From Polyangiaceae bacterium (GTDB taxonomy: Bacteria > Myxococcota_A > Polyangia > Polyangiales > Polyangiaceae), in assembly GCA_016933275.1 (NCBI GenBank), contig JAFGBI010000379.1:1-64000 (forward strand): a stretch of DNA of 64,000 bases, given 5' to 3'. The translations under genes were made by a program, and so were the position numbers. Positions within the stretch are counted from its first letter, which is position 1. Every line of letters begins with the position of its first letter. The notes beneath the pieces were generated by a model. It made no database searches. It was not told the DNA's origin and worked only from the letters and a program-made list of their open reading frames with translations. This document shows positions 1 to 64,000 of the stretch, in pieces.

Positions 1-280
1 AACGGCAGCGCTGGAAACGCGTCCGTGCGAGGCGAGGACGCGTTTCCAGCGCTGCCTCTGGAGAGGTCTGCTGCCGGTTCGGTGCTCGAGTCCCTTGGCG
101 GCGTGATCTTGACCGGATCCGGCAGAAAATCTCTCAATGCTCTCGTGGCTATCAGCAATCAGGCGTTAGCGATCAGGGTCTCCACGTTCTACCTGACCGC
201 TGACCGCTGATGGCCTGGCCTGTTCGGTTCCGGCTCCGCCGGCTTGGGTTGTTGATTTGACGCAGCAATCAACCTGATTG
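1..280 (-). repeat. Intergenic repeat, copy A (cut by window edge)
   Basis: This is one of three related non-coding repeats in the window. Bases 4-24 and 36-56 are perfect 21-bp inverted repeats around an 11-nt loop. Bases 74-86 (CCGGTTCGGTGCT) are one terminal repeat of the 110-bp cassette, whose other end lies off the window. Bases 81-246 align by eye with 31501-31669 of copy C. Bases 247-280 are an exact 34/34 reverse complement of bases 13761-13794 in copy B. The cassette is inverted relative to the ~165-bp module when compared with copy C. The repeat stops 5 nt before the stop codon of the FHA-Wzz gene, so it lies at that gene's 3' end. I see no ORF worth calling in it. Confidence 0.85.
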
Positions 281-285
281 CTGCT

Positions 286-2343
286 CTAGCCGCGCCGAAT
301 CGCGCGTGCCGCGGCGGGCGGTCGTTGCTCGACCACCTCGACTCGGGGCAGCCGCCGTACGATGGCAATGAGCTCGGCGATGGCGGCCCACGCCACCGCG
401 AGGAACATCCCAACGGCCATCCCGATGGCGGAGCGTAGCGCCAAGTTTCTGCGGAGGGCGACGCCAATCGAGTGCGGCGGAACCACCACCTCGTAGCGGG
501 CTTGCGCGGTCGCTCGCTCGATCTCGAGCTGCGTCTCGGCTTGGCGGAGTCGTTCGACGATGCGCCCGTGCAACCCCTTGTCCGTGTCCACCAGGCGGGT
601 GAGGCGGTTGAGCTCCGTCTCGACCGCGGGGAGCTTGCGCATGGCTTCGCCTGCGCCCCCGATCTGTCCCCCTACCGCCGACAGCGCTTTCTCTGCGCCC
701 ATCAGCTGCACCTCGAGATCGCCGATGCGATCCTTGAGGCGGGTATACTCGGGATTCGCGGACCGATCGAGATCGGTCGGTGCCGCCCGGGTGGTCGCCT
801 CCACCTGTCTTCGCAGGTTCTCGGCTTCGGCCTCGGCCTGGCGCACCTCCGGATGCTCGGGCCCCAGACCTCGCCCGCGCAGCTCGGCCAGTCGCTGGTT
901 CGCCTGGGTCAGTGCGGCCTGGTAGGGACCCGCTTCCCGGACCTTGGCTTCGATGAGGGGGCTCTCTCGGGCCAGCCGCTCACGGGCGAGCCTCAGCTCC
1001 CCACGCATTCGGGTGACCTCCGCGCTGAGCTCGCCAGCGCGACCCTCCATTCCTGCCGCCGCCGCCACCCGATTGGTTGCGAACTCCGGGAGGTGCTCGA
1101 GGTTCTTCTCGCGGAAGCGCCGGAGGTCATCCTCGTTCTTCTCGAGTCGCGCTGCGGTTTCCTCGACGCGCGTGTTCAAGAGGTCAACCTCTGCCTGGTA
1201 GACCCGGAGGGTCTTCTCGATCTCGCGCGCGAGGTAGAGCTCGAGGTGCGTGCGGAGGAACCGCACCGCCCACTCGCCGTCACGGTCGGTGATCGAACCT
1301 TCGAACATCCGGTCGTTGATGGCGGCAAAGGAGAGCTTCTTGGTGAGTCGTCCTACCCGATCGGGGCTCGGATTGGGTTCGCCGAGCTCGGTGAGGGTGG
1401 CCTGGATGAGACGTCCTTCCCGGAACGTCTCCGAGGCCGCATGGAAGAACTCCCTCTGCGGGCGGGGACGAGTCATCTGTGGCTCGTTCTGGAGCGGGTT
1501 TTCCTGCGCGGACGTGTCAAGGGAGACGATGAACTCGGCGCGGTTCGGTGGCGGCAAGACGGCTAGGGAGAAGATGGCGAGCACCCCGCCGGCGGTGGGG
1601 AGGCCGAGCAGGAGCCGCCAGTGCCGCCGGACGTAGGCGAAGGCCACCATCGCCTTCTGGACCCGCTCTTCGAGCGTCGGCGGGCGCTCTTCGTCGGAGG
1701 CGATCGAGATCACCTGACTGGCAACGGCCGCCCTCGACAGCGCCTCCGCCCGCAGGGGGGCCAGCGCGAGCGCCGCGGGGTTGCGGTCGAGGAGAACGGT
1801 GTCGTGGCTTGGTAGGTCCCCGCCGAGGCGAAAGAGGAGCATCGTATCGACGATCTCCACCCGATCTCCGCTGGCCAGGGGTGTTGCCTCCGTGATGGGG
1901 ACACCGTTCACCGAGGTCCCGTTGGCGCTGCCCAGGTCGTTGACGAGGAAACGATCCCCCACCCGCTCGATCATGGCGTGGAGCTGGGACACGGCAGGGT
2001 CGTCGATGCGAATCGGTGCGGTGGGCGCCCGTCCGATGAGCACGGAGCCCTTGCTGAATCCATAGACACGGCCCACGTCGCGGCCCCGAAGGACCACGAG
2101 AGCCGCCTCGACCGGATCGCTGTCGATGGAGCTCGGGACCGGGTTCGTGTGGGCGAGAGCGCGGTCGAGGGTCGCCTCCAGATCATCACTCGAAGAGGAC
2201 GAGCCGGCGCCTCCCAACATCGCATCGAGCTTGCTCTCGAGTCCATTTGCCTCAGTCTTTCCCCCATCGGCGTGGCCGTCGTCGGTGCTGCCGGGGGTCG
2301 GGTCGTCGCCGTGAGGACCAATCGGTGCTGGGGGCTGAGTCAA
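286..2343 (-). CDS. FHA-domain Wzz/GNVR-like polysaccharide chain-length protein
   Basis: This 685-residue protein joins a phosphothreonine-binding FHA domain to a polysaccharide co-polymerase. Residues about 82-172 carry FHA motifs (GRAPTAPIRID, SQLHA, NDLGSANGTSVNG). A membrane segment follows at about 242-264, then a long coiled-coil periplasmic region (370-620) with the GNVR-like LPAVETELNRLTRLV, and a second membrane segment at about 634-662. Two flanking helices around a coiled coil is the Wzz/PCP layout; these proteins set chain length or assist export of surface polysaccharide. No tyrosine-kinase domain follows. The start is TTG at 2343, which shares a 4-nt TTGA overlap with the stop of the upstream kinase, so the two are probably translationally coupled. 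The FHA fusion suggests that phosphorylation, perhaps by that kinase, controls it; this is inference. Confidence 0.85.
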   Translation of the reverse strand: MTQPPAPIGPHGDDPTPGSTDDGHADGGKTEANGLESKLDAMLGGAGSSSSSDDLEATLDRALAHTNPVPSSIDSDPVEAALVVLRGRDVGRVYGFSKGSVLIGRAPTAPIRIDDPAVSQLHAMIERVGDRFLVNDLGSANGTSVNGVPITEATPLASGDRVEIVDTMLLFRLGGDLPSHDTVLLDRNPAALALAPLRAEALSRAAVASQVISIASDEERPPTLEERVQKAMVAFAYVRRHWRLLLGLPTAGGVLAIFSLAVLPPPNRAEFIVSLDTSAQENPLQNEPQMTRPRPQREFFHAASETFREGRLIQATLTELGEPNPSPDRVGRLTKKLSFAAINDRMFEGSITDRDGEWAVRFLRTHLELYLAREIEKTLRVYQAEVDLLNTRVEETAARLEKNEDDLRRFREKNLEHLPEFATNRVAAAAGMEGRAGELSAEVTRMRGELRLARERLARESPLIEAKVREAGPYQAALTQANQRLAELRGRGLGPEHPEVRQAEAEAENLRRQVEATTRAAPTDLDRSANPEYTRLKDRIGDLEVQLMGAEKALSAVGGQIGGAGEAMRKLPAVETELNRLTRLVDTDKGLHGRIVERLRQAETQLEIERATAQARYEVVVPPHSIGVALRRNLALRSAIGMAVGMFLAVAWAAIAELIAIVRRLPRVEVVEQRPPAAARAIRRG

Positions 2344-4967
2344 GGGGCCTCGTTCCCTGGCGACGGGGTGATGACGGGGGCGGCGGTGGGTCGCTGGCTC
2401 GAGGGTGGTGCGGCGCTGGGGCCTCCGGAGGGCGCCGGAGGATCGGATCTTGCGTCAGGACTCGGCGACCCGTCCATGGACAATCCCAGCGGTACGATCG
2501 CCGACGGAATCGGCTCGCTGTGCCGTTGGGTGGTGTCGATGTCGAACCAGCTCGCGATCATGTCCGGTCGAAGAATACTGGCCGCGATCGTCGCCAAGGC
2601 AAGTACGGATGCAACCACCACCACCGCGTTCCGGACGCGGGTTCGGCCGCCAGCGGGTCTCGCTTCGGGGTTGGGTGGAGGAGGCTGCGTGCTCGGCAAC
2701 TCGCTGTCGACGGCCACGGGTGTACTGGCCCCCCGCGTCCCGCCGCCATCCGTCTGCTCCACCGGCGTCTGTCTCCCTGGACCGGTTTGCCGCGCACCAC
2801 CGGCTTGCGCTGCCACGGGTGGAGGGGCCATCGTAACGGCGCGCGGCAGCATCGGCTCGTCCGTCCGTCCATCCCGGCTGGCGCCGCGGGCCGCGTCGAG
2901 GATGGCGAGGCGACGGTGCTCCAACTCGCGCCGGAAGTGCTCCCGCACCCAGTGCGACACGTTCGAACGCGCGGCGACCAGCTGGTTTCGGGTGGCCACG
3001 CGTCGGAGCTCTTCCGCCATCGCTTCCGCGCTCGCCGGTCGGCTCCGCGGGTCCCGAGCCAGTGCGGAGAGGCAGATCGCGTCGAGGCAAGTTGGCGGTC
3101 GCAGTCCAACGGTGCTGGGTGGCGGGATCGGCGCGGACAGGACGTTCGCGATGGTTTCTTCCGCGGTTGGAGCGAGGAAGAGCTCACGGCCGGTCAGCGC
3201 GTTCCAGAGCACCACGCCCATCGAGAAGAGGTCTGCCGATTGGTCGACCTGATGACCCAACGCCTGTTCGGGCGCGATGAAGCCCGGGCGCCCGAACAGC
3301 GGTTCTCTCGGGTCGGTGGCGACCCCGAAGTGGCCGAGGCGACTCACTCCGAAATCCGACAGTCTGCCGATCCCGTCCACACCGACGATCACGTTGTGGG
3401 GCGAGACATCCCCGTGCACGAGTCCGAGCGGTCGCCCCTCGTCGTCGGCGAGCGCGTGCGCTGCCGCGAGACCTTCGAGCGCGTCCGTGATGATGGTGAC
3501 GAGCAACTCGGGCGGTCGCAACGACGCGCTCCGGTGCAGCAGCGTCGCCAGGCTGCACCCCTCGACGTACTCGAGCACGAGATAGGGCTGGCGGGCGTGG
3601 ATGGCGGCGTCGACCACCGCTACGGCATTCGGGTGGTGGAGCCGGGAGGCGACGTAGGCCTCGCGGAGGAAGCTCCCTTCCGCTGATGGATCTGCCTCGA
3701 TCCGATGGCGCAGCACCTTCAGGGCGAAGAGGCGGCGAAACCCCGCCTCGCCGGTGACGCGGCAGAGATAGACCGCGCCCATCCCTCCCCGTCCCAGACG
3801 ACAGAGCACCTCGTATCTTCCCACGAACCGCTCGTCGCTGACACGCGCGTTGCGGACGAGCAACGTGGGTACGCCGGGATCACCTGGCCGTTCCTCAACC
3901 TCGTCGAGCGCCGGTGGGGCGGCCTGCTCCCCGATCTCCGGGGCCGTTGGCACGGGCGCGGCGGGCAACCCGGGAGGAGCCGGCGGCATCGGCGCCGGTG
4001 GCGTGGCCGGCACGGACGGCTGCTCCGGAGTGGGGGAGCGATAGCCACGAGGTGTGATGCTTGCAGTCTCCGGGTACTCGTCTACCCAGGAACCATCTCG
4101 GCGCGTCATCGCCGGGTAGATTTCCTCGCGTTCGAGGCGGCCTGGGCCCACCCCGGACCCAACGGCAGACCTCCGTGGCCTCGAGTCGTGGCGTGGCGGG
4201 CCCGAGGGCGGATGGGACGAGGGCCGGACGGGGACCACCTCGACCGTACCGGGACGCGAGGAGTACCGCGTCGTTCCGGGGCTGCGGTCCGCCTGTGGTT
4301 CGGGGATCGGGTTGGCGCGCCGGGTCGCCAGCTCTGGGTCCAACTGCGGCAGCCGGGGCGCACCGGGCACGGGCACCGCAACCATGTGCCCGAGCAGCGT
4401 GGCGGGAGGTGGAACCTGGGAGACCGACGGCGCCGCGCGGACGTACCCAGCGCTGATCAGAGCGACCAGTTCGCGCAGTGCCTCGACGGCGTCGCGGCCG
4501 GAAGCATCGATGACATCCGTTACCGAGCGTTCGCCATCGCACAGCTCGATCATGGCTCGCCGCTCCGGTTGCAGCCGCTCGGCCGCGCCGACCGCGTCGC
4601 TGCGCCAGAGTCGAGACTGCAGGTTGGGGGCCGTGTCGACCAGGCGGCTCCACTCCGCGGTGCGAGCCGCCTGCCGCTGCAGGACCTGCTTTACGGTGGC
4701 TTGGATCCGCTGCGGGCGACCGCCGCCGCCTTGCAGGACCTCGAAGCGTCCCTCTTCGGCCGCCATCAATCGTCCGAGGGCGGCCTCCCCGGTGACGCCG
4801 GCCAGCTCGGCGTCGATGAGCGCCCCCCCGCTGAACCAGACGTGTCCGACTCCAAGCTCGGTGAACAACCGAACCTCGGCTTCCTGGGCACCCTGTTCGA
4901 CGGTGGCGAGGAGGTTGGCGAGCGAGGTCGCCCCCAGCTCGCCGCGCATCGCCACCCGTTGGTCCAT
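2340..4967 (-). CDS. Ser/Thr protein kinase with N-terminal DUF4388-like domain
   Basis: The 875-residue protein begins with a region (1-100) resembling DUF4388/PATAN domains (GELGATSLANLLATVEQG, GHVWFSGGALIDAEL). A Pro-rich linker (180-370) follows, then a complete Hanks-type kinase domain at about 384-655. Visible catalytic features are the Gly loop LGRGGMGAVY (391-400), ALK with K417, HGDVSPHN with D520 and N525, DFG (538-540) and APE (565-567). The usual HRD arginine is Gly. A single membrane segment lies at about 779-799, followed by a Pro/Ser-rich tail, which places the kinase in the cytoplasm. The ATG at 4967 opens the protein directly at the DUF4388-like domain. It is the first gene of a two-gene unit with the FHA-Wzz protein, a plausible substrate or phospho-dependent partner. 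The family is certain; the substrate is not. Confidence 0.92.
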   Translation of the reverse strand: MDQRVAMRGELGATSLANLLATVEQGAQEAEVRLFTELGVGHVWFSGGALIDAELAGVTGEAALGRLMAAEEGRFEVLQGGGGRPQRIQATVKQVLQRQAARTAEWSRLVDTAPNLQSRLWRSDAVGAAERLQPERRAMIELCDGERSVTDVIDASGRDAVEALRELVALISAGYVRAAPSVSQVPPPATLLGHMVAVPVPGAPRLPQLDPELATRRANPIPEPQADRSPGTTRYSSRPGTVEVVPVRPSSHPPSGPPRHDSRPRRSAVGSGVGPGRLEREEIYPAMTRRDGSWVDEYPETASITPRGYRSPTPEQPSVPATPPAPMPPAPPGLPAAPVPTAPEIGEQAAPPALDEVEERPGDPGVPTLLVRNARVSDERFVGRYEVLCRLGRGGMGAVYLCRVTGEAGFRRLFALKVLRHRIEADPSAEGSFLREAYVASRLHHPNAVAVVDAAIHARQPYLVLEYVEGCSLATLLHRSASLRPPELLVTIITDALEGLAAAHALADDEGRPLGLVHGDVSPHNVIVGVDGIGRLSDFGVSRLGHFGVATDPREPLFGRPGFIAPEQALGHQVDQSADLFSMGVVLWNALTGRELFLAPTAEETIANVLSAPIPPPSTVGLRPPTCLDAICLSALARDPRSRPASAEAMAEELRRVATRNQLVAARSNVSHWVREHFRRELEHRRLAILDAARGASRDGRTDEPMLPRAVTMAPPPVAAQAGGARQTGPGRQTPVEQTDGGGTRGASTPVAVDSELPSTQPPPPNPEARPAGGRTRVRNAVVVVASVLALATIAASILRPDMIASWFDIDTTQRHSEPIPSAIVPLGLSMDGSPSPDARSDPPAPSGGPSAAPPSSQRPTAAPVITPSPGNEAP

Positions 4968-5376
4968 CTCGTCTTTCTTGCCCGCCGTGGGCCGAGCGTC
5001 ACTTCGGGCGACGCTTCCCGAGAGAATACGCGGGATTGTTGCCGCCGCAAGGCGCGGGCCTTGGGGGACCCTGCGCCCAACTCCTCGGGGGAGCGCGGTG
5101 TCGTAGCGGTGTCGAGAGCGGGGTCACCGCCCGCCGGTCAGGCGCCGTGGGGCACGGTTCGCGGCCGACCTGCCTTCGACTGCGTTTCTGGCCGCAGCGG
5201 TGAGGTCGTCATCGCCACCGCCTCGGCGCGGATTCGGGCGGAGCCGGTCCGTGACCGGTGAAGGGACCACCGCCGGTCGAGCTCGGTTCCGAAAGGAGCC
5301 ACCCGCCGGGTTTCCGAAGCGGTGAGGCCGACCGGGCCAGGGAATCGCCCTGCGAGCTCGAGTCGACGCTGGCCCG
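4968..5376. other. Non-coding 409-bp gap
   Basis: This lies between the start of the kinase gene (reading left) and the stop of the AraC-type gene (also reading left), so it should contain the kinase operon promoter on the minus strand. I see no convincing -35/-10 pair, RNA gene or repeat. The open frames that cross it are GC-rich shadows. Confidence 0.5.
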
Positions 5377-6234
5377 TCAGGGCTCGTCGGGTGCTCGACT
5401 CTGGCGGATGTCCTTCACCCCAACGTCGAAATGCAGGCGCAACAGACGGCTCAGGTGCTGCTCGCTGCGCAGCCCAACCTGGCGGGCGATCAATCGCATC
5501 GGCATCGAGGTGTCGCGGATGAGCGCGCGGGCCTGCTCGATGCGAACGGCGCGTACGGCATGCATTGGCGACAGGCCAGTGACCTCTCGGTACTTGCGGC
5601 AGAGGTGGTATCGCCCCATCCCGAGGTGCCGTGCCAGCTCATCGAGCGTGAGGGGTCGATCGAGGTGCTCGAGCACGAACGCCCGTAGCCGCTTTTCGAG
5701 GGCGCCCGTCTCGTCCGTGGCCAGGCGTTGCCACTCGCGAGACATGAGCTCGAGCACGCAGCTGCGGTAGGTATCCGCGCCCGGGAAGCTCGCGTTTCGT
5801 TCCATCTGGAGCCAAAGCCCAAGATCGCGGAGGCGGCCGGCCGCGTCGCGCACGGGTCGCCTCGCGTTCGGCGCGGACCCCGGCCACGCGGCGCCGAGCA
5901 CGAGAAACTGAGCGGCTCGGGCGGGCACGAGCCGGGCGGCAACATCCCCGGGCGGCAGCCAGATGGCTTCGGTCGCCTCCAGCTGGTGGTTCCTCTCCTC
6001 GATCACGAGCGTCACGCTCTCCAGGAGCACGACGAGGATGCGGTGGTGGGTACGCTTAGCGAGGACGATCGCCCCGTCCGCTGCCGTGGTCGCCACCGCG
6101 ACGCTCACCGGACCGTCCGCGCGCGCCCCGGGGAGCGGGGGGAAGTCGGGAGCGGGCGGTGGCCGCAAGACCTCGCGGACATCGCTCATCACATCGGGCG
6201 GGAGTGAGCCGAGGCTGCGCGGCGCTGGGTGCAT
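5377..6234 (-). CDS. AraC-family transcriptional regulator
   Basis: The 285-residue protein has an N-terminal sensing half (a cupin-like stretch ending IWLPPGDVAARLVPARAAQ) and a C-terminal AraC double helix-turn-helix. The C-terminal half shows the family pattern: PLTLDELARHLGMGRYHLCR for the first HTH and SMPMRLIARQVGLRSEQHLS for the second, in the last 100 residues. I chose the ATG at 6234 because AGGAG sits 5 nt upstream; a longer frame to 6336 adds 34 low-quality residues. AraC proteins of this layout usually activate a nearby metabolic gene in response to a small molecule. The nearest candidate is the aminotransferase upstream on the same strand, but the gap of 260 nt does not prove a link. 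The effector cannot be read from the sequence. Confidence 0.88.
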   Translation of the reverse strand: MHPAPRSLGSLPPDVMSDVREVLRPPPAPDFPPLPGARADGPVSVAVATTAADGAIVLAKRTHHRILVVLLESVTLVIEERNHQLEATEAIWLPPGDVAARLVPARAAQFLVLGAAWPGSAPNARRPVRDAAGRLRDLGLWLQMERNASFPGADTYRSCVLELMSREWQRLATDETGALEKRLRAFVLEHLDRPLTLDELARHLGMGRYHLCRKYREVTGLSPMHAVRAVRIEQARALIRDTSMPMRLIARQVGLRSEQHLSRLLRLHFDVGVKDIRQSRAPDEP

Positions 6235-6494
6235 GGGCGCTCCTAGTGCAACGACCTGGGGATGCGACGACGCGGTGTGGCAGACCCGATCCGGCCCGCG
6301 CCAGTTCTTCTTGGCGCGGGCCATTCGGCGACGCAAGCCGTTTCTTTCACTCGGAAGAAAGCGAAATCGTTTCGAGCCACTGGAATCCCCCCGCGCCGCC
6401 GGTCACGCGACGGGAGGAGGGTGGACGAAGACGCCGCGCCTGGCTTGCCCCGGGGGTCGCGATGAATCCCGATTCGCGGGTTCCCTCCGGCCGG

Positions 6495-7880
6495 TCACAG
6501 GGCAGCGCCTCCGGGGACAGAGCGCGTGCACCGTTCGTCTCGAGGGTGAGGCAGGAGGAGCGAGGTCGGATCCGGAGGGTCGCTGCACGCGGCGTCAGCG
6601 GTCGCCGGGGCCGTCATCGTGGCGCGGATGGCCGAAGCCAGAATCGCTGCTGCCGCCGCGATCTCGGCGGAGGTCACGCGGAGGGATGGCATCAGTCGCA
6701 CCACGTTGGGGCGCGCGGCGTTGACGACGAGCCCGGACGCGAAGCACCTGTCACGGATGGCCTGGGCGCGAGCCTCGCGGAGTTCCAGTGCCCAGAGCAG
6801 TCCCCGCCCGCGCACGACGCCCCCGGTATCGCTCCCGATCCGCTGTAGGGCGACGCGCAGCTCCTCGCCGAGCTCCCTCACCCGAGAGAGGAACGCCTCC
6901 TCCGCCACGACGTCCAAGACCGCGAGGCCGGCTGCGCAGGCCAGCGGATTGCCGTGGTAGGTCCCACCGTGCTCGCCGTTCGACAGGCAATTCGCGTTGG
7001 CGGACACGAGCACCGCGCCGACGGGTACCCCGCCGCCCAACCCCTTCCCGAGGGTCATGACATCGGGTCGCACGGCCTCGTACTGGTGCGCGAAGAGCAG
7101 TCCGGTTCGTCCGATGCCGGTTTGGACCTCGTCCAGCATGAGCAGCACGCCCGCGGCATCGGCGAGGTCCCGAAGCTCGCGGAGGTAGCCTGCGGGTGGC
7201 ACGATCACTCCCGCTTCCCCCTGGATCGGCTCGACGAGGACGGCCGCCGTTCGCGGGCCGATCGCCTGCCGCACCGCCCGGGGATCCCCGAACGGAACGC
7301 GCAGGAAGCCGGGGGGGTAGGGAGGAAAGAGCGTGTCCCAGCCGGGCTTGCCGCTGGCGGCCATGGCCGCCAGGGTCCGGCCGTGGAAGGCGTCCTCGGT
7401 CGTGATGATCTCGAACGCACCCTGCCGGTACAGACGCCCCCATTTGCGGGCGATCTTGATCGCGACCTCGGTGGCCTCGGCGCCGCTGTTGGTGAAGCAC
7501 GCCGCGGCGAGCCCCGAGAGATCGCACAGGCGGCGCGCGAGTCGGGGCGCCTGGTCGTTGTGGAGCGCCGGGCTCGCGGTGAGGAGCCGATGGGCCTGCG
7601 CGGCGATGACACCGCTGACCTCCGGCGGCGCGTGGCCGAGCGCGTTCACGGCCCACCCCTGGATGAAGTCGAGGTACCTGCGCCCGTCGGCATCCCAGAG
7701 ATACGAGCCCTCGCCACGGGTCATCGCGACCGGCGGTCGCTCGACGATGGGCATCAGACATGGTTCGAGATCGTTGAACATCGGGGGCTTTCCCCGGGCG
7801 ATCTCGGCCGACGCACTCGAGCCGCCCGGTGGTGTGGGTCCGGGCGGCTGCGTCGGTGGCCATGCGTTCAAGCGCGACAT
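6495..7880 (-). CDS. Class-III PLP aminotransferase (acetylornithine/ornithine type)
   Basis: This is a fold-type I, class-III aminotransferase of about 461 residues. Family motifs are NSGAEATEVAIKIARKW for cofactor phosphate binding, AFHGRTLAAMAASGK, VEPIQGEAGV, LDEVQTGIGRTG, and TLGKGLGGGVPVGA with the Schiff-base lysine at about residue 279. The pattern is closest to acetylornithine/succinyldiaminopimelate/ornithine transaminases, but without other arginine genes nearby I cannot choose between them. The ATG at 7880 is preferred because GGAGG lies 9 nt upstream; a shorter start at 7781 and a longer frame to 7976 are possible. The last ~40 residues (rich in Pro, Ser and Arg) are an unusual tail beyond the normal end of the fold. 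It is divergent from pgi and upstream of the AraC-type regulator. Confidence 0.88.
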   Translation of the reverse strand: MSRLNAWPPTQPPGPTPPGGSSASAEIARGKPPMFNDLEPCLMPIVERPPVAMTRGEGSYLWDADGRRYLDFIQGWAVNALGHAPPEVSGVIAAQAHRLLTASPALHNDQAPRLARRLCDLSGLAAACFTNSGAEATEVAIKIARKWGRLYRQGAFEIITTEDAFHGRTLAAMAASGKPGWDTLFPPYPPGFLRVPFGDPRAVRQAIGPRTAAVLVEPIQGEAGVIVPPAGYLRELRDLADAAGVLLMLDEVQTGIGRTGLLFAHQYEAVRPDVMTLGKGLGGGVPVGAVLVSANANCLSNGEHGGTYHGNPLACAAGLAVLDVVAEEAFLSRVRELGEELRVALQRIGSDTGGVVRGRGLLWALELREARAQAIRDRCFASGLVVNAARPNVVRLMPSLRVTSAEIAAAAAILASAIRATMTAPATADAACSDPPDPTSLLLPHPRDERCTRSVPGGAAL

Positions 7881-7948
7881 GGCTCGGCGCCTCCGCCCCG
7901 ACGGGCGGTGCGACGAGCGCGAGCGAGCGCAGCGAACGACATGGGGAT

Positions 7949-7976
7949 TGCCTACCACGATCACCGTAGTGGTCAA
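7949..7976 (-). promoter_or_regulatory. Possible sigma-70-type promoter of the aminotransferase gene
   Basis: On the minus strand, TTGACC (7976-7971) is separated by 16 nt from TAGGCA (7954-7949), about 70 nt upstream of the chosen start at 7880. Its position argues against the longer reading frame that begins at 7976. The match is only moderate. Confidence 0.35.
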
Positions 7977-8134
7977 GATCCGGCGAGGGGCGGCGCCGCT
8001 GTCCGCCGGGCCCCCGGGTCCGGCCCGGGGGCGCTTGACGGCGACAGGCGCGCGTGAAAGAGGCTTGCCGTTCCCGGCGGTGGGAGGCGCCCTCCCTCAC
8101 CCCCGCCCCGCCCGACCAAAGGAGCAATGACAGC

Positions 8135-9781
8135 ATGTCCAAGCTGACCGAGTCCCCCGCGTGGAAGGCACTCGCGGCGCATCGCGCCGAGATCGACGAG
8201 ACCCACCTGCGGACGCTGTTCGCGGCCAATCCCCAGCGCTTCGCGGCCTTCTCGCTCACCCTCGAGGACATCCTCTTCGACTACTCGAAGAACCGGATCA
8301 CCGACCAGACGATGGCCTTGCTCGTAGGGCTCGCCGAGCAGGCCGAGCTGCCTCGGAGGATCGCGGCCATGTTCGCGGGTGAGCGGATCAACCTGACCGA
8401 GAACCGCGCCGTGCTCCACCTCGCCCTGCGCAACCGGTCGAATCGCCCAATCGTGGTCGACGGCGAGGACGTGATGCCCGAAGTGAATCGGGTCCTCCGC
8501 CAGATGCGCGAGCTCAGCGAGGCGGTCCGTTCGGGCGCCTGGAAGGGCTATTCGGGGCGGGCGATGACCGACATCGTCAACATCGGTATCGGTGGCTCCG
8601 ATCTGGGGCCAGTGATGGCGACCGAGGCGCTGCGTCCGTACTGGAAGCCGGGACTGCGCGTACATTTCGTTTCGAACGTGGACGGCACGCACCTCGTCGA
8701 GACGCTGAAGAAGGTGAACCCCGAGACGACGCTGTTCATGGTCGCATCGAAGACCTTCACGACGCAGGAAACGATGATGAACGCCGAGAGTGCCAAGGCC
8801 TGGCTGCTCGCGTCCGCACACGATCCGCAGACGGTGGCCAAACATTTCGTGGCCCTGTCCACCAATGCCAAGGGCGTGGCCGCGTTCGGCATCGACCCGA
8901 AGAACATGTTCGAGTTCTGGGACTGGGTTGGGGGTCGGTACTCCCTCTGGAGCGCGATCGGGCTCCCGATTGCCTGCGTGATTGGGATGGATGCTTTCGA
9001 GGAGCTCCTCGCCGGCGCTCACGACGTCGACGAGCACTTCCGCACCACGCCTCTCGCCCGCAACATCCCGGTGATCATGGGGCTCCTGGGCGTCTGGTAC
9101 GGCAACTTCTTCGACGCCCACGCGCATGCCATTCTGCCGTACGATCAGTACATGCACCGCTTCGCCGCCTACTTCCAGCAGGGCGACATGGAGAGCAACG
9201 GCAAGTACGTCGACCAGCAGAATGGCGTCGTCGACTATCACACTGGTCCGGTCATCTTCGGCGAACCGGGGACGAACGGGCAACACGCCTTCTATCAGCT
9301 CATCCACCAGGGGACGCGGCTCATTCCCTGTGATTTCCTGGCTCCGATCCAGACCCACAACCCCCTCGGCAACCACCACACGGTGCTCCTCGCCAACTTC
9401 TTCGCGCAGACCGAGGCGCTGATGCGGGGCAAGACCGCCGAGGAGGTGGCCAAGGAGCTCGATCCGAAGCTCCCCGCGGACCAGCGCGACCAGCTCCTCG
9501 CTCACAAGCAGTTTCAGGGCAACCGCCCCACCAACAGCTTCCTCTTCACGAAGCTCGACCCGCGGACGCTGGGACGTCTGGTGGCGCTCTACGAGCACAA
9601 GATCTTCGTGCAGGGGATGATCTGGAACATCCTGTCGTTCGACCAGTGGGGCGTGGAGCTCGGCAAGCAACTCGCCAAGGTGATCCAGCCGGAGCTCGAG
9701 GCGGTCGGCGAGGTCGCGAGCCACGACAGTTCGACCAACGGCCTCATCAACTACTTCAAGAGCCGGCGCTCGCTGTCCTGA
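8135..9781 (+). CDS. pgi: Glucose-6-phosphate isomerase
   Basis: This 548-residue enzyme interconverts glucose-6-phosphate and fructose-6-phosphate in glycolysis and gluconeogenesis, in the cytoplasm. Signatures are [13 protein letters not shown] for the sugar-phosphate site, [14 protein letters not shown] (GPI signature 1), [11 protein letters not shown] with the catalytic glutamate region, and [10 protein letters not shown]. Length and motif order match the long bacterial form. The ATG at 8135 has AAAGGAG 10 nt upstream; the frame extends upstream to 8054 with residues that do not look like PGI. The gene stands alone, divergent from the aminotransferase, and a short GC hairpin follows its stop. 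Confidence 0.97.
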
Positions 9782-9787
9782 TCGGCA

Positions 9788-9802
9788 CTCTGGCGCCCAG
9801 AG
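9788..9802 (+). terminator. Short hairpin after pgi
   Basis: CTCTGG (9788-9793) and CCAGAG (9797-9802) form a 6-bp stem with a 3-nt loop, starting 7 nt after the pgi stop. No T-tract follows, so if it acts in termination or 3'-end protection it is not a textbook intrinsic terminator. Confidence 0.3.
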
Positions 9803-10041
9803 GATCGGGGCCGGCCGGCACGGATGGGTCAGCTCGACCGCGAGCGATCGGCCGTTGGGCTGGTCGCGGGGGCGGCCAGCTCCGGGTCGAGACGGTGGCG
9901 TCCGGTCTGGTCGATTCGAAGGTCGGGAGCGGTGACCGCCTGCCTGGAGTTGCAGCGGGCGGAGATCCGTGATTCGACTGCGATGCCCCGCCGTCGGAGC
10001 CGCGAGAAATCGATCGGTTCGCTGCGCGAGGGTGCCTCTAC

Positions 10042-11394
10042 ATGGCGCGCCCCTATCGGAAGTCGCTCACCTCGATCGCCGAGCTGGTCGAGGACACAGG
10101 CCTCGTCGGAAGCTGGCTATGCCGCTCCGGATCCGCGACTCAGCTCGGTTTCGGCGGGCTCGCGGGGTTCGTCCTTTGTCTCGGGGCGTTCGCCCTACGC
10201 GAACCGTTCCTCGCGGCATCACTCGGCGGGGAGCTTTCGTTCTTCGGAGCTCCCCACATTGGCATCCATCGTGCCTGCATCATCGCCCAGTCGCTCGGCC
10301 TGTTGCTCTCCCAGCTGCTCGGGGCGACGGCCGTGGTCGAGCTCGATCCCGGTCGGCGGGTCCCGGCGCTGGGGATCGTGCTCGGTCTTGGCGAGCTCGC
10401 GCTGGTCGTGCTGGCGCTCGCCCCACCGACCCTCGCTCCGGTATGTTTGTTGGTGAACGGCCTCGCGCTCGGCCTCGTCTGGGGGCTCGCCTTCTCCTTT
10501 CTGGAGGGGCGGCGGGTGTCGGATGGTCTCGGGGCCGCCGCCGCCGCCGGCTACCTACTCGCCGGCGGCGTCATGCGGAGCGTCGGTGACGCGCTGCTCT
10601 CGTCCGGGGTTCCCGGGCTCTGGGTTCCGGCAGCGGCCGGGGCCTTGGCGGCGGTGCCGCTGGCCGGTGCGCTGTGGATGCTGTCCCAGTTTCCGCCGCC
10701 GGACCGGCAGGACGAGGCTGAGCGGTTGTTTCGCGCCCCGATGTCGAGAGCCATGCGGTGGCAGTTCCTCCGCGCATCCGCGCTCGGTCTCGGGCTCCTC
10801 CTGGTAGCGCACGCGAGCCTCTCCGGCTACCGCGAGCTCCGGGCTCGGATCACCCTCGATCTGTGGGGGCTGAGCGGCTGTCCCGATGCTCCGAACGTCC
10901 TCACGCCCGTCGAGCTTCCGGTCGCCGTGGCGGCGGTCGTCGCCGTGGGCATTCTGATGGTCGTCCGCGATCAACACCGCGCCCTGGTGGCGATCCACGG
11001 TCTGATCCTGCTTGGCCTTGCCTTCATCGCCGGCAGCACCACGCTCCACCTCGTTGGGGTGCTCGAGCCCACGCCCTGGATGATCCTGGTCGGCGCGGGG
11101 CTCTTCCTCGTCCACGTGCCCTTCACCTGCGTCCTGTTCGATCGCATGGTCGCTGCGCTCGGGATGGTTGGGACGGCTGTCTTCATGGTGTTCGTCGCTG
11201 GCGGCTTCGGCCAGTTGGGACGTCTGGTCGTCCTGGGGACGGAGCTCGTGCGGGGATCGCTCGTCGGTTCGCTGCATTCGTTCGCGTTCGTGTCGCTCGG
11301 GGTCTCCGTGGCGGCCGCGGTCCTGGTTACCATGTCGGCGCTCTACTTCCGCGACCACCGTCGCGACGCGCTCACCGTGACAGGAGGGATCTGA
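10042..11394 (+). CDS. Polytopic membrane protein (DUF5690/MFS-like)
   Basis: This 450-residue protein is almost entirely hydrophobic helices, about 12 by eye, with short charged loops such as PPPDRQDEAERLF near the middle. The overall form resembles major-facilitator-type transporters, and its length and features (SGYRELRARITLDLW at the start of the second half) recall DUF5690 membrane proteins. I cannot confirm that family, and no substrate can be read. The ATG at 10042 starts a cytoplasmic N-terminus. The upstream 260 nt contain nothing I can name. It is followed after 65 nt by thiD on the same strand, so the two may be cotranscribed, which would make a vitamin-precursor substrate a possibility but not more. 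Confidence 0.75.
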   Translation: MARPYRKSLTSIAELVEDTGLVGSWLCRSGSATQLGFGGLAGFVLCLGAFALREPFLAASLGGELSFFGAPHIGIHRACIIAQSLGLLLSQLLGATAVVELDPGRRVPALGIVLGLGELALVVLALAPPTLAPVCLLVNGLALGLVWGLAFSFLEGRRVSDGLGAAAAAGYLLAGGVMRSVGDALLSSGVPGLWVPAAAGALAAVPLAGALWMLSQFPPPDRQDEAERLFRAPMSRAMRWQFLRASALGLGLLLVAHASLSGYRELRARITLDLWGLSGCPDAPNVLTPVELPVAVAAVVAVGILMVVRDQHRALVAIHGLILLGLAFIAGSTTLHLVGVLEPTPWMILVGAGLFLVHVPFTCVLFDRMVAALGMVGTAVFMVFVAGGFGQLGRLVVLGTELVRGSLVGSLHSFAFVSLGVSVAAAVLVTMSALYFRDHRRDALTVTGGI

Positions 11395-11459
11395 CCGGTT
11401 CTCGCCCGGCGGGACGCAGCGGGCTTTCCCTCGGCGCCGGTCCAGCCTATAGCCCCGGC

Positions 11460-12269
11460 ATGGTCGCGCGCGTCCTCGTGGTGGCTGGCTCGGACTCCGG
11501 CGGAGGCGCCGGGATTCAGGCAGATGTCAAGACCGTGACCGCCCTTGGCGGTTACGCCATGACGGCGATCACGGCACTCACCGCCCAGAACACCCGAGGC
11601 GTGTTCGGGATCCTGCCAATCGACACGGAGTTCATCCGGCAACAGCTCGAGGTCGTGTTGAGTGACCTCGGCGCCGATGTCGTGAAGACCGGGATGCTCC
11701 ACTCCGCCAGCGTCGTCTCGGCGGTCGCCGGCACCCTCGCCATGTACGCGCGGGACGTGCCGCTCGTGGTCGATCCCGTGATGGTCGCCAAGGGCGGTGC
11801 CACGCTGCTCGAGCCGGCCGCGCGTTTCGCGCTGGTGGAGAAGCTCCTGCCGCGGGCTGCGCTCATCACGCCGAATGCACCGGAGGCCGCGGCGCTCACG
11901 GGACTCCCGGTGCGGGACGTCGACGATCTCGCGGCGGTCGCCGACCGGCTCCTGCTCCTCGGCCCCTCCGCGGTCTTGGTGAAGGGTGGACATCTGCCAG
12001 GAGCATCGGTCGTCGATCTACTGCGCACAGCGGACGGCTTCGAGCGCTACTTCGAGAGCCCGCGCCTCGAGACCACCAACACGCATGGCACCGGGTGCAC
12101 GCTGGCCTCCGCGATCGCCACCGGGATTGCCGAGGGGCTCACCCTGGAGCACGCGGTCGAGCGCGCGCGAGGCTATGTGGCCCAGGCGATCCGCACCGCG
12201 CCGGGGTTCGGGAAAGGGCATGGACCGCTCTACCACGCGCACACGTTTCGCCGGCCCATCGAGGCCTGA
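11460..12269 (+). CDS. thiD: Hydroxymethylpyrimidine/phosphomethylpyrimidine kinase
   Basis: This 269-residue ribokinase-fold enzyme phosphorylates HMP to HMP-P and then HMP-PP for thiamine synthesis. Diagnostic stretches are VVAGSDSGGGAGIQADVKT at the N-terminus, ALTAQNTRGVFGI, VVDPVMVAKGGATLL, LVKGGHLPG, and the C-terminal THGTGCTLASAIATGIAEG with the anion-hole glycines and catalytic-base region. The ATG at 11460 places the conserved N-terminus at residue 1; an open frame extends further upstream but only as a shadow of the membrane-protein gene. No other thiamine genes are in the window. The lipoprotein gene begins 40 nt downstream on the same strand. Confidence 0.95.
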   Translation: MVARVLVVAGSDSGGGAGIQADVKTVTALGGYAMTAITALTAQNTRGVFGILPIDTEFIRQQLEVVLSDLGADVVKTGMLHSASVVSAVAGTLAMYARDVPLVVDPVMVAKGGATLLEPAARFALVEKLLPRAALITPNAPEAAALTGLPVRDVDDLAAVADRLLLLGPSAVLVKGGHLPGASVVDLLRTADGFERYFESPRLETTNTHGTGCTLASAIATGIAEGLTLEHAVERARGYVAQAIRTAPGFGKGHGPLYHAHTFRRPIEA

Positions 12270-12309
12270 GCCCCGCGGCGGCGAGGCTTCGCGCGACGGC
12301 GCCGCCGTC

Positions 12310-13707
12310 GTGCGGGGCTTTCTGGTGGGGGCCGCGCTGACGGCGGTCATCACCGCCTGCGCGAAGGATCACCCGAGAGAACTCGAATGGCCGAGTGTGT
12401 CGGCGGCGGGGACCGCTGGAACGGGGGGATGGCCGGGGGGGGGGACCGCCGGGAGCGAAGTCGAGTCGGGCGGGAGCGCCGCCGGTGCGGGACCCGCAGA
12501 GCCACCAGGCCCACCCATGGTGACGCTCCTGCACGGGATCGTCGACGCGCCGACGCTTGCCTTCTGCGTCGCGCGCACCGTCGAAGGCGAGGTGATCCCG
12601 ATGGGTAGTCCGTTCCCCGACCGGGGGCTCCCCTTCGCCGGTGCGGTCGCGCTCGGCGAGCTTCCCGGTCTCGATGTCGCGGCCGAGGATGCCACGCTCT
12701 ACGTGATTGCCGGCACCCCCGAGGTGCTCGCGGAGCTCGATTGCGCTTCGGCCATCCGTCGTGCGGCCGAACTCGCTCGCGCGAACGGGGGGGCTGGGGG
12801 CTCTGCGGGCGGGACCACCGCCGGGGCGGGTGGCGGAGCGGGAACTCCACCGCTAGTGGCTCGAGCGGGAGCCGGCGGCGACCTCGGGATGAGTGGGGAC
12901 GGGGGCGACGTGGCGGTGGGTGCAGCGGGCGCTCTTGGTGAGTCGGGGACGCGCGGCAACGCAGGTGCGGCGGCGCCCGGTGCGGCGGGGATCCGCGGCG
13001 CCGGGGGCGTCGCTGGCGCAACGGGAGCCGGCGGCGCCGCGGGCATCAGCGGCGCGGCCGGGGCCGCCGCCGGGGCGGGGGGGGCTGGGCTACGGTCCCG
13101 TCCCCCACCCGAGCTCCGCGCCGCGGCGCTGGCCACGATCCCCGAAGGAACCCTCGCCCGCGAGCGGAGCACGCTGCTCGTCGCGCGCGGCTGCCTCGGC
13201 GGGGGCTACGTGCCTGGCGCCGATTTGGAGTCGATCTGTGGCGCGGGCGGCACCTCGTCCGGCTTCACCGCTTCACCCCTGTTCGTGCGGCTCTCGCGGC
13301 TCACCGCGCCGGATTCCGTCGGCCTGACGGCGGTGCATGCCGCGACCCCGGTGGCCGCCGACGAGCGGCTCTCCGTGGCGCTCACCCTCGATGGTTCGAC
13401 GCCGATCGAGCTCGTCACCGGTCTTCTTCCTGGCAGCATCGCGCTACCGCCGGTGTTCGTCCCGAACGTGGACTTCTCCGCGATGGTTCTGGGCGGGGCC
13501 GTGTCGGTCGGCGCAGGTCGCGCGCCGACCGCGACGGTCTCTGTCTCCTGGTCCGAGATCCTCGCGCGGACCGACGACGGAGCGCCCCGCGCCGGGGGTG
13601 TCGTCGCCCTCGTCATCGTGGGGCCCGGCTTGGGTGTGGAGCTCGGGATGGGACCGTGGAACCCACCCACGGTGGGACTGGTCGACGCCGCACCCGCGCT
13701 CCAGTGA
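12310..13707 (+). CDS. Gly/Ala-rich lipoprotein with collagen-like segment
   Basis: The predicted product is 465 residues and starts at GTG 12310, giving a short lipoprotein signal (GFLVGAALTAVITAC) with the lipidated Cys at residue 17. A low-complexity Gly/Ala/Ser linker follows, then a folded stretch beginning VTLLHGIVDAPTLAFCV, reminiscent of DUF4397-like beta domains. Next come about 110 residues of Gly-every-third-position sequence (GESGTRGNAGAAAPGAAG and similar), and a second beta-rich region up to the end. Such Gly-rich lipoproteins are common on myxobacterial surfaces. There is no strong ribosome site before the GTG, and the frame is open further upstream inside thiD, so the start rests on the signal peptide. 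Function is unknown; a surface or periplasmic role is inferred. Confidence 0.75.
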   Translation: MRGFLVGAALTAVITACAKDHPRELEWPSVSAAGTAGTGGWPGGGTAGSEVESGGSAAGAGPAEPPGPPMVTLLHGIVDAPTLAFCVARTVEGEVIPMGSPFPDRGLPFAGAVALGELPGLDVAAEDATLYVIAGTPEVLAELDCASAIRRAAELARANGGAGGSAGGTTAGAGGGAGTPPLVARAGAGGDLGMSGDGGDVAVGAAGALGESGTRGNAGAAAPGAAGIRGAGGVAGATGAGGAAGISGAAGAAAGAGGAGLRSRPPPELRAAALATIPEGTLARERSTLLVARGCLGGGYVPGADLESICGAGGTSSGFTASPLFVRLSRLTAPDSVGLTAVHAATPVAADERLSVALTLDGSTPIELVTGLLPGSIALPPVFVPNVDFSAMVLGGAVSVGAGRAPTATVSVSWSEILARTDDGAPRAGGVVALVIVGPGLGVELGMGPWNPPTVGLVDAAPALQ

Positions 13708-13760
13708 CCCCGCTCCGAGGGCGAGTCCGGGGGGTTCTCGGGCGCAGAGGCGAGAGCCTC

Positions 13761-13907
13761 CAATCAGGTTGATTGCTGCGTCAAATCAACAACCTAGAGC
13801 ACCGAACCGGCAGCAGACCCCTCCAGAGGCCGCGTTGGAAACGCGTCCTCGCCTCGCACGGACGCGTTTCCAGCGCTGCCGTTGCTGGTGGCAACCGGAT
13901 CGGTGCT
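13761..13907 (+). repeat. Intergenic repeat, copy B (end module plus 110-bp cassette)
   Basis: Bases 13761-13794 are the 34-bp end sequence, the exact reverse complement of 247-280. The cassette spans 13798-13907 and is bounded by AGCACCGAACCGG and CCGGATCGGTGCT, which are 12/13 inverted repeats. Inside it, arms 13828-13848 and 13860-13880 flank an 11-nt loop; two positions differ between the arms, one of them compatible with a G-U pair. The ~165-bp module of copies A and C is absent. The copy lies between the convergent lipoprotein and TPR genes. Confidence 0.88.
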
Positions 13908-13941
13908 TTGGGCCAGGATCGAGGTCATGGCATGCCCGTCC

Positions 13942-14805
13942 TCAATGCAGGAGCTGGATCTCGGCGAGGCGGCGTTTGGCGTCGAGCGCGAGCGGGCCGT
14001 CCGGGAAGCGGCGGAGGAAGGAGCGCAGGGTGTTCTTGGCATCGTTCCACGCCTGGATGCTCGCCTGGGTCTCGGCCAAGAGGAGCGCGGCGTCGTCCAT
14101 CACCTCCCGGTCCGCCGACGCCTCCGAGAGCGGCTGCAGCAGGCGGATCGCCTCGCGTTGGCGTCCGAGCGCCACGAGCGATTGCGCGAGCACCAAGGTG
14201 GCCTGGGGGCTGTGTGCCGCGTCGCTCTTGTAGCTCAGCGACTCGCGCAGCTGGGTCTGCGCCTCGTTCCAACGGCCATTTCGCGCATGATCGAGCCCGT
14301 TTTGGTAGGCGATGATGGATAGCTCGTTCTTGGCGCGTTCGACGGCGGCATCGAAGACGGCACGCTCGGTCGGGGTCAGCTCGAGCTTCGTGACCTCCTC
14401 GTAGCCCTTCACCACGTCCGCGCGTTTGTTCTGGCGGACGAGCTCGAAGTACTGGGCTGCCTTCCGGCTGGCACGCGTGCGAGCCTCCTCGCGTTCCTGC
14501 ACGATCGTTGACTCCGCCTCCATCTGAGCCAGCCGGTCGCGCTGATCCTTCGTCTCGGCGCGGATGGCGGCGACGCGCGCGTCCCAGGCGATCTTGAGCG
14601 AGACGAAGACCACCGCGATCGTGACCACGTAGGCGGTCGCGCTTCGGAAGACGAATTGCCGCTCCGACGCCTGCTGGCGTTTCGCGATGCTCTTGAGATC
14701 GGCGGCCAGGGCGTTGACGAGGTTGTTCGTCTTGATCGTGAGCGAGCGGCTCTCGACGATCTCTCGCTTGATCTCCTCGAGCTCGTACTCGTCCAGTCCT
14801 GGCAC
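13942..14805 (-). CDS. Membrane-anchored TPR protein
   Basis: The 287-residue protein has a charged N-terminal region (1-52), one membrane helix at about 54-74 (ATAYVVTIAVVFVSLKIAW), a coiled coil (75-115) and then helical repeats of TPR type to the C-terminus. The clearest is LRSFLRRFPDGPLALDAKRRLAEI, typical of YbgF/CpoB-like TPR ends. The start is GTG 14805 with AGGGGA a few bases upstream. It is divergent from efp and convergent with the lipoprotein gene, with repeat B in between. The TPR part probably binds a protein partner; which side of the membrane it faces is uncertain. It is not a recognised named protein. A longer overlapping frame (13925-14908) encodes only Arg/Gly-rich shadow sequence. 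Confidence 0.82.
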   Translation of the reverse strand: MPGLDEYELEEIKREIVESRSLTIKTNNLVNALAADLKSIAKRQQASERQFVFRSATAYVVTIAVVFVSLKIAWDARVAAIRAETKDQRDRLAQMEAESTIVQEREEARTRASRKAAQYFELVRQNKRADVVKGYEEVTKLELTPTERAVFDAAVERAKNELSIIAYQNGLDHARNGRWNEAQTQLRESLSYKSDAAHSPQATLVLAQSLVALGRQREAIRLLQPLSEASADREVMDDAALLLAETQASIQAWNDAKNTLRSFLRRFPDGPLALDAKRRLAEIQLLH

Positions 14806-14970
14806 GGGAGTCCCCTATCGCCGCGGGGCCCCTGCGGCAAGGTCGGCTCGCTGCTCGCTCGGCGAGGACCGGGCGGGGAGCGGTCTCTCCTTGGCGCCCC
14901 CTGAACATGGGGTGGTGTGGGCGCCGTGCGGCCCGCGACCGCGATTCCGGTGCGGTTGCTCAGGCCGTTC

Positions 14971-14998
14971 CTTGACAACCCTCGGGTTCTGGGTAGAG
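14971..14998 (+). promoter_or_regulatory. Probable efp promoter
   Basis: TTGACA (14971-14976), a 16-nt spacer and TAGAGC (14993-14998) form a sigma-70-like promoter 94 nt upstream of the efp start. It is the only perfect TTGACA hexamer I noticed in an intergenic region here. Confidence 0.5.
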
Positions 14999-15091
14999 CG
15001 GAGCGCCCGGTTGCCGCCCCGTGGGGCATCGGCCAAAAAGCCTCCCTCCTTCACCGGGCCACCCGCCTGCCGCACCCCAGAGACACCGCAC

Positions 15092-15655
15092 ATGGACACG
15101 AGCGACATAAAGAAGGGCGTCAAGATGATGTGGGACGGTCAGCCCTACATCGTGGTCGAGTTCCAGTTCGTGAAGCCCGGCAAGGGGCAGGCCTTCACTC
15201 GCACCAAGATGAAGAACCTCCTCACCGGGGGGATCATCGAGAAGAACATCCGCTCCGGAGAGAAGCTCGAGCCCGCGGACGTCGAGGATCGGACCTTACA
15301 GTACATCTACCCCGACGGCGACAGCTTCGTCTTCATGCACCAGCAATCCGGTGATCAAATCATCGTCAACGCGGAAATCATGGGGGATGGAGCCGATCTT
15401 CTCGTCGACGGGATCGACTGCATCATCACTCTTTACCGGGGGAACCCGGTCAGCGTGCAGCTCCCCCCGCACATCACCGTCCAGATCGTGGAGACGGAAC
15501 CCGGCGTGAAGGGCGACACGGCCACCAACGTGACCAAGCCCGCCAAGGTGTCGAGCGGGGCGACCCTCCCCGTGCCGCTCTTCATCAACGAGGGCGAATG
15601 GATCAAGGTCGACACCCGCAGCCGCGAATACCTCGAGCGCGTCAAGGTGTCCTGA
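15092..15655 (+). CDS. efp: Elongation factor P
   Basis: This 187-residue translation factor binds between the P and E sites of stalled ribosomes and restores peptide-bond formation at polyproline runs. It has the three-beta-barrel EF-P pattern: KPGKGQAF in domain I with the tip lysine at residue 31 (the residue modified by beta-lysylation in gamma-proteobacteria), and the C-terminal INEGEWIKVDTRSREYLERV near the family signature. Length matches the family. The ATG at 15092 starts the conserved N-terminus. Many proteins in this window are Pro-rich, such as the Ser/Thr kinase linker, which fits a need for EF-P. No modifying enzyme gene is present here, so the state of K31 is unknown. Confidence 0.97.
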   Translation: MDTSDIKKGVKMMWDGQPYIVVEFQFVKPGKGQAFTRTKMKNLLTGGIIEKNIRSGEKLEPADVEDRTLQYIYPDGDSFVFMHQQSGDQIIVNAEIMGDGADLLVDGIDCIITLYRGNPVSVQLPPHITVQIVETEPGVKGDTATNVTKPAKVSSGATLPVPLFINEGEWIKVDTRSREYLERVKVS

Positions 15656-15684
15656 TCATTCCTTGAGCCCAGATGCCCAGGCCC

Positions 15685-17517
15685 TCAACGTCGCGCGACG
15701 AGGACCTGGTCCCCGCGGACGCACGCGATGGCCGACCCGCCGTTGGCCGGCACACAGTCCGACAGCTCGTTCGGACGGTCGAGGTTGGGTCCCCGCCAGA
15801 GCTCCGGCTTCTCGCCGCCGGTCACCAGCACGCCGAGCGCGGTGGCGATGGCGAGGCGCACCCCATCCGGAGAACGTGCCGTCCCTGGCTCCGCCAGTGC
15901 GGCCGTGGGGCCTATCGACACGCCTCCAATCACGGCGGAGATCGCTCCGCCCGCCCCGAAACCGAGCGGCACCGGGGCGGGCACCTCTGGCACGGGGCGT
16001 CCGACACAGGCGCCCGGCCGCGCCGCGAGCACGGTCGCCGGGACGGATGGGGGATCGGCCCCCAAGAACCCGAGCAGCAGCTCCGAGCGATCGCAGGCCT
16101 GGGAGACCGAGATCCACCGTCGTCCATCGGAGCTTCGCACCTCGAGCGACCATGGTCGGGCTCCTCCGCCTGGATCGGCCGGCTCTTCCTGCTCGCCGTC
16201 GGCGCTCGTTCGGATGACTCCGGACGGAGTGAGGACGAGCAGGGAGGGTTCGGGCTGCTCGAACCGGAGCGGCGACCAACGCGGTTCCGTACGGGGAGCC
16301 ACGCGGGCCGCCAAGGTACCGACCGTCGCGGGCGTTACCAACGTCACGGCCGACTCGACCTGCGCGACCAGTGCGTCGCGGTCGGCCGGGGACATCGGCG
16401 CGAGGAACCAGCCGTCGCGGGTGAACACGGACACGGCACGCGGCAGGTCGCCGGCGGCTAGTGCGGCGACGACCTCCGCCTTCGCGAGCAGATCCACCAG
16501 GTTCGTCGGGTCTCCGCATCGAAACGGGCTCCCCTCACGGTCGAAGATCCGCGGGGTCCCGGCCTCCGCGCAGACGCTCGCCGTCAGTCGCCGGGTCAGC
16601 TCGACGCGCTCCAGCACCAGCGCAGATTGCTTGCTGTTCGGGGCCCGAGCCACCGCGGTGCGCGCCAGGCGCAGGAGCGACCCGAGCGGCTCGCGGGCCT
16701 CACGTGACGGCCCGGCGGTTCGATCGATCCACTCGAAGGCGGCCGCCACCTCCTCGCGGCCGGTTGCCGTACGAAGGGTGAGGTCGAGGGTGATGTCATC
16801 GCGGTCGTCACCATCGCGGTCGGTCGATCGTACCACCGTGGAAAGGGTCTCGCCGGGCGCCGGCGCGGCTAGCCGCAGCGCGAGCGCCTCGGTCTGGCCT
16901 CCCATTGGCGAGAGCACGGCGACCGTTCGGATTGGCGCCCGGCTGATCCCGCCCGTCGTGCACTTGGCGGTGACATCGATGGTTACCGTATGTGGTCCCG
17001 ACCGCACGAGCTCCGGCTCGAGCTTGCAGTCTGCCGCGGTGGGGACGAAGCCCGACAGTCGCCAGAGCTCTCGCGGGGCGCTCGTTGCAGAGAAGAGCCA
17101 CATCGCGCCGTCGCGACCCTGATCGGGCACCACCCAGGCCACCGCCTCCTCGGTCCCGTCGGCGTCGAAATCCGCCGCCAGTCCGGCGGCGAGCCAGTGG
17201 TCGGGCGGCGCCGCCGCGACGATCGTTCCCAGGGTCAGGTTCCGCGTTCCCGGCGTCCCGCGCTGGGCGACCTGGGGCTTGAAGGGCTTGGTTGCCCCGC
17301 TGGCACTCGGAGCGGGTGGGGAGGCGCTGGCGCTCTGCCGGGGCAGCGCCGCGGACTCGCTGATGGCAAAGGGCGTATAAGGCCGGTCGTTCTCGCAGCC
17401 TCGGCACCCCGCGATGCCGGCTGTTCCGCAGAGGACCCCGCCCCAGGCACCTGCGTGGGCCATCGTCCAGAAGAAGAGAGGAGTGGTGGCGCGCTCGCGT
17501 GCCCTTCGCCACCCCAC
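15685..17517 (-). CDS. Predicted lipoprotein with FG-GAP/VCBS-like acidic motifs
   Basis: The product is about 610 residues. With a GTG start at 17517 the N-terminus has a basic stretch (RRARER), a hydrophobic core and GIAGC with Cys38 as the likely lipidated residue; the ATG at 17463 is an alternative without the basic part. A Ser/Ala/Pro linker follows, then beta-rich regions with calcium-site-like acidic motifs (DFDADGTEEAVAW, DRDGDDRDD), as in FG-GAP/VCBS repeats. The middle is helical, and the C-terminal ~250 residues look like a degenerate propeller (SLLVLTPSGVIRTSADGE). It faces efp convergently and is divergent from the giant TPR gene. I do not recognise it as a named protein. The frame stays open far upstream to 20178, but only as antisense to the TPR gene. 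Confidence 0.75.
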   Translation of the reverse strand: MGWRRARERATTPLFFWTMAHAGAWGGVLCGTAGIAGCRGCENDRPYTPFAISESAALPRQSASASPPAPSASGATKPFKPQVAQRGTPGTRNLTLGTIVAAAPPDHWLAAGLAADFDADGTEEAVAWVVPDQGRDGAMWLFSATSAPRELWRLSGFVPTAADCKLEPELVRSGPHTVTIDVTAKCTTGGISRAPIRTVAVLSPMGGQTEALALRLAAPAPGETLSTVVRSTDRDGDDRDDITLDLTLRTATGREEVAAAFEWIDRTAGPSREAREPLGSLLRLARTAVARAPNSKQSALVLERVELTRRLTASVCAEAGTPRIFDREGSPFRCGDPTNLVDLLAKAEVVAALAAGDLPRAVSVFTRDGWFLAPMSPADRDALVAQVESAVTLVTPATVGTLAARVAPRTEPRWSPLRFEQPEPSLLVLTPSGVIRTSADGEQEEPADPGGGARPWSLEVRSSDGRRWISVSQACDRSELLLGFLGADPPSVPATVLAARPGACVGRPVPEVPAPVPLGFGAGGAISAVIGGVSIGPTAALAEPGTARSPDGVRLAIATALGVLVTGGEKPELWRGPNLDRPNELSDCVPANGGSAIACVRGDQVLVARR

Positions 17518-17764
17518 GTCACCCCGGTCGGCCCAAGAGGAGAGGGATGGTGCTCGTCCGGCCGGTTGATCGCTGGCCTCTGCCCCGCACGGCGGCCCGT
17601 CGTCCAAGTGGCTCACCGCCCCCTTGTCGTGCATCCCCCCCCGCCGGATCAAGTAACCGTGTCGATCGGACCGGGGTTGCCCCGTTTCCGTTGCCACCAC
17701 GGAGGGGCCGCTCACGCGCGGGGTGGCGCATGGAAATGTCGGAGATGAGGAGGGTTTCCTGGTC

Positions 17765-17793
17765 TTGTAACCCCATGACGTGAGGCGTACTCT
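17765..17793 (+). promoter_or_regulatory. Possible promoter of the giant TPR gene
   Basis: TTGTAA (17765-17770), a 17-nt spacer and TACTCT (17788-17793) lie 58 nt upstream of the ATG at 17851. The 333-bp gap (17518-17850) separates divergent genes, and I see nothing else in it. Confidence 0.35.
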
Positions 17794-17850
17794 CGCTGCT
17801 CGCTCGGATGGACTCGCGGCGTTATCGCGCCGTTTCGCTCGTGGTGGAGA

Positions 17851-20800
17851 ATGGATTCTCGAACGATCCGTACGGCCCTGGGCTTGCTGCAAGACGACCC
17901 CGAGAACGAGGGAGGTTGGACGTCGCTGCGCGCGGCGGCGGAGGTCGCCGAAGGTGACCTCTCCCTCGCGGAGGGGCTCCATCTCTTCGCTTCTGCGCGG
18001 GAACAGTATCGCGAACGGGGCGAGTGGGATGGCGTGGCAAGCCTGCTCGAGATCTCCGCTGCCGTCGCAACACCGGAGGAGCGGCCCGCGTTGTTGCTGG
18101 AGCTCGCCAAGGTGTACGGAGAGGAGCACCTGGACGAGGTATCGGCGCGCGAGGCGCTGGAGATCGTGCAACGGCTCCTGCCGGAGGATCCGACCGTCGC
18201 GGCTGCGGTGGAGGACAGTCTGGAGCGCGGTGTCAAATGGAAGGAGCTGGTGTCGACGTACGCGGCGGAGGCGGACGGGGCCCCGGACGACGTCTATCGG
18301 AGCTCGATGCTGATGCGGGCTGCCGAGGTCGCGGTTCGGTTCGGCGGCGAAGCCGCCGACACGAGGACGGCCATCGACCAGCTCGAGCAGGCGGTTCGCC
18401 TCGACACCAACAACGATCGCGCCGTTCGTCTGCTCGAGCGGCTCTATCGACAAGTGGGCGCGTGGGAGGATGCCGCGCGAGTGCTCGAGCGCGCCGCCGA
18501 CTGCGCCGAGGATCCTCGGGCGAGATTCGCCGCCGGACGTCGTCTCGCGCGTTTGTACCTTCGGAAGCTCGAGGACCAGGAGCGCTGCATTCGCGCCTAT
18601 CAGCGGGTGCTGAAGGACGCGCCGGAGGACCGCGAGGCCAAGGCATTCCTCTCCGAGCTCTTCTCTCGCGAGGAGCGTTGGGAGGAGCTGGTCAGGCTCT
18701 ACGAGCGCGAGATCGACCGTGACACGAGCGGCCGCGACCGTCTGGGCGATATGGTGCAGATCGCCATGCTGCACTGGCGGAAGCTCGGCCGCCAGCAGGA
18801 GGCGGAGCAGTGGTTCGAGCGGGTTCGCAAGCTTGAACCAGCGCACCCCGGTGCGCTCGCGTTCTTCCGTGACTACCTCTCGGGTCTCGGCGATGATGCT
18901 CGCCTGGTCGGCGTGCTCCAGGCCGCCCAGCGGGCGGTCCCCGCGGAGGACGAGAAGGCGCGGCTCGGCACCGAGATCGGTCGGCTCAGCGAGGGCCTGC
19001 AGAACGCGCAGAAGGCGATCGAACAGTACAAGAGCGTGCTGCGCCACGATCCGGACAACGTCGACGCGCGCGAGGCGCTGAAGCGCCTGTACAAGCAGAC
19101 CGAGGGGTACAACGCGCTGGTCGAGCTGCTGCGGCAGCAGCTCGAGCGGACGGATCCCAACGACTACCCGCGGCGGCTCGGGATCCTCCGTGAGGTCGCG
19201 GGTGTGTATCGTACCTACCTGAAGAGTGACACCGCGCTCGTGAGCGTGCTCAACCAGATCGTGCAGCTGGACGAGAAGGTCGACGCCGAGGACGTCGAGG
19301 AGCTCCGGGAGCTGGTCCAGCTCTACCAGAAGCTCGGGCGTTGGCGCGATCTGCTCACTTGGCAACTCAAGCTCGCCGAGGTCACCCCCGACCTCGGGGA
19401 AAAGAAGGCCCTCTATCGAGCGGCGGGCGAGCGGTGGCTCGAGCAGTTCACGAACGTACAGAACGCCACCGAGGCCTACGAACGCCTCCTCGAGCTCGCG
19501 CCGGACGACGCGGATGCGCGTCGGAAGTTGGAGGAGCTCTATCGCAAGCGTCGGGCCTGGCCTGCCCTCTATCAGCTGTTCGAAGGCGACCTCGCCCAGC
19601 AGACCGGGTCGAGTCGGGTTTCCGTGCTCAAGGAGATGGCACAACTCGCCGCCGAACGGCTCAATCGTGGCGAGGACGCGGTCCGCCTCTACAAGCAGAT
19701 CCTCGACGAGGATCCGTCGCGTACCGAGGTCCTGGACGTACTGGAGAAACACGCCGAACGCGCGCGCGACTGGCCCACACTCGCCGACGCGTTGGAACGG
19801 CGCATCGCCCTCGTGGACGACGGCAAGGACCGTCTGGCGGTGCTGCAGAAGTTGGGCGCCGTGTACGCCGAACACTTGGGTGACGCTCCCGCGGCGGCGC
19901 GGACCTGGCGGCGGGTCCTGGAGCTTCAGCCCGGACACCACCGAGCGCTGCGTGTCCTCCGCGACGGGTGTCTGGAGGCTGGCGACTACTCGGGGCTCGA
20001 GGAGCTTTATGCGTCGCAAGACGATTTCGAGGGGCTCGCGGACGTGCTGAGCAACGCGGCGGATCGCGCGAAGGACGCGGCGACGAAGATTGACCTCTCG
20101 TATCGTGCGGCGGCCGTCTACGAGAACCAGCTCGGCGCTCCCGACCGTGCCTTCCGCTCCTATGAGCGGGTGCTGCAAACCAATCCCGCCGACGCGAGGG
20201 CCGCTCGGGCGCTGATCCCGCTCTACGAACGAGACGAGAAGTGGGCGCGGCTGCCGCCGCTCTACGAGGTGCTCGTGAGCCAGACGGACGATCCGGATGC
20301 GCAGCTTGCCCTGCTCCAGAAGCTCGTCGAGGTCACGGGGTCTCGCCTGAGCGATCGACGCGCGGCGGTTGGCTTCGCCCGTCGCGCCTACGAGGTTGCC
20401 CCGACGCTGGCGCTACCGGTCCTCGAGGAGACCGTGCGGCTGGCGGGGGCGTGGGACGTCCTGGTCGAGTGTATCGCGGCCCGGCTGGCCCAGGGGCAAT
20501 CGGTCCTGCCGCCTTCGCCCGAGCGGAGCGAGGAGGAGGAGCCGAAGGCCGGGAAGAAGCGCAAGCCCCGCAAGGGCGAGGCCGCGGTTGGCGACGCGAC
20601 GGCGGAGGTCGTGGATGCCGGGCGCGCCCGCATCGAGTCGCCCTCCGGCGCCGGCGGGCCTGCCCCGGACGAGCGCCGGCGGCTTCACCTGCGTCTGGCG
20701 GAGCTCTACGCCGATGAGCTCGGTCGCTCGGGCGACGCCGTGTCGACCTACCAGAAGCTGCTCGAGCGCGATCCCACGGATATCGAAGCAGCGAACGCGC

Positions 20801-23800
20801 TCGAGACCATCCTCCGCCGTGAGGATCGCCGCGACGATTTGCGCTGGCTCCTCGACCTGCGGGTAGAGCACGCGCCCGATGACGAGGTGCGCGTCCGCGT
20901 CCTGGGTGAGTGGGCCGCGCTCGAGGAGGACGCCTTCGAGGCCAACGATCGCGCGGCGGTGCTCTATGCACGGGTGCTCGATCTCGATCCCGGGGATCGC
21001 GTCGCCCTGCGGGCATTGCCGCGGCTACTGCTCGGGGCCGGCGACGTGGAGGGTGCCGTCGCCGTCATCGAACGGGATCGCGACCGAGCGGAGGCGGACG
21101 AGCGTGCGGAGCGGGAGATCGAACTGGCGCAGCTCTACCTCGACCGCCTGGAGCGACCCCTCGATGCTCTCGAGGCGGCAGTTCGCGCCCTCGACATCCG
21201 GGGCTCCGAACCGCGCGCGATCGACGTGCTCGAGCGCACGCTGGATCTGCCGGTCACCCAAGCTCGCGCTGCCGCGGTGCTCGCTGATGTCTACGCGGCG
21301 TCGGGCGACGCTCGTCGGCAGGTTCGGGCGCTCGAGGTCATGCTTCGCCACGCTGGCGAGCGCAGCGAGCGTCTGGAACTGGTGGAGCGTCTCGCTTCCG
21401 TCAACGAGGAGCGTCTCGAGTCGTACAGCGCCGCGCTCGAGGTGGTGCTCCGCGCCCTCCGTGAATACCCGACGGAGCTCCCGCTCTGGGATCGGGCGGA
21501 GGCCCTCGCGGCTCGAGCAGGGCGGCCCACTGATCTAGCGGAGACGCTGCGCGAAGTGCTGCGCGGAGATCTCGGACACGAGCTCGTCATCAATCTCAGC
21601 GAGCGCGCGGCGCGCCTGCACGAGGAGCGTCTCGGGGATCCGACGGGTGCGATCCCGTACCTCGAGAAGGTACTGGCGCTCGATCCCAGCAATGATCCGG
21701 CGTTCAAGCGCCTCAAGGACATCCTGACCGCCGCCGAGAGGTGGTCCGAGCTCGAGGCGCTCTACGATCGATCGTCCGAGGCGACGGACGACTCGGCTCG
21801 GCGGGTCGAGATGCTGACCGAGGTCGCGTTGATCTGCGACGAGATCATCGAGGATGGCACCAAGGCGCGGCGGTACTACGAGCGTATCCTCGAGATCGAC
21901 CCGCTCAACGAGCCGGCCGTGCGCGCCCTCGACCGACTGTACGCGGCCCAGGGGCAGGACGCGGCGCTGGCCAAGCTGATCGAGCGGCGGCTCGAGACCG
22001 CGGTGGGTGAGGAGCGCATCGAGCTGGAGCTCCGGCTCGCAAGGATCCAGCTGGAGAAGCTGCTCGAGCCGGCGGCGGCAGCCGGTCACGTGGAGCATGT
22101 CCTCGCCGAACAGCCGCAGGACTACGCTGCGCGTGACCTGGCCGAGAAGCTCCTCGAGATTGGGAGCTTGCGGGGGCGTGCGGCGCGCATGCTGGAGCGC
22201 GTCTATGAGCAGCGTGACGGCACGCGCGATCTGGTGCGGGTGCTAGCGATTCGCCTCGAGGAGCTCGAGGCGGATCTCGAGCGAGCGCCAGATGATGGGG
22301 ACCAGCTCGAAGAGCGCCGGGGGCTGCTCCGCCGGATCGCGATTCTCCGCGACGATCGCCTCCACGACGACGAGGGCGCTTTCGAGGTCCTCACCCGGCT
22401 CGTTCCGCAAGATCCGGGCGACAGCGACGCGCGCCAGCGGCTGCTCGAGATCGGACGGCGCATCGGGGCCCATGGCCGGGTCGCCGACGTGCTCGCGGTC
22501 GCTGCCGAGCGCACGGATGCCTCCATCGTGAAGGGGGAGATCCTGATGCGGGTAGCCGCCATCTACGCGGATCTTCTGGGGGATGTCGAGGGCGCGGAGG
22601 CGACCTATCGCCGCGTGCTCACGCTCGACGAAGACGATCCGGATCTCGTGCTCCCCGCTGCGCGGGCCCTGGAAGCGATCTACGCCGCCGCGGGCCGGCA
22701 TGCCGATCTCGCCGCGATCCTACGGATCCAGGTCAACCTCGAGCGGGATGGCGCTCTCCGGAGTCGGCTCTTGGGGCGGCTGGGGGACCTCTGCCAGACG
22801 GAGCTCGGGGACAACGCCGGCGCGATCGCGGCCTGGCGTACCCGGTTGGAGGATGACCCGCAGGACACCGTCGCCCTGGCGGCCCTCGATGCGCTCTACG
22901 AGCGAACAGAGGCCTGGGCCGACCTGGTCGCCATCCTCGAGCGCCGGCGGGACGCAACCTCGGACGCCGGCGAGCGACGGGTGCTCATGACGCGAATGGC
23001 CACCATCCTGGGCAGCCGACTCGAAAGCACGTCCGATGCCATCACGGCTTGGCGCGCGGTCATCGATGAGTTTGGTTCCGACGAGTCCTCTCTGCGCGCG
23101 ATGGAGAGTCTGCTCTCGTCCGCCGGGCGGTGGGACGAGCTGCCCGACATCTACGAGCGTCATCTGCAGATCGTCGAAACGTATGCCGATCGGCTAGACC
23201 TCTTGGTGGAGATCGGCAACCTGCGTCGAAACCACCTGAACGACGTGCCCGGAGCGCTCGATGCGTACCGGAACGCCCTCACCCTCGACGCCAGCCATCA
23301 GCGGAGCCGGGAGGCCATGGAACGGCTCCTGGACGGCGACGACCACATCACCCGGCGGGAAGCAGCGGAGGTCTTGCACCCGATCTACGAAGCCGACGGC
23401 AACCATCGACAGCTGCTCCACGTGCTCGAGATCGAAGTGGATGCGACCGATGATTCGGAGGCTCGGCTCGCGGGTCTGGCGAAGGCGATGAACGTGGCCG
23501 AAGGGGCGTTGGGCGATCCGGCGCGGGCGTTCGGTTTCGCGCAGCAGGCGCTGCGCGTCGCGCTCGGTCGCGAGGAACTCGGCCCCTGGCTGGCTCACGT
23601 CGAGCGCCTCGCTGCGGCGACGGATCAGCAGGCTGCGCAGGTGGCACTCCTTCGTGAGGTCATCCCGGACATCTTCGAAGGAGACGTGCAGGTAGAGGTC
23701 ATCATGAAGGTGGCTGACCTCGCGCGAAATCGCCTGGGCGATCGAGAATTGGCGCGGGAATACTACGGCAAGGTGCTCGAGCTCCGCGCTGACGACCCGC

Positions 23801-26800
23801 GGGCGCTGGTGGCGCTCGAATCGCTCTTCGAGGAGAGCGGCAACGCGGCGGAGCTCCTGGGCGTCCTCGAGCGGCGGGCCGAGGTGGCGACGAGCGACAG
23901 CGAGCGCAAGGAGCTCCTCTTCCGTCGCGCTCGGCTCCTGGCCGACGCCATCGGGGACCGGCTCCGGGCCATCGAGGTCTACGAGGCGATCCTCGATATG
24001 GGCATGGACCCGGTGGCCGTGAGCGCCCTCGAGGACCTCTACCAAGCCGAGGAGCGGTGGAGTGACCTCATCGCGCTGTACGAACGGATGGTGGAGGCGG
24101 GCACGCGACAGCCCGCTGATCTCCGCGTGAAGATCGCCAATGTGGCGGCGCGGAAACAGAACGACATTGGCCGGGCGTTTGAGGAGCTCGAGCGCGCCCT
24201 CGAGCTCGAGCGCCAGCATGCCGAGGCCATCGTCGCGCTGGAGGGCTTGCTCGCCGACGCGACCGAGGCCGAGCATCGCGCGCGAGCTGCGGCGCTCCTC
24301 GAGCCGGTCTACCTCATTCGCGCGGACTATGACCGGGTGATGGTGACCCTGCGCGCACGAAGGGAGGTCGCTTCGGATCCCGCTGAACGGCGCGACCTGT
24401 TGAATCGCCTCGCCCAGCTCTACGAGGAACAGAAGGAGGACTACGTCGCGGCGCTCGATACGACCGCGGAGCTCCTCGACGACGACCTCTCCGACGCTGC
24501 CGCGATCGCCGAGCTCGAGCGGCTGGCGAAGGTCGCTGGGGCGGAGCGGCGGCTGGCGGAGATCTACGCCAGGGTGATCGGAGGGCTGTCGAGTGACGAC
24601 GAGGCAAGTGCCCGCCTGGCTCGCCGCACCGGGGAGATCTTCGCCGGGATCGGGGAGCTGGAGCGCGCCCTCGAGTACCTGCGTCGTGCCCTGGCGTTCG
24701 AGCCGGAGAACGACGAGCTGTTTGGCGCCGTCGATGCGCTCCTCGAGCGCGCCGAGCGCCATGAGGAGAGGGTCGACCTTTATCGGTCTGCCCTCGATCA
24801 CCGATACGACCCCACCACGCGCTCAGGATTGCTGCACACGATTGCCTCGCTGCAGCGGCAGCGGTTGGGCCGTCCCGACGACGCCATCGACACCTATCGG
24901 GCAGCGCTCGACGTCGATGACACGGACGCCGCCGCGCTCGACGCGCTGACCGAGCTGTTTCGTGACCGAGGCCGCTGGTCGGATCTCGCTGACCTCTACC
25001 TTCGGCGAGCCGAAGCGGCGGACGACGACCGTCGCGCGGCGGCCTTCCGAATTGCGCTCGCTCGCCTCTTCCGGGACGAGCTCAGCGACGTCGACCGCGC
25101 CATCGATCAGCTCGAGGAGATCGTGCGGCGCACGCCTGAGCATGGCGAGGCGATCAAGGAGCTCGAGGGCATGCTGCCCGACCCCGGCCAGAAGGAGCGG
25201 GTGGTGGACATTCTCCGTCCCCTCTACGAGTCTCAGGACAACTGGCGGCACACCATTCGCCTGAACGAAGAGCGGTACGCTCTGGCGGAGACACCGGCGG
25301 ATCGCGTCGTCGTGCTGCGCGAAACCGCGACGCTGTGGGAGACGCGGGGGAACGATCCCGAACGGGCGTGCCGCGCAGTTCGGGCGGCGGTCGCGCTCGA
25401 TCCGGACGACGCGGAGACGCGGGCGGAGCTCGAGCGCTTGACCGCGTCTACGGGGGGATGGTCGGCCCTGGCGGCGGCATACGAGGAGATCCTCCAGCAG
25501 CAACCCGATCTGGCCAGTCGGCGCGACGTCCTGGCCGTGCTGGCCGCGACGACGGATGAACGACTCGATGATCCCCGCCGGGCGCTGCTGGCGTACGAGC
25601 GGCTGCACGAGGCGGACGTCACCGAACTCGAGCCGCTGGAGAAGATGGAGCGGCTGGCCATGCTGCTTTCCGACTGGCGAGCGCTGGTCAAGGCGCTCGT
25701 CGCGAAGGCGGACCTGCTGCTGGGTGACGCCGAACGAGCCGCGACCTGGCGTCAGATCGGCGAGGCCCGGCGCGACATGCTCGAAGACGCACCGGGTGCG
25801 ATAGAGGCGTACGAGCGCGCCTTCGACCTGGAATCGGATCGCGCTTTCACCGTGGACTGTCTGATCGACCTCTACGAGGCCAAGGGTGACGCATCGCGTC
25901 TCGTGGAGCTCTACCAGCGGCGCGTCGAGCTTTGCGAGGACGACGACGAGCTCAGGTACGACCTGTTGCTGAGATCGGCCCAGGTCTTCGAGGAGTCGAT
26001 GTCCGATCGTCCGCGGGCGATCGACGTGTTGACTCAGGCGCTTGCCATTCGTCCGGCGGATCGTCCTGTCCTCGCGGCGCTCAATCGTCTGTATCGAGCC
26101 GAGGAGATGTGGCCCGAGCTCCTCGAGAACCTGCGCATCGAAGCAGGTACCGCGGAGGCGGTCGTGGACCGCGCAGGATTCCGGCGTGACATGGGGAAGG
26201 TCCTCGACGAGAAGCTCGCGAGCTTCGACGAGGCGGTCGAGGCCTATCGGTCGGTCCTCGAGGAGGTCCCCGATGACGCCGAGTCCATCGCGGCCGTGCG
26301 CGCGATGGGAGCGGCGCACGAAGAGCTTCGCGAAGTGGTTGCCGCGGTGCTGGTCCCCGTGCTGCGCTCGGGCCAGCGCTACGCGGAGCTGGTCGACGTG
26401 CTCGAGCTCCGGCTCTCGGTGGAGACCGACCCGGTTCAGCGGAGCGAGACGTTGTGCTCGATCGCCGAGGTCCTGGAGTCCCGCCTCGGGGATCCGAGTG
26501 CGGCACTGGGTGCGATGCTGCGGGGGATGGCAGAGCGCCCCGAGGAGGATGCGATCCACCGGGACGTCGAGCGTCTCGCGGCGGCGGTAGACGGGTGGGC
26601 GATGGCGGCGGATGCGCTGGCCGCGCGGGCCCAGTCCGCCTTCGATCCCTCCCTGCTGAAGGATCTCTATCTTCGCCTCGGCCGCATCGCCGAGGAGCAC
26701 CTTCGGGACGACCCACGAGCGATCACGGCCTACGTGCACGCCGTGGAGCAGGCAGGGGACGATCCGGAGCTGCTGGCGGCACTCGATCGGCTCTACGAAC

Positions 26801-29241
26801 GCACCGGGGACCGTCGGGCGTTGGCCGACGTCCTCGAGCGACGAGCTGGCGTGGTCAACGATCCGAGCGCCGAGGCAGAGCTGCTCTACCGACTGGCCAT
26901 CCTCCAGATCGGGGATTTTGGCGACTCGACGCAGGGCCTGGGATCGCTGCGGGCAGCCTTGGAGCGCGATCCTGCCCACGAGAACGCGACGGAGGAGCTG
27001 GAGAAGCTCACCAGCCAGCGCGAGCTGTTCGAGGAGGCGGTCGAGGTGCTCGAACAGGTGTACCGGACCCGTGGGCGGACCGAGCGGCTCGTTGCCCTGT
27101 ACGGCAAGCGCGTCGACTTCGCGGAATCGAGCGTGGAGAGGATCGAGACGCGGCGCAGTCTCGCGCGGGTGCTCGAGGACGACGCCCGCGACCCGGTCCG
27201 CGCGCAGCGGGTGCTCGAGGCGGCGCTGCAGGACGATCCAGGGGACTCTGCCTTGTTGGAGGAGATCGAACGACTCGCGCCGATCACTGGTGATTGGGCG
27301 GGCCCCGCGGTCGTTCTTCGTTCGGCTGTCGATGGGGCGGGGGATCTGGCGGCGGACGTGGCTCGGGAGCTGCTGGTGCGCTGCGCCGGTTGGCTGCGTG
27401 ATCGCGCCGGCGACCGTGCCGGAGCGGAGTCCGTGCTCGCGCGAGCGCTCGCCTACGACTCGACCAGCGATGAAGTGCTGGCGCAGATCGAGGAGCTTCA
27501 GCGGGATCCGGGGCGGGAGCGTGACCTTGTCGCGACGCTGCGTCAGCGTGCGGCGCTGCAGGTGGACGACGTCAAGCGGGAGGAGCTTCATCGCCAAGCG
27601 AAGGACCTCGCCGATCGCCTCGGGGATGCCGAACTCGGGGAGCAGATCCTGCGCGACCTGGTCGCGCACGACGACGTGAACGTGTGGGCCCTCAGCGAGC
27701 TTACCCGTCTGCGGGAGGCGGCGGGGGACTACGCTGAAACCTTCGCCCTCCTGCTCCGTCGCAGCGAGCTTCCGGCGAGTGCCGAGATCGTCAAGGATCT
27801 CCAGCACCAGGCGGCGGCGATCGCCCGGGACCGCCTCGATAGGAAGGACCAGGCAGCAGAGCTTTTCGCAACGCTGTTCGAGGACGATCCATTCGATCGG
27901 TTGGCTGCCGATGCGCTCCAGACGCTCTACAGCGAAGCCGAGCGATGGGATGACCTGGTGAGACTGATCGAGCGGCTCGTCGACCTCGCCGACACGCCGG
28001 CGGCGCGGTCGGCGCTTCGAATCGAGCTCGCGCGTCTGAATGCCGAGCACTTCCAGTCCTACGACACGTCCATCAATCTCCTGCGAGACGTCCTCGACGA
28101 GGAGCCAGGACACCCGGAGGCCGTGGTCGTCTTGAGCCAGTTCCTCGAGAAGACCGATCGGGATGAAGAGCTGGCGGAACTCCTGGAGAGCCAGATCGGA
28201 GCGGCCCGTGAGCGGCGGGAAAGCGGCGCGGAGGTGCGTTTCCTGCTGCGTCTCGCTGACGTCTGCGAGGGTCGGCTGCGGGATCGGGAGCGCGCGATCG
28301 GTACGCTGCGGCAGGTCCTGGAGTGTGAAAGCAGGAACCAGGCCGCGCTCGGCGCTCTGGGACGGCTACACCAGGCAGTGGGCCAGTACGCTGAAGCCGC
28401 TGCGGTGCTCGAGCAGCTCGTCGAGGTCGCCGATCGTGCAGCCATCGTGGGGCTCGCCAGCACCTTGGCCGACGTTTACGAGAAGCTCGATGATCGAGCC
28501 GCCGCGGCACGAGCCTTGGAGCGCGCTGTCGACGTGGATCCCGGGAACGACGGCATTCGGCGTCGCCTGCGGGCGTTGTACACGGCCACCGAGAGCTGGG
28601 AGCAGCTCGCGGACATGATCGCTAGGGACGCCGATCTCGCCAGCGAGGTGGGGGAGAAGGTCGCCTTGCTGCGGCAGGCCGCGGACATCCACGCGGCTCG
28701 TCGAAGCGACGTGGCGGCGAGCGCGCGTGTCCTCGAGAAGGCGAGCGAGCTCTGCCCGGATGATAGGAGTCTGCTGCTGCAGCTCTGCGACGCCTACAGC
28801 GCCTCTGGGCGCGGCAGCGAAGCGGCGAGGGTGCTGGAGCGGGTGGTCGAGTCCTTCGGCACCAAGCGCACGAAGGAGCTGGCCGATATCCACCGGCGCC
28901 TCGCCGATGCCTACCTCGCGGATGGTGACTCGACGCGGGCGTTGTCAGAGCTCGACAAGGCGTTCCGCATCGAGCCCGGTAACATCAACGTGCTGCTGAA
29001 GCTCGGGGACGTGGCGTTCGACACCGGGGACTTGAAGAAGGCCCAGCAGATGTTCCGAGCCCTCCTCTTGCAGCGCCTGGACCAGGGGCCGATCACGAAG
29101 GCCGAGGTGTTCTACAAGATCGGGGAGACGCACCTTCGCCTCGACGAGAAGCCCAAGGCGAAACAGCACTTCGAACGCGCCCTGCAGGCTGACCCCAACC
29201 ACGCGGCGTCCAGGGCGCGCATCGAGGAGTTGAAGGGCTAG
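17851..29241 (+). CDS. Giant TPR-repeat protein (3796 residues)
   Basis: A single uninterrupted frame of 11.4 kb encodes a protein made almost wholly of helical repeats. A larger unit of roughly 105-110 residues, about three TPR-like hairpins, recurs some 35 times by eye. Landmarks are W-x-x-L turns (RWEELVRLYEREIDRD, DWPTLADALERRIALVDD), E-x-L-G-D (EDLGD-like) and RVLELDP-like ends. The last ~120 residues are canonical TPRs (KAQQMFRALL, KAKQHFERALQADPNH). A charged Lys/Glu/Pro linker at about 886-943 is the only clear break. There is no signal peptide or membrane helix, so a cytoplasmic scaffold is likely. GGAG lies just upstream of the ATG. The same repeat type forms the middle of the pseudokinase protein at 58415-63727. 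The partner is unknown. Confidence 0.9.
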   Translation: MDSRTIRTALGLLQDDPENEGGWTSLRAAAEVAEGDLSLAEGLHLFASAREQYRERGEWDGVASLLEISAAVATPEERPALLLELAKVYGEEHLDEVSAREALEIVQRLLPEDPTVAAAVEDSLERGVKWKELVSTYAAEADGAPDDVYRSSMLMRAAEVAVRFGGEAADTRTAIDQLEQAVRLDTNNDRAVRLLERLYRQVGAWEDAARVLERAADCAEDPRARFAAGRRLARLYLRKLEDQERCIRAYQRVLKDAPEDREAKAFLSELFSREERWEELVRLYEREIDRDTSGRDRLGDMVQIAMLHWRKLGRQQEAEQWFERVRKLEPAHPGALAFFRDYLSGLGDDARLVGVLQAAQRAVPAEDEKARLGTEIGRLSEGLQNAQKAIEQYKSVLRHDPDNVDAREALKRLYKQTEGYNALVELLRQQLERTDPNDYPRRLGILREVAGVYRTYLKSDTALVSVLNQIVQLDEKVDAEDVEELRELVQLYQKLGRWRDLLTWQLKLAEVTPDLGEKKALYRAAGERWLEQFTNVQNATEAYERLLELAPDDADARRKLEELYRKRRAWPALYQLFEGDLAQQTGSSRVSVLKEMAQLAAERLNRGEDAVRLYKQILDEDPSRTEVLDVLEKHAERARDWPTLADALERRIALVDDGKDRLAVLQKLGAVYAEHLGDAPAAARTWRRVLELQPGHHRALRVLRDGCLEAGDYSGLEELYASQDDFEGLADVLSNAADRAKDAATKIDLSYRAAAVYENQLGAPDRAFRSYERVLQTNPADARAARALIPLYERDEKWARLPPLYEVLVSQTDDPDAQLALLQKLVEVTGSRLSDRRAAVGFARRAYEVAPTLALPVLEETVRLAGAWDVLVECIAARLAQGQSVLPPSPERSEEEEPKAGKKRKPRKGEAAVGDATAEVVDAGRARIESPSGAGGPAPDERRRLHLRLAELYADELGRSGDAVSTYQKLLERDPTDIEAANALETILRREDRRDDLRWLLDLRVEHAPDDEVRVRVLGEWAALEEDAFEANDRAAVLYARVLDLDPGDRVALRALPRLLLGAGDVEGAVAVIERDRDRAEADERAEREIELAQLYLDRLERPLDALEAAVRALDIRGSEPRAIDVLERTLDLPVTQARAAAVLADVYAASGDARRQVRALEVMLRHAGERSERLELVERLASVNEERLESYSAALEVVLRALREYPTELPLWDRAEALAARAGRPTDLAETLREVLRGDLGHELVINLSERAARLHEERLGDPTGAIPYLEKVLALDPSNDPAFKRLKDILTAAERWSELEALYDRSSEATDDSARRVEMLTEVALICDEIIEDGTKARRYYERILEIDPLNEPAVRALDRLYAAQGQDAALAKLIERRLETAVGEERIELELRLARIQLEKLLEPAAAAGHVEHVLAEQPQDYAARDLAEKLLEIGSLRGRAARMLERVYEQRDGTRDLVRVLAIRLEELEADLERAPDDGDQLEERRGLLRRIAILRDDRLHDDEGAFEVLTRLVPQDPGDSDARQRLLEIGRRIGAHGRVADVLAVAAERTDASIVKGEILMRVAAIYADLLGDVEGAEATYRRVLTLDEDDPDLVLPAARALEAIYAAAGRHADLAAILRIQVNLERDGALRSRLLGRLGDLCQTELGDNAGAIAAWRTRLEDDPQDTVALAALDALYERTEAWADLVAILERRRDATSDAGERRVLMTRMATILGSRLESTSDAITAWRAVIDEFGSDESSLRAMESLLSSAGRWDELPDIYERHLQIVETYADRLDLLVEIGNLRRNHLNDVPGALDAYRNALTLDASHQRSREAMERLLDGDDHITRREAAEVLHPIYEADGNHRQLLHVLEIEVDATDDSEARLAGLAKAMNVAEGALGDPARAFGFAQQALRVALGREELGPWLAHVERLAAATDQQAAQVALLREVIPDIFEGDVQVEVIMKVADLARNRLGDRELAREYYGKVLELRADDPRALVALESLFEESGNAAELLGVLERRAEVATSDSERKELLFRRARLLADAIGDRLRAIEVYEAILDMGMDPVAVSALEDLYQAEERWSDLIALYERMVEAGTRQPADLRVKIANVAARKQNDIGRAFEELERALELERQHAEAIVALEGLLADATEAEHRARAAALLEPVYLIRADYDRVMVTLRARREVASDPAERRDLLNRLAQLYEEQKEDYVAALDTTAELLDDDLSDAAAIAELERLAKVAGAERRLAEIYARVIGGLSSDDEASARLARRTGEIFAGIGELERALEYLRRALAFEPENDELFGAVDALLERAERHEERVDLYRSALDHRYDPTTRSGLLHTIASLQRQRLGRPDDAIDTYRAALDVDDTDAAALDALTELFRDRGRWSDLADLYLRRAEAADDDRRAAAFRIALARLFRDELSDVDRAIDQLEEIVRRTPEHGEAIKELEGMLPDPGQKERVVDILRPLYESQDNWRHTIRLNEERYALAETPADRVVVLRETATLWETRGNDPERACRAVRAAVALDPDDAETRAELERLTASTGGWSALAAAYEEILQQQPDLASRRDVLAVLAATTDERLDDPRRALLAYERLHEADVTELEPLEKMERLAMLLSDWRALVKALVAKADLLLGDAERAATWRQIGEARRDMLEDAPGAIEAYERAFDLESDRAFTVDCLIDLYEAKGDASRLVELYQRRVELCEDDDELRYDLLLRSAQVFEESMSDRPRAIDVLTQALAIRPADRPVLAALNRLYRAEEMWPELLENLRIEAGTAEAVVDRAGFRRDMGKVLDEKLASFDEAVEAYRSVLEEVPDDAESIAAVRAMGAAHEELREVVAAVLVPVLRSGQRYAELVDVLELRLSVETDPVQRSETLCSIAEVLESRLGDPSAALGAMLRGMAERPEEDAIHRDVERLAAAVDGWAMAADALAARAQSAFDPSLLKDLYLRLGRIAEEHLRDDPRAITAYVHAVEQAGDDPELLAALDRLYERTGDRRALADVLERRAGVVNDPSAEAELLYRLAILQIGDFGDSTQGLGSLRAALERDPAHENATEELEKLTSQRELFEEAVEVLEQVYRTRGRTERLVALYGKRVDFAESSVERIETRRSLARVLEDDARDPVRAQRVLEAALQDDPGDSALLEEIERLAPITGDWAGPAVVLRSAVDGAGDLAADVARELLVRCAGWLRDRAGDRAGAESVLARALAYDSTSDEVLAQIEELQRDPGRERDLVATLRQRAALQVDDVKREELHRQAKDLADRLGDAELGEQILRDLVAHDDVNVWALSELTRLREAAGDYAETFALLLRRSELPASAEIVKDLQHQAAAIARDRLDRKDQAAELFATLFEDDPFDRLAADALQTLYSEAERWDDLVRLIERLVDLADTPAARSALRIELARLNAEHFQSYDTSINLLRDVLDEEPGHPEAVVVLSQFLEKTDRDEELAELLESQIGAARERRESGAEVRFLLRLADVCEGRLRDRERAIGTLRQVLECESRNQAALGALGRLHQAVGQYAEAAAVLEQLVEVADRAAIVGLASTLADVYEKLDDRAAAARALERAVDVDPGNDGIRRRLRALYTATESWEQLADMIARDADLASEVGEKVALLRQAADIHAARRSDVAASARVLEKASELCPDDRSLLLQLCDAYSASGRGSEAARVLERVVESFGTKRTKELADIHRRLADAYLADGDSTRALSELDKAFRIEPGNINVLLKLGDVAFDTGDLKKAQQMFRALLLQRLDQGPITKAEVFYKIGETHLRLDEKPKAKQHFERALQADPNHAASRARIEELKG

Positions 29242-29351
29242 TCCGAGCGGTGTGATTCTCGATTCCGGCGGCATTTCGCGGCTCGCCACGCCGGCCAGCC
29301 GCGCTCGTCCTGTCGGTCCGTCGGTTCGGGGTACAGTCTGAACGGAGACGA

Positions 29352-30329
29352 ATGGCAAACAGCGGACCAGATCAGGGCTCTCGCGTTCAAGCTCCGAAGA
29401 GCGGGAGCGCGCTGGACTCGATGGTGATGATCGACGGACAGCTGGTACCGCCCGATGGTGCGGTCGTCAGCGTCTTCGACCGGGGGTTTCTCTACGGGGA
29501 TTCCGTGTTCGAGACGATCCGCACCTACGGCGGCCGCCCCTTCGAGCTCGAGAAGCACCTCGCTCGCCTCGAGCAGAGCGCAGCGCATGTCCTCATCGAC
29601 ATGCCGGTGTCTGCCATGGTGCTGGGCCGAGAGGTGGTCGCGACGGTGTCGGCTTCGGGTTTCCCGGAGGCGTACATCCGGGTCATGGTGACGCGGGGCA
29701 GCGGGGAGCTCGGGTTGGCGCCCGCTTCGACGCTCGCGCCGTTGCGAGTGGTCATCGTATTGCCCCTTCACTGTCCCGCGCCGGAGGTCTACTCCCGAGG
29801 GATCGACGTGGTCACCTACGCCACCCAGCGCGCCGCGGACGCGACCGCCGCGCAGGGTGCCAAGGTCGCCAATTACCTCGTCAGTGTCCTGGCCCTGCAC
29901 CGGGCCAAGGAGACCGGGGCGCTCGAGGCGCTCGTCGTGGACGGGGGAGGCGACATCGTCGAGGGGGCGACATCGAACGTCTTCGCCGTGGTGAGGGGCG
30001 TAATGGTCACGCCGCCAGAGGACACGGGCATCCTCGTTGGGATCACGCGGGAGCGGGTGCTCGAGGCCGCCCGCGAGCTCTCGATTCCGGTTGACCTCCG
30101 GCGGCTGCCGCTCGGGGACCTCGTGGCCGCGGAGGAAGCCTTCATCTCGAGCAGTGTCCGGGAGTTGCTTCCAGTGGTCCGGGTCGACGGGCGTCCGGTC
30201 GGTAGCGGAGTCCCCGGCCCGGTCACGCGACGGGTTCACGAGCAGTTCCGCAGAAATGTATGGAAATACATGGGCTTGACCGGGACACCTCCGCCCTTGG
30301 TCCCCCCCGGGGTGGCGGCGCCGGGGTGA
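29352..30329 (+). CDS. Class-IV PLP aminotransferase (BCAT/ADC-lyase family)
   Basis: The 325-residue protein is a fold-type IV PLP enzyme. The N-terminal domain shows DRGFLYGDSVFETIRTYGG. The Schiff-base lysine is K171 in QGAKVANYLVSVLA, and the C-terminal domain has IVEGATSNVFAVV with the PLP-contacting glutamate. Members include branched-chain aminotransferase, D-amino-acid transaminase and aminodeoxychorismate lyase. The spread of motifs fits a BCAT-like or ADC-lyase-like enzyme but does not identify the substrate. The ATG at 29352 has GGAG 4 nt upstream; a ~25-residue Ser/Gly-rich N-terminal extension precedes the conserved part, so MVMIDG (residue 24) could be the true start. It is 110 nt after the giant TPR gene and 112 nt before the next lipoprotein gene. 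Confidence 0.88.
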   Translation: MANSGPDQGSRVQAPKSGSALDSMVMIDGQLVPPDGAVVSVFDRGFLYGDSVFETIRTYGGRPFELEKHLARLEQSAAHVLIDMPVSAMVLGREVVATVSASGFPEAYIRVMVTRGSGELGLAPASTLAPLRVVIVLPLHCPAPEVYSRGIDVVTYATQRAADATAAQGAKVANYLVSVLALHRAKETGALEALVVDGGGDIVEGATSNVFAVVRGVMVTPPEDTGILVGITRERVLEAARELSIPVDLRRLPLGDLVAAEEAFISSSVRELLPVVRVDGRPVGSGVPGPVTRRVHEQFRRNVWKYMGLTGTPPPLVPPGVAAPG

Positions 30330-30441
30330 ATCCCCAGCCTCGTTTCCTCGTCCAGTACGATGTCCCTTCACCGGCCGCGAGATCGAGGAAGGTGTTCGGG
30401 AGAGATGGCGTAGAATCCCAACGAAATAGGGGTATTGAAAG

Positions 30442-31353
30442 ATGACCAAGCTTGACGCACTCGCCTCGGCCTCGCTCCTTGCCGGTCTCACGCTCGCCAT
30501 GACCGCGTGCACGGCCAAGACCATCGATCGCTTCGACGGGACGCCGAAGACCGAACGGGTCGACTGGGTTTCCGGAACGGACCTACACGTTACCGAGCGG
30601 AATGGAATCATCAACGTCTACGCCGGCGACCCCGACGTCGTGGAGGTAACGTTCATGCCGTTCACCTACCGCGGCTACGACGAAGAGGAGGAGGCGGAGA
30701 ACGAGATCGAGAACAACCTCACGATGTCGGCGGACCTCGGTGACCCTGGGGTCGAGGTCAAGGTCTTCAAGCCGAACGATGGTGGTAGCACAAGCATCGG
30801 GGCGGACGTGGACATCTACATTCCCCCCGACTTCGACGCTGGGATCTACATCCGCACGGAGAACGGCGATGTCGACATCAACTCCGTTGGTCAGGCGGTT
30901 CAGCTCGACGTCCGCAACGATGGCGTCGGAGACTGCACCGTGGATGGTGCACCCACCGTGACCTACACCAGACTCTGGTGCAGCGCGGTGAGGGTCACTG
31001 ATGTGTGCGACTTCGTGGACCTCCAGGCAGACATGGTGAACGGGAACATCCAGGCGAGTCTCGCCGGGATTTCTGGCTGGATGCCAGACGGTGAGGATAG
31101 GAACATCCTTTACACCGCGGACGGCGACATCGTGCTCGATCTGCCAGCCGATGACGGATTCATCGTGCAGGCGGTTGCGTTCGGCGGAGGGGTGGTGAAC
31201 GAGGGACCGGTTCCAGAGGACTACTGCGCTGCCGACGAGTCCGGCGACGACGAGAACTCGAAGACGGTCACCTGCGGCGACGGACCGTGGTTCGATCTGC
31301 AGGCCGGCGTCGACGACCTTGGGGAAGGCAACATCGAGCTCCGGTATCACTAG
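30442..31353 (+). CDS. DUF4097-like beta-helical lipoprotein
   Basis: The 303-residue protein has a lipoprotein signal (SLLAGLTLAMTAC, Cys23) and an acidic mature part rich in alternating beta strands. Stretches such as DVDIYIPPDFDAGIYIRTE, ENGDVDINSVGQ and MVNGNIQASLAG resemble the DUF4097/putative adhesin beta-helix, in which strands with GDV/GNI turns stack. Four cysteines (TVDGAP region, LWCSAV, VCDF, CGDG) may pair in the periplasm or outside the outer membrane. A TAGAAT hexamer at 30411-30416 could be its -10 box, though no -35 is obvious, and AGGGG precedes the ATG. Repeat copy C begins 5 nt after its stop. Function is unknown; envelope association is inferred from the signal. Confidence 0.82.
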   Translation: MTKLDALASASLLAGLTLAMTACTAKTIDRFDGTPKTERVDWVSGTDLHVTERNGIINVYAGDPDVVEVTFMPFTYRGYDEEEEAENEIENNLTMSADLGDPGVEVKVFKPNDGGSTSIGADVDIYIPPDFDAGIYIRTENGDVDINSVGQAVQLDVRNDGVGDCTVDGAPTVTYTRLWCSAVRVTDVCDFVDLQADMVNGNIQASLAGISGWMPDGEDRNILYTADGDIVLDLPADDGFIVQAVAFGGGVVNEGPVPEDYCAADESGDDENSKTVTCGDGPWFDLQAGVDDLGEGNIELRYH

Positions 31354-31358
31354 AGCCG

Positions 31359-31669
31359 CAATCAGGTTGACCGCTGCGTCGGATCAAGAAGCCTAGAGCA
31401 CCGAACCGGCAGCGGCTCTCGCCCGAGGCAGCGCTGGAAACGTGCCCTCGCTGGGCATGGGTGCGTCTCCAGCGCTGCCGGTGCTGTCGGCAACCTGACT
31501 GATGCTCTCGTCCCGTGGCGGTGCGGTCTTCGCCAGATCTGGCAGGAAGCTCGTCAGCCTTCTCGCGGCCATCAGTGACCAGCCGTCACCGCTCAGGGTT
31601 CTCGTGCTTCACCTGACAGCTGACGTTTGACCGCTGATGGCCTGTCTGGTTCCGGGTCCGCCGGGTTGG
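31359..31669 (+). repeat. Intergenic repeat, copy C (end module, 110-bp cassette, ~165-bp module)
   Basis: Bases 31359-31393 are a diverged form of the 34-bp end sequence. The cassette is 31397-31506, again exactly 110 bp, with inner arms at 31427-31447 and 31459-31479 and an 11-nt loop of different sequence. Of the three arm differences, two preserve pairing as G-U. Bases 31501-31669 align by eye with 81-246 of copy A, at roughly 70% identity. The right end module is missing or decayed. It fills most of the convergent gap (31354-31711) between the lipoprotein gene and the 442-residue protein gene. Confidence 0.85.
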
Positions 31670-31711
31670 CGGACCATGGTGGCGCTGCGTTGGCGATCGA
31701 GGACCGACCAC

Positions 31712-33040
31712 CTATCCCTGATCGCCCTCGCTGGCGATTGGTGAAGCCGGGGCGGCCGTCTTCGCGGCGCCGGTGGCGTCATCGGCCTGGTCAGACGGCG
31801 CGGCGTCCCCCCAGGCTGCATCGAGCTCCTCCATGCCCGCGGGCGTCGCCTTCGCATCGTTGACGTCGCCCCCCGATTCAAACGCGGCTTGACCCTCGCC
31901 CGCTCCTGCGGTTGGGATGCCATCGATGGGTAGGCGTTGGGGGATCGGGATCCGGAGCTGTCCCTTGTTCTGCGCGACCATGATCGCGAGCGCCTTGTCG
32001 AAGAAGGCGCGCAGGAACGGGACCTCGTGCGGAGGATCGGTGATGAGGCCCGCCTGTTCGACGGCATGGATCACCGCGATCACGTCGAGCGCAGCCTGCT
32101 CACCTTCGCGTGCGAGCACGCTGAGTGCGGCGTCCTTCAGCAGTCCCACGAGCTGCTCGCGGACTTGCGGCGAGAAGTAGCGATCCGTGGCTGCCTGGAT
32201 CTGATTCTCGAGCTCGTGTTGGATGTGACCCTCCGGGGGCGTCTCATCGGGGGTGAGCGTCTTTCCGACCTCGAGGAGCAAGGTATCGAGGGCCGGCTTG
32301 GGTGGCAGCCAGGCTCGGAATTCAGCAAGCTCGTGGAGTCTGGCGGAACTCTTCGCCCGTTCGGTGGCGTCCTCTGGGGCGAGCACGAGGCCCTCGGCGT
32401 CCAGGGGGTGGTCAGGCGCCTCGCTCGGCGCGGGCTCGAGGAGGGGGCGTGCTGTCATCAGCCCGAGCGGTTCTGGGGCTCGGCGCTCCGCCTGCCTCGC
32501 GAGGGCCTGCGCGATGCGCCAGCGGGCCCAGGGTATGGGCACGGGGACCGGTCTGTATCCGGCATTGGGGAGTGCGCGATCGAGGCGTTCCTTCAGCTTC
32601 GAATGGGCGAACTCCTCGTTGTTCACGTGCAGGACTCCGACCGGATCGTTGACGATCACGAAGGTGGCCGTCGTGCGTCCGGAGCTGCCTCGTCGCGCGA
32701 GTGCCAGCAGGACGCTCCCCGTCGAATCGGGCGCCAGCAGATGGGCCTCCTCGCCGACGACCTCGTCCCGAGTCGTGACCTTGGCCACGTGGGTGCGCGG
32801 TGGGGGCACGATGCCGCGGGCCTTCAGCACGTTCAGCCCCCGACGAGCCGCCTTGCGCGCGGCCCCGACCCCGTCGTCGGCAATTGCGGCGATCGCGCCG
32901 ATGTTCCCATGCCGTATCCAGGCACCGACGAGTGACACCGGGTCGGTCTCGCCTGCGCGGGTCAGCTCGAGCGCCTCCTCCGCCGTGGCATCGAGGTGCT
33001 GGCCGGCGGGCGGAGCTCGGTTCGGTTCGTGCGCGGTCAT
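31712..33040 (-). CDS. Conserved-looking protein of unknown function (442 residues)
   Basis: The ATG at 33040 has AGAGG 9 nt upstream, giving 442 residues. The N-terminal third is alpha-helical with repeated Ala/Arg-rich pairs (AAIADDGVGAARKAARRGLN), which might be HEAT-like. The middle has a mixed region (TTATFVIVNDPVGVLHVNNE) and helices. The C-terminus is acidic and disordered (Asp, Ala, Pro-rich). No signal peptide or membrane helix is visible, so it is probably cytoplasmic. It starts 61 nt downstream of ridA on the same strand and is the last gene of the dnaX-recR-ridA group. I do not recognise it. Confidence 0.75.
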   Translation of the reverse strand: MTAHEPNRAPPAGQHLDATAEEALELTRAGETDPVSLVGAWIRHGNIGAIAAIADDGVGAARKAARRGLNVLKARGIVPPPRTHVAKVTTRDEVVGEEAHLLAPDSTGSVLLALARRGSSGRTTATFVIVNDPVGVLHVNNEEFAHSKLKERLDRALPNAGYRPVPVPIPWARWRIAQALARQAERRAPEPLGLMTARPLLEPAPSEAPDHPLDAEGLVLAPEDATERAKSSARLHELAEFRAWLPPKPALDTLLLEVGKTLTPDETPPEGHIQHELENQIQAATDRYFSPQVREQLVGLLKDAALSVLAREGEQAALDVIAVIHAVEQAGLITDPPHEVPFLRAFFDKALAIMVAQNKGQLRIPIPQRLPIDGIPTAGAGEGQAAFESGGDVNDAKATPAGMEELDAAWGDAAPSDQADDATGAAKTAAPASPIASEGDQG

Positions 33041-33101
33041 GTCGATGGACCTCTCTTCGGTGTTGGGTTCGCCTCCGGAGCTCGTCTGGAGGTCCGGGGG
33101 T

Positions 33102-33503
33102 TCAGTCGGATGCCCCGGCGGGGATCCGCGCGATCGCCTCGATCTCGACGCGGGCACCCCGCGGGAGGGCCGCGACCTGTACTGTCGCTCGAGCCGGGGG
33201 CAGCGCGTCGAACCTCCTGGCATAGACGGCGTTCACATCGGCGAACTCCTTGAGGTCGACGAGGTAGATGGTGGTCTTGACCACGTCGCCGAGGGAGCAC
33301 CCACAAGCCTTTAGGATCGCGGCGAGGTTGTCGAGTACTCGCTCGGTCTGGCTGGCTGCGTCCACGCCGACGAGCTCGCCCGTCGCCGGGTCGAGCGGGA
33401 TCTGCCCGCTCGTCCAGACGAGCCCACCGACGGCGATCGCCTGCGAGTAGGGGCCGATCGCCGCAGGAGCGGTCGGGGTCGTGATCGCCCTTCGGTCGTC
33501 CAT
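33102..33503 (-). CDS. ridA: RidA-family enamine/imine deaminase
   Basis: This 133-residue protein belongs to the YjgF/YER057c/UK114 family. Family members hydrolyse reactive enamines and imines made by PLP enzymes such as threonine dehydratase and release ammonia. It contains AIGPYSQAIAVGGLVWTSGQ near the N-terminus, DVVKTTIYLVDLKEF in the middle, and PPARATVQVAALPRGARVEI at the C-terminus, where the conserved arginine and glutamate of the active site lie. It normally forms a trimer. The ATG at 33503 sets the start at the conserved part; 17 extra residues are open upstream. It follows recR by about 117 nt. Several PLP aminotransferases are encoded in the window, but no direct link is shown. 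Confidence 0.93.
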   Translation of the reverse strand: MDDRRAITTPTAPAAIGPYSQAIAVGGLVWTSGQIPLDPATGELVGVDAASQTERVLDNLAAILKACGCSLGDVVKTTIYLVDLKEFADVNAVYARRFDALPPARATVQVAALPRGARVEIEAIARIPAGASD

Positions 33504-33620
33504 GGTCGAAGCTCGCGAGGGCGAAGATACTAGGCGACCCTGTCCGCAAATCAACCGTTCCCACCGCGCTTCCCCCGAGCTGCCGCGCCGGGCCCGAATT
33601 CGACAGCTATCGGTCAGCCG

Positions 33621-34232
33621 TCACTCCCCGATCCGGCGCCTCCCCTCGAGCGCGCGGCCGAGCGTGATCTGGTCGGCGAACTCGAGGTCCCCACCGTGAG
33701 GGATGCCGCTCGCGATGCGTGTCGTGCGGACCCCGAGGCCAGAGAGCTCACGCGCGATGTAGAGCGCGGTGGCCTCGCCGTCGACCGAGGGGGGGGTGGC
33801 GATGATTGCCTCCGTTACCGCTTCGCTCCTGATGATGGCGACCAGCGAGCGGAGAGGGAGCTCCTCGGGTCCGATCCCATCGAGCGGGGACAGCAACTTG
33901 CCGAGGACGAAGTACCGCCCGCGCATCGCTCCGCTCCGCTCGATCGCCAGGAGGTCCTGGATCTTCGCTACCACGCAGAGCAGGGTCGGATCCCGCCGGG
34001 TGTCGCGGCAGATGGAGCAGCGAACCTGCCCGTCGGCAGAGAGCTCGGCGAGATTGCCACACCGCTCACAGGGACCGATGCGCGCGGGGAGCTCGACCAG
34101 GGACGCCCCGAGCTCGCGCGCGAGGGCTGCGTCCGTGATCAGATGGAGAGCGAACCGCATGGCGGTCTTCTCGCCGACCCCAGGCAGGCGCGCGAGGAGC
34201 CGCACGAGTTGCTCAAGACACGGTAGACCCAC
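33621..34232 (-). CDS. recR: Recombination protein RecR
   Basis: The 203-residue protein helps load RecA at gaps with RecF and RecO in daughter-strand gap repair. The N-terminal helix-hairpin-helix (ARLPGVGEKTAMRFALHL) is followed by the Cys4 zinc finger (C55, C58, C72, C75) and the Toprim domain, then a C-terminal Walker-B-like region with GIPHGGDLEFADQITLGRAL. Length equals the family norm. The start is GTG 34232, with no clear ribosome site. It is on the same strand as dnaX, 157 nt downstream. In many bacteria ybaB/ebfC sits between dnaX and recR; no such gene is present in that gap. Confidence 0.96.
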   Translation of the reverse strand: MGLPCLEQLVRLLARLPGVGEKTAMRFALHLITDAALARELGASLVELPARIGPCERCGNLAELSADGQVRCSICRDTRRDPTLLCVVAKIQDLLAIERSGAMRGRYFVLGKLLSPLDGIGPEELPLRSLVAIIRSEAVTEAIIATPPSVDGEATALYIARELSGLGVRTTRIASGIPHGGDLEFADQITLGRALEGRRRIGE

Positions 34233-34389
34233 GGGAGGAGGACAAACCTAGCGTTGGCACTCGGCCATCCGCAAGCGTCCCGGTCGTCGCAACCCCCGAG
34301 CGCCCCGATGCGGATCCGTCAAGGTCTCACGCCAAACCAGGGGACGGGACTCGCGGAGGCCCGGAGCCAATCGCTCCATCGACCACCAG

Positions 34390-36402
34390 TCAGCCCTCGG
34401 GGAGTCGCACCTCCTTGACCCGAGCGCCAAGCGCCGTCACCGTAGCCTTGACGGCGGCGTGGCCCACCGCTGCGGCAATGGCGTGCGCACGAGCAGCGTC
34501 GCGCTCCTCGAGCAGGGCATCGGCGACGGTTCTTCGCCCCCTTGCCCGTGGCGAGTCCCGCTCGATGATCACCTGCGGTGATGCCCCGAGCTCGGCCCGC
34601 GCCGCGCGTTCGACGGCCCTCAGCGCGTCAGGTGCCGTTGCACGATCGGAGAAGACACTGCCCTCTTCGAAGGCGATCACGAACCGTTCGGCATCGATGG
34701 AGATCGGCACTCCGTGCCCTAGAAACGCGGCGATCTCGGCGGATTCTTCCCCGATCCGGTCGAGGATTCGGCGCCAACTCGCCGGGGGATCCTCGGCGCC
34801 GGGGGGCGACCCGGTCGGATCCGAAATGGTCTCGAGATCGGGGGTCGAGTCGGCGATCCGGATTGCCTCGGGTCCGGTGACGTCCATGACCGACCCGCCG
34901 CGCGTCCCGTGCCCGGCTACCTTCGGGGTTGGCGCGGAGTGGTCTCCCGTCCGAGGCGCCGTTCCTGGTCCGGGATCGGCGGCCGCCGGGCCTGGTGGCG
35001 GGCTGGCTGCCGGATGGGAGGCGGTTGGCACCGGCGCGGCATCGGCGGTTTCGGCGTCACCGAGCGGGGCGGTCGCGTCCTCGGTGGTGATCGCCGAGTG
35101 ACTCTTGGCAGGCGCGGACCGCCGAGGGCTCGCCTCGCCTCCCGCAGCCGGACCGGATCCTAGAGCCCCACCCCCCCGACCCGCCATGGGGGAACCGCCG
35201 GCACGCGGGTCGGAGCGCTCCCCGGAGAGCCGTCGTTCGAGCGCCCCCAGGCGCTGCAGCAGTTCGTCGAGGGGAAGCAGGGGTGGTCGCCGCGAGAGGC
35301 GGACCAGCAGCATCTCGAGCGCTGCTCTTGGCTGCCCGCTCCGCACCACGTCGTCGAACCCGTGGGAGAAGCCCTGATGCAGGCGGATGAGATCGTCGGT
35401 GTCGGCTGCCGCCGCGAGCTTGACGACATCTGCGCGCTCCTCATCGGGGAGGTCGATGAGGTCGGCGGAGGCGGCGCAGACCTTCGCGACGACCAGGTCG
35501 CGCAGCAGGGCGAGCAGGTCTCGCGCGGCGTGACCGAGTTCGTGGCCCTGCTCCGCCAGGGACTGGGTCGCGCGAAGGCATGGTTCCACCTCTCCCGCGA
35601 GCAGAGCAGCGGCGATCTCGTGCAGGACGCGGCGACTCGCGACGCCCAGCACTCGGGCGACGTCGTCGCCCGAAAGCGACGTCCCGCCCCATGCGATGAC
35701 CTGGTCGAGCAGACTCATCGCGTCGCGCATGCTGCCGGCGGCCTCGCGCGCGATGACGCTCAATGCGGCGTCCTCCGCCGCGATCGCCTCTTTCGCCAGC
35801 ACGTCCCGGAGCCGCTCGACGATGAGGCGGGCAGGGATCAGCTTGAAGTCGAAGCGTTGTACCCGGCTCAGGATGGTGACCGGGACCTTGTGCACCTCTG
35901 TGGTCGCGAAGATGAATTTCACGTGCGCCGGGGGTTCCTCGAGGGTCTTCAGGAATGCGTTCCACGCACTCGAGGTCAGCATGTGGACCTCGTCCACGAT
36001 GACTATCTTGTATCGATCTCGCGCGGGTCGATACGGGAGCGAGTCCTGCAGGCGGCGAACCTCGTCGACGCCGTTGTAGCTCGCCCCGTCGATCTCCTGC
36101 ACATCGACGTCGGTCCCCAACGTGATCTCCCGGCAGGCGGGGCATTCGAGGCAGGGGGTCGTCGTTGGTCCGGGATCGGTTCCCGCGGTGACGGTCCCGG
36201 GGCGACCCATGCAGTTTAGCGCCTTGGCCAGGATCCGCGCGCTGGTGGTTTTGCCGACACCCCGGACTCCCGTAAAGAGGAAGGCGTGGGCGACCCGATT
36301 GGCGGCGATGGCGTTCGAGAGCGTGCGGGCGACGTGGTCCTGTCCGACGAGGTCATCGAAGCTCATCGGGCGGTACTTGCGCGCCAGGACGACGTAGCTC
36401 AT
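34390..36402 (-). CDS. dnaX: DNA polymerase III subunit gamma/tau
   Basis: The 670-residue clamp-loader ATPase starts at ATG 36402 (MSYVVLARKYRPMSFDDLVG). The Walker A is GVRGVGKTTS (45-54), zinc cysteines are C64, C84, C87 and C90, Walker B/DEVH is IVDEVHML, and the arginine-finger SRVQRFDF motif follows. There is a ~14-residue insertion between the first zinc cysteine and the other three compared with E. coli. A Pro/Ala/Gly-rich linker from about residue 470 leads to a C-terminal tau-like domain. I saw no obvious A-rich slippery site, so a short gamma form by frameshifting is not evident. The frame is open further upstream to 36660, as shadow. It heads the group dnaX-recR-ridA-unknown. Confidence 0.96.
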   Translation of the reverse strand: MSYVVLARKYRPMSFDDLVGQDHVARTLSNAIAANRVAHAFLFTGVRGVGKTTSARILAKALNCMGRPGTVTAGTDPGPTTTPCLECPACREITLGTDVDVQEIDGASYNGVDEVRRLQDSLPYRPARDRYKIVIVDEVHMLTSSAWNAFLKTLEEPPAHVKFIFATTEVHKVPVTILSRVQRFDFKLIPARLIVERLRDVLAKEAIAAEDAALSVIAREAAGSMRDAMSLLDQVIAWGGTSLSGDDVARVLGVASRRVLHEIAAALLAGEVEPCLRATQSLAEQGHELGHAARDLLALLRDLVVAKVCAASADLIDLPDEERADVVKLAAAADTDDLIRLHQGFSHGFDDVVRSGQPRAALEMLLVRLSRRPPLLPLDELLQRLGALERRLSGERSDPRAGGSPMAGRGGGALGSGPAAGGEASPRRSAPAKSHSAITTEDATAPLGDAETADAAPVPTASHPAASPPPGPAAADPGPGTAPRTGDHSAPTPKVAGHGTRGGSVMDVTGPEAIRIADSTPDLETISDPTGSPPGAEDPPASWRRILDRIGEESAEIAAFLGHGVPISIDAERFVIAFEEGSVFSDRATAPDALRAVERAARAELGASPQVIIERDSPRARGRRTVADALLEERDAARAHAIAAAVGHAAVKATVTALGARVKEVRLPEG

Positions 36403-36766
36403 CGCAAGAACGACTAGCAGATCGGGCGCCGGGCGGCGAGTTCGCCGCGAACTGGGGTACCGCCCCGCGTGGACTCTCCCGGTACCCGATCGACCCCGGA
36501 CTAGGTTAGCCTTGGGGGGTGGTCGGGCCTGTCGGTGAAGGGTGGCTCGTAGCGGGTCGTGCCGGGTGCGAGGCGCCCCCGGGCGGGCCGACTGTCGTCG
36601 CCTGGTGGAAGGTGGCCGCCGGTCGCGGGGGCCCGCCGGTGGGGTGGATCGCCGTGGCACCGTGGGAGGTGGCGGGCCGTTTGGCGGTCGCCCCTGGTTC
36701 CGCTGGTTCTCTCTCGACGAAGACGCCGCGGCCAGGGTGTAGCATCACGGCTGGAGGGACGACGCC
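36403..36766. other. Divergent 364-bp region between dnaX and the histidine kinase
   Basis: Promoters for both directions must lie here. A TAGCAT at 36741-36746 could be the -10 of the kinase but has no matching -35. The region contains two related GGTGGC stretches (around 36604-36614 and 36664-36674). An 83-codon frame (36519-36770) overlaps the kinase start by 4 nt; I leave it uncalled. No RNA gene is seen. Confidence 0.4.
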
Positions 36767-38278
36767 GTGAGCACCCCATTCCTCTGCGGTGTCACGACCG
36801 CTTGGGCCGCTGCCCAGCTCGCGCTGGCGACCTTCTTCGGGGTTGCCCACGCCCTTCGCCGCGAGACGGAGCGACGCCTCTTCGTCCTGGTCTGCCTGGC
36901 CATGGCGGTGGCTACGGGAGGGCTCGCCGGGACCTACGCTGCTGAGACGATCAGCGGGTGGAGCTTCGCCGCGGACGTCGCCTTGGCCGGGATCATCGGA
37001 GGTGGGGTGCTGAACCTCGAGTTCGCGACGCGCTTCGCCCGGCGGCGGAGGCGTAGCCTCGTTCCGGTCTACGTCGTGGCAGCGCTGGCCTTGCTGCTCG
37101 TATCCACCGGGCACTTTCGCCTCGCAAATACCGAGCGCGTCGACGAGACGATCCTCTTTAGCTTCGTGGTGCGTCACGTGTCGACCGCCCACTACTGGTA
37201 CGCCGCGCTCCTCGGGTGGATGATGGCTGCCAGCTCCTGTGTCGCCGTCGCCATCCTCATCCGAGCACACCTGGATGGCCGACGGGATGCCTTGACGCTG
37301 GTGGTCAGTGGAGTTGCGCTCGCGGTCGCGTTCGTGAACGACATGGGGCTCATCCTGCGTGCTTGGTCGCACGGTGTGTACCTCCTGCCGCACGCGTCCA
37401 TGTTCCACGCCTTCACCATCGGCCTCATCCTCGTGGTGCGAAACCGGGAGACGGAGGGTCGCCTCGAGGCGGCGCGACACAGCCTGGAGGAGCGAACCGA
37501 GGAGCTCCGCCGCTCCTATCTGGATCTGCGCTTAATGGAAGGGGAGCTCTTTCGCAGGGAACAGCTCGCCGCGGTTGGGGAGCTGGCGGCGACGATCGCG
37601 CACGAGGTGCGAAACCCCCTCGCCATCATCCTCAACGCCGCCGCCGGCCTTCGCCGCAGCGGCGTCTCGGAGTCGGATCGCGACATGCTCCTCGGCATCG
37701 TCGATGAGGAGGTCGGACGCCTCAATCGTCTGGTCGCCGATCTCCTCCGGTTTGCGCGGCCGGTGTCCGTGAGTTGGAGCGATGTGAACCTGCGGGCGCT
37801 CGTGGAGCGCACGAGGGGTCTGGTGCCCGACGGGATCGCGGTCGACGTGAGCATTCCGGAGGAGCCCCGCTTCGATACGATCACCGTGGACGCGGGGTTG
37901 CTGCGTCTCGTCCTTGAGAACCTGGTCGAGAACGCCTGTCAGGCCATGCCCGACGGCGGGCAGCTCTCGATCGTGGTGCGCAACGGCCGATTCGATCTCG
38001 GCGAGGCGACCTCGATCGAGGTGCGCGACACCGGCCGTGGCATGGACGCACGCACCCTCGAGCGCGCGCTGAAGCCGTTCTTCACGACGCGCCCGCAGGG
38101 GACGGGGCTCGGCCTCGCCATCGTCGATCGGATCGTTCGGGCGCACGGGGGGGCGGTGAGCCTGGAGAGCACCGTCGGTCGCGGTACCACCGTTCGGCTG
38201 CTCATCCCGCTCGACGAGGAGGTCCGCCGGCGCCGGCGGACGGGTTCGCTCACCACCGGCGTGAGCACGGGAGGGTAG
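36767..38278 (+). CDS. Seven-TM sensor histidine kinase (NtrB-like transmitter)
   Basis: The 503-residue protein has about seven membrane helices in residues 5-225, then a short coiled linker and a transmitter. The phosphorylated histidine is H279 in AATIAHEVRNPLAI. The ATPase has the N-box (LENLVENACQAM), G1 (VRDTGRGM) and G2 (GTGLGLAIV) motifs near 375-490. The start is GTG 36767 with GGAGG upstream. The 7TM input resembles the histidine-kinase N-terminal 7TM group, whose ligands are mostly unknown. No response regulator is adjacent: bioA follows after only 3 nt. The nearest partner is the NtrC-type regulator at 42180-43589, about 3.9 kb downstream on the same strand. NtrB-like transmitters usually pair with NtrC-type regulators, so this pairing is plausible. 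Confidence 0.92.
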   Translation: MSTPFLCGVTTAWAAAQLALATFFGVAHALRRETERRLFVLVCLAMAVATGGLAGTYAAETISGWSFAADVALAGIIGGGVLNLEFATRFARRRRRSLVPVYVVAALALLLVSTGHFRLANTERVDETILFSFVVRHVSTAHYWYAALLGWMMAASSCVAVAILIRAHLDGRRDALTLVVSGVALAVAFVNDMGLILRAWSHGVYLLPHASMFHAFTIGLILVVRNRETEGRLEAARHSLEERTEELRRSYLDLRLMEGELFRREQLAAVGELAATIAHEVRNPLAIILNAAAGLRRSGVSESDRDMLLGIVDEEVGRLNRLVADLLRFARPVSVSWSDVNLRALVERTRGLVPDGIAVDVSIPEEPRFDTITVDAGLLRLVLENLVENACQAMPDGGQLSIVVRNGRFDLGEATSIEVRDTGRGMDARTLERALKPFFTTRPQGTGLGLAIVDRIVRAHGGAVSLESTVGRGTTVRLLIPLDEEVRRRRRTGSLTTGVSTGG

Positions 38279-38281
38279 GTC

Positions 38282-39607
38282 ATGCAGTCTCGCCGCCAAC
38301 GGGTGGTCGAACTCGACGCGCGCCACGTGTGGCACCCGTATACTCCTATGGATCGGTACCTCGGCGAGGGACGACCGCTGGTCATCGACTCCGCCTCGGG
38401 TTCCCGCCTTCGGGATCTCGACGGACGCACCTATCTCGACGGCAATGCGTCCTGGTGGACCGCCCTGCTCGGTCACCAGCACCCGAGACTGGTAGCGGCC
38501 CTGGTGGACCAGGCGCGGCGCCTCTGTCACGTGCCGCTCGCCGACATCACCCACGAGAACGCGGCGCTGCTCGCGACCGAGCTGGTCGCCGTCGCTCCGC
38601 CCGGGCTCTCACGGGTGTTCTTCAGCGACGACGGCTCGACAGCGGTGGAGGTCGCGTTGAAGCTTGCGCTCCAGTACTGGTCGCAGAACGGTCAACCTCA
38701 CCGCCGCCGCTTCGTCGCCTTGGACGGCGCCTTCCACGGTGAGACTCTGGGAGTCACCGCGATCGGCGGCGTGGAGGCGTTTCGGAGACCGTTCGCTTCC
38801 GCCGTGGTCGAGGCGATCCACGTCCCCCCGCCGGACGAGTCGGGCTACGAACGTGCCTTCGATGCCATCGCACGCTGTCTCGAGGAGGAGGGGGAGGGGA
38901 TCGCCGCCGTCGTACTCGAGCCCGTGGTCCAGGGGGCTGGCGGGATGCGCGTCTACGATCCCAAGTACCTTCGCGATGTGCGTGCGTTGACGCGGGACGC
39001 CGGCGTGCTCTTGGTGCTGGACGAGGTGTTCACTGGCTACGGCCGCACCGGTCCGATGTGGGCCTGTGACCACGCCGGGATCGCACCGGACATGCTCTGT
39101 GTCGCCAAGGGTTTCAGCGGGGGGCTCCTCCCCATGGCGGCTACCCTGGTCAGTGAGGCGCTGTTCGAAGGGTTCCGTGGGGCTCCCGAACGGGCATTCC
39201 TCTACGGCCACACGTTCTGCGGGAACCCGCTGGGTGCCCGCGTGGCGCTCGAGGTCCTGCACGTCTATCGCGATGAGCAGATCCTCGCGGGCGTCGCCCA
39301 ACGGGCGGATCGCATCGCGGCGGCGTTTGGGTCGCTCGCCGGCGTCCCCGGCGTCGCCCGCGTGCGCAGCCTCGGGATGGTCGGCGCGCTGGATCTGCCG
39401 GGGCCTGGAGGATACTTCGGATCCCTCGGGCGGCGCGTCTACACCGAGGCGCTGAGCCGGGGAGCGATCCTTCGTCCACTCGGGAACACGGTCTACGTGA
39501 CCCCGGCCCTGAACATCGAGGTGGACGATTTGGATGCGCTCCTCGAGATCCTTTCCGTCAGTGTCGCCGCGGTCGTCGGGGCTGGGGTGACTGCCGATCG
39601 AGAATAG
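38282..39607 (+). CDS. bioA: Adenosylmethionine-8-amino-7-oxononanoate aminotransferase
   Basis: This 441-residue class-III PLP enzyme transfers the amino group of S-adenosylmethionine to KAPA to make DAPA in biotin synthesis. It carries the BioA hallmark HVWHPYTPM (15-23). Other motifs are SDDGSTAVEVALKLALQYW, DGAFHGETLGVTAIGG, VLEPVVQGAGGM, LDEVFTGYGRTG, and CVAKGFSGGLLPMAATLVS with K276 as the Schiff-base lysine. The ATG at 38282 starts 3 nt after the kinase stop, so the two are probably cotranscribed. Other biotin genes (bioB, F, D) are absent here. An AT-rich hairpin begins at the stop codon. Confidence 0.95.
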   Translation: MQSRRQRVVELDARHVWHPYTPMDRYLGEGRPLVIDSASGSRLRDLDGRTYLDGNASWWTALLGHQHPRLVAALVDQARRLCHVPLADITHENAALLATELVAVAPPGLSRVFFSDDGSTAVEVALKLALQYWSQNGQPHRRRFVALDGAFHGETLGVTAIGGVEAFRRPFASAVVEAIHVPPPDESGYERAFDAIARCLEEEGEGIAAVVLEPVVQGAGGMRVYDPKYLRDVRALTRDAGVLLVLDEVFTGYGRTGPMWACDHAGIAPDMLCVAKGFSGGLLPMAATLVSEALFEGFRGAPERAFLYGHTFCGNPLGARVALEVLHVYRDEQILAGVAQRADRIAAAFGSLAGVPGVARVRSLGMVGALDLPGPGGYFGSLGRRVYTEALSRGAILRPLGNTVYVTPALNIEVDDLDALLEILSVSVAAVVGAGVTADRE

Positions 39608-39638
39608 AAAATATTCGACTTTTCAATAGAAAGTTCGA
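39602..39638 (+). promoter_or_regulatory. AT-rich hairpin patch after bioA
   Basis: This short AT-rich island stands out from the GC-rich surroundings. GAATA (39602-39606) and TATTC (39612-39616) are inverted. TCGACTTTT (39615-39623) and AAAGTTCGA (39630-39638) form an 8-bp stem with one bulge. It could be a bioA terminator, or part of the promoter for the ferredoxin gene 220 nt downstream. Confidence 0.3.
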
Positions 39639-39860
39639 CGCGGTCGCCGGTGGCGGTTCCACCATGGCGACCGGGACCCGCCAGTCCGGCGGCGGCTCCA
39701 GCGAGGGTGCCGCCCTGGACCGAGCGGCGCAGGCGCCGCCCGGCCGAGCCGGAGCGGGGTGACAGCGGGCAGCGCGGGCCCTGGTCGGAGCCCTCTGGCC
39801 GGCGGTCAGCCGTCCTCGTCCTTGACCCCGCGGTGGGCGCGGTCCCATCGTGGAGGGGCC

Positions 39861-40211
39861 ATGGCACTGCGGGATCGCTATCTCTTCGTCTGCATCAATC
39901 GCCGTCCGGACCAGGCGTCCAGGGGTTCCTGCGCCGCGAGGGGATCCGAGGCGCTCTACGAGCGACTTCGCGGGCTCGTGCGCGAACACGGGCTCGCGCA
40001 GACCACGGTCCGTGCCTGTTCGTGCAGCTGCCTCGACGCCTGCCTCACCGGGCCGACCATCGCCGTCGAGCCGGATCATTTCCTCTATGGCGGGGTAACG
40101 ATGGACGACCTCGAGCCGATAGTGGCGGCGCTCGCGCGGGGCGAGCGTGTCGACCGACTCGTCATCGAACGGGGTGGATCTGCGGTCGGCAAGGGTCCCC
40201 GGGCCGAGTGA
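39861..40211 (+). CDS. Thioredoxin-like 2Fe-2S ferredoxin
   Basis: The 116-residue protein has the cysteine spacing of thioredoxin-fold [2Fe-2S] ferredoxins: C11 and C24 near the N-terminus (VCINRRPDQASRGSCA), then C53, C55, C57 and C61 (CSCSCLDACLTGP). The usual four ligands are probably C11, C24, C57 and C61. A conserved end (FLYGGVTMDDLEPIV) matches this family, related to the NuoE C-terminal domain. The start ATG 39861 has GGAGGGG nearby. Such proteins are electron carriers, but no partner redox enzyme is next to it. A small unknown gene follows after 45 nt. Confidence 0.88.
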   Translation: MALRDRYLFVCINRRPDQASRGSCAARGSEALYERLRGLVREHGLAQTTVRACSCSCLDACLTGPTIAVEPDHFLYGGVTMDDLEPIVAALARGERVDRLVIERGGSAVGKGPRAE

Positions 40212-40256
40212 ACGGCGTCCCTTCGTGCGGGTGACGCGATAGGGGATCGTCCTAAC

Positions 40257-40682
40257 ATGCACTGCTCGTTCATCCAGGATCTGACGGGTGCGGCCTGGTT
40301 CTCCGCTGAGCCCACCGAAGAGCGGCCGCTTTCGCTTCGGCTGATGGTGCGCTGCGTCCGAGGTCCGTGGCCCGCCCGCGGGATCCTGTCGGTACCGGGA
40401 TGGATCGACCACGCTCCGTTAGGGGGGTGGCTGCGGTGGGAGCGCCGCGCGGGGGGGCGTCTCGTGGCCTACGACCTCGTCCTGCCGGGGCCGCACGGGG
40501 AGCATCTCGCGCTCCGGGCCGAACTCGTCCCGCGGGGGCGAAACCCGGTGGCGTCGGTCACCACGGTCCCGGGGACCATTCGCGTCGCCGAGGATCGCGA
40601 GGTCGCCCGGCTGGTTCTTCGATGGGACCTCCGCCACGGCGCGCTGGCCTTCGTTCTCGGCTGGCGCCTGGTTCGAGGCTGA
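40257..40682 (+). CDS. Small beta-rich protein of unknown function
   Basis: The 141-residue product is predicted mostly beta strand, with no signal peptide and no cysteine cluster. Its pattern (an SVPGWIDHAPLGGWL-like segment, YDLVLPGPHGEHLALRAELV, ASVTTVPGTIRV, LVLRWDLRHGALAFVLGWRL) recalls a lipocalin-like beta-barrel domain found alone or attached to oxidoreductases and lipases. I cannot name that family with certainty. The start ATG 40257 lies 45 nt after the ferredoxin, and asnS starts 42 nt after its stop. Coding is supported by the clean frame and the family-like pattern. Confidence 0.65.
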   Translation: MHCSFIQDLTGAAWFSAEPTEERPLSLRLMVRCVRGPWPARGILSVPGWIDHAPLGGWLRWERRAGGRLVAYDLVLPGPHGEHLALRAELVPRGRNPVASVTTVPGTIRVAEDREVARLVLRWDLRHGALAFVLGWRLVRG

Positions 40683-40724
40683 GTGATGCTCGCGACCCGC
40701 GCGGTCGGCGCGTCGAGAGGATCC

Positions 40725-42128
40725 ATGGCCGACACAATCAAACATCTGCTTTCTGGTGTGCTTGCTGGCGGGACCTCGGTCGTCGTGCGCGGCTGGGTGC
40801 GCACCCGCCGTGACTCGAAGGCTGGGGTTTCGTTCCTTCACGTCAATGACGGCTCGACAGTGGCCCCGATCCAGGTGGTCGCGGCTCACCATCTCGAGAA
40901 CTACGACTCCGAGATCAAGCACATCACCACCGGATGCGCGGTGGTGATCACGGGCAACCTCGTGGCTTCGATGGGCAAGGGGCAGTCGCTGGAGGTCCAG
41001 GCTTCGCGCGTCGAGGTCGTGGGTTGGATCGACGATCCAGACAGCTATCCGATCCAGCCCAAATCCCACAGCTTCGAGTTCCTGCGCGAGGTCGCCCACC
41101 TGCGCGCGCGGACGGCAACCTTCGGGGCGGTGACGCGCCTCAGACATCACCTGTCCCAGGCGGTCCATCGCTTCTTTCATGACGAAGGATTCTTCTGGAT
41201 CCACACGCCGATCATCACGGCGAGCGACTGCGAGGGCGCCGGCGCGCAGTTCCGCGTCTCGACGCTCGACCTCGCGAACCTCCCGCGCAGCGAGACCGGT
41301 GGCGTGGACTTCTCTCGCGATTTCTTTGGCAAGGAGAGCTACCTTACGGTGTCGGGGCAGCTCGAGCTTGAAACCTACTGTCTGGCGCTATCGAAGGTCT
41401 ACACATTCGGTCCAACCTTCCGGGCTGAGAACTCGAACACGAGCCGTCACCTCGCCGAGTTCTGGATGGTCGAACCCGAGATCGCCTTCGCGGATCTCGG
41501 TGCTGACGCCGATCTCGCGGAGAGGTTTCTGAAATTCATCTTTCGCGCCGTGCTCGCGGAGTGCCCCGAGGAGCTCGCGTTCTTCCGGGACCGCATCGAC
41601 TCGGGTTGCCTCGCGCGCCTCGAGAGCTTCGTCGAGAGTAGCTTCGAGCGCATGGACTACAGCGATGCGATCCGACGGCTAGAGGCGCGACAGGCGGAGG
41701 CGAGGTTCGACTACCCGGTGCGATGGGGAATGGACCTGCAGAGCGAGCACGAGAAGTTCCTCACCGAGAAGATAGTCGGCCGTCCCGTGGTGGTGATGAA
41801 CTACCCGAAGGAGATCAAGGCGTTCTATATGCGTCTCAACGAGGATGGTCGCACCGTGGCGGCGATGGACGTCCTTGCGCCGGGGATAGGTGAGATCATC
41901 GGTGGCGCGCAGCGAGAGGAACGTCTAGACGTCCTCGATCGCCGCCTCCACGAGCTTGGCATGTCGTCTGAGGCGTACTGGTGGTACCGGGACCTCCGGC
42001 GCTATGGCACCGTCCCCCACGCCGGGTTCGGCCTGGGGCTCGAGCGAACCCTCATCTACGCGACCGGCCTGGGCAACATCCGGGACGTGATCCCGTTCCC
42101 CCGTAGTCCAGGCAGCGCGGAGTTCTGA
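40725..42128 (+). CDS. asnS: Asparaginyl-tRNA synthetase
   Basis: This 467-residue class-IIb synthetase charges tRNA-Asn. The N-terminal OB-fold ([19 protein letters not shown]) binds the anticodon. The catalytic core has motif 2 [20 protein letters not shown] and motif 3 [20 protein letters not shown], ending with the characteristic [14 protein letters not shown]. Length is within one residue of E. coli AsnS. The ATG at 40725 has GAGAGG 4 nt upstream; an open frame starting 14 codons earlier at 40683 is rejected. It precedes the NtrC-type regulator by 51 nt. Confidence 0.98.
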
Positions 42129-42179
42129 CCATTCGTCGGCGGATTTGACGTGTTGTCATTGCGGTGCCAGTATGGCGCC

Positions 42180-43589
42180 ATGAGCGACGAAATGGCGGAA
42201 TCGGGGGAGCGATCATCCGACCCCGACGCGGTAGCGGTATCAGGGGTGGAGGACGTTACCGTCCTCGTGGTCGACGATGAACCCAGCAACACGACCTCGC
42301 TCAAGAAGATCTTCGAGCGCGAGGGGATGCGGGTGTTCACCGCCGATCACGCCCGCGCCGCACTCGAGGTGGCGCGCCGGCATCGGATCCATGTCGTGCT
42401 CACCGACCTGATGATGCCGGGGACGAACGGCGTCGAACTCCTACGGGCGCTGAAAGAGGTGTCATCCGACATCGAGGTGGTGCTGATGACCGCCTATGGA
42501 ACCGTGGAGACCGCGGTGCAGGCCATGCGGGACGGTGCCTATGACTTCGTGGAGAAGCCGCTGAAGCGGGTGACGATCGTGAAGAGCGTGCGCAAGGCTG
42601 CGGAACGGCAACGGCTGGTCGCAGAGAACCGCTTGCTGCGCCAAGAGATCAAGGCCTTGACCCGCCGGGAGATCGTGGGGCAAAGCTCGGCGCTGAGGCG
42701 GGTGCTGGAGGTGGCCGCGCAGGCGGCGCCTTCGAGCGCCACCGTGCTCATCCTGGGTGAGAGCGGGACCGGGAAGGAGCTCATCGCGCGCACCATCCAC
42801 GCGCAGAGCGTTCGCGCCAGCGGTCCCTTCGTCGCTGTCAATTGCGCGGCCATCCCCGAATCCATCCTGGAAGCGGAGCTGTTCGGGTACGAGCGCGGGG
42901 CATTCACGGGCGCTGTCGGGCGCCGCGAAGGACGCTTCGCCAAGGCGCGTGCAGGCACGCTCTTTCTCGACGAGATCGGGGAGCTCAGTCCCGCCGTCCA
43001 GGTGAAGATCCTGCGCGTCCTGCAGGAAGGGGAGTACGAGCCCGTCGGCGGCGACACGGCTCGGGCCGACGTTCGCATCGTTGCTGCCACGAACCGCAAC
43101 CTACAGGCGGAGGTGGAGGCAGGGCGCTTCCGAGAGGACCTCTACTATCGCCTCAACGTGATCGCCGTCACCGCGCCGCCGCTGCGCGCGCGTCGCGAGG
43201 ATGTGCCGCTGCTGGTCGATCACTTCCTAGGAGTCTACTGCAAGAAGAACGGCCGAGCTCGCCTCACCATTCCGCCCGAGGTTCTCCGCAAGCTCACGGA
43301 CTACTCCTGGCCGGGAAACGTGCGTCAGCTCGAGAACGTGGTCGAACGCGCGGCGGTGCTGTGCCGTGGCGATACGCTGTCTCTCGGGGACCTTCCGGAG
43401 GAGATCGTCGCGGCGGCCTCCGCCGCGCCGTCGCAGCTCACCTTCTCGGTGGGGACCCCGCTCGAGGAGGTCGAGCATCGCCTCATCCGCGAGACGCTCA
43501 AGCACACCGACGGTGACAAATCCCTCGCGGCGCAGCTCCTCGGGATCTCGACCAGGACCATCTACCGGAAGCTCGGGGACGAGAGCTGA
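42180..43589 (+). CDS. NtrC-family sigma-54-dependent response regulator
   Basis: The 469-residue protein has a receiver domain with acidic pocket VVDDEP (31-36) and phospho-acceptor D76 (TDLMMP), and the switch-region MTAYG and EKPLK. The AAA+ domain has Walker A GESGTGKE (193-200), the sigma-54-contacting GAFTGA loop (240-245) and Walker B LFLDEIGEL. A Fis-type HTH ends the protein (SLAAQLLGISTRTIYRKL). All key residues are present, so it should activate sigma-54 promoters when phosphorylated. The ATG at 42180 was chosen over an upstream frame at 42150. It directly precedes the T2SS cluster, with a 200-nt gap, and might regulate it. Its cognate kinase may be the 7TM kinase at 36767-38278. 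Confidence 0.95.
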   Translation: MSDEMAESGERSSDPDAVAVSGVEDVTVLVVDDEPSNTTSLKKIFEREGMRVFTADHARAALEVARRHRIHVVLTDLMMPGTNGVELLRALKEVSSDIEVVLMTAYGTVETAVQAMRDGAYDFVEKPLKRVTIVKSVRKAAERQRLVAENRLLRQEIKALTRREIVGQSSALRRVLEVAAQAAPSSATVLILGESGTGKELIARTIHAQSVRASGPFVAVNCAAIPESILEAELFGYERGAFTGAVGRREGRFAKARAGTLFLDEIGELSPAVQVKILRVLQEGEYEPVGGDTARADVRIVAATNRNLQAEVEAGRFREDLYYRLNVIAVTAPPLRARREDVPLLVDHFLGVYCKKNGRARLTIPPEVLRKLTDYSWPGNVRQLENVVERAAVLCRGDTLSLGDLPEEIVAAASAAPSQLTFSVGTPLEEVEHRLIRETLKHTDGDKSLAAQLLGISTRTIYRKLGDES

Positions 43590-43717
43590 CCGATGCGGCG
43601 CGACGGGTTTCGCCCTTGCCTCGCACCCCCCTCGGGTTGCCAAATTGGCACCGCGGCGGTGGGCGGAAGGCATTCGCTGCCACCTTGGCGGCGGAGTCCC
43701 GCCGCTCAGGTCGAGAA

Positions 43718-43749
43718 AACCGATACATTTTAGCTATTTCAAATCGGTT
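43718..43749. promoter_or_regulatory. AT-rich inverted repeat upstream of gspC
   Basis: AACCGAT (43718-43724) and ATCGGTT (43743-43749) are perfect 7-bp inverted repeats around 18 nt of A/T-rich sequence, 41 nt before the gspC start. The stretch is far more AT-rich than its surroundings, as expected of an operator or promoter of the T2SS operon. No standard -35/-10 pair or sigma-54 GG/GC pair is clear. Confidence 0.4.
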
Positions 43750-43789
43750 GCGCCGCTGGCATGGCCCTCGCTAGAACCTTCGCGCCAAC

Positions 43790-44779
43790 GTGGGCTTCGA
43801 CGCACTCCTCAAGAAGTACTTCCTGATCGCCGTGCTGGCGCTGGTGGCGATCGCTACGTTCTTCCAGGCGACCGGAGCCATGCAGCTCGTTGGCGCGATG
43901 TTGATCCCGGATTCATCCGCGCTGGCCGTACTCCCGCCGGTCGCCTCGGGGACAGGGAAGGCGTCGACGACTCCGCGCAGCGCGGATCCGATCCTCTCGC
44001 GCAATCCGTTCGACCTCTCTACCGGGCCTCTCAACGCCAAGACGTTGGGGGACCAACTGCCGGTGACGGAGGAGGTCAACCCGACGGATCCGCTGCGGTC
44101 ACCGCGGTGCACCGACATCAAGGTGACCATCATCACCGAGTCGCCGGATCCCCTCTGGTCGATCGCTGCCCTCCAGGGCCCCGGGGACACGCGGCCAGCC
44201 GTCCACCGGGTCGGCGATGAGCTCGGCAGCTCCAAGGTGGCCTACATTGGCTATAACTCTTATGAGGGCAGCCCGAGCGTCTGGTTGGTCCAGGGAGCGG
44301 CGGTCTGCCAGGCGCTCCTCTTCGCCACTCAGCCGCAACCGCAGGCTGCGCCGGCGAAGGGAGGGGCGGTCCCCGCGGCCGTGGGCTCGGCCGCAGCCGC
44401 CAAGCGTGGGGCGCCGTCGATTCCCGCCGACATGAAGGCGAAGATCCAGCGGGTGAGCGCGACTGAGTTCAACGTCGATCGCGGGGTGGTCGACAAGATC
44501 CTCGAGAATCAGGCGGACCTAATGCGTTCCGCGCGCGTGGTTCCCGAGCAGCAGGACGGCAAGGTAGTGGGCGTTCGCCTCTTCGGCATCCGACCGGACA
44601 CTTTGCTCGGGACCCTGGGCCTCGAGAACGGTGATCGCCTGGAAACCATCAACGGCTTTGCCATGGCCAGCCCCGAAAAGGCACTCGAGGCCTACGCCCG
44701 GCTGCGAACGGCGGAGAAGTTGTCCGTCTCGGTCAATCGCCGCGGTCAGCCGGTCACGCTCGAATTCAATATCAAGTGA
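43790..44779 (+). CDS. gspC: Type II secretion protein GspC
   Basis: The 329-residue inner-membrane protein links the secretin to the platform. One membrane helix lies at about 10-30 (KYFLIAVLALVAIATFF). The homology region follows (about 65-180, RNPFDLSTG, IITESPDPLWSIAALQ), with two cysteines that may pair. The C-terminal third is a PDZ domain (VVGVRLFGIRPDTLLGTLGL, NGDRLETINGF). An Ala/Gly-rich linker joins the parts. The start is GTG 43790. It is the first gene of the T2SS cluster and its stop overlaps the start of gspD. Confidence 0.92.
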   Translation: MGFDALLKKYFLIAVLALVAIATFFQATGAMQLVGAMLIPDSSALAVLPPVASGTGKASTTPRSADPILSRNPFDLSTGPLNAKTLGDQLPVTEEVNPTDPLRSPRCTDIKVTIITESPDPLWSIAALQGPGDTRPAVHRVGDELGSSKVAYIGYNSYEGSPSVWLVQGAAVCQALLFATQPQPQAAPAKGGAVPAAVGSAAAAKRGAPSIPADMKAKIQRVSATEFNVDRGVVDKILENQADLMRSARVVPEQQDGKVVGVRLFGIRPDTLLGTLGLENGDRLETINGFAMASPEKALEAYARLRTAEKLSVSVNRRGQPVTLEFNIK

Positions 44780-47268
44780 TGATCCCGATGAAGTTTCGCT
44801 TCGAAAATAGTTGGCTCGCGGCCGGCGCCTGGTTCCTGGCGGCGAACCTGAGCTACGCGCAGGTTCCTCCGAAACCGTCCAAGCCGGGGGCCGCCGAGAG
44901 GCCCGCTGCGGCGCTGGACCCGAACGTTCCTCCCTCGGACCAGCTGCCCGGGGCGGGCACGACGCTTCCCACCACCATGGAAGCCATCCAGAAGGCCGTC
45001 GAGGCGCCCTATCGGCCCAAGCCGGCGGGCTTTCAGGTCAAGTTCAACTTGCAGGACGCCGATCTCGCCGAACTCGTCAATCACATCAGCGGGATGACGG
45101 GGAAGCGCTTCATCTACGGGCCGAAGGTGCGCCAGATCAAGGCGACCGTGGTGTCTCCCGAGCCCGTGTCTCTGGCCGAGGCGTATGAGGCGTTCCTCTC
45201 GATCCTAGAGCAGAACGGCATGACCGTGGTGCCCCATGGTCAGTTCCTCAAGATCGTCGACAGCGGCGGGGTGGTGACACGGACCACGCCGCTCTACTCG
45301 CCCGGATCGCTGGTACCGGACACGGACCGCTACATCACCCGCCTCTACCGGCTCAAGAACACGACCGCCGAAGAGGTTGCCGCGCTGCTGACGAAGTTCA
45401 AGAGCGCAGAGGGCGACATTTCGATCTATCCGCCGGGACAGCTCCTCATCATCACCGACACCGGTGCGCAGATACAGCGACAGATCCGCATCATCGAGGA
45501 GATCGACGTCGGGTCGGTGGGGTCCAAGATGTGGATCGAGCCGGTCCACTACGGCACCGCGAAGGAGCTCTCCGAGCGGATCAACGAGCTGTTCGACCTC
45601 GGCAAGGCCGGCGCCGGCGCGACCGGCGGTCTCGCCAAGGTAGTGGCCGACGAGCAGTCGAATTCGCTGATCGTCGTCGGGACCGAAGACTCGTACCTGA
45701 AGCTGCTCGAGTTGATGAAACGCCTCGACACCGAGCCGACCGCGGAGGGGAAACTCCACGTGCTTCCGCTGCAGCACGCCGTGGCGGATGAGCTCTCGAA
45801 CACGCTCAACCAGATGTTGCAGGGCGCCAAGGGAAAGGACGGTCAGGCCGCCGGGATGTTCGAGGGTGAGGTCCGCGTCACCCCCGACAAGGCGACGAAT
45901 TCCCTCGTCGTGACCTCCTCGGGGCGTGACTACGCTCATCTTCGGCTGGTCGTCGAAGAGCTCGACATGCCACGCCGCCAGGTCTTCATCGAGGCGGTGA
46001 TCATGGACGTCTCGGTCAACCACTCGACCGCCCTCGGGCTCAAGTATCACGCGGGCACGACCGCCGAACTCGCTGGAGACGGCAACTCTCTCGTCTATGG
46101 CGGACTCAACCCGATCGGGTCGATCCTGCCCCCGGATCCGACCGCGCTGCAGGGATTGGCGCTCGGAATCCGCGGTCCGGAGCTCACCGGTGCGGACGAG
46201 TTGCTCGGCATCGGGTTCTCCGTCCCGGCGTTCGGCGTCGTGCTCAACGCGCTCTCGCAGAGCGGCGACGCCAACGTGCTCGCGACTCCACATATCCTGG
46301 CGACCGACAACGTTGCCGCCGAGATCAACGTGGGCGAGAACATCCCGCTCCAGGAGAACATCGGCGGCGGGATCGGCAACCTGGCGAGCCTCGCCAGTGG
46401 CTCGGGCAACACGAACCTGGCGGGGCTGAGCTCGCTGATGGGGGGGGGGTATGGCTTCAGCTCTCCCCGTCAGGATGTTGGAACCAAGATCAAGGTCACC
46501 CCGCACATCAACGACTCGAACCAGGTGCGCCTGGAGATCGAAGAGGAGATCAGCGAGCGGGGAGCGAGCTCGGGGGCGCTCGGCGCGGTGTCAATCACCC
46601 AACGGAATGCGAACACGACGCTCGTGGTCGACGATCAGCAGACCGTGGTGATTGGCGGCTTGATGCGGGATGCGGTAGTGAAGAGCAAGGAGAAGATCCC
46701 AATTCTGGGCGACATCCCCGTCCTCGGATTCCTCTTCCGCTCGTCGACCACCGAGACTCAGAAGACGAACCTGCTGCTGATCCTCACGCCATATGTGATC
46801 CACGATCAGTCCGACCTGCGCCGGATCTTCGAGCGGAAGATGCAGGAGCGGCAGGAGTTTCTGGATCGATACTTCGTGTTCGCCCGCGATGCGTGGGAAC
46901 CGCCCAAGAACTACACCCGGACGAACGGGCTAGTGGAGGAGATTCGGCAGACGTACTTCGAGATTGAGGAGCGTGAACGGCTCGAGGCGGAGAGCCAGCC
47001 GCTCGCCAAAGAGGAACACATTCCGAGCGAACCGATCGAGCTACCCGTGACGACGGTACCGACCGGGGGGGCAAAGGGCTCGAGCAGCCGGGGGGCCAAG
47101 CCCGCCGCGACGCCAGCCAGCCCGCCCGCGACACCCCCCAAGCCGGCCACGACCCCGAGTCGCCGCCGATCGCGGCCGACGGGGACGACCAGGACTCAGG
47201 GCCAGCTCGCTGCGCCTTTCCAAGGACAGAAGATGGCGCGCAGCGTCGAAGCCGAACGCATGGAGTAG
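44779..47268 (+). CDS. gspD: Type II secretion system secretin GspD
   Basis: This 829-residue outer-membrane secretin forms the exit channel for folded proteins. A signal peptide ends at about LSYA/QV. N-domains (N0-N3) cover about residues 75-410, including VRQIKATVVSPEPVSLAEAY, and repeated KH-like folds (RLYRLKNTTAEEVAALL, HVLPLQHAVADELSNTLNQM). The secretin core follows, with VLATPHILATDNVAAEINVG, a Gly-rich gate near LMGGGYGF, and VVIGGLMRD, ending at LLLILTPYVI. A basic Pro/Ser/Thr-rich tail of about 80 residues is present. The ATG at 44779 overlaps the gspC stop; GTG 44776 is an alternative. No pilotin gene was recognised nearby. Confidence 0.95.
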   Translation: MIPMKFRFENSWLAAGAWFLAANLSYAQVPPKPSKPGAAERPAAALDPNVPPSDQLPGAGTTLPTTMEAIQKAVEAPYRPKPAGFQVKFNLQDADLAELVNHISGMTGKRFIYGPKVRQIKATVVSPEPVSLAEAYEAFLSILEQNGMTVVPHGQFLKIVDSGGVVTRTTPLYSPGSLVPDTDRYITRLYRLKNTTAEEVAALLTKFKSAEGDISIYPPGQLLIITDTGAQIQRQIRIIEEIDVGSVGSKMWIEPVHYGTAKELSERINELFDLGKAGAGATGGLAKVVADEQSNSLIVVGTEDSYLKLLELMKRLDTEPTAEGKLHVLPLQHAVADELSNTLNQMLQGAKGKDGQAAGMFEGEVRVTPDKATNSLVVTSSGRDYAHLRLVVEELDMPRRQVFIEAVIMDVSVNHSTALGLKYHAGTTAELAGDGNSLVYGGLNPIGSILPPDPTALQGLALGIRGPELTGADELLGIGFSVPAFGVVLNALSQSGDANVLATPHILATDNVAAEINVGENIPLQENIGGGIGNLASLASGSGNTNLAGLSSLMGGGYGFSSPRQDVGTKIKVTPHINDSNQVRLEIEEEISERGASSGALGAVSITQRNANTTLVVDDQQTVVIGGLMRDAVVKSKEKIPILGDIPVLGFLFRSSTTETQKTNLLLILTPYVIHDQSDLRRIFERKMQERQEFLDRYFVFARDAWEPPKNYTRTNGLVEEIRQTYFEIEERERLEAESQPLAKEEHIPSEPIELPVTTVPTGGAKGSSSRGAKPAATPASPPATPPKPATTPSRRRSRPTGTTRTQGQLAAPFQGQKMARSVEAERME

Positions 47269-47272
47269 TCCC

Positions 47273-49042
47273 GTGCAGCCGCATCGCGCCCTCGGAAACA
47301 TCCTGGCGCGGCACGGAGTCGTGCCGCTGGAGGCCCTCGAGAACCTTTATGCCCAGCAGGTGGAGAAGCGGGCGCTGCTGGCCGACCTGGTGGTGCAATC
47401 ACGCCTGGCGACCGAGGGGGATGTGGCCCGGGTCCTCGCGACCGAGTGCGGCCTGCCCTTCGTCGAACGAATCGACGTGGAGCAGGTGCCGATCGAGATC
47501 GCGACCCGGCTCCCCATCGGCTTCTGCCGCGCGCGTCGCCTCGTGGTGATCGGGGAGGACGAGTCGAGCGTCCACGTCGTCTGTGCGGACCCGCTCGTCA
47601 CCGATGGGCTCGACGACGTGCGCGCTGCGTTTGGAAAGCCCGTTTCGACCTACGTGGGGGTGCCGACCGTCGTCATCGACGCCATCAACGGCATCTACGA
47701 GCGGCATCAGACCTCGAGCGACCTTCACTCCGACGAGAACATCGGGGAGGAGGAGGCCGAGGACATGCTCGACTCCGACGACGACGCCCCCATCATTCGC
47801 TGGGTGAACTCGCTGTTCGCTCAGGCGGTCAAGGAGCGAGCCAGCGACATCCACATCGAGCCGGAGGAGAAGGAGGTCATCGTCCGTTACCGCATCGACG
47901 GTGAGCTATACGTCGCCCGGCGCGCCAGCCGGCAGTTCATGGCCTCGGTGGTCGCGCGAGTGAAGATCATGGCGGGCCTCAACATCGCCGAGAAGCGCCT
48001 CCCGCAGGACGGCCGCATCTCGCTCCGGATTGCCGGTCGGGCGATCGACGTTCGCGTGTCGAGCATTCCGACGAGCCGTGACCACGAGCGGATCGTCATG
48101 CGTCTGCTCCACAAGACGAACGTGCTGTTGGATCTCACGGAACTCGGGTTCTCGGCGCGTGACTACCACCTGATGAATCGGTTGATCCAGCGCCCGAACG
48201 GGATCGTGCTCGTTACCGGTCCTACGGGGAGTGGCAAGACCACGACGCTCTACGCGTGCCTGAACAAGATCAACCAGCCGAACATCAACATCCTCACTGC
48301 CGAGGATCCGGTCGAGTACGAGCTCGGCGGCATTCACCAGGTGCCGGTGCAGGCGAAGATCGGGCTGACCTTCGCCAGCGCGCTCCGCGCCTTCCTGCGT
48401 CAGGACCCGGACGTCATCATGGTGGGCGAGACCCGCGACCGCGAGACCGCAGACATCGCGATGCGCGCCTCGATGACCGGGCACCTCGTCCTGAGCACCC
48501 TCCATACCAACGACGCAGCGAGTGCGTTCACGCGGCTGGTCGACATGGAGATCGAGCCATTCTTGGTTCGGACGACCGTGATCGGGATCCTCGCGCAGCG
48601 GCTGGTTCGTGTCCTGTGCAAGTACTGCAAGGAGCCCTACGAGGCCACCCGGGCCGAACTCACCGAGCTCGGCTGTGACCCGGAGCGGACGGAGTGGCGG
48701 TTGTCACGTGATCTAGGTCATGCGTACCGGGTACCGGACGTGGACTACGCCACCGTGGGCTGGACCGGGGGCCCGCTGCCCACCTTCCACCGCGCGCGGG
48801 GCTGCGAGCGGTGCGAGGGGAAGGGGTTTACGGGTCGCATCGGGATCTACGAGCTCCTGATGGCGGACGACGTCGTGGGGCAGCTCGTGTTGCGGAATGC
48901 CGATGGGCAGTCCATCAAGCGCGCGGCGCAGCAGCAGGGGATGGACACACTGCGAGACGATGGCGCGCGCAAAGTGTTCGAGGGCACCACGACCGTGGAG
49001 GAGGTGGTGGCCGAGACGCACGAGGACGAAATCGGAGAATAA
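47273..49042 (+). CDS. gspE: Type II secretion ATPase GspE
   Basis: The 589-residue hexameric ATPase powers pseudopilus assembly. The N-terminal N1E-like domain (1-145) probably contacts GspL. An acidic linker (about 150-172, EEEAEDMLDSDDD) precedes the core: Walker A GPTGSGKT (316-323), Asp box and Walker B (RQDPDVIMVGETRDRETA), and His box (STLHTND). A four-cysteine zinc motif (C449 and C452, then GCERCEGKGF) is present in the C-terminal domain, as in most GspE. The start GTG 47273 lies 4 nt after the gspD stop. Confidence 0.96.
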   Translation: MQPHRALGNILARHGVVPLEALENLYAQQVEKRALLADLVVQSRLATEGDVARVLATECGLPFVERIDVEQVPIEIATRLPIGFCRARRLVVIGEDESSVHVVCADPLVTDGLDDVRAAFGKPVSTYVGVPTVVIDAINGIYERHQTSSDLHSDENIGEEEAEDMLDSDDDAPIIRWVNSLFAQAVKERASDIHIEPEEKEVIVRYRIDGELYVARRASRQFMASVVARVKIMAGLNIAEKRLPQDGRISLRIAGRAIDVRVSSIPTSRDHERIVMRLLHKTNVLLDLTELGFSARDYHLMNRLIQRPNGIVLVTGPTGSGKTTTLYACLNKINQPNINILTAEDPVEYELGGIHQVPVQAKIGLTFASALRAFLRQDPDVIMVGETRDRETADIAMRASMTGHLVLSTLHTNDAASAFTRLVDMEIEPFLVRTTVIGILAQRLVRVLCKYCKEPYEATRAELTELGCDPERTEWRLSRDLGHAYRVPDVDYATVGWTGGPLPTFHRARGCERCEGKGFTGRIGIYELLMADDVVGQLVLRNADGQSIKRAAQQQGMDTLRDDGARKVFEGTTTVEEVVAETHEDEIGE

Positions 49043-49043
49043 G

Positions 49044-50270
49044 GTGGCCGTCTTCTCGTACCGTGGGATCGAGATCGAGTCCGGGAAGCCGGTCAAGGGA
49101 TTCCGTGACGCGGACAACCCCAAGGCGCTCCGAGCGCTGCTTCGGCGCGACGGGGTCCTGCTCACGCTGGCGACGGAGGAGAGCGAGCAGAAGCAGCGCG
49201 AGCGGCGGGAGATCAACCTGCTCGCGTTCTTCCAGCGACCCTCCGCCTCCGACATCGCGGTGATGACGCGCCAGCTCTCGACCCTGGTGCACGCCGGCGT
49301 GCCTCTGGTGGACTCGCTGGGAGCGCTCACGGAGCAGGTCGAGAGGGAGAGCCTGGTCCGCATCCTCACGCAAGTAAGAGAGTCTGTGAACGAGGGGACG
49401 CCCTTCTCCAAGAGCCTCGCGCAGTATCCGCACGCATTCCCGGCTCTGTACGTGAACATGGTCGCCGCCGGCGAGGCGTCGGGGACGCTCGAGGCCGTGC
49501 TGGAGCGCCTCGCCGAGTACATGGAGTCGCAGTCGCGACTCAAGGGCAAGGTTTTTGCGACGTTGGCCTATCCGGCGCTGATGCTGATCATCATCGTTGG
49601 CCTGGTGGGCGTCCTGATGGTGGCGGTCGTGCCCAAGGTGACGAGTATCTTCGAGAATATCGGGATGCCGTTGCCGTGGTACACCACGCTGCTCATCGTG
49701 GTGTCGGACACGGTCGCCGGTTGGTGGTGGGCGATGCTGCTCAGCGGCGCGCTCGCGGGCTACCTGTTCAAGCGCTGGCGTGCCACGCCGAAAGGGCGCT
49801 TCGCCTGGGATAGCTTCGTCTTGCGAGTACCGATCTTCGGGCGCCTGAGCCTGCTCATCGCCGTGGCGCGGTTCTCGCGCACCCTGGCGACGCTGCTCGC
49901 CAGCGGCGTGCAGCTCTTGGCAGCGTTGGAGATCGGACGCAACGTGCTGGGAAACGCGCGACTCCAGGCCGTGATCACCGATGCCATCGGGTCCATTCGG
50001 GAGGGCGAGAGCATCGCGGAGCCGTTGAAGCGAAGTCGCGCCTTCCCGCCCATGGTCACGCACATGATCGCGGTGGGGGAGCGTAGCGGTCAGCTCGAAC
50101 AGATGCTCGAGAACGTCAGCCGATCCTACGAGGCAGACGTGGACACCCGCGTCATGGCCGTTACCAGCCTCCTCGAGCCGTTGATGATCGTCGTCCTCGG
50201 CGGCATGGTTGCCTTCATCGCGATGGCCATCCTGATGCCCCTGATCCAAATGAACCAGCTCATGGAGTGA
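49044..50270 (+). CDS. gspF: Type II secretion platform protein GspF
   Basis: The 408-residue polytopic protein forms the inner-membrane platform. It has two repeated cytoplasmic domains, each starting near a conserved pattern (DIAVMTRQLSTLVHAGVPLVD; RFSRTLATLLASGVQLLAAL), and three membrane segments at about 176-196, 214-242 and 380-402. The start is GTG 49044, one base after the gspE stop, set by the first conserved residues (MAVFSYRGIE). Length is normal for the family. Confidence 0.95.
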   Translation: MAVFSYRGIEIESGKPVKGFRDADNPKALRALLRRDGVLLTLATEESEQKQRERREINLLAFFQRPSASDIAVMTRQLSTLVHAGVPLVDSLGALTEQVERESLVRILTQVRESVNEGTPFSKSLAQYPHAFPALYVNMVAAGEASGTLEAVLERLAEYMESQSRLKGKVFATLAYPALMLIIIVGLVGVLMVAVVPKVTSIFENIGMPLPWYTTLLIVVSDTVAGWWWAMLLSGALAGYLFKRWRATPKGRFAWDSFVLRVPIFGRLSLLIAVARFSRTLATLLASGVQLLAALEIGRNVLGNARLQAVITDAIGSIREGESIAEPLKRSRAFPPMVTHMIAVGERSGQLEQMLENVSRSYEADVDTRVMAVTSLLEPLMIVVLGGMVAFIAMAILMPLIQMNQLME

Positions 50271-50274
50271 GGGC

Positions 50275-50691
50275 GTGAGGGTTCGCCGACGCACCGCCGA
50301 CCGACGCATCTTCTTCCCCTGGGAGGGACGGCGGGGGCCTGTGCGCTGGTTGCGGCAAGGACCGTTGCGGCCGGCGATCGGGGTCGCCCTCGTCGTCCTG
50401 TTCATGGGGGCGGTCGGCGCCGAGGAGCGCCGGGAGGCGGGGGTCCGGCAGACCCGCGCCCGGCTGCTCGTCGTGTACCGCGCCGTTGACACCTACCTCG
50501 CCGACCATAAGGGCGAGTGTCCGCAGAGCCTGGCCGACGTGGCACGATACGCACGATTCGAGGGAGCCCCGCTGGATGCTTGGGGGCGTCCGCTGCGGCT
50601 GATCTGTCCCGGCGGTCGCGAAGACACGGCCTACGTTCTGATGAGCGATGGGCCCGACGGACGTCCCGGCGGGCTGGATCGCATCGAGTGA
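50275..50691 (+). CDS. GspG-like protein lacking a prepilin cleavage motif
   Basis: The 138-residue protein starts at GTG 50275. It has a basic N-terminus, one membrane helix at about 33-48 (AIGVALVVLFMGAVGA) and a C-terminal part that resembles the GspG pseudopilin globular domain: ARLLVVYRAVDTYLADHKGECPQSLADVARY, then PLDAWGRPLRLICPGG and LMSDGPDGRPGG. The G/FTLxE prepilin-peptidase site is absent, so it would stay anchored as a plain membrane protein and not enter the pseudopilus. It sits between gspF and the true gspG, spaced by 4 and 48 nt. It might be an assembly factor, a regulator of the pseudopilus or a degenerate duplicate. Confidence 0.8.
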   Translation: MRVRRRTADRRIFFPWEGRRGPVRWLRQGPLRPAIGVALVVLFMGAVGAEERREAGVRQTRARLLVVYRAVDTYLADHKGECPQSLADVARYARFEGAPLDAWGRPLRLICPGGREDTAYVLMSDGPDGRPGGLDRIE

Positions 50692-50739
50692 TCTCGGGGA
50701 GGAGCGAACCTTTCACCATGCAGCATGGGAGACCCGAAG

Positions 50740-51177
50740 ATGGAAAGAAGTAACCAGATCGAAAACCGAGCGCGCGCGGCGCGGGATCGAGGTCGGGCAC
50801 GGGACCGCGGCGTGACGCTCATCGAAGTGATGATCGTCGTCACCATCCTGGCCATGGTCGCTGGAGGTGTCGCGGTGTTCGCGCTGCCGCAGCTGAAGAA
50901 GGCGCAGATCAAGACGGCCACCGACGGCTGCCGAACGATCCGACAGGCGGTGAACACGTGGCAAATGGACCCTGAGAACTCGTCCTGCCCATCGGTGAGC
51001 CAGCTCATCGAGGAGCGAATCCTCGACAAGGGTACCAACACGAGCGACCCCTGGAATCAGCCGTTCACCATTCAGTGTACGGACAACGACGTTATCGTGA
51101 CCTCGGCTGGTCCCGACAAGAAGAAGGGCACCGCGGACGACATAAGCGTGCCGAAAGGCGCTGGCGCTGGGGAGTGA
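50740..51177 (+). CDS. gspG: Major pseudopilin GspG
   Basis: The 145-residue product is a type IV pilin-like subunit. The prepilin site is RDRG/VTLIEVMIVV, with cleavage after G24 and glutamate at +5 (E29). After it come the hydrophobic helix and a globular domain with DPWNQPFTIQC and a calcium-site-like end (AGPDKKKGTADDI). The leader of 24 residues is long and basic. I chose ATG 50740 because GGGAG sits 8 nt upstream; ATG 50725 adds 5 residues. It lies downstream of the GspG-like gene and upstream of gspH. Confidence 0.93.
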   Translation: MERSNQIENRARAARDRGRARDRGVTLIEVMIVVTILAMVAGGVAVFALPQLKKAQIKTATDGCRTIRQAVNTWQMDPENSSCPSVSQLIEERILDKGTNTSDPWNQPFTIQCTDNDVIVTSAGPDKKKGTADDISVPKGAGAGE

Positions 51178-51204
51178 CCCGAGCGAGCGGAGAAGATCCA
51201 GGCG

Positions 51205-51981
51205 ATGATGCGTGCCCCCCCCAGCCCGACGCCGGGCGCAGCCCTCCCTGCAGGAAGGCCGCGGTTCGTCGTGGGTCGAGGAATCTCGCGGCGCCGCCGC
51301 TCCCAGGGCGTTACGGTCTTCGAGGTCATCATCGCCGTCACTTTGATCGCGCTCTTCTCGGGGGCGCTCCTCCTCGGCGTGGGTTTTCGTCGCTCCAGCG
51401 AGGTGCGCAGCGCGGCGTCTCTGGTGCTCGTTGGCGTGCGGCTGGGGATGACGCGAGCCAACGCGACGGGCCGACCCGTGCGGATGGTCTTCGATCTGGA
51501 TCAGCATCGCATCGGGCTGGAGGAGACGCTTCAGCCTAGAATGCTGCGAACCAAGTCCGACGAGGACGGCGCCGCCGCGGGCGCCGAGCCGGCGAACGAG
51601 CTCGAGGCGGCGGCCCGGGAGGAGGCGGAGCGGATCCTCAAGGGACCCCAGGAGAAGCGCCCTCGCTTCGCGCCGGTCGCCAAGTTCGGTGGGGACGAGG
51701 GGGCCGGTGGCACTCGGGCGCTCGGAACCCACGTGCGGCTACGGTCCGTGCAGACGGAACACGATCCGGAGCCGCTCACCGAGGGCCGCGCGTACCTCTA
51801 CATCTGGCCGCGGGGGGGGACGGAGGAGGCTGCGGTCCAGATTTCCGACGACGAGGGTGGAGAGGGCCTCACGGTCCGCATCTCGGCGCTCACCGGTCGA
51901 GGCCGCATCGAGCGGGGCCGGGTGAGCCTTCCGGAGCCACGGGGTGACGAAGACGACTGGTCGGAGCGCGACGAGGAATGA
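51205..51981 (+). CDS. gspH: Minor pseudopilin GspH
   Basis: The 258-residue protein carries a prepilin site RRSQG/VTVFEVIIAV (cleavage after G35, glutamate at +5). The helix is followed by SAASLVLVGVRLGMTRANATGRPVRM, typical of GspH. The globular domain has long charged insertions (Glu/Ala/Lys-rich around residues 115-160, and an acidic C-terminus), so the protein is longer than the usual ~170-190 residues. GspH is normally part of the pseudopilus tip. Its stop overlaps the gspI start by 4 nt (ATGA). Confidence 0.9.
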   Translation: MMRAPPSPTPGAALPAGRPRFVVGRGISRRRRSQGVTVFEVIIAVTLIALFSGALLLGVGFRRSSEVRSAASLVLVGVRLGMTRANATGRPVRMVFDLDQHRIGLEETLQPRMLRTKSDEDGAAAGAEPANELEAAAREEAERILKGPQEKRPRFAPVAKFGGDEGAGGTRALGTHVRLRSVQTEHDPEPLTEGRAYLYIWPRGGTEEAAVQISDDEGGEGLTVRISALTGRGRIERGRVSLPEPRGDEDDWSERDEE

Positions 51982-52895
51982 AGGAGACGGGACCGACCAG
52001 GTTGCCGACAGCGACGGCGCCCCGAGGAGCGCTCCGGCGCGAGGTGGGGGGAGGTTTCTCGACCCGCCCACGGCGAGGCCTGCTCCCAGGTTCCGGTCCC
52101 TGCTCCCTGACTCGCGGCGGCGATCGCCCTGGTTGCCGCGCCGGGGCTTCGAGAGGAGGGTTCACCCTCCTCGAAGTGATGGTGGCGATCGCCATCCTGG
52201 GACTGTCCCTCGCTGTCATCCTAAGTTCGGAGGTCGGGCTCCTCTGGAGTGTGCAGCGCACACAACACCTCACTCTGGCCACGGGATTGGCTCGGTGTCG
52301 GATGAGCGAGATCGAGGTTGAGCTGCTGGAGAAGGGCTTCCAGCTCCTCGACGTGACCGAGAGCGGCGACTGCTGCGAGGAGGAGGAGAACTCGACGTAC
52401 ACCTGCGAGTGGCGAATCGAGCGGGTGGAGCTCCCCGAGATGATGGATCTGGCGACGATGGCTGGGGAGGGGATGACGGACAGCGGCTCGGGAGACGTCG
52501 TTTCGACGCTCTTGGATGTCAAGGAGAAGAGCAAGGAAGGTCTCATGTCGGGCAGCACCACCGGTGCCCCGGATCTCTCCATGCTCACGGGTGCGTTCGG
52601 AGAAGACCCCCAGGCTGGGATCCAGGGGATCACGACGTCTCTCATGGGCCTCGTGTACCCGAACCTGAAGCCGATGCTCGAGGCGAGCATCCGTCGGGTG
52701 ACCGTCAACGTGCGCTGGCGCGAGGGGATCCGCGACCGTAGCCTGGCGTTGACGGAGTTCGTGACCCGGCCGCAGGAGGGGCTCGACCCGATGGCGCAAG
52801 CGGAGCTCGACGCCTACGAGGAGGTCCAGAACGCGGCGGCAGAGGATTCGACGCCCTCGACCCCCAGCAAGTCCGAGAGGAGCACCGGGAAGTGA
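51978..52895 (+). CDS. gspI: Minor pseudopilin GspI (enlarged)
   Basis: The 305-residue product has a prepilin site RGG/FTLLEVMVAIAIL with cleavage after G61 and glutamate at +5. GspI is usually about 120-130 residues; here a 61-residue leader and a ~90-residue insert (about 155-245, Met/Ser/Asp-rich) enlarge it. Conserved GspI features remain: TGLARCRMSEIE after the helix, the CEWRIERVELPEM strand region, and IRRVTVNVRWREG near the end. The ATGA overlap with gspH fixes this frame, though an internal start nearer the helix cannot be excluded. GspI nucleates the pseudopilus tip with GspJ and GspK. Confidence 0.88.
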   Translation: MKETGPTRLPTATAPRGALRREVGGGFSTRPRRGLLPGSGPCSLTRGGDRPGCRAGASRGGFTLLEVMVAIAILGLSLAVILSSEVGLLWSVQRTQHLTLATGLARCRMSEIEVELLEKGFQLLDVTESGDCCEEEENSTYTCEWRIERVELPEMMDLATMAGEGMTDSGSGDVVSTLLDVKEKSKEGLMSGSTTGAPDLSMLTGAFGEDPQAGIQGITTSLMGLVYPNLKPMLEASIRRVTVNVRWREGIRDRSLALTEFVTRPQEGLDPMAQAELDAYEEVQNAAAEDSTPSTPSKSERSTGK

Positions 52896-53608
52896 ACCCC
52901 TCGCGCCGGCCTCCTCGTTGGCGCGGTCTCACCCTGGTCGAGGTGATGGTGGCGATCACGATTCTGAGCTTCGTGACCATGATCATCTACGGCGCCTTCG
53001 CTGGGATGAAGACCAGCCGGGAGGGAGTGCAGCGCATCACCGACCGCTATCGCGAGGCCCGGCTCGCCCTCTCGCGGATCACCCGGGACGTGCAGAGCGT
53101 CTATCTCTCCAAGCACGTTCCGATCGACGAGTCGTTGCAGGTAGTGGAGACCGCGTTCGTCGGCCAACAGGGGACGCCTGCCGATCGCCTCGACTTCAAC
53201 ACCTTCTCGCATCTCCGCCTGGACCGCAACGCACGCGAGTCGGATCAGGCGGAGGTATCGTACTTCGGGTCTCAGGATCCCGAACGGTCGGGCGTCTGGG
53301 ATCTCGCCCGTCGGGTGAATCCATTCCTCGATCTCGATCCGGAGCAGGGCGGGCGCGTGCAGTTGCTGGCGACCGACATCGATCTCTTCGACGTCGAGTA
53401 CCTCGATTCGTTGACAAACGAGTGGGTGGAGACGTGGGACAGCCGCCAGGCGCTCGAGCAGACGGATCGCCTTCCCCTGCAGCTTCGTGTCATCCTCGTG
53501 CTCAACGGCGGCCAGCGGGCGAGTGCAGGGCGGGCCCGAGGCACCATCCGCGTCGTCACCAAGATCCCCGTTGCCCTCAACCGACCGCTCACCTTCGCCA
53601 CCCAGTGA
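52892..53608 (+). CDS. gspJ: Minor pseudopilin GspJ
   Basis: The 238-residue protein has a short leader and prepilin site WRG/LTLVEVMVAITIL (cleavage after G12, glutamate at +5). The globular domain has RLALSRITRDVQSVYL and DFNTFSHLRLDRNARESDQA, as in GspJ, and ends with LQLRVILVLNGGQ. It belongs to the GspI-J-K tip complex. The start is GTG 52892, overlapping the gspI stop by 4 nt (GTGA). Confidence 0.93.
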   Translation: MNPSRRPPRWRGLTLVEVMVAITILSFVTMIIYGAFAGMKTSREGVQRITDRYREARLALSRITRDVQSVYLSKHVPIDESLQVVETAFVGQQGTPADRLDFNTFSHLRLDRNARESDQAEVSYFGSQDPERSGVWDLARRVNPFLDLDPEQGGRVQLLATDIDLFDVEYLDSLTNEWVETWDSRQALEQTDRLPLQLRVILVLNGGQRASAGRARGTIRVVTKIPVALNRPLTFATQ

Positions 53609-53610
53609 GT

Positions 53611-55101
53611 ATGATTCTAGCCGCGCCTCTCCCCTCGACACCGGACCCGGCCCTGCCGGCTGGCGATGCGTGCCGCACGGGGGGGCGCACCCCACGTGCC
53701 AGGCGGCGGCGGTCGCGGCGTCGGGGGGTCGCCCTGGTGATGGTCCTGACCGCCATCAGCATCCTCTCGGTGATGCTGGTGGACTTTCAGGAGGAGACCT
53801 CGGCGGAGTACGGGAGCGCGATCGCGGAGCGGGATGCATTGAAGGCGGAGTATGCCGCGCGGAGCGCGGTGAACCTGGCGCGGCTTCTGATCGCGGCCGA
53901 GCCGACAGTCCGCAAGTCCCTCGCGATCCTCGGGGCGGCAATGGGTGGGTCACTCCCGCAGCTCCCGATCTGGGAGCTCTCGACCGATCTGCTCGGCGCG
54001 TTCAATGACCAAGCCGGTCAGGAGGCATTCTCGAGGCTGGCCAGCGTGGATCTGTCCGAGGCCAAGAACCTCACGCTCGACGGTGCGACGTTCGAGCTTA
54101 CCGTCGTCGATGAGGACTCCAAGCTCAACCTGAACCTCCCCGCACGGGGGACCGCGGTGGCCGAGAAGCAGACCGGCGAGCAGATCATCGGGCTGATCCA
54201 GAGCCCCGAGTACGATCCCATGTTCGACGGGCGTGACGAGAACGGCAGCTTCCTCACCCGCGCGACGGTCTGCGGCGCCATCGTCGACTGGACCGACCCG
54301 AATCAGGATCTGTTCCCGTGCGAGGCCGCGGCCGAGGCGACGAGCAGCGTTGCCCCGGAGGATGCCGTCTACGAACGTTACAAGATCCCGTACTCGCGCA
54401 AGAACGCCGCCTTCGACAGCTTGGAAGAGCTTCACCTGGTTCAGGGTGTGGACGAAACCTTCTGGAACACCTTCATCGATCCGGATCCCGATGACCCACG
54501 GAAGCGGAACGTGACCGTGTGGGGTTCCGGCAAGGTCAACATCAACACCGCCAACCCCTTCACCATCTGGGCCCTGATTTGCAGCAACGCCGTGGACCCG
54601 GCGGCGGAGCCATTCTGTGCCGATCCGGCCCAGCGGCTGGCCTTCTTCACCGCCATGTCGTTGGTGGAAGGACTCTCGGCGGGGGTGCCGCTCTTCACCA
54701 CACCGAAGTCCTTCGCGCGGGTCGTCCAGGGCAAGGGTGGGGGCATGGGGAGGATGCTCTTCGACCTGCTCCAGATCACCCCGATCAGCCAGCTCCACTC
54801 GGAGAAATACCTCATCGAGAAGCTTTCGGCCGAGAGCAAGGTCTTCAGCGTCTATTCCACCGGGGTCGTCCGTTCCGGGAAGAACGAGTCTCGCGTTCGC
54901 GTCCATGCCGTGGTGGACTTCCGCTCGGCTCCCCCACCTGGGCAGGCTCGATCCGTCGCTGACCTGCAAGAGGCCATGGCCGGGGGGACCACTGCCTCCT
55001 CCACTACCAGCACGGATCCCGAAGCCGAGGAGATTGCGGCTCTGGAGGAGGCGCTCAAGAAGGACCCCGGTGGCACGATCATCTACTATCGCGTGGACTA
55101 G
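53611..55101 (+). CDS. gspK: Minor pseudopilin GspK
   Basis: The 496-residue protein has a basic leader and a prepilin-type helix RRRG/VALVMVLTAISIL with cleavage after G39; as usual for GspK there is no glutamate at +5. The large globular domain includes SAVNLARLLIAAEP, VVDEDSKLNLNLPA, CGAIVDWTDPNQDLF, FDSLEELHLVQGVDE and VNINTANPFTIWAL. GspK caps the pseudopilus tip and limits its length. ATG 53611 is listed; GTG 53605, in frame and overlapping the gspJ stop by 4 nt like the other gene pairs here, is equally likely. Confidence 0.93.
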   Translation: MILAAPLPSTPDPALPAGDACRTGGRTPRARRRRSRRRGVALVMVLTAISILSVMLVDFQEETSAEYGSAIAERDALKAEYAARSAVNLARLLIAAEPTVRKSLAILGAAMGGSLPQLPIWELSTDLLGAFNDQAGQEAFSRLASVDLSEAKNLTLDGATFELTVVDEDSKLNLNLPARGTAVAEKQTGEQIIGLIQSPEYDPMFDGRDENGSFLTRATVCGAIVDWTDPNQDLFPCEAAAEATSSVAPEDAVYERYKIPYSRKNAAFDSLEELHLVQGVDETFWNTFIDPDPDDPRKRNVTVWGSGKVNINTANPFTIWALICSNAVDPAAEPFCADPAQRLAFFTAMSLVEGLSAGVPLFTTPKSFARVVQGKGGGMGRMLFDLLQITPISQLHSEKYLIEKLSAESKVFSVYSTGVVRSGKNESRVRVHAVVDFRSAPPPGQARSVADLQEAMAGGTTASSTTSTDPEAEEIAALEEALKKDPGGTIIYYRVD

Positions 55102-55104
55102 GCC

Positions 55105-56628
55105 ATGAGCAGGGTAATCGGTATCGACATTCGATCCACGCACGTGCGAGCGGCTCTCCTCCGCACGTCGTACCGGCGGATCACCGTGGAGCGGATGCTC
55201 GAGGTCGACGTCGCGCAGGTGGGGTCGCTCGAGGAGGCTGTTCGGGCGTGCGCGGCCCCGCTCGTCCTCCATGGCGAGGGGATCGCGGTGGCGCTGGACG
55301 GCGACCGGACCTTCGTGCATCGGATCGAGCTGCCAGCCAGCGCACGCCGCCAGATCGACGACGTGCTTCCCTTCGAGATCGAGGCGCAGGTGCCGGTCGA
55401 GCTCGAGGAGCTGGTCTATGACTATCGGCAGATCGGGTCGACCAAGTCGACAGAGCCCATCACGATGCTCGTCGCCGCCGCCCGGACGGAGGTCGTGCGT
55501 GAGCGGATTGCGCTCGTCACCGAAGCGCTCAAGGTCGCTCCGGATCGCATCGGGGTCGGACCGCTCGCCCTGGCGAACCTCCACCCCGTCCTGCCCGCGG
55601 GCACGGGGGCCGGGTCAGTCGCCCTGGTCGACCTCGGCGGGGCGAGCACGGAGGTGGTCGTCGTCGTTCGCGGCGAGGTGGCCTTCGCGCGGACCCTCTC
55701 GCGCGGGATGGCGTCGCTTCCCGAGGGAGCGCCGGCGTTGGCCGCGGAGCTTCGACAGACTCTCGCTGCGGCGTCGGTGCATGGCGGCGATCTCGTCGAG
55801 CGCGTGTTGCTGCTGGGTTCGGGGGCGAACGACGCGAATTCTCCCGCGTACCTCGAGTACATGCTCGGCGTTCCCGTGTCCGCGGTGGCGGAGCTCGGCG
55901 TGGACGGGATCGGTGAGCACGAGCGTCACCTCGTCCCGCTGTTCGCCAAGTCCATCGCGCTCGGTCTGAGTCTGGTGGGGAAGCCCAGGGACCTCGACCT
56001 GCGCCAGGGACCGCTGGCCGAGCAGCGGGGGCTCCTCTTCCTGCAGGAGAAGGCGCCGCTGCTCACGGGGCTCGTCGGCGCCATCATCGTGAGCTTCCTG
56101 TTTGCCACCTGGGCCGAGCGGCAGTTGGTGGACCGCGAGGGGATCGTGTTGAACGAGACGCTGAGGGCCCTTTCGCAGGAGGTGCTCGGGAAGGAGATGG
56201 AGGATCCCGACGCTGTGTTGGAAGCGCTGGGGGGGGCGGGGGAGGAGAACGCCGACCCGATGCCTCACGCGGACGCCTTCGACGTGATGCTGGAGCTCTC
56301 GCGTGGGATCCCGATGGACCTCACGCACGACATCGACGAGCTTGAGCTCAAGCGTGGTCACGTCAAGTTGAACGGGGTCGTGGCGAGCAAGAGCGACGCG
56401 CAGAAGGTCGCGACGATCATGAGCAAGTGGCGCTGCGCCGAGAACGTGAAGGTGGTCAAGATCACGCAGGGCGTGAACAGCGACCGGCAGAAGTACGTTC
56501 TCGAATTCGACGTGAGGTGTCCCGAAGATGCCGGCGGCAAGCGCAAGGCCAAGGCCAAGGAAGAGGGGAAGGACGACAGCAGAGACGGGTCGAGCGCACC
56601 CGAGGCCACGAAGGAGGAACAGCCATGA
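55105..56628 (+). CDS. gspL: Type II secretion protein GspL
   Basis: The 507-residue protein joins a cytoplasmic actin/PilM-like domain (VIGIDIRSTHVRAALL, FVHRIELPASARRQIDDVLP, ALVDLGGASTEVVVVV) to one membrane helix at about 316-335 (LLTGLVGAIIVSFLFATW) and a periplasmic ferredoxin-like domain ending in a Lys/Glu-rich tail. GspL recruits GspE through its cytoplasmic part and binds GspM. The ATG at 55105 lies 3 nt after gspK. Its stop overlaps the gspM start (ATGA). Confidence 0.93.
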   Translation: MSRVIGIDIRSTHVRAALLRTSYRRITVERMLEVDVAQVGSLEEAVRACAAPLVLHGEGIAVALDGDRTFVHRIELPASARRQIDDVLPFEIEAQVPVELEELVYDYRQIGSTKSTEPITMLVAAARTEVVRERIALVTEALKVAPDRIGVGPLALANLHPVLPAGTGAGSVALVDLGGASTEVVVVVRGEVAFARTLSRGMASLPEGAPALAAELRQTLAAASVHGGDLVERVLLLGSGANDANSPAYLEYMLGVPVSAVAELGVDGIGEHERHLVPLFAKSIALGLSLVGKPRDLDLRQGPLAEQRGLLFLQEKAPLLTGLVGAIIVSFLFATWAERQLVDREGIVLNETLRALSQEVLGKEMEDPDAVLEALGGAGEENADPMPHADAFDVMLELSRGIPMDLTHDIDELELKRGHVKLNGVVASKSDAQKVATIMSKWRCAENVKVVKITQGVNSDRQKYVLEFDVRCPEDAGGKRKAKAKEEGKDDSRDGSSAPEATKEEQP

Positions 56629-57281
56629 GCCTGGCGGCACGCCTCGAGCAGCTCGAGCCGCGGGAGCGACGGCTCCTCAACCTGCTCGTGATCCTGTTCG
56701 TCCTCATCATCGTCATCGCGTTGCCGCTCGGCCTCCGGGCGGCGTTGCTCACGGGGAGCGAACGGAACCAGCGGCTCGCCGAGGCGATCGACGCGATCCG
56801 CGACCAACGAGCGGCCCTGGTGCAGCGTGCGGCGAGCGCTGGTGAGGTCGCCAGTCGGTACGCTCGTCCCGCGCCTCCTCTGGCGGAGTTGCTCGAGACG
56901 CTGGCCAAGAAGCAGGAGCTTGCCATCCCCGAGAGCCAGGATCGCCCGGTGATTCCGCACGGAAAACAGTACGAAGAGCGCTCGAATCGGATCGTGCTTC
57001 GAAAGGTGGGCCTCCTCGATCTCGCGAAGTTCATGGAGGGCATCGCGCAGTCCGGGCACCCGGTGAAGGTATCGGACATCAACATCAAGAAACGGGCGCC
57101 GGACGCCTACGACGTGACGATGGTGGTGAGCGCGTTCGACCGAACCCAAAAGGAGAAGGAGAAGGCGGAGGACTCGGAGAAGGTGGACAAGGAGGACCAG
57201 GAAGAGAACACGGAGGAGACGCCGAGTGACGAGGCGGATCGCGAACAGGGCGACGGTGAGCCCGATCCGGAGGCACCATGA
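56625..57281 (+). CDS. gspM: Type II secretion protein GspM
   Basis: The 218-residue protein has a short cytoplasmic N-terminus (AARLEQLEPRERRLLNLL), one membrane helix at about 18-40 and a periplasmic coiled-coil plus ferredoxin-like domain (FMEGIAQSGHPVKVSDINI). The end is a Glu/Lys/Asp-rich tail of about 45 residues. GspM partners with GspL in the platform. AAGGAGG lies just upstream of ATG 56625. It overlaps gspL and gspN by 4 nt each. Confidence 0.9.
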   Translation: MSLAARLEQLEPRERRLLNLLVILFVLIIVIALPLGLRAALLTGSERNQRLAEAIDAIRDQRAALVQRAASAGEVASRYARPAPPLAELLETLAKKQELAIPESQDRPVIPHGKQYEERSNRIVLRKVGLLDLAKFMEGIAQSGHPVKVSDINIKKRAPDAYDVTMVVSAFDRTQKEKEKAEDSEKVDKEDQEENTEETPSDEADREQGDGEPDPEAP

Positions 57282-58345
57282 TGTCGAGGATCCTCTCCTC
57301 GCCTTGGACTGGGCGCTTGTCGCGTTGGATGGGGTACCCAACCTTCTACTTCCTGGCGATGCTCGTCTTCGTACGCTGCACGTTTCCCTACGATCGCCTG
57401 GGAGAGCGCGCGATCACGACCCTCAACGCGGCCGAGGCGAAGAAGACGGGACGGCGCGTCGAGGTCGATAGCGTGCGAGGGAATTGGATTTTCGGCCTCG
57501 GGTTCCGTGGCGTTCGGGTGGTGAGCCCCGGGGCCAAGGGCGAAGACGGCAAGGCAGGTCCCGAGCGGGTAGTCCAATGGGATTACGCTCGGGCTTCCGT
57601 GGCACCGCTGCGGCTCCTCTTCGGGACCTTACGGGTGGCGTTCGCCGGCGGTGCGGGCGATGGCACCGTGGATGGCGTGTTCTGGAGCAGCAAGACCGAG
57701 CGGCGCGTGGGGGTGGAGCTCGAGCAGTTCGCCCTGCAGGACATCCCGCTCCTCGCCGACACGATTGGCGTGCCGTTGTTGGGCACCGCGACCGGCAAGG
57801 CCGATCTAGTGTTCGCCGAGCAGCGGTTGAGCCTTGCGGAGGGGACGATCGAGCTCGTGATGGAGGATGTCACCCTCGGTGATGGCAAGGCGAAGATCCG
57901 GAATTTCGTCGCGCTCCCACCCGTTCGCGCGGGACAGCTCACCCTCGTAGCGGAGGTGACCGAGGGGCGCGTGAAGCTCACGAAGCTCGAGGCCAAGGGA
58001 CCAGATCTCGAGTTCAGCGTTCGCGGTCAGATCCGCCTGCGCGACGCCTTCGACAAGAGCTTGGCCGACCTTACCCTCGAGTACAAGTTCGCCGAGCAGT
58101 ACAAGACGAAGAACGAGATGACGAAGGGGCTCTTCGGGGACAAGGCCAGCAAGATCACGGGGCTCCTCGATCTCGATCCGAAGATCCAGCGCGCGAAGAC
58201 CGCCGACGGCGGCTACGCATGGCGTGTCAGCGGCTCGATGGGGCACCTCTCTTTTCAGGCCGCGCCGTCCGGTGCCGCCGGGGCGGCATCTCGGAGTCGC
58301 AGGGCGCCGGGTTCGAAGGGCGACGACAGCGAGGACGAGGAGTAG
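57278..58345 (+). CDS. gspN: Type II secretion protein GspN
   Basis: The 355-residue protein begins with a cytoplasmic stretch and a signal-anchor helix at about 19-38 (YPTFYFLAMLVFVRCTFPY). The rest is beta-rich, with GTATGKADLVFAEQRLSLAEG and LVMEDVTLGDGKAKIR, typical of GspN. It is the last gene of the cluster and overlaps gspM by 4 nt (ATGA). The C-terminus is Ser/Arg/Asp-rich and variable. Convergent with the pseudokinase gene 69 nt away; I saw no clear terminator between them. Confidence 0.85.
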   Translation: MMSRILSSPWTGRLSRWMGYPTFYFLAMLVFVRCTFPYDRLGERAITTLNAAEAKKTGRRVEVDSVRGNWIFGLGFRGVRVVSPGAKGEDGKAGPERVVQWDYARASVAPLRLLFGTLRVAFAGGAGDGTVDGVFWSSKTERRVGVELEQFALQDIPLLADTIGVPLLGTATGKADLVFAEQRLSLAEGTIELVMEDVTLGDGKAKIRNFVALPPVRAGQLTLVAEVTEGRVKLTKLEAKGPDLEFSVRGQIRLRDAFDKSLADLTLEYKFAEQYKTKNEMTKGLFGDKASKITGLLDLDPKIQRAKTADGGYAWRVSGSMGHLSFQAAPSGAAGAASRSRRAPGSKGDDSEDEE

Positions 58346-58414
58346 CGCCTGCGCGAGTGGCCGGGCACCCACGGGCTCTCGTCGTTCGGGGGGCGGGGGA
58401 AGCCTCTGGCCGAG

Positions 58415-61400
58415 TCAGGAGTCGACGGCAATCCCGAGCTTGCGGCGCAGGTCGAAGTACGGGTGACTGATGCTGAAGAGGACAAGCTGCCTCAGGCGCT
58501 CCTCGGCAGCTACCGCGCTCGCGCTTTCGTCGGATGCACGCAGGATTTCGATCACTGTGTCGAGGTCGTGGGCGACGAGCAACCCGACGCGGTCGGCAGT
58601 GAGGTCGACCCCGGCGACCCAACGCTTCAGGTCCAGCGCGCCGCCCGACTGGATCAGTTGGGCGACGATGCGAGCGAGGTGGTCGCGAGCCTGGCCCTGG
58701 ATCCCCGCGTCGAGGGCGGCGTAGGCTTCCTTGACGGGACCCTCGAGCTCCGGTGCGATCGGAAACTGGGGGGAGATCAACTTGAGGGCGGCGAAGAGCC
58801 ACGCCTTCAGACCGGTCCCGGTCGCGACCAGGTGGCGCACGTACATTCCCGGTCGGAAGTAGGCGAGGTGCCGCGCCGCGATGAATGCCGCCGCCTGCGG
58901 GGGGATCTCGGTGGCCATGGCCGCGCGGCCAAGGACGACCGACGGGGTGTGGGCGTGCAAGAACGACAAACCGGCAGGATCATTGGGATTCTGGTAGGTG
59001 GGCGGCGGATCCACTCCGATGACTCCGGCCGCATAGTAGAGGTTTTGGCTCATCGGGTATGGGTGGCGAGCGATATCCACCTGATAGTGCGGGTCGTAGC
59101 CCAGATCGGCGAGGCTCCGACTTCGGCTGCCGATCACGGCGGGCTCGATCAGCGCGAAGACGCTGGTGAGGAAGGGATCCGCGTCCTCGTGCATCAGGTA
59201 CCGGAGCCAATCGTCGTCGGTGAGCGCTTCGCGTGCCGGAGCGGCGGTGTCGCTCCGCATCCGCTTGTAGAAGCGCTCCTCGTCGGGTTCGGCCAGATTG
59301 AGGACGTGGAGGCCCTGGCAGAGGCACCAGGCAGCGTCGGCGTGCTTGGTTTCCGTATAGAGGCGGCGCAAAAGCTTGTACGGTTCCGCCCGATAGGGGT
59401 TCTGGCGAAGTAGGGCGATCTGGGACTCGACGGCCTTCGCTAGGTAGCGCTCGGGATCCGAAGCGTAGAGATCCGCAAGCTTCTCGGCTCGGGTCGTGTC
59501 CTGGGGCTCGAGCGTCTGCGCCGCCTCATAGGCGTCGATGGCCTTGTCGATCCACATGAGCTCATTCTCGTAGAGCTCCGCGAGGGCCACGAACGCAGCG
59601 AGCATTCGCGGCTTGTCGTTGGCAGCGGTGGCGTGTTCGACCTTTCGCTTGAGGAGCTCCTCCACCGACTCGAAACGGCCGGAGACGCGTTCGAGTTCGA
59701 TGGCCTCGTCGATGGCCTTCTCGTTCGTCGGGTCGAGCTCGATGACCTGTCGGTAGAAATCGAGGGCGCGCTCGAAATCCCGCATCTGTCGGGAGGTCAC
59801 GATCGCTGCAGTCTGGAGGTACTTGGCCTTCTGTTGCCGCTCGTCGACGAATTCGGCGAGCTTCTCCACGACATCGACCAGCTTCTCCCAGTCCTGCTCC
59901 TCGCTGTAAAGCTGCATCAACTTGGTGAGCAGGCGGCGATCATCCGGACGTTCTTCGAGCGCCGCCACATAGCTCTTGGCGGCGCGCGTCCGGTCGCCGA
60001 GCTTCTCCGTCGCGATCTCGCCGATCTCGATGAGGAGGGTGGTGCGGGTGTCGCCTTCGGCGATGTCGAGGTGACGGGTCTTGGTTCGAGTGACGCGCTC
60101 CCAGTCGCTCTGGGCCTCGTAGATCCGGGCGAGCGATACCAGCGGCGTGGCACTGCTCGGGTCGAGATCGCTCGCCTCCTCGAGGGGTCGAATCGCGGCC
60201 TCGAGATCACCGGTCCGACGCAAGGATTCGCCATAGCGGTACAGAGATTCCGGGTGCGAGCCGACCTCGTCCCCGAACTGCGCGAAGAGGTCACGATAGA
60301 GCTCGACGGCCCGCTTGGGAGCGCCATGCTCGAAGGTCACCTGCGCCACGCGCTCCAGAGCGTCAGCGTCGTCGGGGGCGATGCGAAGCAGGGAGTCCAT
60401 CGGCGCCAGCGCCTTCTCCGTCGAGCCCGTCTGGCTGAGAGCGTCGACGTAGCGGAGCAGGATACGGGTCGCGCGTTCCTTCGCGAGGGTGTCCGTGCGG
60501 TCCGCGATCACCTCGTAGTGACGGCTCGCCTCCACCGGCCGTTGTGCCTCGAAGGCAAGGTCGCCGAGGATGGCGCGGGCATCGATGTTCGTCGGATCGA
60601 ACTGAAGGGACCGCTTGGCGGCCTCCTCGGCGCGGGCGTCGTCCTTCAGTCGGTCGCGGCAGAGCACCGCCACCTCCGCGGCGAGGCGGGCCTTCGTGGC
60701 ATCCCCCTCGGTTCGGGCAAACTCTCGATCGAGCAGCTGGATCGCTGCGTTGATGTCGCCGCGGGCGATGTACGCGGATCGGAGCGCCACCGAAGTATGG
60801 AGGTCCGACGGAACCTGATCGAGCGCCCGCTTGTAGTATTCGATCGCGCTGTCCCGGTCGCCACGCGACTCGAGCAGTCTGGCCGCGCGGAGATACTGTT
60901 CGGTCTTGCCTTCGGGGCTGGTTGCCCGCTCTGCGAGGGCGTCGATCGCATGGATTGCCGCTTCGGCGTCGCCCAGGGACTCCCGAACCCGGGCGACCGC
61001 TTCGAGCGCGCCGGCGTGCTGGGGGTCGATGGCGCTCGCTGCCTCGAACGCAGCCATCGCTCGCTCCGGGGAGGCGAGCTGTTCGAGCAGAACACGACCG
61101 CGCGCGAGGTGGAGATCGAGACCGCGGCGGGGGTCTTCCACCAGGTTTGCGTGACGCTCGTAGAGGGCAACGAGCTCTTCCCACCGATCGAGGACCCGAT
61201 AGTGACGTGGGAGCGCGATCAGCGCGCCCTCGTGCGCACCGTCGATCTCGAGGATCGCCTCCCAGGCCGCGGCCGCCGCCGGGTGGTCGAGGAATTCATC
61301 ATCCTGGATCTGCGCGACCCGCTCCCAGAGCGAGATCTTCTGGCGCGGCGTGGCGGCGAGGCGGATCTGGCGGTCGAGATTGGCGAGCAATTCCCGATAC

Positions 61401-63727
61401 CGTCCCGCCTTGGCGAGCAAGCGATCGAGGCTGCGGAGGGCGTCGAGGTGGTCAGGATCCGCATCGAGGACTACGTCGTAGCGCCGGATCGCCTCGCCGT
61501 CGTCCTTGAGTCGGTCCTCGAAGATCTCGGCGATGCGGCAGAGGGTGCGCCGTCGCTCCTCGCCGTGTTCGGCTTCCGCACGACGCTCGAGGATCTTGAC
61601 GACTCCTTCGTGGTCGTTGGTCCGGTCGTAGATGCGACCGAGGGCCTCGCTCGCGCGCGCGTGGCCCGGGTCCTCGCGGAGGATCCCCTCGTAGAGGTCG
61701 CGGGCGCCACCGGTGTCATTGAGTTGGACCTCGAGGATCTCGGCGGCCTCGGCTCGCAGGTCGCGCGCGAGCGCTGGGGTCGCGGCCGCGTCCGCGCGCG
61801 TGGTGAGCACCATGCCGAGCTCCGGCCACTGCTGTGCCTTGCGGTAGATCTGGGTGAGGCCCCTCAGGGCGGCGTCGTTCGAGGGCTCGTGCTCGAGGAT
61901 CGCCTGGTACACCGGGAGGGCGAGGTCGGGCCGTTTGACATGGGTGAGGTACCAGTCGGCCATGCGGGAGTAGAGCAGGTTCTTGGACTCCTGATCCAGC
62001 GTCTCGCTCATCGTCGCCGTCATGCAGGCGCTGAGGACATCGCTCCATTTGGTCTCCTCGGTGCCGGCGAGGGTCTCGATTTCGCCGGCGCACTCGTCGT
62101 TCCGCGGATCCTCGCAATAGGCCTGCGTGAACGCCACCAGCGCCTGCTCTCGGTCGTCGAGCTCCTTGACGTAGAGGCGCCCAATCTCGGCCAGGGCGCG
62201 TGCTCGCTCACCACGATTCTGGGCGCGATCGCTTTGGTCGAGGAGCATTTCGACCAGTTCCTCGAACTTGCCCAGGCGTCGGCGCAGGGATTCCAGCGCG
62301 ACCCGTGTGGGGCCGTCGTTGGGGTCGAGGGCAAGCGCGGCTAGGTAGGCGGGTTCGGCGGCGATCGGCTCACGAGCCGCCTCGTACATGCGCGCGGCAC
62401 GGAAGAGCAGCCGCTGCTTGGCTTCGCGCTGCGGCGGGTCGGCGCCATCACCGATCTGGTCGGCGGCCATCTGCAGCGCCTCGGCGACGCGACTCGCGTC
62501 AGCACCCGCATCGACCGCGGCCTCGAGGGCCACCGCATGGTCGAGGACGGTCGGGTCCGCGAGGAGCTGATCCACGCGCTCGTCGAATTCGGCGTCGGAG
62601 ATCTGAGATTCGGTGCGGGTTCCCGTCCGGCCGAGCTGCTCGAACTCGTCGAGGACGTCGGTAGCGTCCGCCGGACGATCCGCCGGGTCCTTGGCCAGGA
62701 GCCGGAGGAGGAACTCGTCGATCTCGTGAGGGATCCAGCCTCGCGGCGCCACCGTGCTCGGCGTGGCGGGGGCGTTGGAGAGGTGTCCCACCGCGGCGGC
62801 GACCCCGCCCTCCGCTCCAAACGGGGGGACTCCGCTCAAGAGCTCGTAGGCGAGGGCACCGAAGGCATAGACGTCACTCGTCGGTGTGGCCTCGCGACCA
62901 CGCAGCTGCTCGGGCGCAACGGTATCGGGGTGGGCAACGAGCCAGGGGAGCTCCCGGTCCCCCCGATCGGCAGCGATCGCGCGACCGAGGAGCAGGTGCG
63001 CTCCCGCCCCGAGGAGGCGGATCCCCCCGGCGCTGTCGCCGTCGCGGGTGAGCAGCACCCCGTCGAGGCCCAGGGTGCCGTGCACGAGCTGGTGCGTGTG
63101 GAGTTCGGCCAGCGCCTCGAGCAGGGCTCTGAGGATCGGTCGGCCCTCGTTGATGTGCATGGGGCCGGCGCGTCCAAGGCGCGCCGAGAGGGTCTGACCC
63201 TCCACGTAGTCCTGGGCGAGAAGGAGGTGTCCGTTCGCGATCGTCAACCGGAGCCGCTGCGGCAGGCTCGGATGCTGGACGCAGGTGAGGAGGCGCTGCG
63301 CCACGAGGAAGCGCTGTCGTCCTCGCTGGTCGCGGGTGACCTCGGGGTGGACCACCAGCAAGCGCACCTCGGCGCCCTCGTGTCGCGCCAGGTAGGCCGT
63401 GCCGATACGGTCGGGATCGAGCCTCCGGACGACGAGGTAGCTTCCCACGGAGTCGCCGCCGTGAAGCTCCGGTTCCGGCTGCCACCTTCGCGGGAGCACC
63501 TCGGCGAGCTTGCCAGCCGCGTCACCGCGGCGGGCCATGACCGCGTCGACCAACGCGGGCAGTGCATCCTGGTCGACCGCGAAACGGGCGAGGTGCTCGG
63601 CGTAGGACGCGATGGCGGATGCGCCGCCGACGACGGTTGGGTCGAACTCCAGCAACGAGCGGCTGAGCTCGAGCAGCTGGTCAAGGTCGAATAGGCGTTC
63701 GAGCTCTGCACGAAGGAGATCGATCAC
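58415..63727 (-). CDS. Pseudokinase-TPR protein
   Basis: The 1770-residue protein starts at GTG 63727, with AGGAG 5 nt upstream. Residues 1-70 form a small helical domain that resembles effector-associated (EAD1-like) domains. Residues about 95-365 have a Hanks-kinase shape, but all catalytic positions are lost: the beta-3 lysine is Leu124 (VRLLVVHPE), HRD is HGT (216-218) and DFG is GAG (240-242). APE (271-273), D285 of the F-helix and R351 are kept. A long TPR region (about 450-1450) uses the same repeat style as the 3796-residue protein. The last ~300 residues are a separate globular region (SVVLGRAAMATEIPPQ, FIAARHLAYFRPGMYVRHLV). No signal peptide is seen. It is probably a signalling scaffold without kinase activity. 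Confidence 0.85.
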   Translation of the reverse strand: MIDLLRAELERLFDLDQLLELSRSLLEFDPTVVGGASAIASYAEHLARFAVDQDALPALVDAVMARRGDAAGKLAEVLPRRWQPEPELHGGDSVGSYLVVRRLDPDRIGTAYLARHEGAEVRLLVVHPEVTRDQRGRQRFLVAQRLLTCVQHPSLPQRLRLTIANGHLLLAQDYVEGQTLSARLGRAGPMHINEGRPILRALLEALAELHTHQLVHGTLGLDGVLLTRDGDSAGGIRLLGAGAHLLLGRAIAADRGDRELPWLVAHPDTVAPEQLRGREATPTSDVYAFGALAYELLSGVPPFGAEGGVAAAVGHLSNAPATPSTVAPRGWIPHEIDEFLLRLLAKDPADRPADATDVLDEFEQLGRTGTRTESQISDAEFDERVDQLLADPTVLDHAVALEAAVDAGADASRVAEALQMAADQIGDGADPPQREAKQRLLFRAARMYEAAREPIAAEPAYLAALALDPNDGPTRVALESLRRRLGKFEELVEMLLDQSDRAQNRGERARALAEIGRLYVKELDDREQALVAFTQAYCEDPRNDECAGEIETLAGTEETKWSDVLSACMTATMSETLDQESKNLLYSRMADWYLTHVKRPDLALPVYQAILEHEPSNDAALRGLTQIYRKAQQWPELGMVLTTRADAAATPALARDLRAEAAEILEVQLNDTGGARDLYEGILREDPGHARASEALGRIYDRTNDHEGVVKILERRAEAEHGEERRRTLCRIAEIFEDRLKDDGEAIRRYDVVLDADPDHLDALRSLDRLLAKAGRYRELLANLDRQIRLAATPRQKISLWERVAQIQDDEFLDHPAAAAAWEAILEIDGAHEGALIALPRHYRVLDRWEELVALYERHANLVEDPRRGLDLHLARGRVLLEQLASPERAMAAFEAASAIDPQHAGALEAVARVRESLGDAEAAIHAIDALAERATSPEGKTEQYLRAARLLESRGDRDSAIEYYKRALDQVPSDLHTSVALRSAYIARGDINAAIQLLDREFARTEGDATKARLAAEVAVLCRDRLKDDARAEEAAKRSLQFDPTNIDARAILGDLAFEAQRPVEASRHYEVIADRTDTLAKERATRILLRYVDALSQTGSTEKALAPMDSLLRIAPDDADALERVAQVTFEHGAPKRAVELYRDLFAQFGDEVGSHPESLYRYGESLRRTGDLEAAIRPLEEASDLDPSSATPLVSLARIYEAQSDWERVTRTKTRHLDIAEGDTRTTLLIEIGEIATEKLGDRTRAAKSYVAALEERPDDRRLLTKLMQLYSEEQDWEKLVDVVEKLAEFVDERQQKAKYLQTAAIVTSRQMRDFERALDFYRQVIELDPTNEKAIDEAIELERVSGRFESVEELLKRKVEHATAANDKPRMLAAFVALAELYENELMWIDKAIDAYEAAQTLEPQDTTRAEKLADLYASDPERYLAKAVESQIALLRQNPYRAEPYKLLRRLYTETKHADAAWCLCQGLHVLNLAEPDEERFYKRMRSDTAAPAREALTDDDWLRYLMHEDADPFLTSVFALIEPAVIGSRSRSLADLGYDPHYQVDIARHPYPMSQNLYYAAGVIGVDPPPTYQNPNDPAGLSFLHAHTPSVVLGRAAMATEIPPQAAAFIAARHLAYFRPGMYVRHLVATGTGLKAWLFAALKLISPQFPIAPELEGPVKEAYAALDAGIQGQARDHLARIVAQLIQSGGALDLKRWVAGVDLTADRVGLLVAHDLDTVIEILRASDESASAVAAEERLRQLVLFSISHPYFDLRRKLGIAVDS

Positions 63728-63882
63728 GGGTACTCCTCGGATTTGCGCCGTGCCCTGGGGCGCGGCGGCGCGCGAAGCATAGCGAAAGCGTGAGCAAACT
63801 GCAGCGCCGAGCCCCGGCCCCGATACCCGTCTGATGGCCAAATTCTGGTCCCGTCGCACGGCTTCATGGCATACCTGTCGGC

Positions 63883-64000
63883 GTGGAGCTTGGGTCCATC
63901 CTTCTGGAGCGCGTTCTCCCCATCACGGTGCTCGTCGTGGCGGTGGTGGCGGTTCCGGTGATGGCTCTTGCCCCCTCGGGCCTGGGTCGCCTGCAGAGCT
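63883..64000 (+). CDS. Partial gene, possible FtsB/DivIC-type septum protein
   Basis: A frame opens at GTG 63883 and runs off the window. It begins MELGSILLERVLPITVLVVA, a short N-terminus followed by one membrane helix, then LAPSGLGRLQS. A short cytoplasmic part, one helix and a GLxRL stretch resemble the start of FtsB/DivIC septum-formation proteins. Only 39 residues are visible, so this is a weak guess; another single-pass protein would look the same. It is divergent from the pseudokinase gene. Confidence 0.35.
   Translation, partial: MELGSILLERVLPITVLVVAVVAVPVMALAPSGLGRLQS

Follow-up and report, generated by a model that had tools for sequence, protein, structure and literature searches.

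Three related palindromic repeats without coding capacity stand between the genes of a single contig of a Polyangiaceae bacterium, and the question they raise is what the mobile unit is and by what kind of system it has been spread. They were noted in a first-pass annotation of the window, by which we mean the whole stretch of 64,000 nucleotides analysed here, taken from a genome (G000) of 8.25 Mb in 464 contigs with a GC content of 67.6% in the first stretches analysed. Reading the letters directly, we found the three copies (A, B, and C) where they had been placed. The layout of 30+21+11+21+27 bp given for the cassette is correct in copies B and C, and the existing part of copy A has identical spacing (arms 4-24 and 36-56). 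The 34-bp end said to be shared, inverted, by copies A and B is there as well and corresponds to a separate hairpin module, H (259-279 on the minus strand and 13762-13782 on the plus strand, with a chance expectation of 0); the version in copy C has 2 mismatches to that of A and B. Copy B also has the 12/13 outer inverted repeat (AGCACCGAACCGG / AGCACCGATCCGG). The delimitation had to be changed: the 110-bp cassette exists as claimed, but it makes up most of a longer mobile unit, a 160-bp element running from CTAG to CTAG.

Copy A (1-289, minus strand) consists of a left CTAG, the H module (247-289, minus), which carries the left terminal repeat and the left hairpin GCAGCAATCA-GGT-TGATTGCTGC, a separate dispersed repeat named M3 placed between H and the cassette (91-242, minus, 95% to the M3 query), and a cassette that lacks its 3' part (1-90, minus). 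Its right end is absent because the contig, C63, begins at window base 1. The terminal CTAG (286-289) contains the TAG stop (286-288, minus strand) of a 685-aa FHA-domain ORF at 286-2343. Copy B (about 13752-13910, plus strand) is of the 160-bp type with decayed outer CTAGs (left ..AGCCTCCAATCAGG, right ..GCTTTGG). It has its H module at 13761-13797 (plus) up to and including the internal CTAG (13794-13797), followed by the 110-bp cassette (13798-13907, plus; arms 13828-13848 and 13860-13880, 11-nt loop TCGCCTCGCAC), and is located between the convergent ORFs 11986-13707 (+) and 13925-14908 (-). Copy C (31350-31509, plus strand), also between convergent ORFs, is an older, diverged 160-bp element with an internal CTAG at 31393-31396, a central hairpin at 31427-31479 (plus; arms 31427-31447 and 31459-31479, loop TCGCTGGGCAT), and a right end ..GATGCTCTCG. 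The ORF 30442-31353 (plus) has its stop codon in the left CTAG of copy C (31350-31353, plus), as the TAG at 31351-31353. An M3 in the opposite orientation (31511-31665, minus, 76% to the M3 query) adjoins the copy. Elsewhere in the window there is a very weak cassette-like stretch (51960-52120, ~69%) that might be an ancient remnant of the family. The gene content noted includes Ser/Thr kinases, FHA proteins, type II secretion, and TPR giants, among them a 3796-aa ORF built of TPR repeats (17851-29241). Such gene content, the size of the genome, and its deltaproteobacterial relative suggest a link to myxobacteria.

The genome-wide search proposed in the first-pass annotation returned hundreds of copies with shared boundaries, which excludes that the family is made of these three only. 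We estimate about 330 copies in G000 from the two modules counted separately. The 19-nt arm has 649 matches with at most 3 mismatches (15 for the reversed control) and occurs twice per cassette, which gives about 325 cassettes; the H hairpin has 670 matches (0 for the reversed control) and, being near-palindromic and counted on both strands, amounts to about 335 copies. A census of modules in 1.77 Mb of the genome identified 207 H modules and 210 cassettes. By far the commonest arrangement is H followed by the cassette in fixed orientation with a single CTAG joint (113 clusters); H-M3-cassette comes next (12 clusters), and then short chains. Besides the chains, which are of the types H-H-C, H-C-H, and H-M3-C, there are tandem copies and remnants with only one of the two modules. 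We had considered the cassette alone as the mobile unit and dropped this option since the fixed-order pair dominates. M3 is itself a dispersed repeat of about 155 bp, with 67 matches in the 1.77 Mb, that is often bounded by CTAG and contains a GACCGCT tandem stretch of variable length; it is found alone, in tandem, or between H and the cassette.

The 113 intact elements have the same start and stop bases. They are composed, in order, of a CTAG, the 46-bp H module, the internal CTAG, the nested-palindrome cassette, and a last CTAG, following the formula CTAG-A-GCAGCAATCAGGTTGATTGCTGC-linker-CTAG-cassette-CTAG (160 bp including the terminal CTAGs). The unit between the TAs reads GAGCAGCAATCAGGTTG...CAACCTGATCGGTGCTC (160 bp), and the mode of the end-to-end length is 155-158 bp. 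The elements contain no genes. They are bounded by imperfect terminal inverted repeats of about 17 bp (GAGCASCRATCAGGTTG); in G000, 14 of 17 positions agree between the left end GAGCAGCAATCAGGTTG and the right end read in reverse complement, GAGCACCGATCAGGTTG.

The bases around the elements point to a precise target. A C directly precedes the left TA in 109 of the 113 intact elements, the full CTAG is present at the left end of 85 and at the right end of 68, and the flanks beyond it differ from copy to copy without any motif. Departures from the terminal CTAG are mostly CTGG or CCAG. These may be the changes expected from very-short-patch repair of CTAG, a process that may also explain the depletion of this tetranucleotide in G000, where it is about fivefold rarer than composition predicts (282 against 1335 expected). 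We joined the flanks of each element and searched for them in the G000 DNA analysed, an approach that covers paralogous sites within the same genome. Empty sites were found for 14 of the 113 elements, inside other repeat families, and in each the flanks meet precisely at a CTAG, intact or decayed. The pattern is thus CTAG becoming CTAG-element-CTAG, as when the empty GGCGGACTAGGAGGCGCG is filled to GGCGGAC-TA-GAGCACC...GCTGCTC-TA-GGAGGCGCG, and is consistent with a TA duplication inside CTAG. A TA is present at both ends in 62 of the 113 elements; nearly all targets are CTAG, so that a duplication of TA and one of CTAG look alike, and empty sites alone therefore cannot separate them. One of the few sites of another kind, a GTAC on contig C99 with TA on both sides of the element (left cacG-TA-GAG, right CTC-TA-Cttg), fits a duplication of 2 bp (TA) better than one of 4 bp, judging from its sequence. 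The target repeats that supply empty sites include the families R4 (about 165 bp, 27 matches) and R6 (14 matches), for example at C11:6267, C174:5963, and C297:10625 of G000. A second palindromic repeat bounded by CTAG, R5 (CTAGCGCGGGACAGGCC...GGATCGTGCCCGCGCTAG, 26 matches in the DNA examined), has a terminal CTAG in which elements are inserted (e.g. the L012 flank, C219:14410, and C251:114185 in G000).

IS630 prefers TA within 5'-CTAG-3' and duplicates the TA (Tenzen and Ohtsubo 1991, as cited in PMC2170065). The elements match this account of its insertion, with a C at position -1 in 109/113 and empty sites at CTAG. Because of the target, the duplication, and the ends, we interpret the repeat as a non-autonomous MITE family of IS630/Tc1-mariner-like type, comparable with RUP and Correia, rather than as a REPIN/RAYT system, with a probability of roughly 0.78 and with a mobiliser that we infer. 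The first-pass annotation had proposed a MITE or a REPIN-type element. The former part stands, given the boundaries shared by hundreds of copies, the terminal inverted repeats, the exact empty sites, the TA/CTAG duplication, and the lack of coding sequence; the latter does not, given the inverted-repeat termini and a search of G000, G009, and G027 that revealed no RAYT-like Y1 gene with the ends. A spread of modules by homologous exchange at CTAG-bearing palindromes, with no transposase, would account for the chains and tandems, but only precise integration would yield unrelated flanks up to the CTAG, empty sites that are exact, and the constant H-C order of 113 clusters, which makes this explanation very improbable.

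Relatives inform on what is kept of such an element. Among 59 relatives screened, four further genera of the family have homologues of similar length. They measure 158-162 bp in G009 (the MAG Deltaproteobacteria bacterium SZUA-265), G027, and G028. In G009 the element is in high copy and has kept H and the outer ends, with a completely different central palindrome; in G028 the left hairpin differs too, and the linker, the loop CCTCGC, and the right end are kept. The fourth, G029, has elements of 158-165 bp with another interior and perfect terminal repeats of about 21 bp (TAGAGCACCRATCAGTTTGAA). G000, G009, and G027 also have inverted repeats at the ends; these are weak in G028, whose left end GGACGACAAACGG hardly matches its right end, and strict terminal inverted repeats are thus not universal. 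In a survey of 318 genomes of the class, a 16-nt end (CTGATYGGTGCTCTAG) was found in 24, from 21 genera and at least 8 families, whereas the reversed control gave 1 match in all 318. Elements of 159-163 bp with both ends occur in G083, G085, and G267, and the single ends seen in several other genomes of the class may be remnants. In another genome (G266, locus L326), a bare hairpin right behind a gene (GAGCACCGACTGATCGGTGCTCTAG) corresponds to the end motif without an element.

We searched G000, G009, and G027 for the transposase families Y1_Tnp, DDE_3, DDE_Tnp_1, and DDE_Tnp_1_2 and found none with the ends of the element; the transposase with the same ends that the first-pass annotation had proposed to look for was therefore not found in these three genomes for these four families. 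The best terminal-repeat match at the 5 DDE_3 loci of the three genomes was no better than shuffled sequence, and the IS630-like genes of these genomes do not have the ends. Pairs of ends spaced by 250-3500 bp, searched in the 1.77 Mb of G000 and in relatives, enclose only M3-bearing or neighbouring elements, and none of the 19 loci with orphan right ends across the class has, within reach, a mate with an evident transposase. A candidate autonomous element of 1473 bp in C337 was discarded because the gene it encloses, which we take to be a glycosyl hydrolase, is not a transposase. Two elements are associated with IS630 transposase remnants, one lying inside and the other adjoining (remnants at L080 1858-2060 and L083 1395-1512; in L083 the element is just behind an intact-looking recA).

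These data also bear on a single-strand mechanism of the REPIN or IS200/IS605 type, in which a Y1 (RAYT-like) enzyme would recognise a tetranucleotide CTAG and a hairpin at each end, without a true target duplication. The hairpin directly adjoining the CTAG of the left end would suit it, as would the covariation of the stems, the ends of G028, which are not clear inverted repeats, and the empty-site pattern, in which CTAG becomes CTAG..CTAG. Yet G009, with its high-copy element, has no Y1_Tnp match, the single Y1 locus of G000 lacks the ends, inverted repeats bound the element in G000, G009, and G027 and are perfect in G029, and the target is palindromic, a property that a guide-strand system does not need. 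We regard such a mechanism as distinctly improbable.

Known small elements offer the closest comparisons to a MITE family. RUP is intergenic, 107 bp long, and present in about 100 copies, with terminal inverted repeats, TA termini, and a TA duplication; it is enriched between convergent genes, is found inside IS transposase genes, and has IS630-Spn1 as its proposed mobiliser (PMC2229807, PMC3049150). The repeat of G000 resembles it as a small intergenic element with terminal inverted repeats and TA ends, an enrichment between convergent genes, and copies in IS transposase sequence. It differs, as far as the descriptions can be compared, in having about 330 copies of 160 bp with two hairpin modules, a CTAG target, and no matching IS found. 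The Correia/NEMIS elements of Neisseria occur in hundreds of copies. They are of about 107-155 bp, with terminal inverted repeats of about 24 bp, TA termini, and a strong stem-loop (PMC2229807). Size, terminal repeats, TA termini, stem-loop, and copies in the hundreds are common to both families; the ends are others, and here a nested palindrome is combined with a left hairpin and interiors are exchanged between genera under the same ends. ERIC/IRU, an intergenic palindromic element of 127 bp with TA termini (PMC2229807), is from another host group and has terminal repeats of another size, and no construction from two modules with a nested cassette of 110 bp appears in its description. BOX of pneumococcus ranges from 67 to 637 bp (PMC3049150) and is likewise a modular intergenic repeat, but its length is variable, whereas a fixed 160-bp unit of H plus cassette dominates here (113 clusters). 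IS630 shares the insertion at the TA of 5'-CTAG-3' with TA duplication, within the account cited above, but encodes its transposase, and IS630-like genes in these genomes lack the ends of the element. REPINs are also short palindromes at hundreds of intergenic places; here there is no RAYT with the ends and no GTAG-type REP unit, and the ends are of the inverted-repeat type with a CTAG target. The window has no Rfam match at the gathering threshold, the plasmid, phage, and IMG/VR collections contain no match to the element, and the literature searched yielded no such family, for this class included. The earlier view that no described family matches thus holds within these collections and this literature: the family is probably new, and is set apart from RUP, Correia, and ERIC by their described properties, on which the comparison was based.

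The position of elements relative to genes was studied with a simple codon-usage gene finder trained on G000 contigs, which provided 102 elements with two neighbouring genes. None of the 102 is in a coding frame, against 55% of other CTAG sites. Their neighbours are convergent for 43, tandem for 49, and divergent for 10 (P=1e-9 and 1e-6 for context), and these contexts make up 17%, 53%, and 30% of the intergenic length, respectively; convergent regions are thus enriched (43/102 against 17% of length). At 31 of the 102 elements a gene has its stop on the TAG contained in the terminal CTAG, more often than at other non-coding CTAG sites (74/377, P=0.016). In the window, copies A and C (2 of 3) are such cases, and B and C lie between convergent ORFs. 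Since the first base of the element is G and its last base C, an insertion into C-TA-G has a CTAG at either junction and thereby keeps a TAG stop, and we infer that this preservation is relevant to the survival of the element.

If the MITE reading is right, a DDE transposase acting in trans, either IS630/Tc1-mariner-like or from another group that duplicates TA (e.g. IS427 in the IS5 family), would bind the ends, excise the element, and insert it at the TA of a CTAG, duplicating the TA. The initial G and final C would restore CTAG at both junctions, each of which could serve as a fresh target (module chains and tandems are observed), and a TAG stop hit by an insertion would stay intact. Copies that land in a coding frame or in a divergent, promoter-bearing region would be purged, and the survivors would be found at the 3' ends of genes. 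The palindromic interior would be held by compensatory change while its letters turn over between genera; its candidate roles are strand folding or transposase assembly, harmless or terminating transcripts, and upkeep by template switching.

The same distribution could result from a domesticated regulatory repeat that provides bidirectional terminators or RNA-processing hairpins at the 3' ends of genes, a role compatible with a MITE origin. Enrichment at stop codons and between convergent genes would be expected from it. The fold is very stable (z -11.4 as RNA), and an alignment of 12 elements from four genera has 39 pairs in six helices, of which 22 changed on both sides with pairing kept. 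In this alignment 92% of the cells are paired, and 0 of 500 shuffles reach these pair values, in a comparison biased towards the structure, which this alignment itself supplied; with partners slid by 1-3 columns at most 48% are paired. Such compensatory changes across genera could speak for RNA function, and so could the mispairs in stems, among which G.U is mildly more frequent than A.C (180:133, P=0.009, relatedness ignored). We gave up judging RNA function from this asymmetry, the excess being weak. Against a regulatory role, a parasitic MITE under purifying selection predicts the same distribution, and the skew of RUP, BOX, and SPRITE to convergent regions in pneumococcus was read as a sign of parasitic MITEs (PMC3049150). 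The orientation preference is not significant (30:19, P=0.15), and many stem changes in the G000 copies affect one side only, as expected of neutral decay. Paired changes could also arise without selection, through template-switch correction of quasi-palindromes. We find domestication unlikely, if the least so of the alternatives to a purely parasitic MITE.

A broader hypothesis is that of a class-wide, structure-constrained mobile family in which ends and a length of about 160 bp are kept and the interior is replaced, always by co-varying nested hairpins. The folded strand, as DNA in transposition or as RNA in transcripts, would be the selected substrate, and the family would be moved by a transposase with a target tuned for the survival of stop codons. 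We put it forward as speculative and rather unlikely in this full form.

A very abundant interspersed repeat is now named and bounded, and its end sequence traced through a class of myxobacteria-like bacteria with large genomes. Much of the fragmentation of the G000 assembly is explained by this repeat: of the 92 contig ends examined, 41 have a copy within 200 bp, where about 8 would be expected. The CTAG rule, by which the target is regenerated and TAG stops stay intact, gives a simple and testable account of how a parasite can sit at hundreds of gene ends with little damage, and the class-wide conservation of ends around exchanged, co-varying interiors offers a direct test of whether the structure of a MITE is selected.
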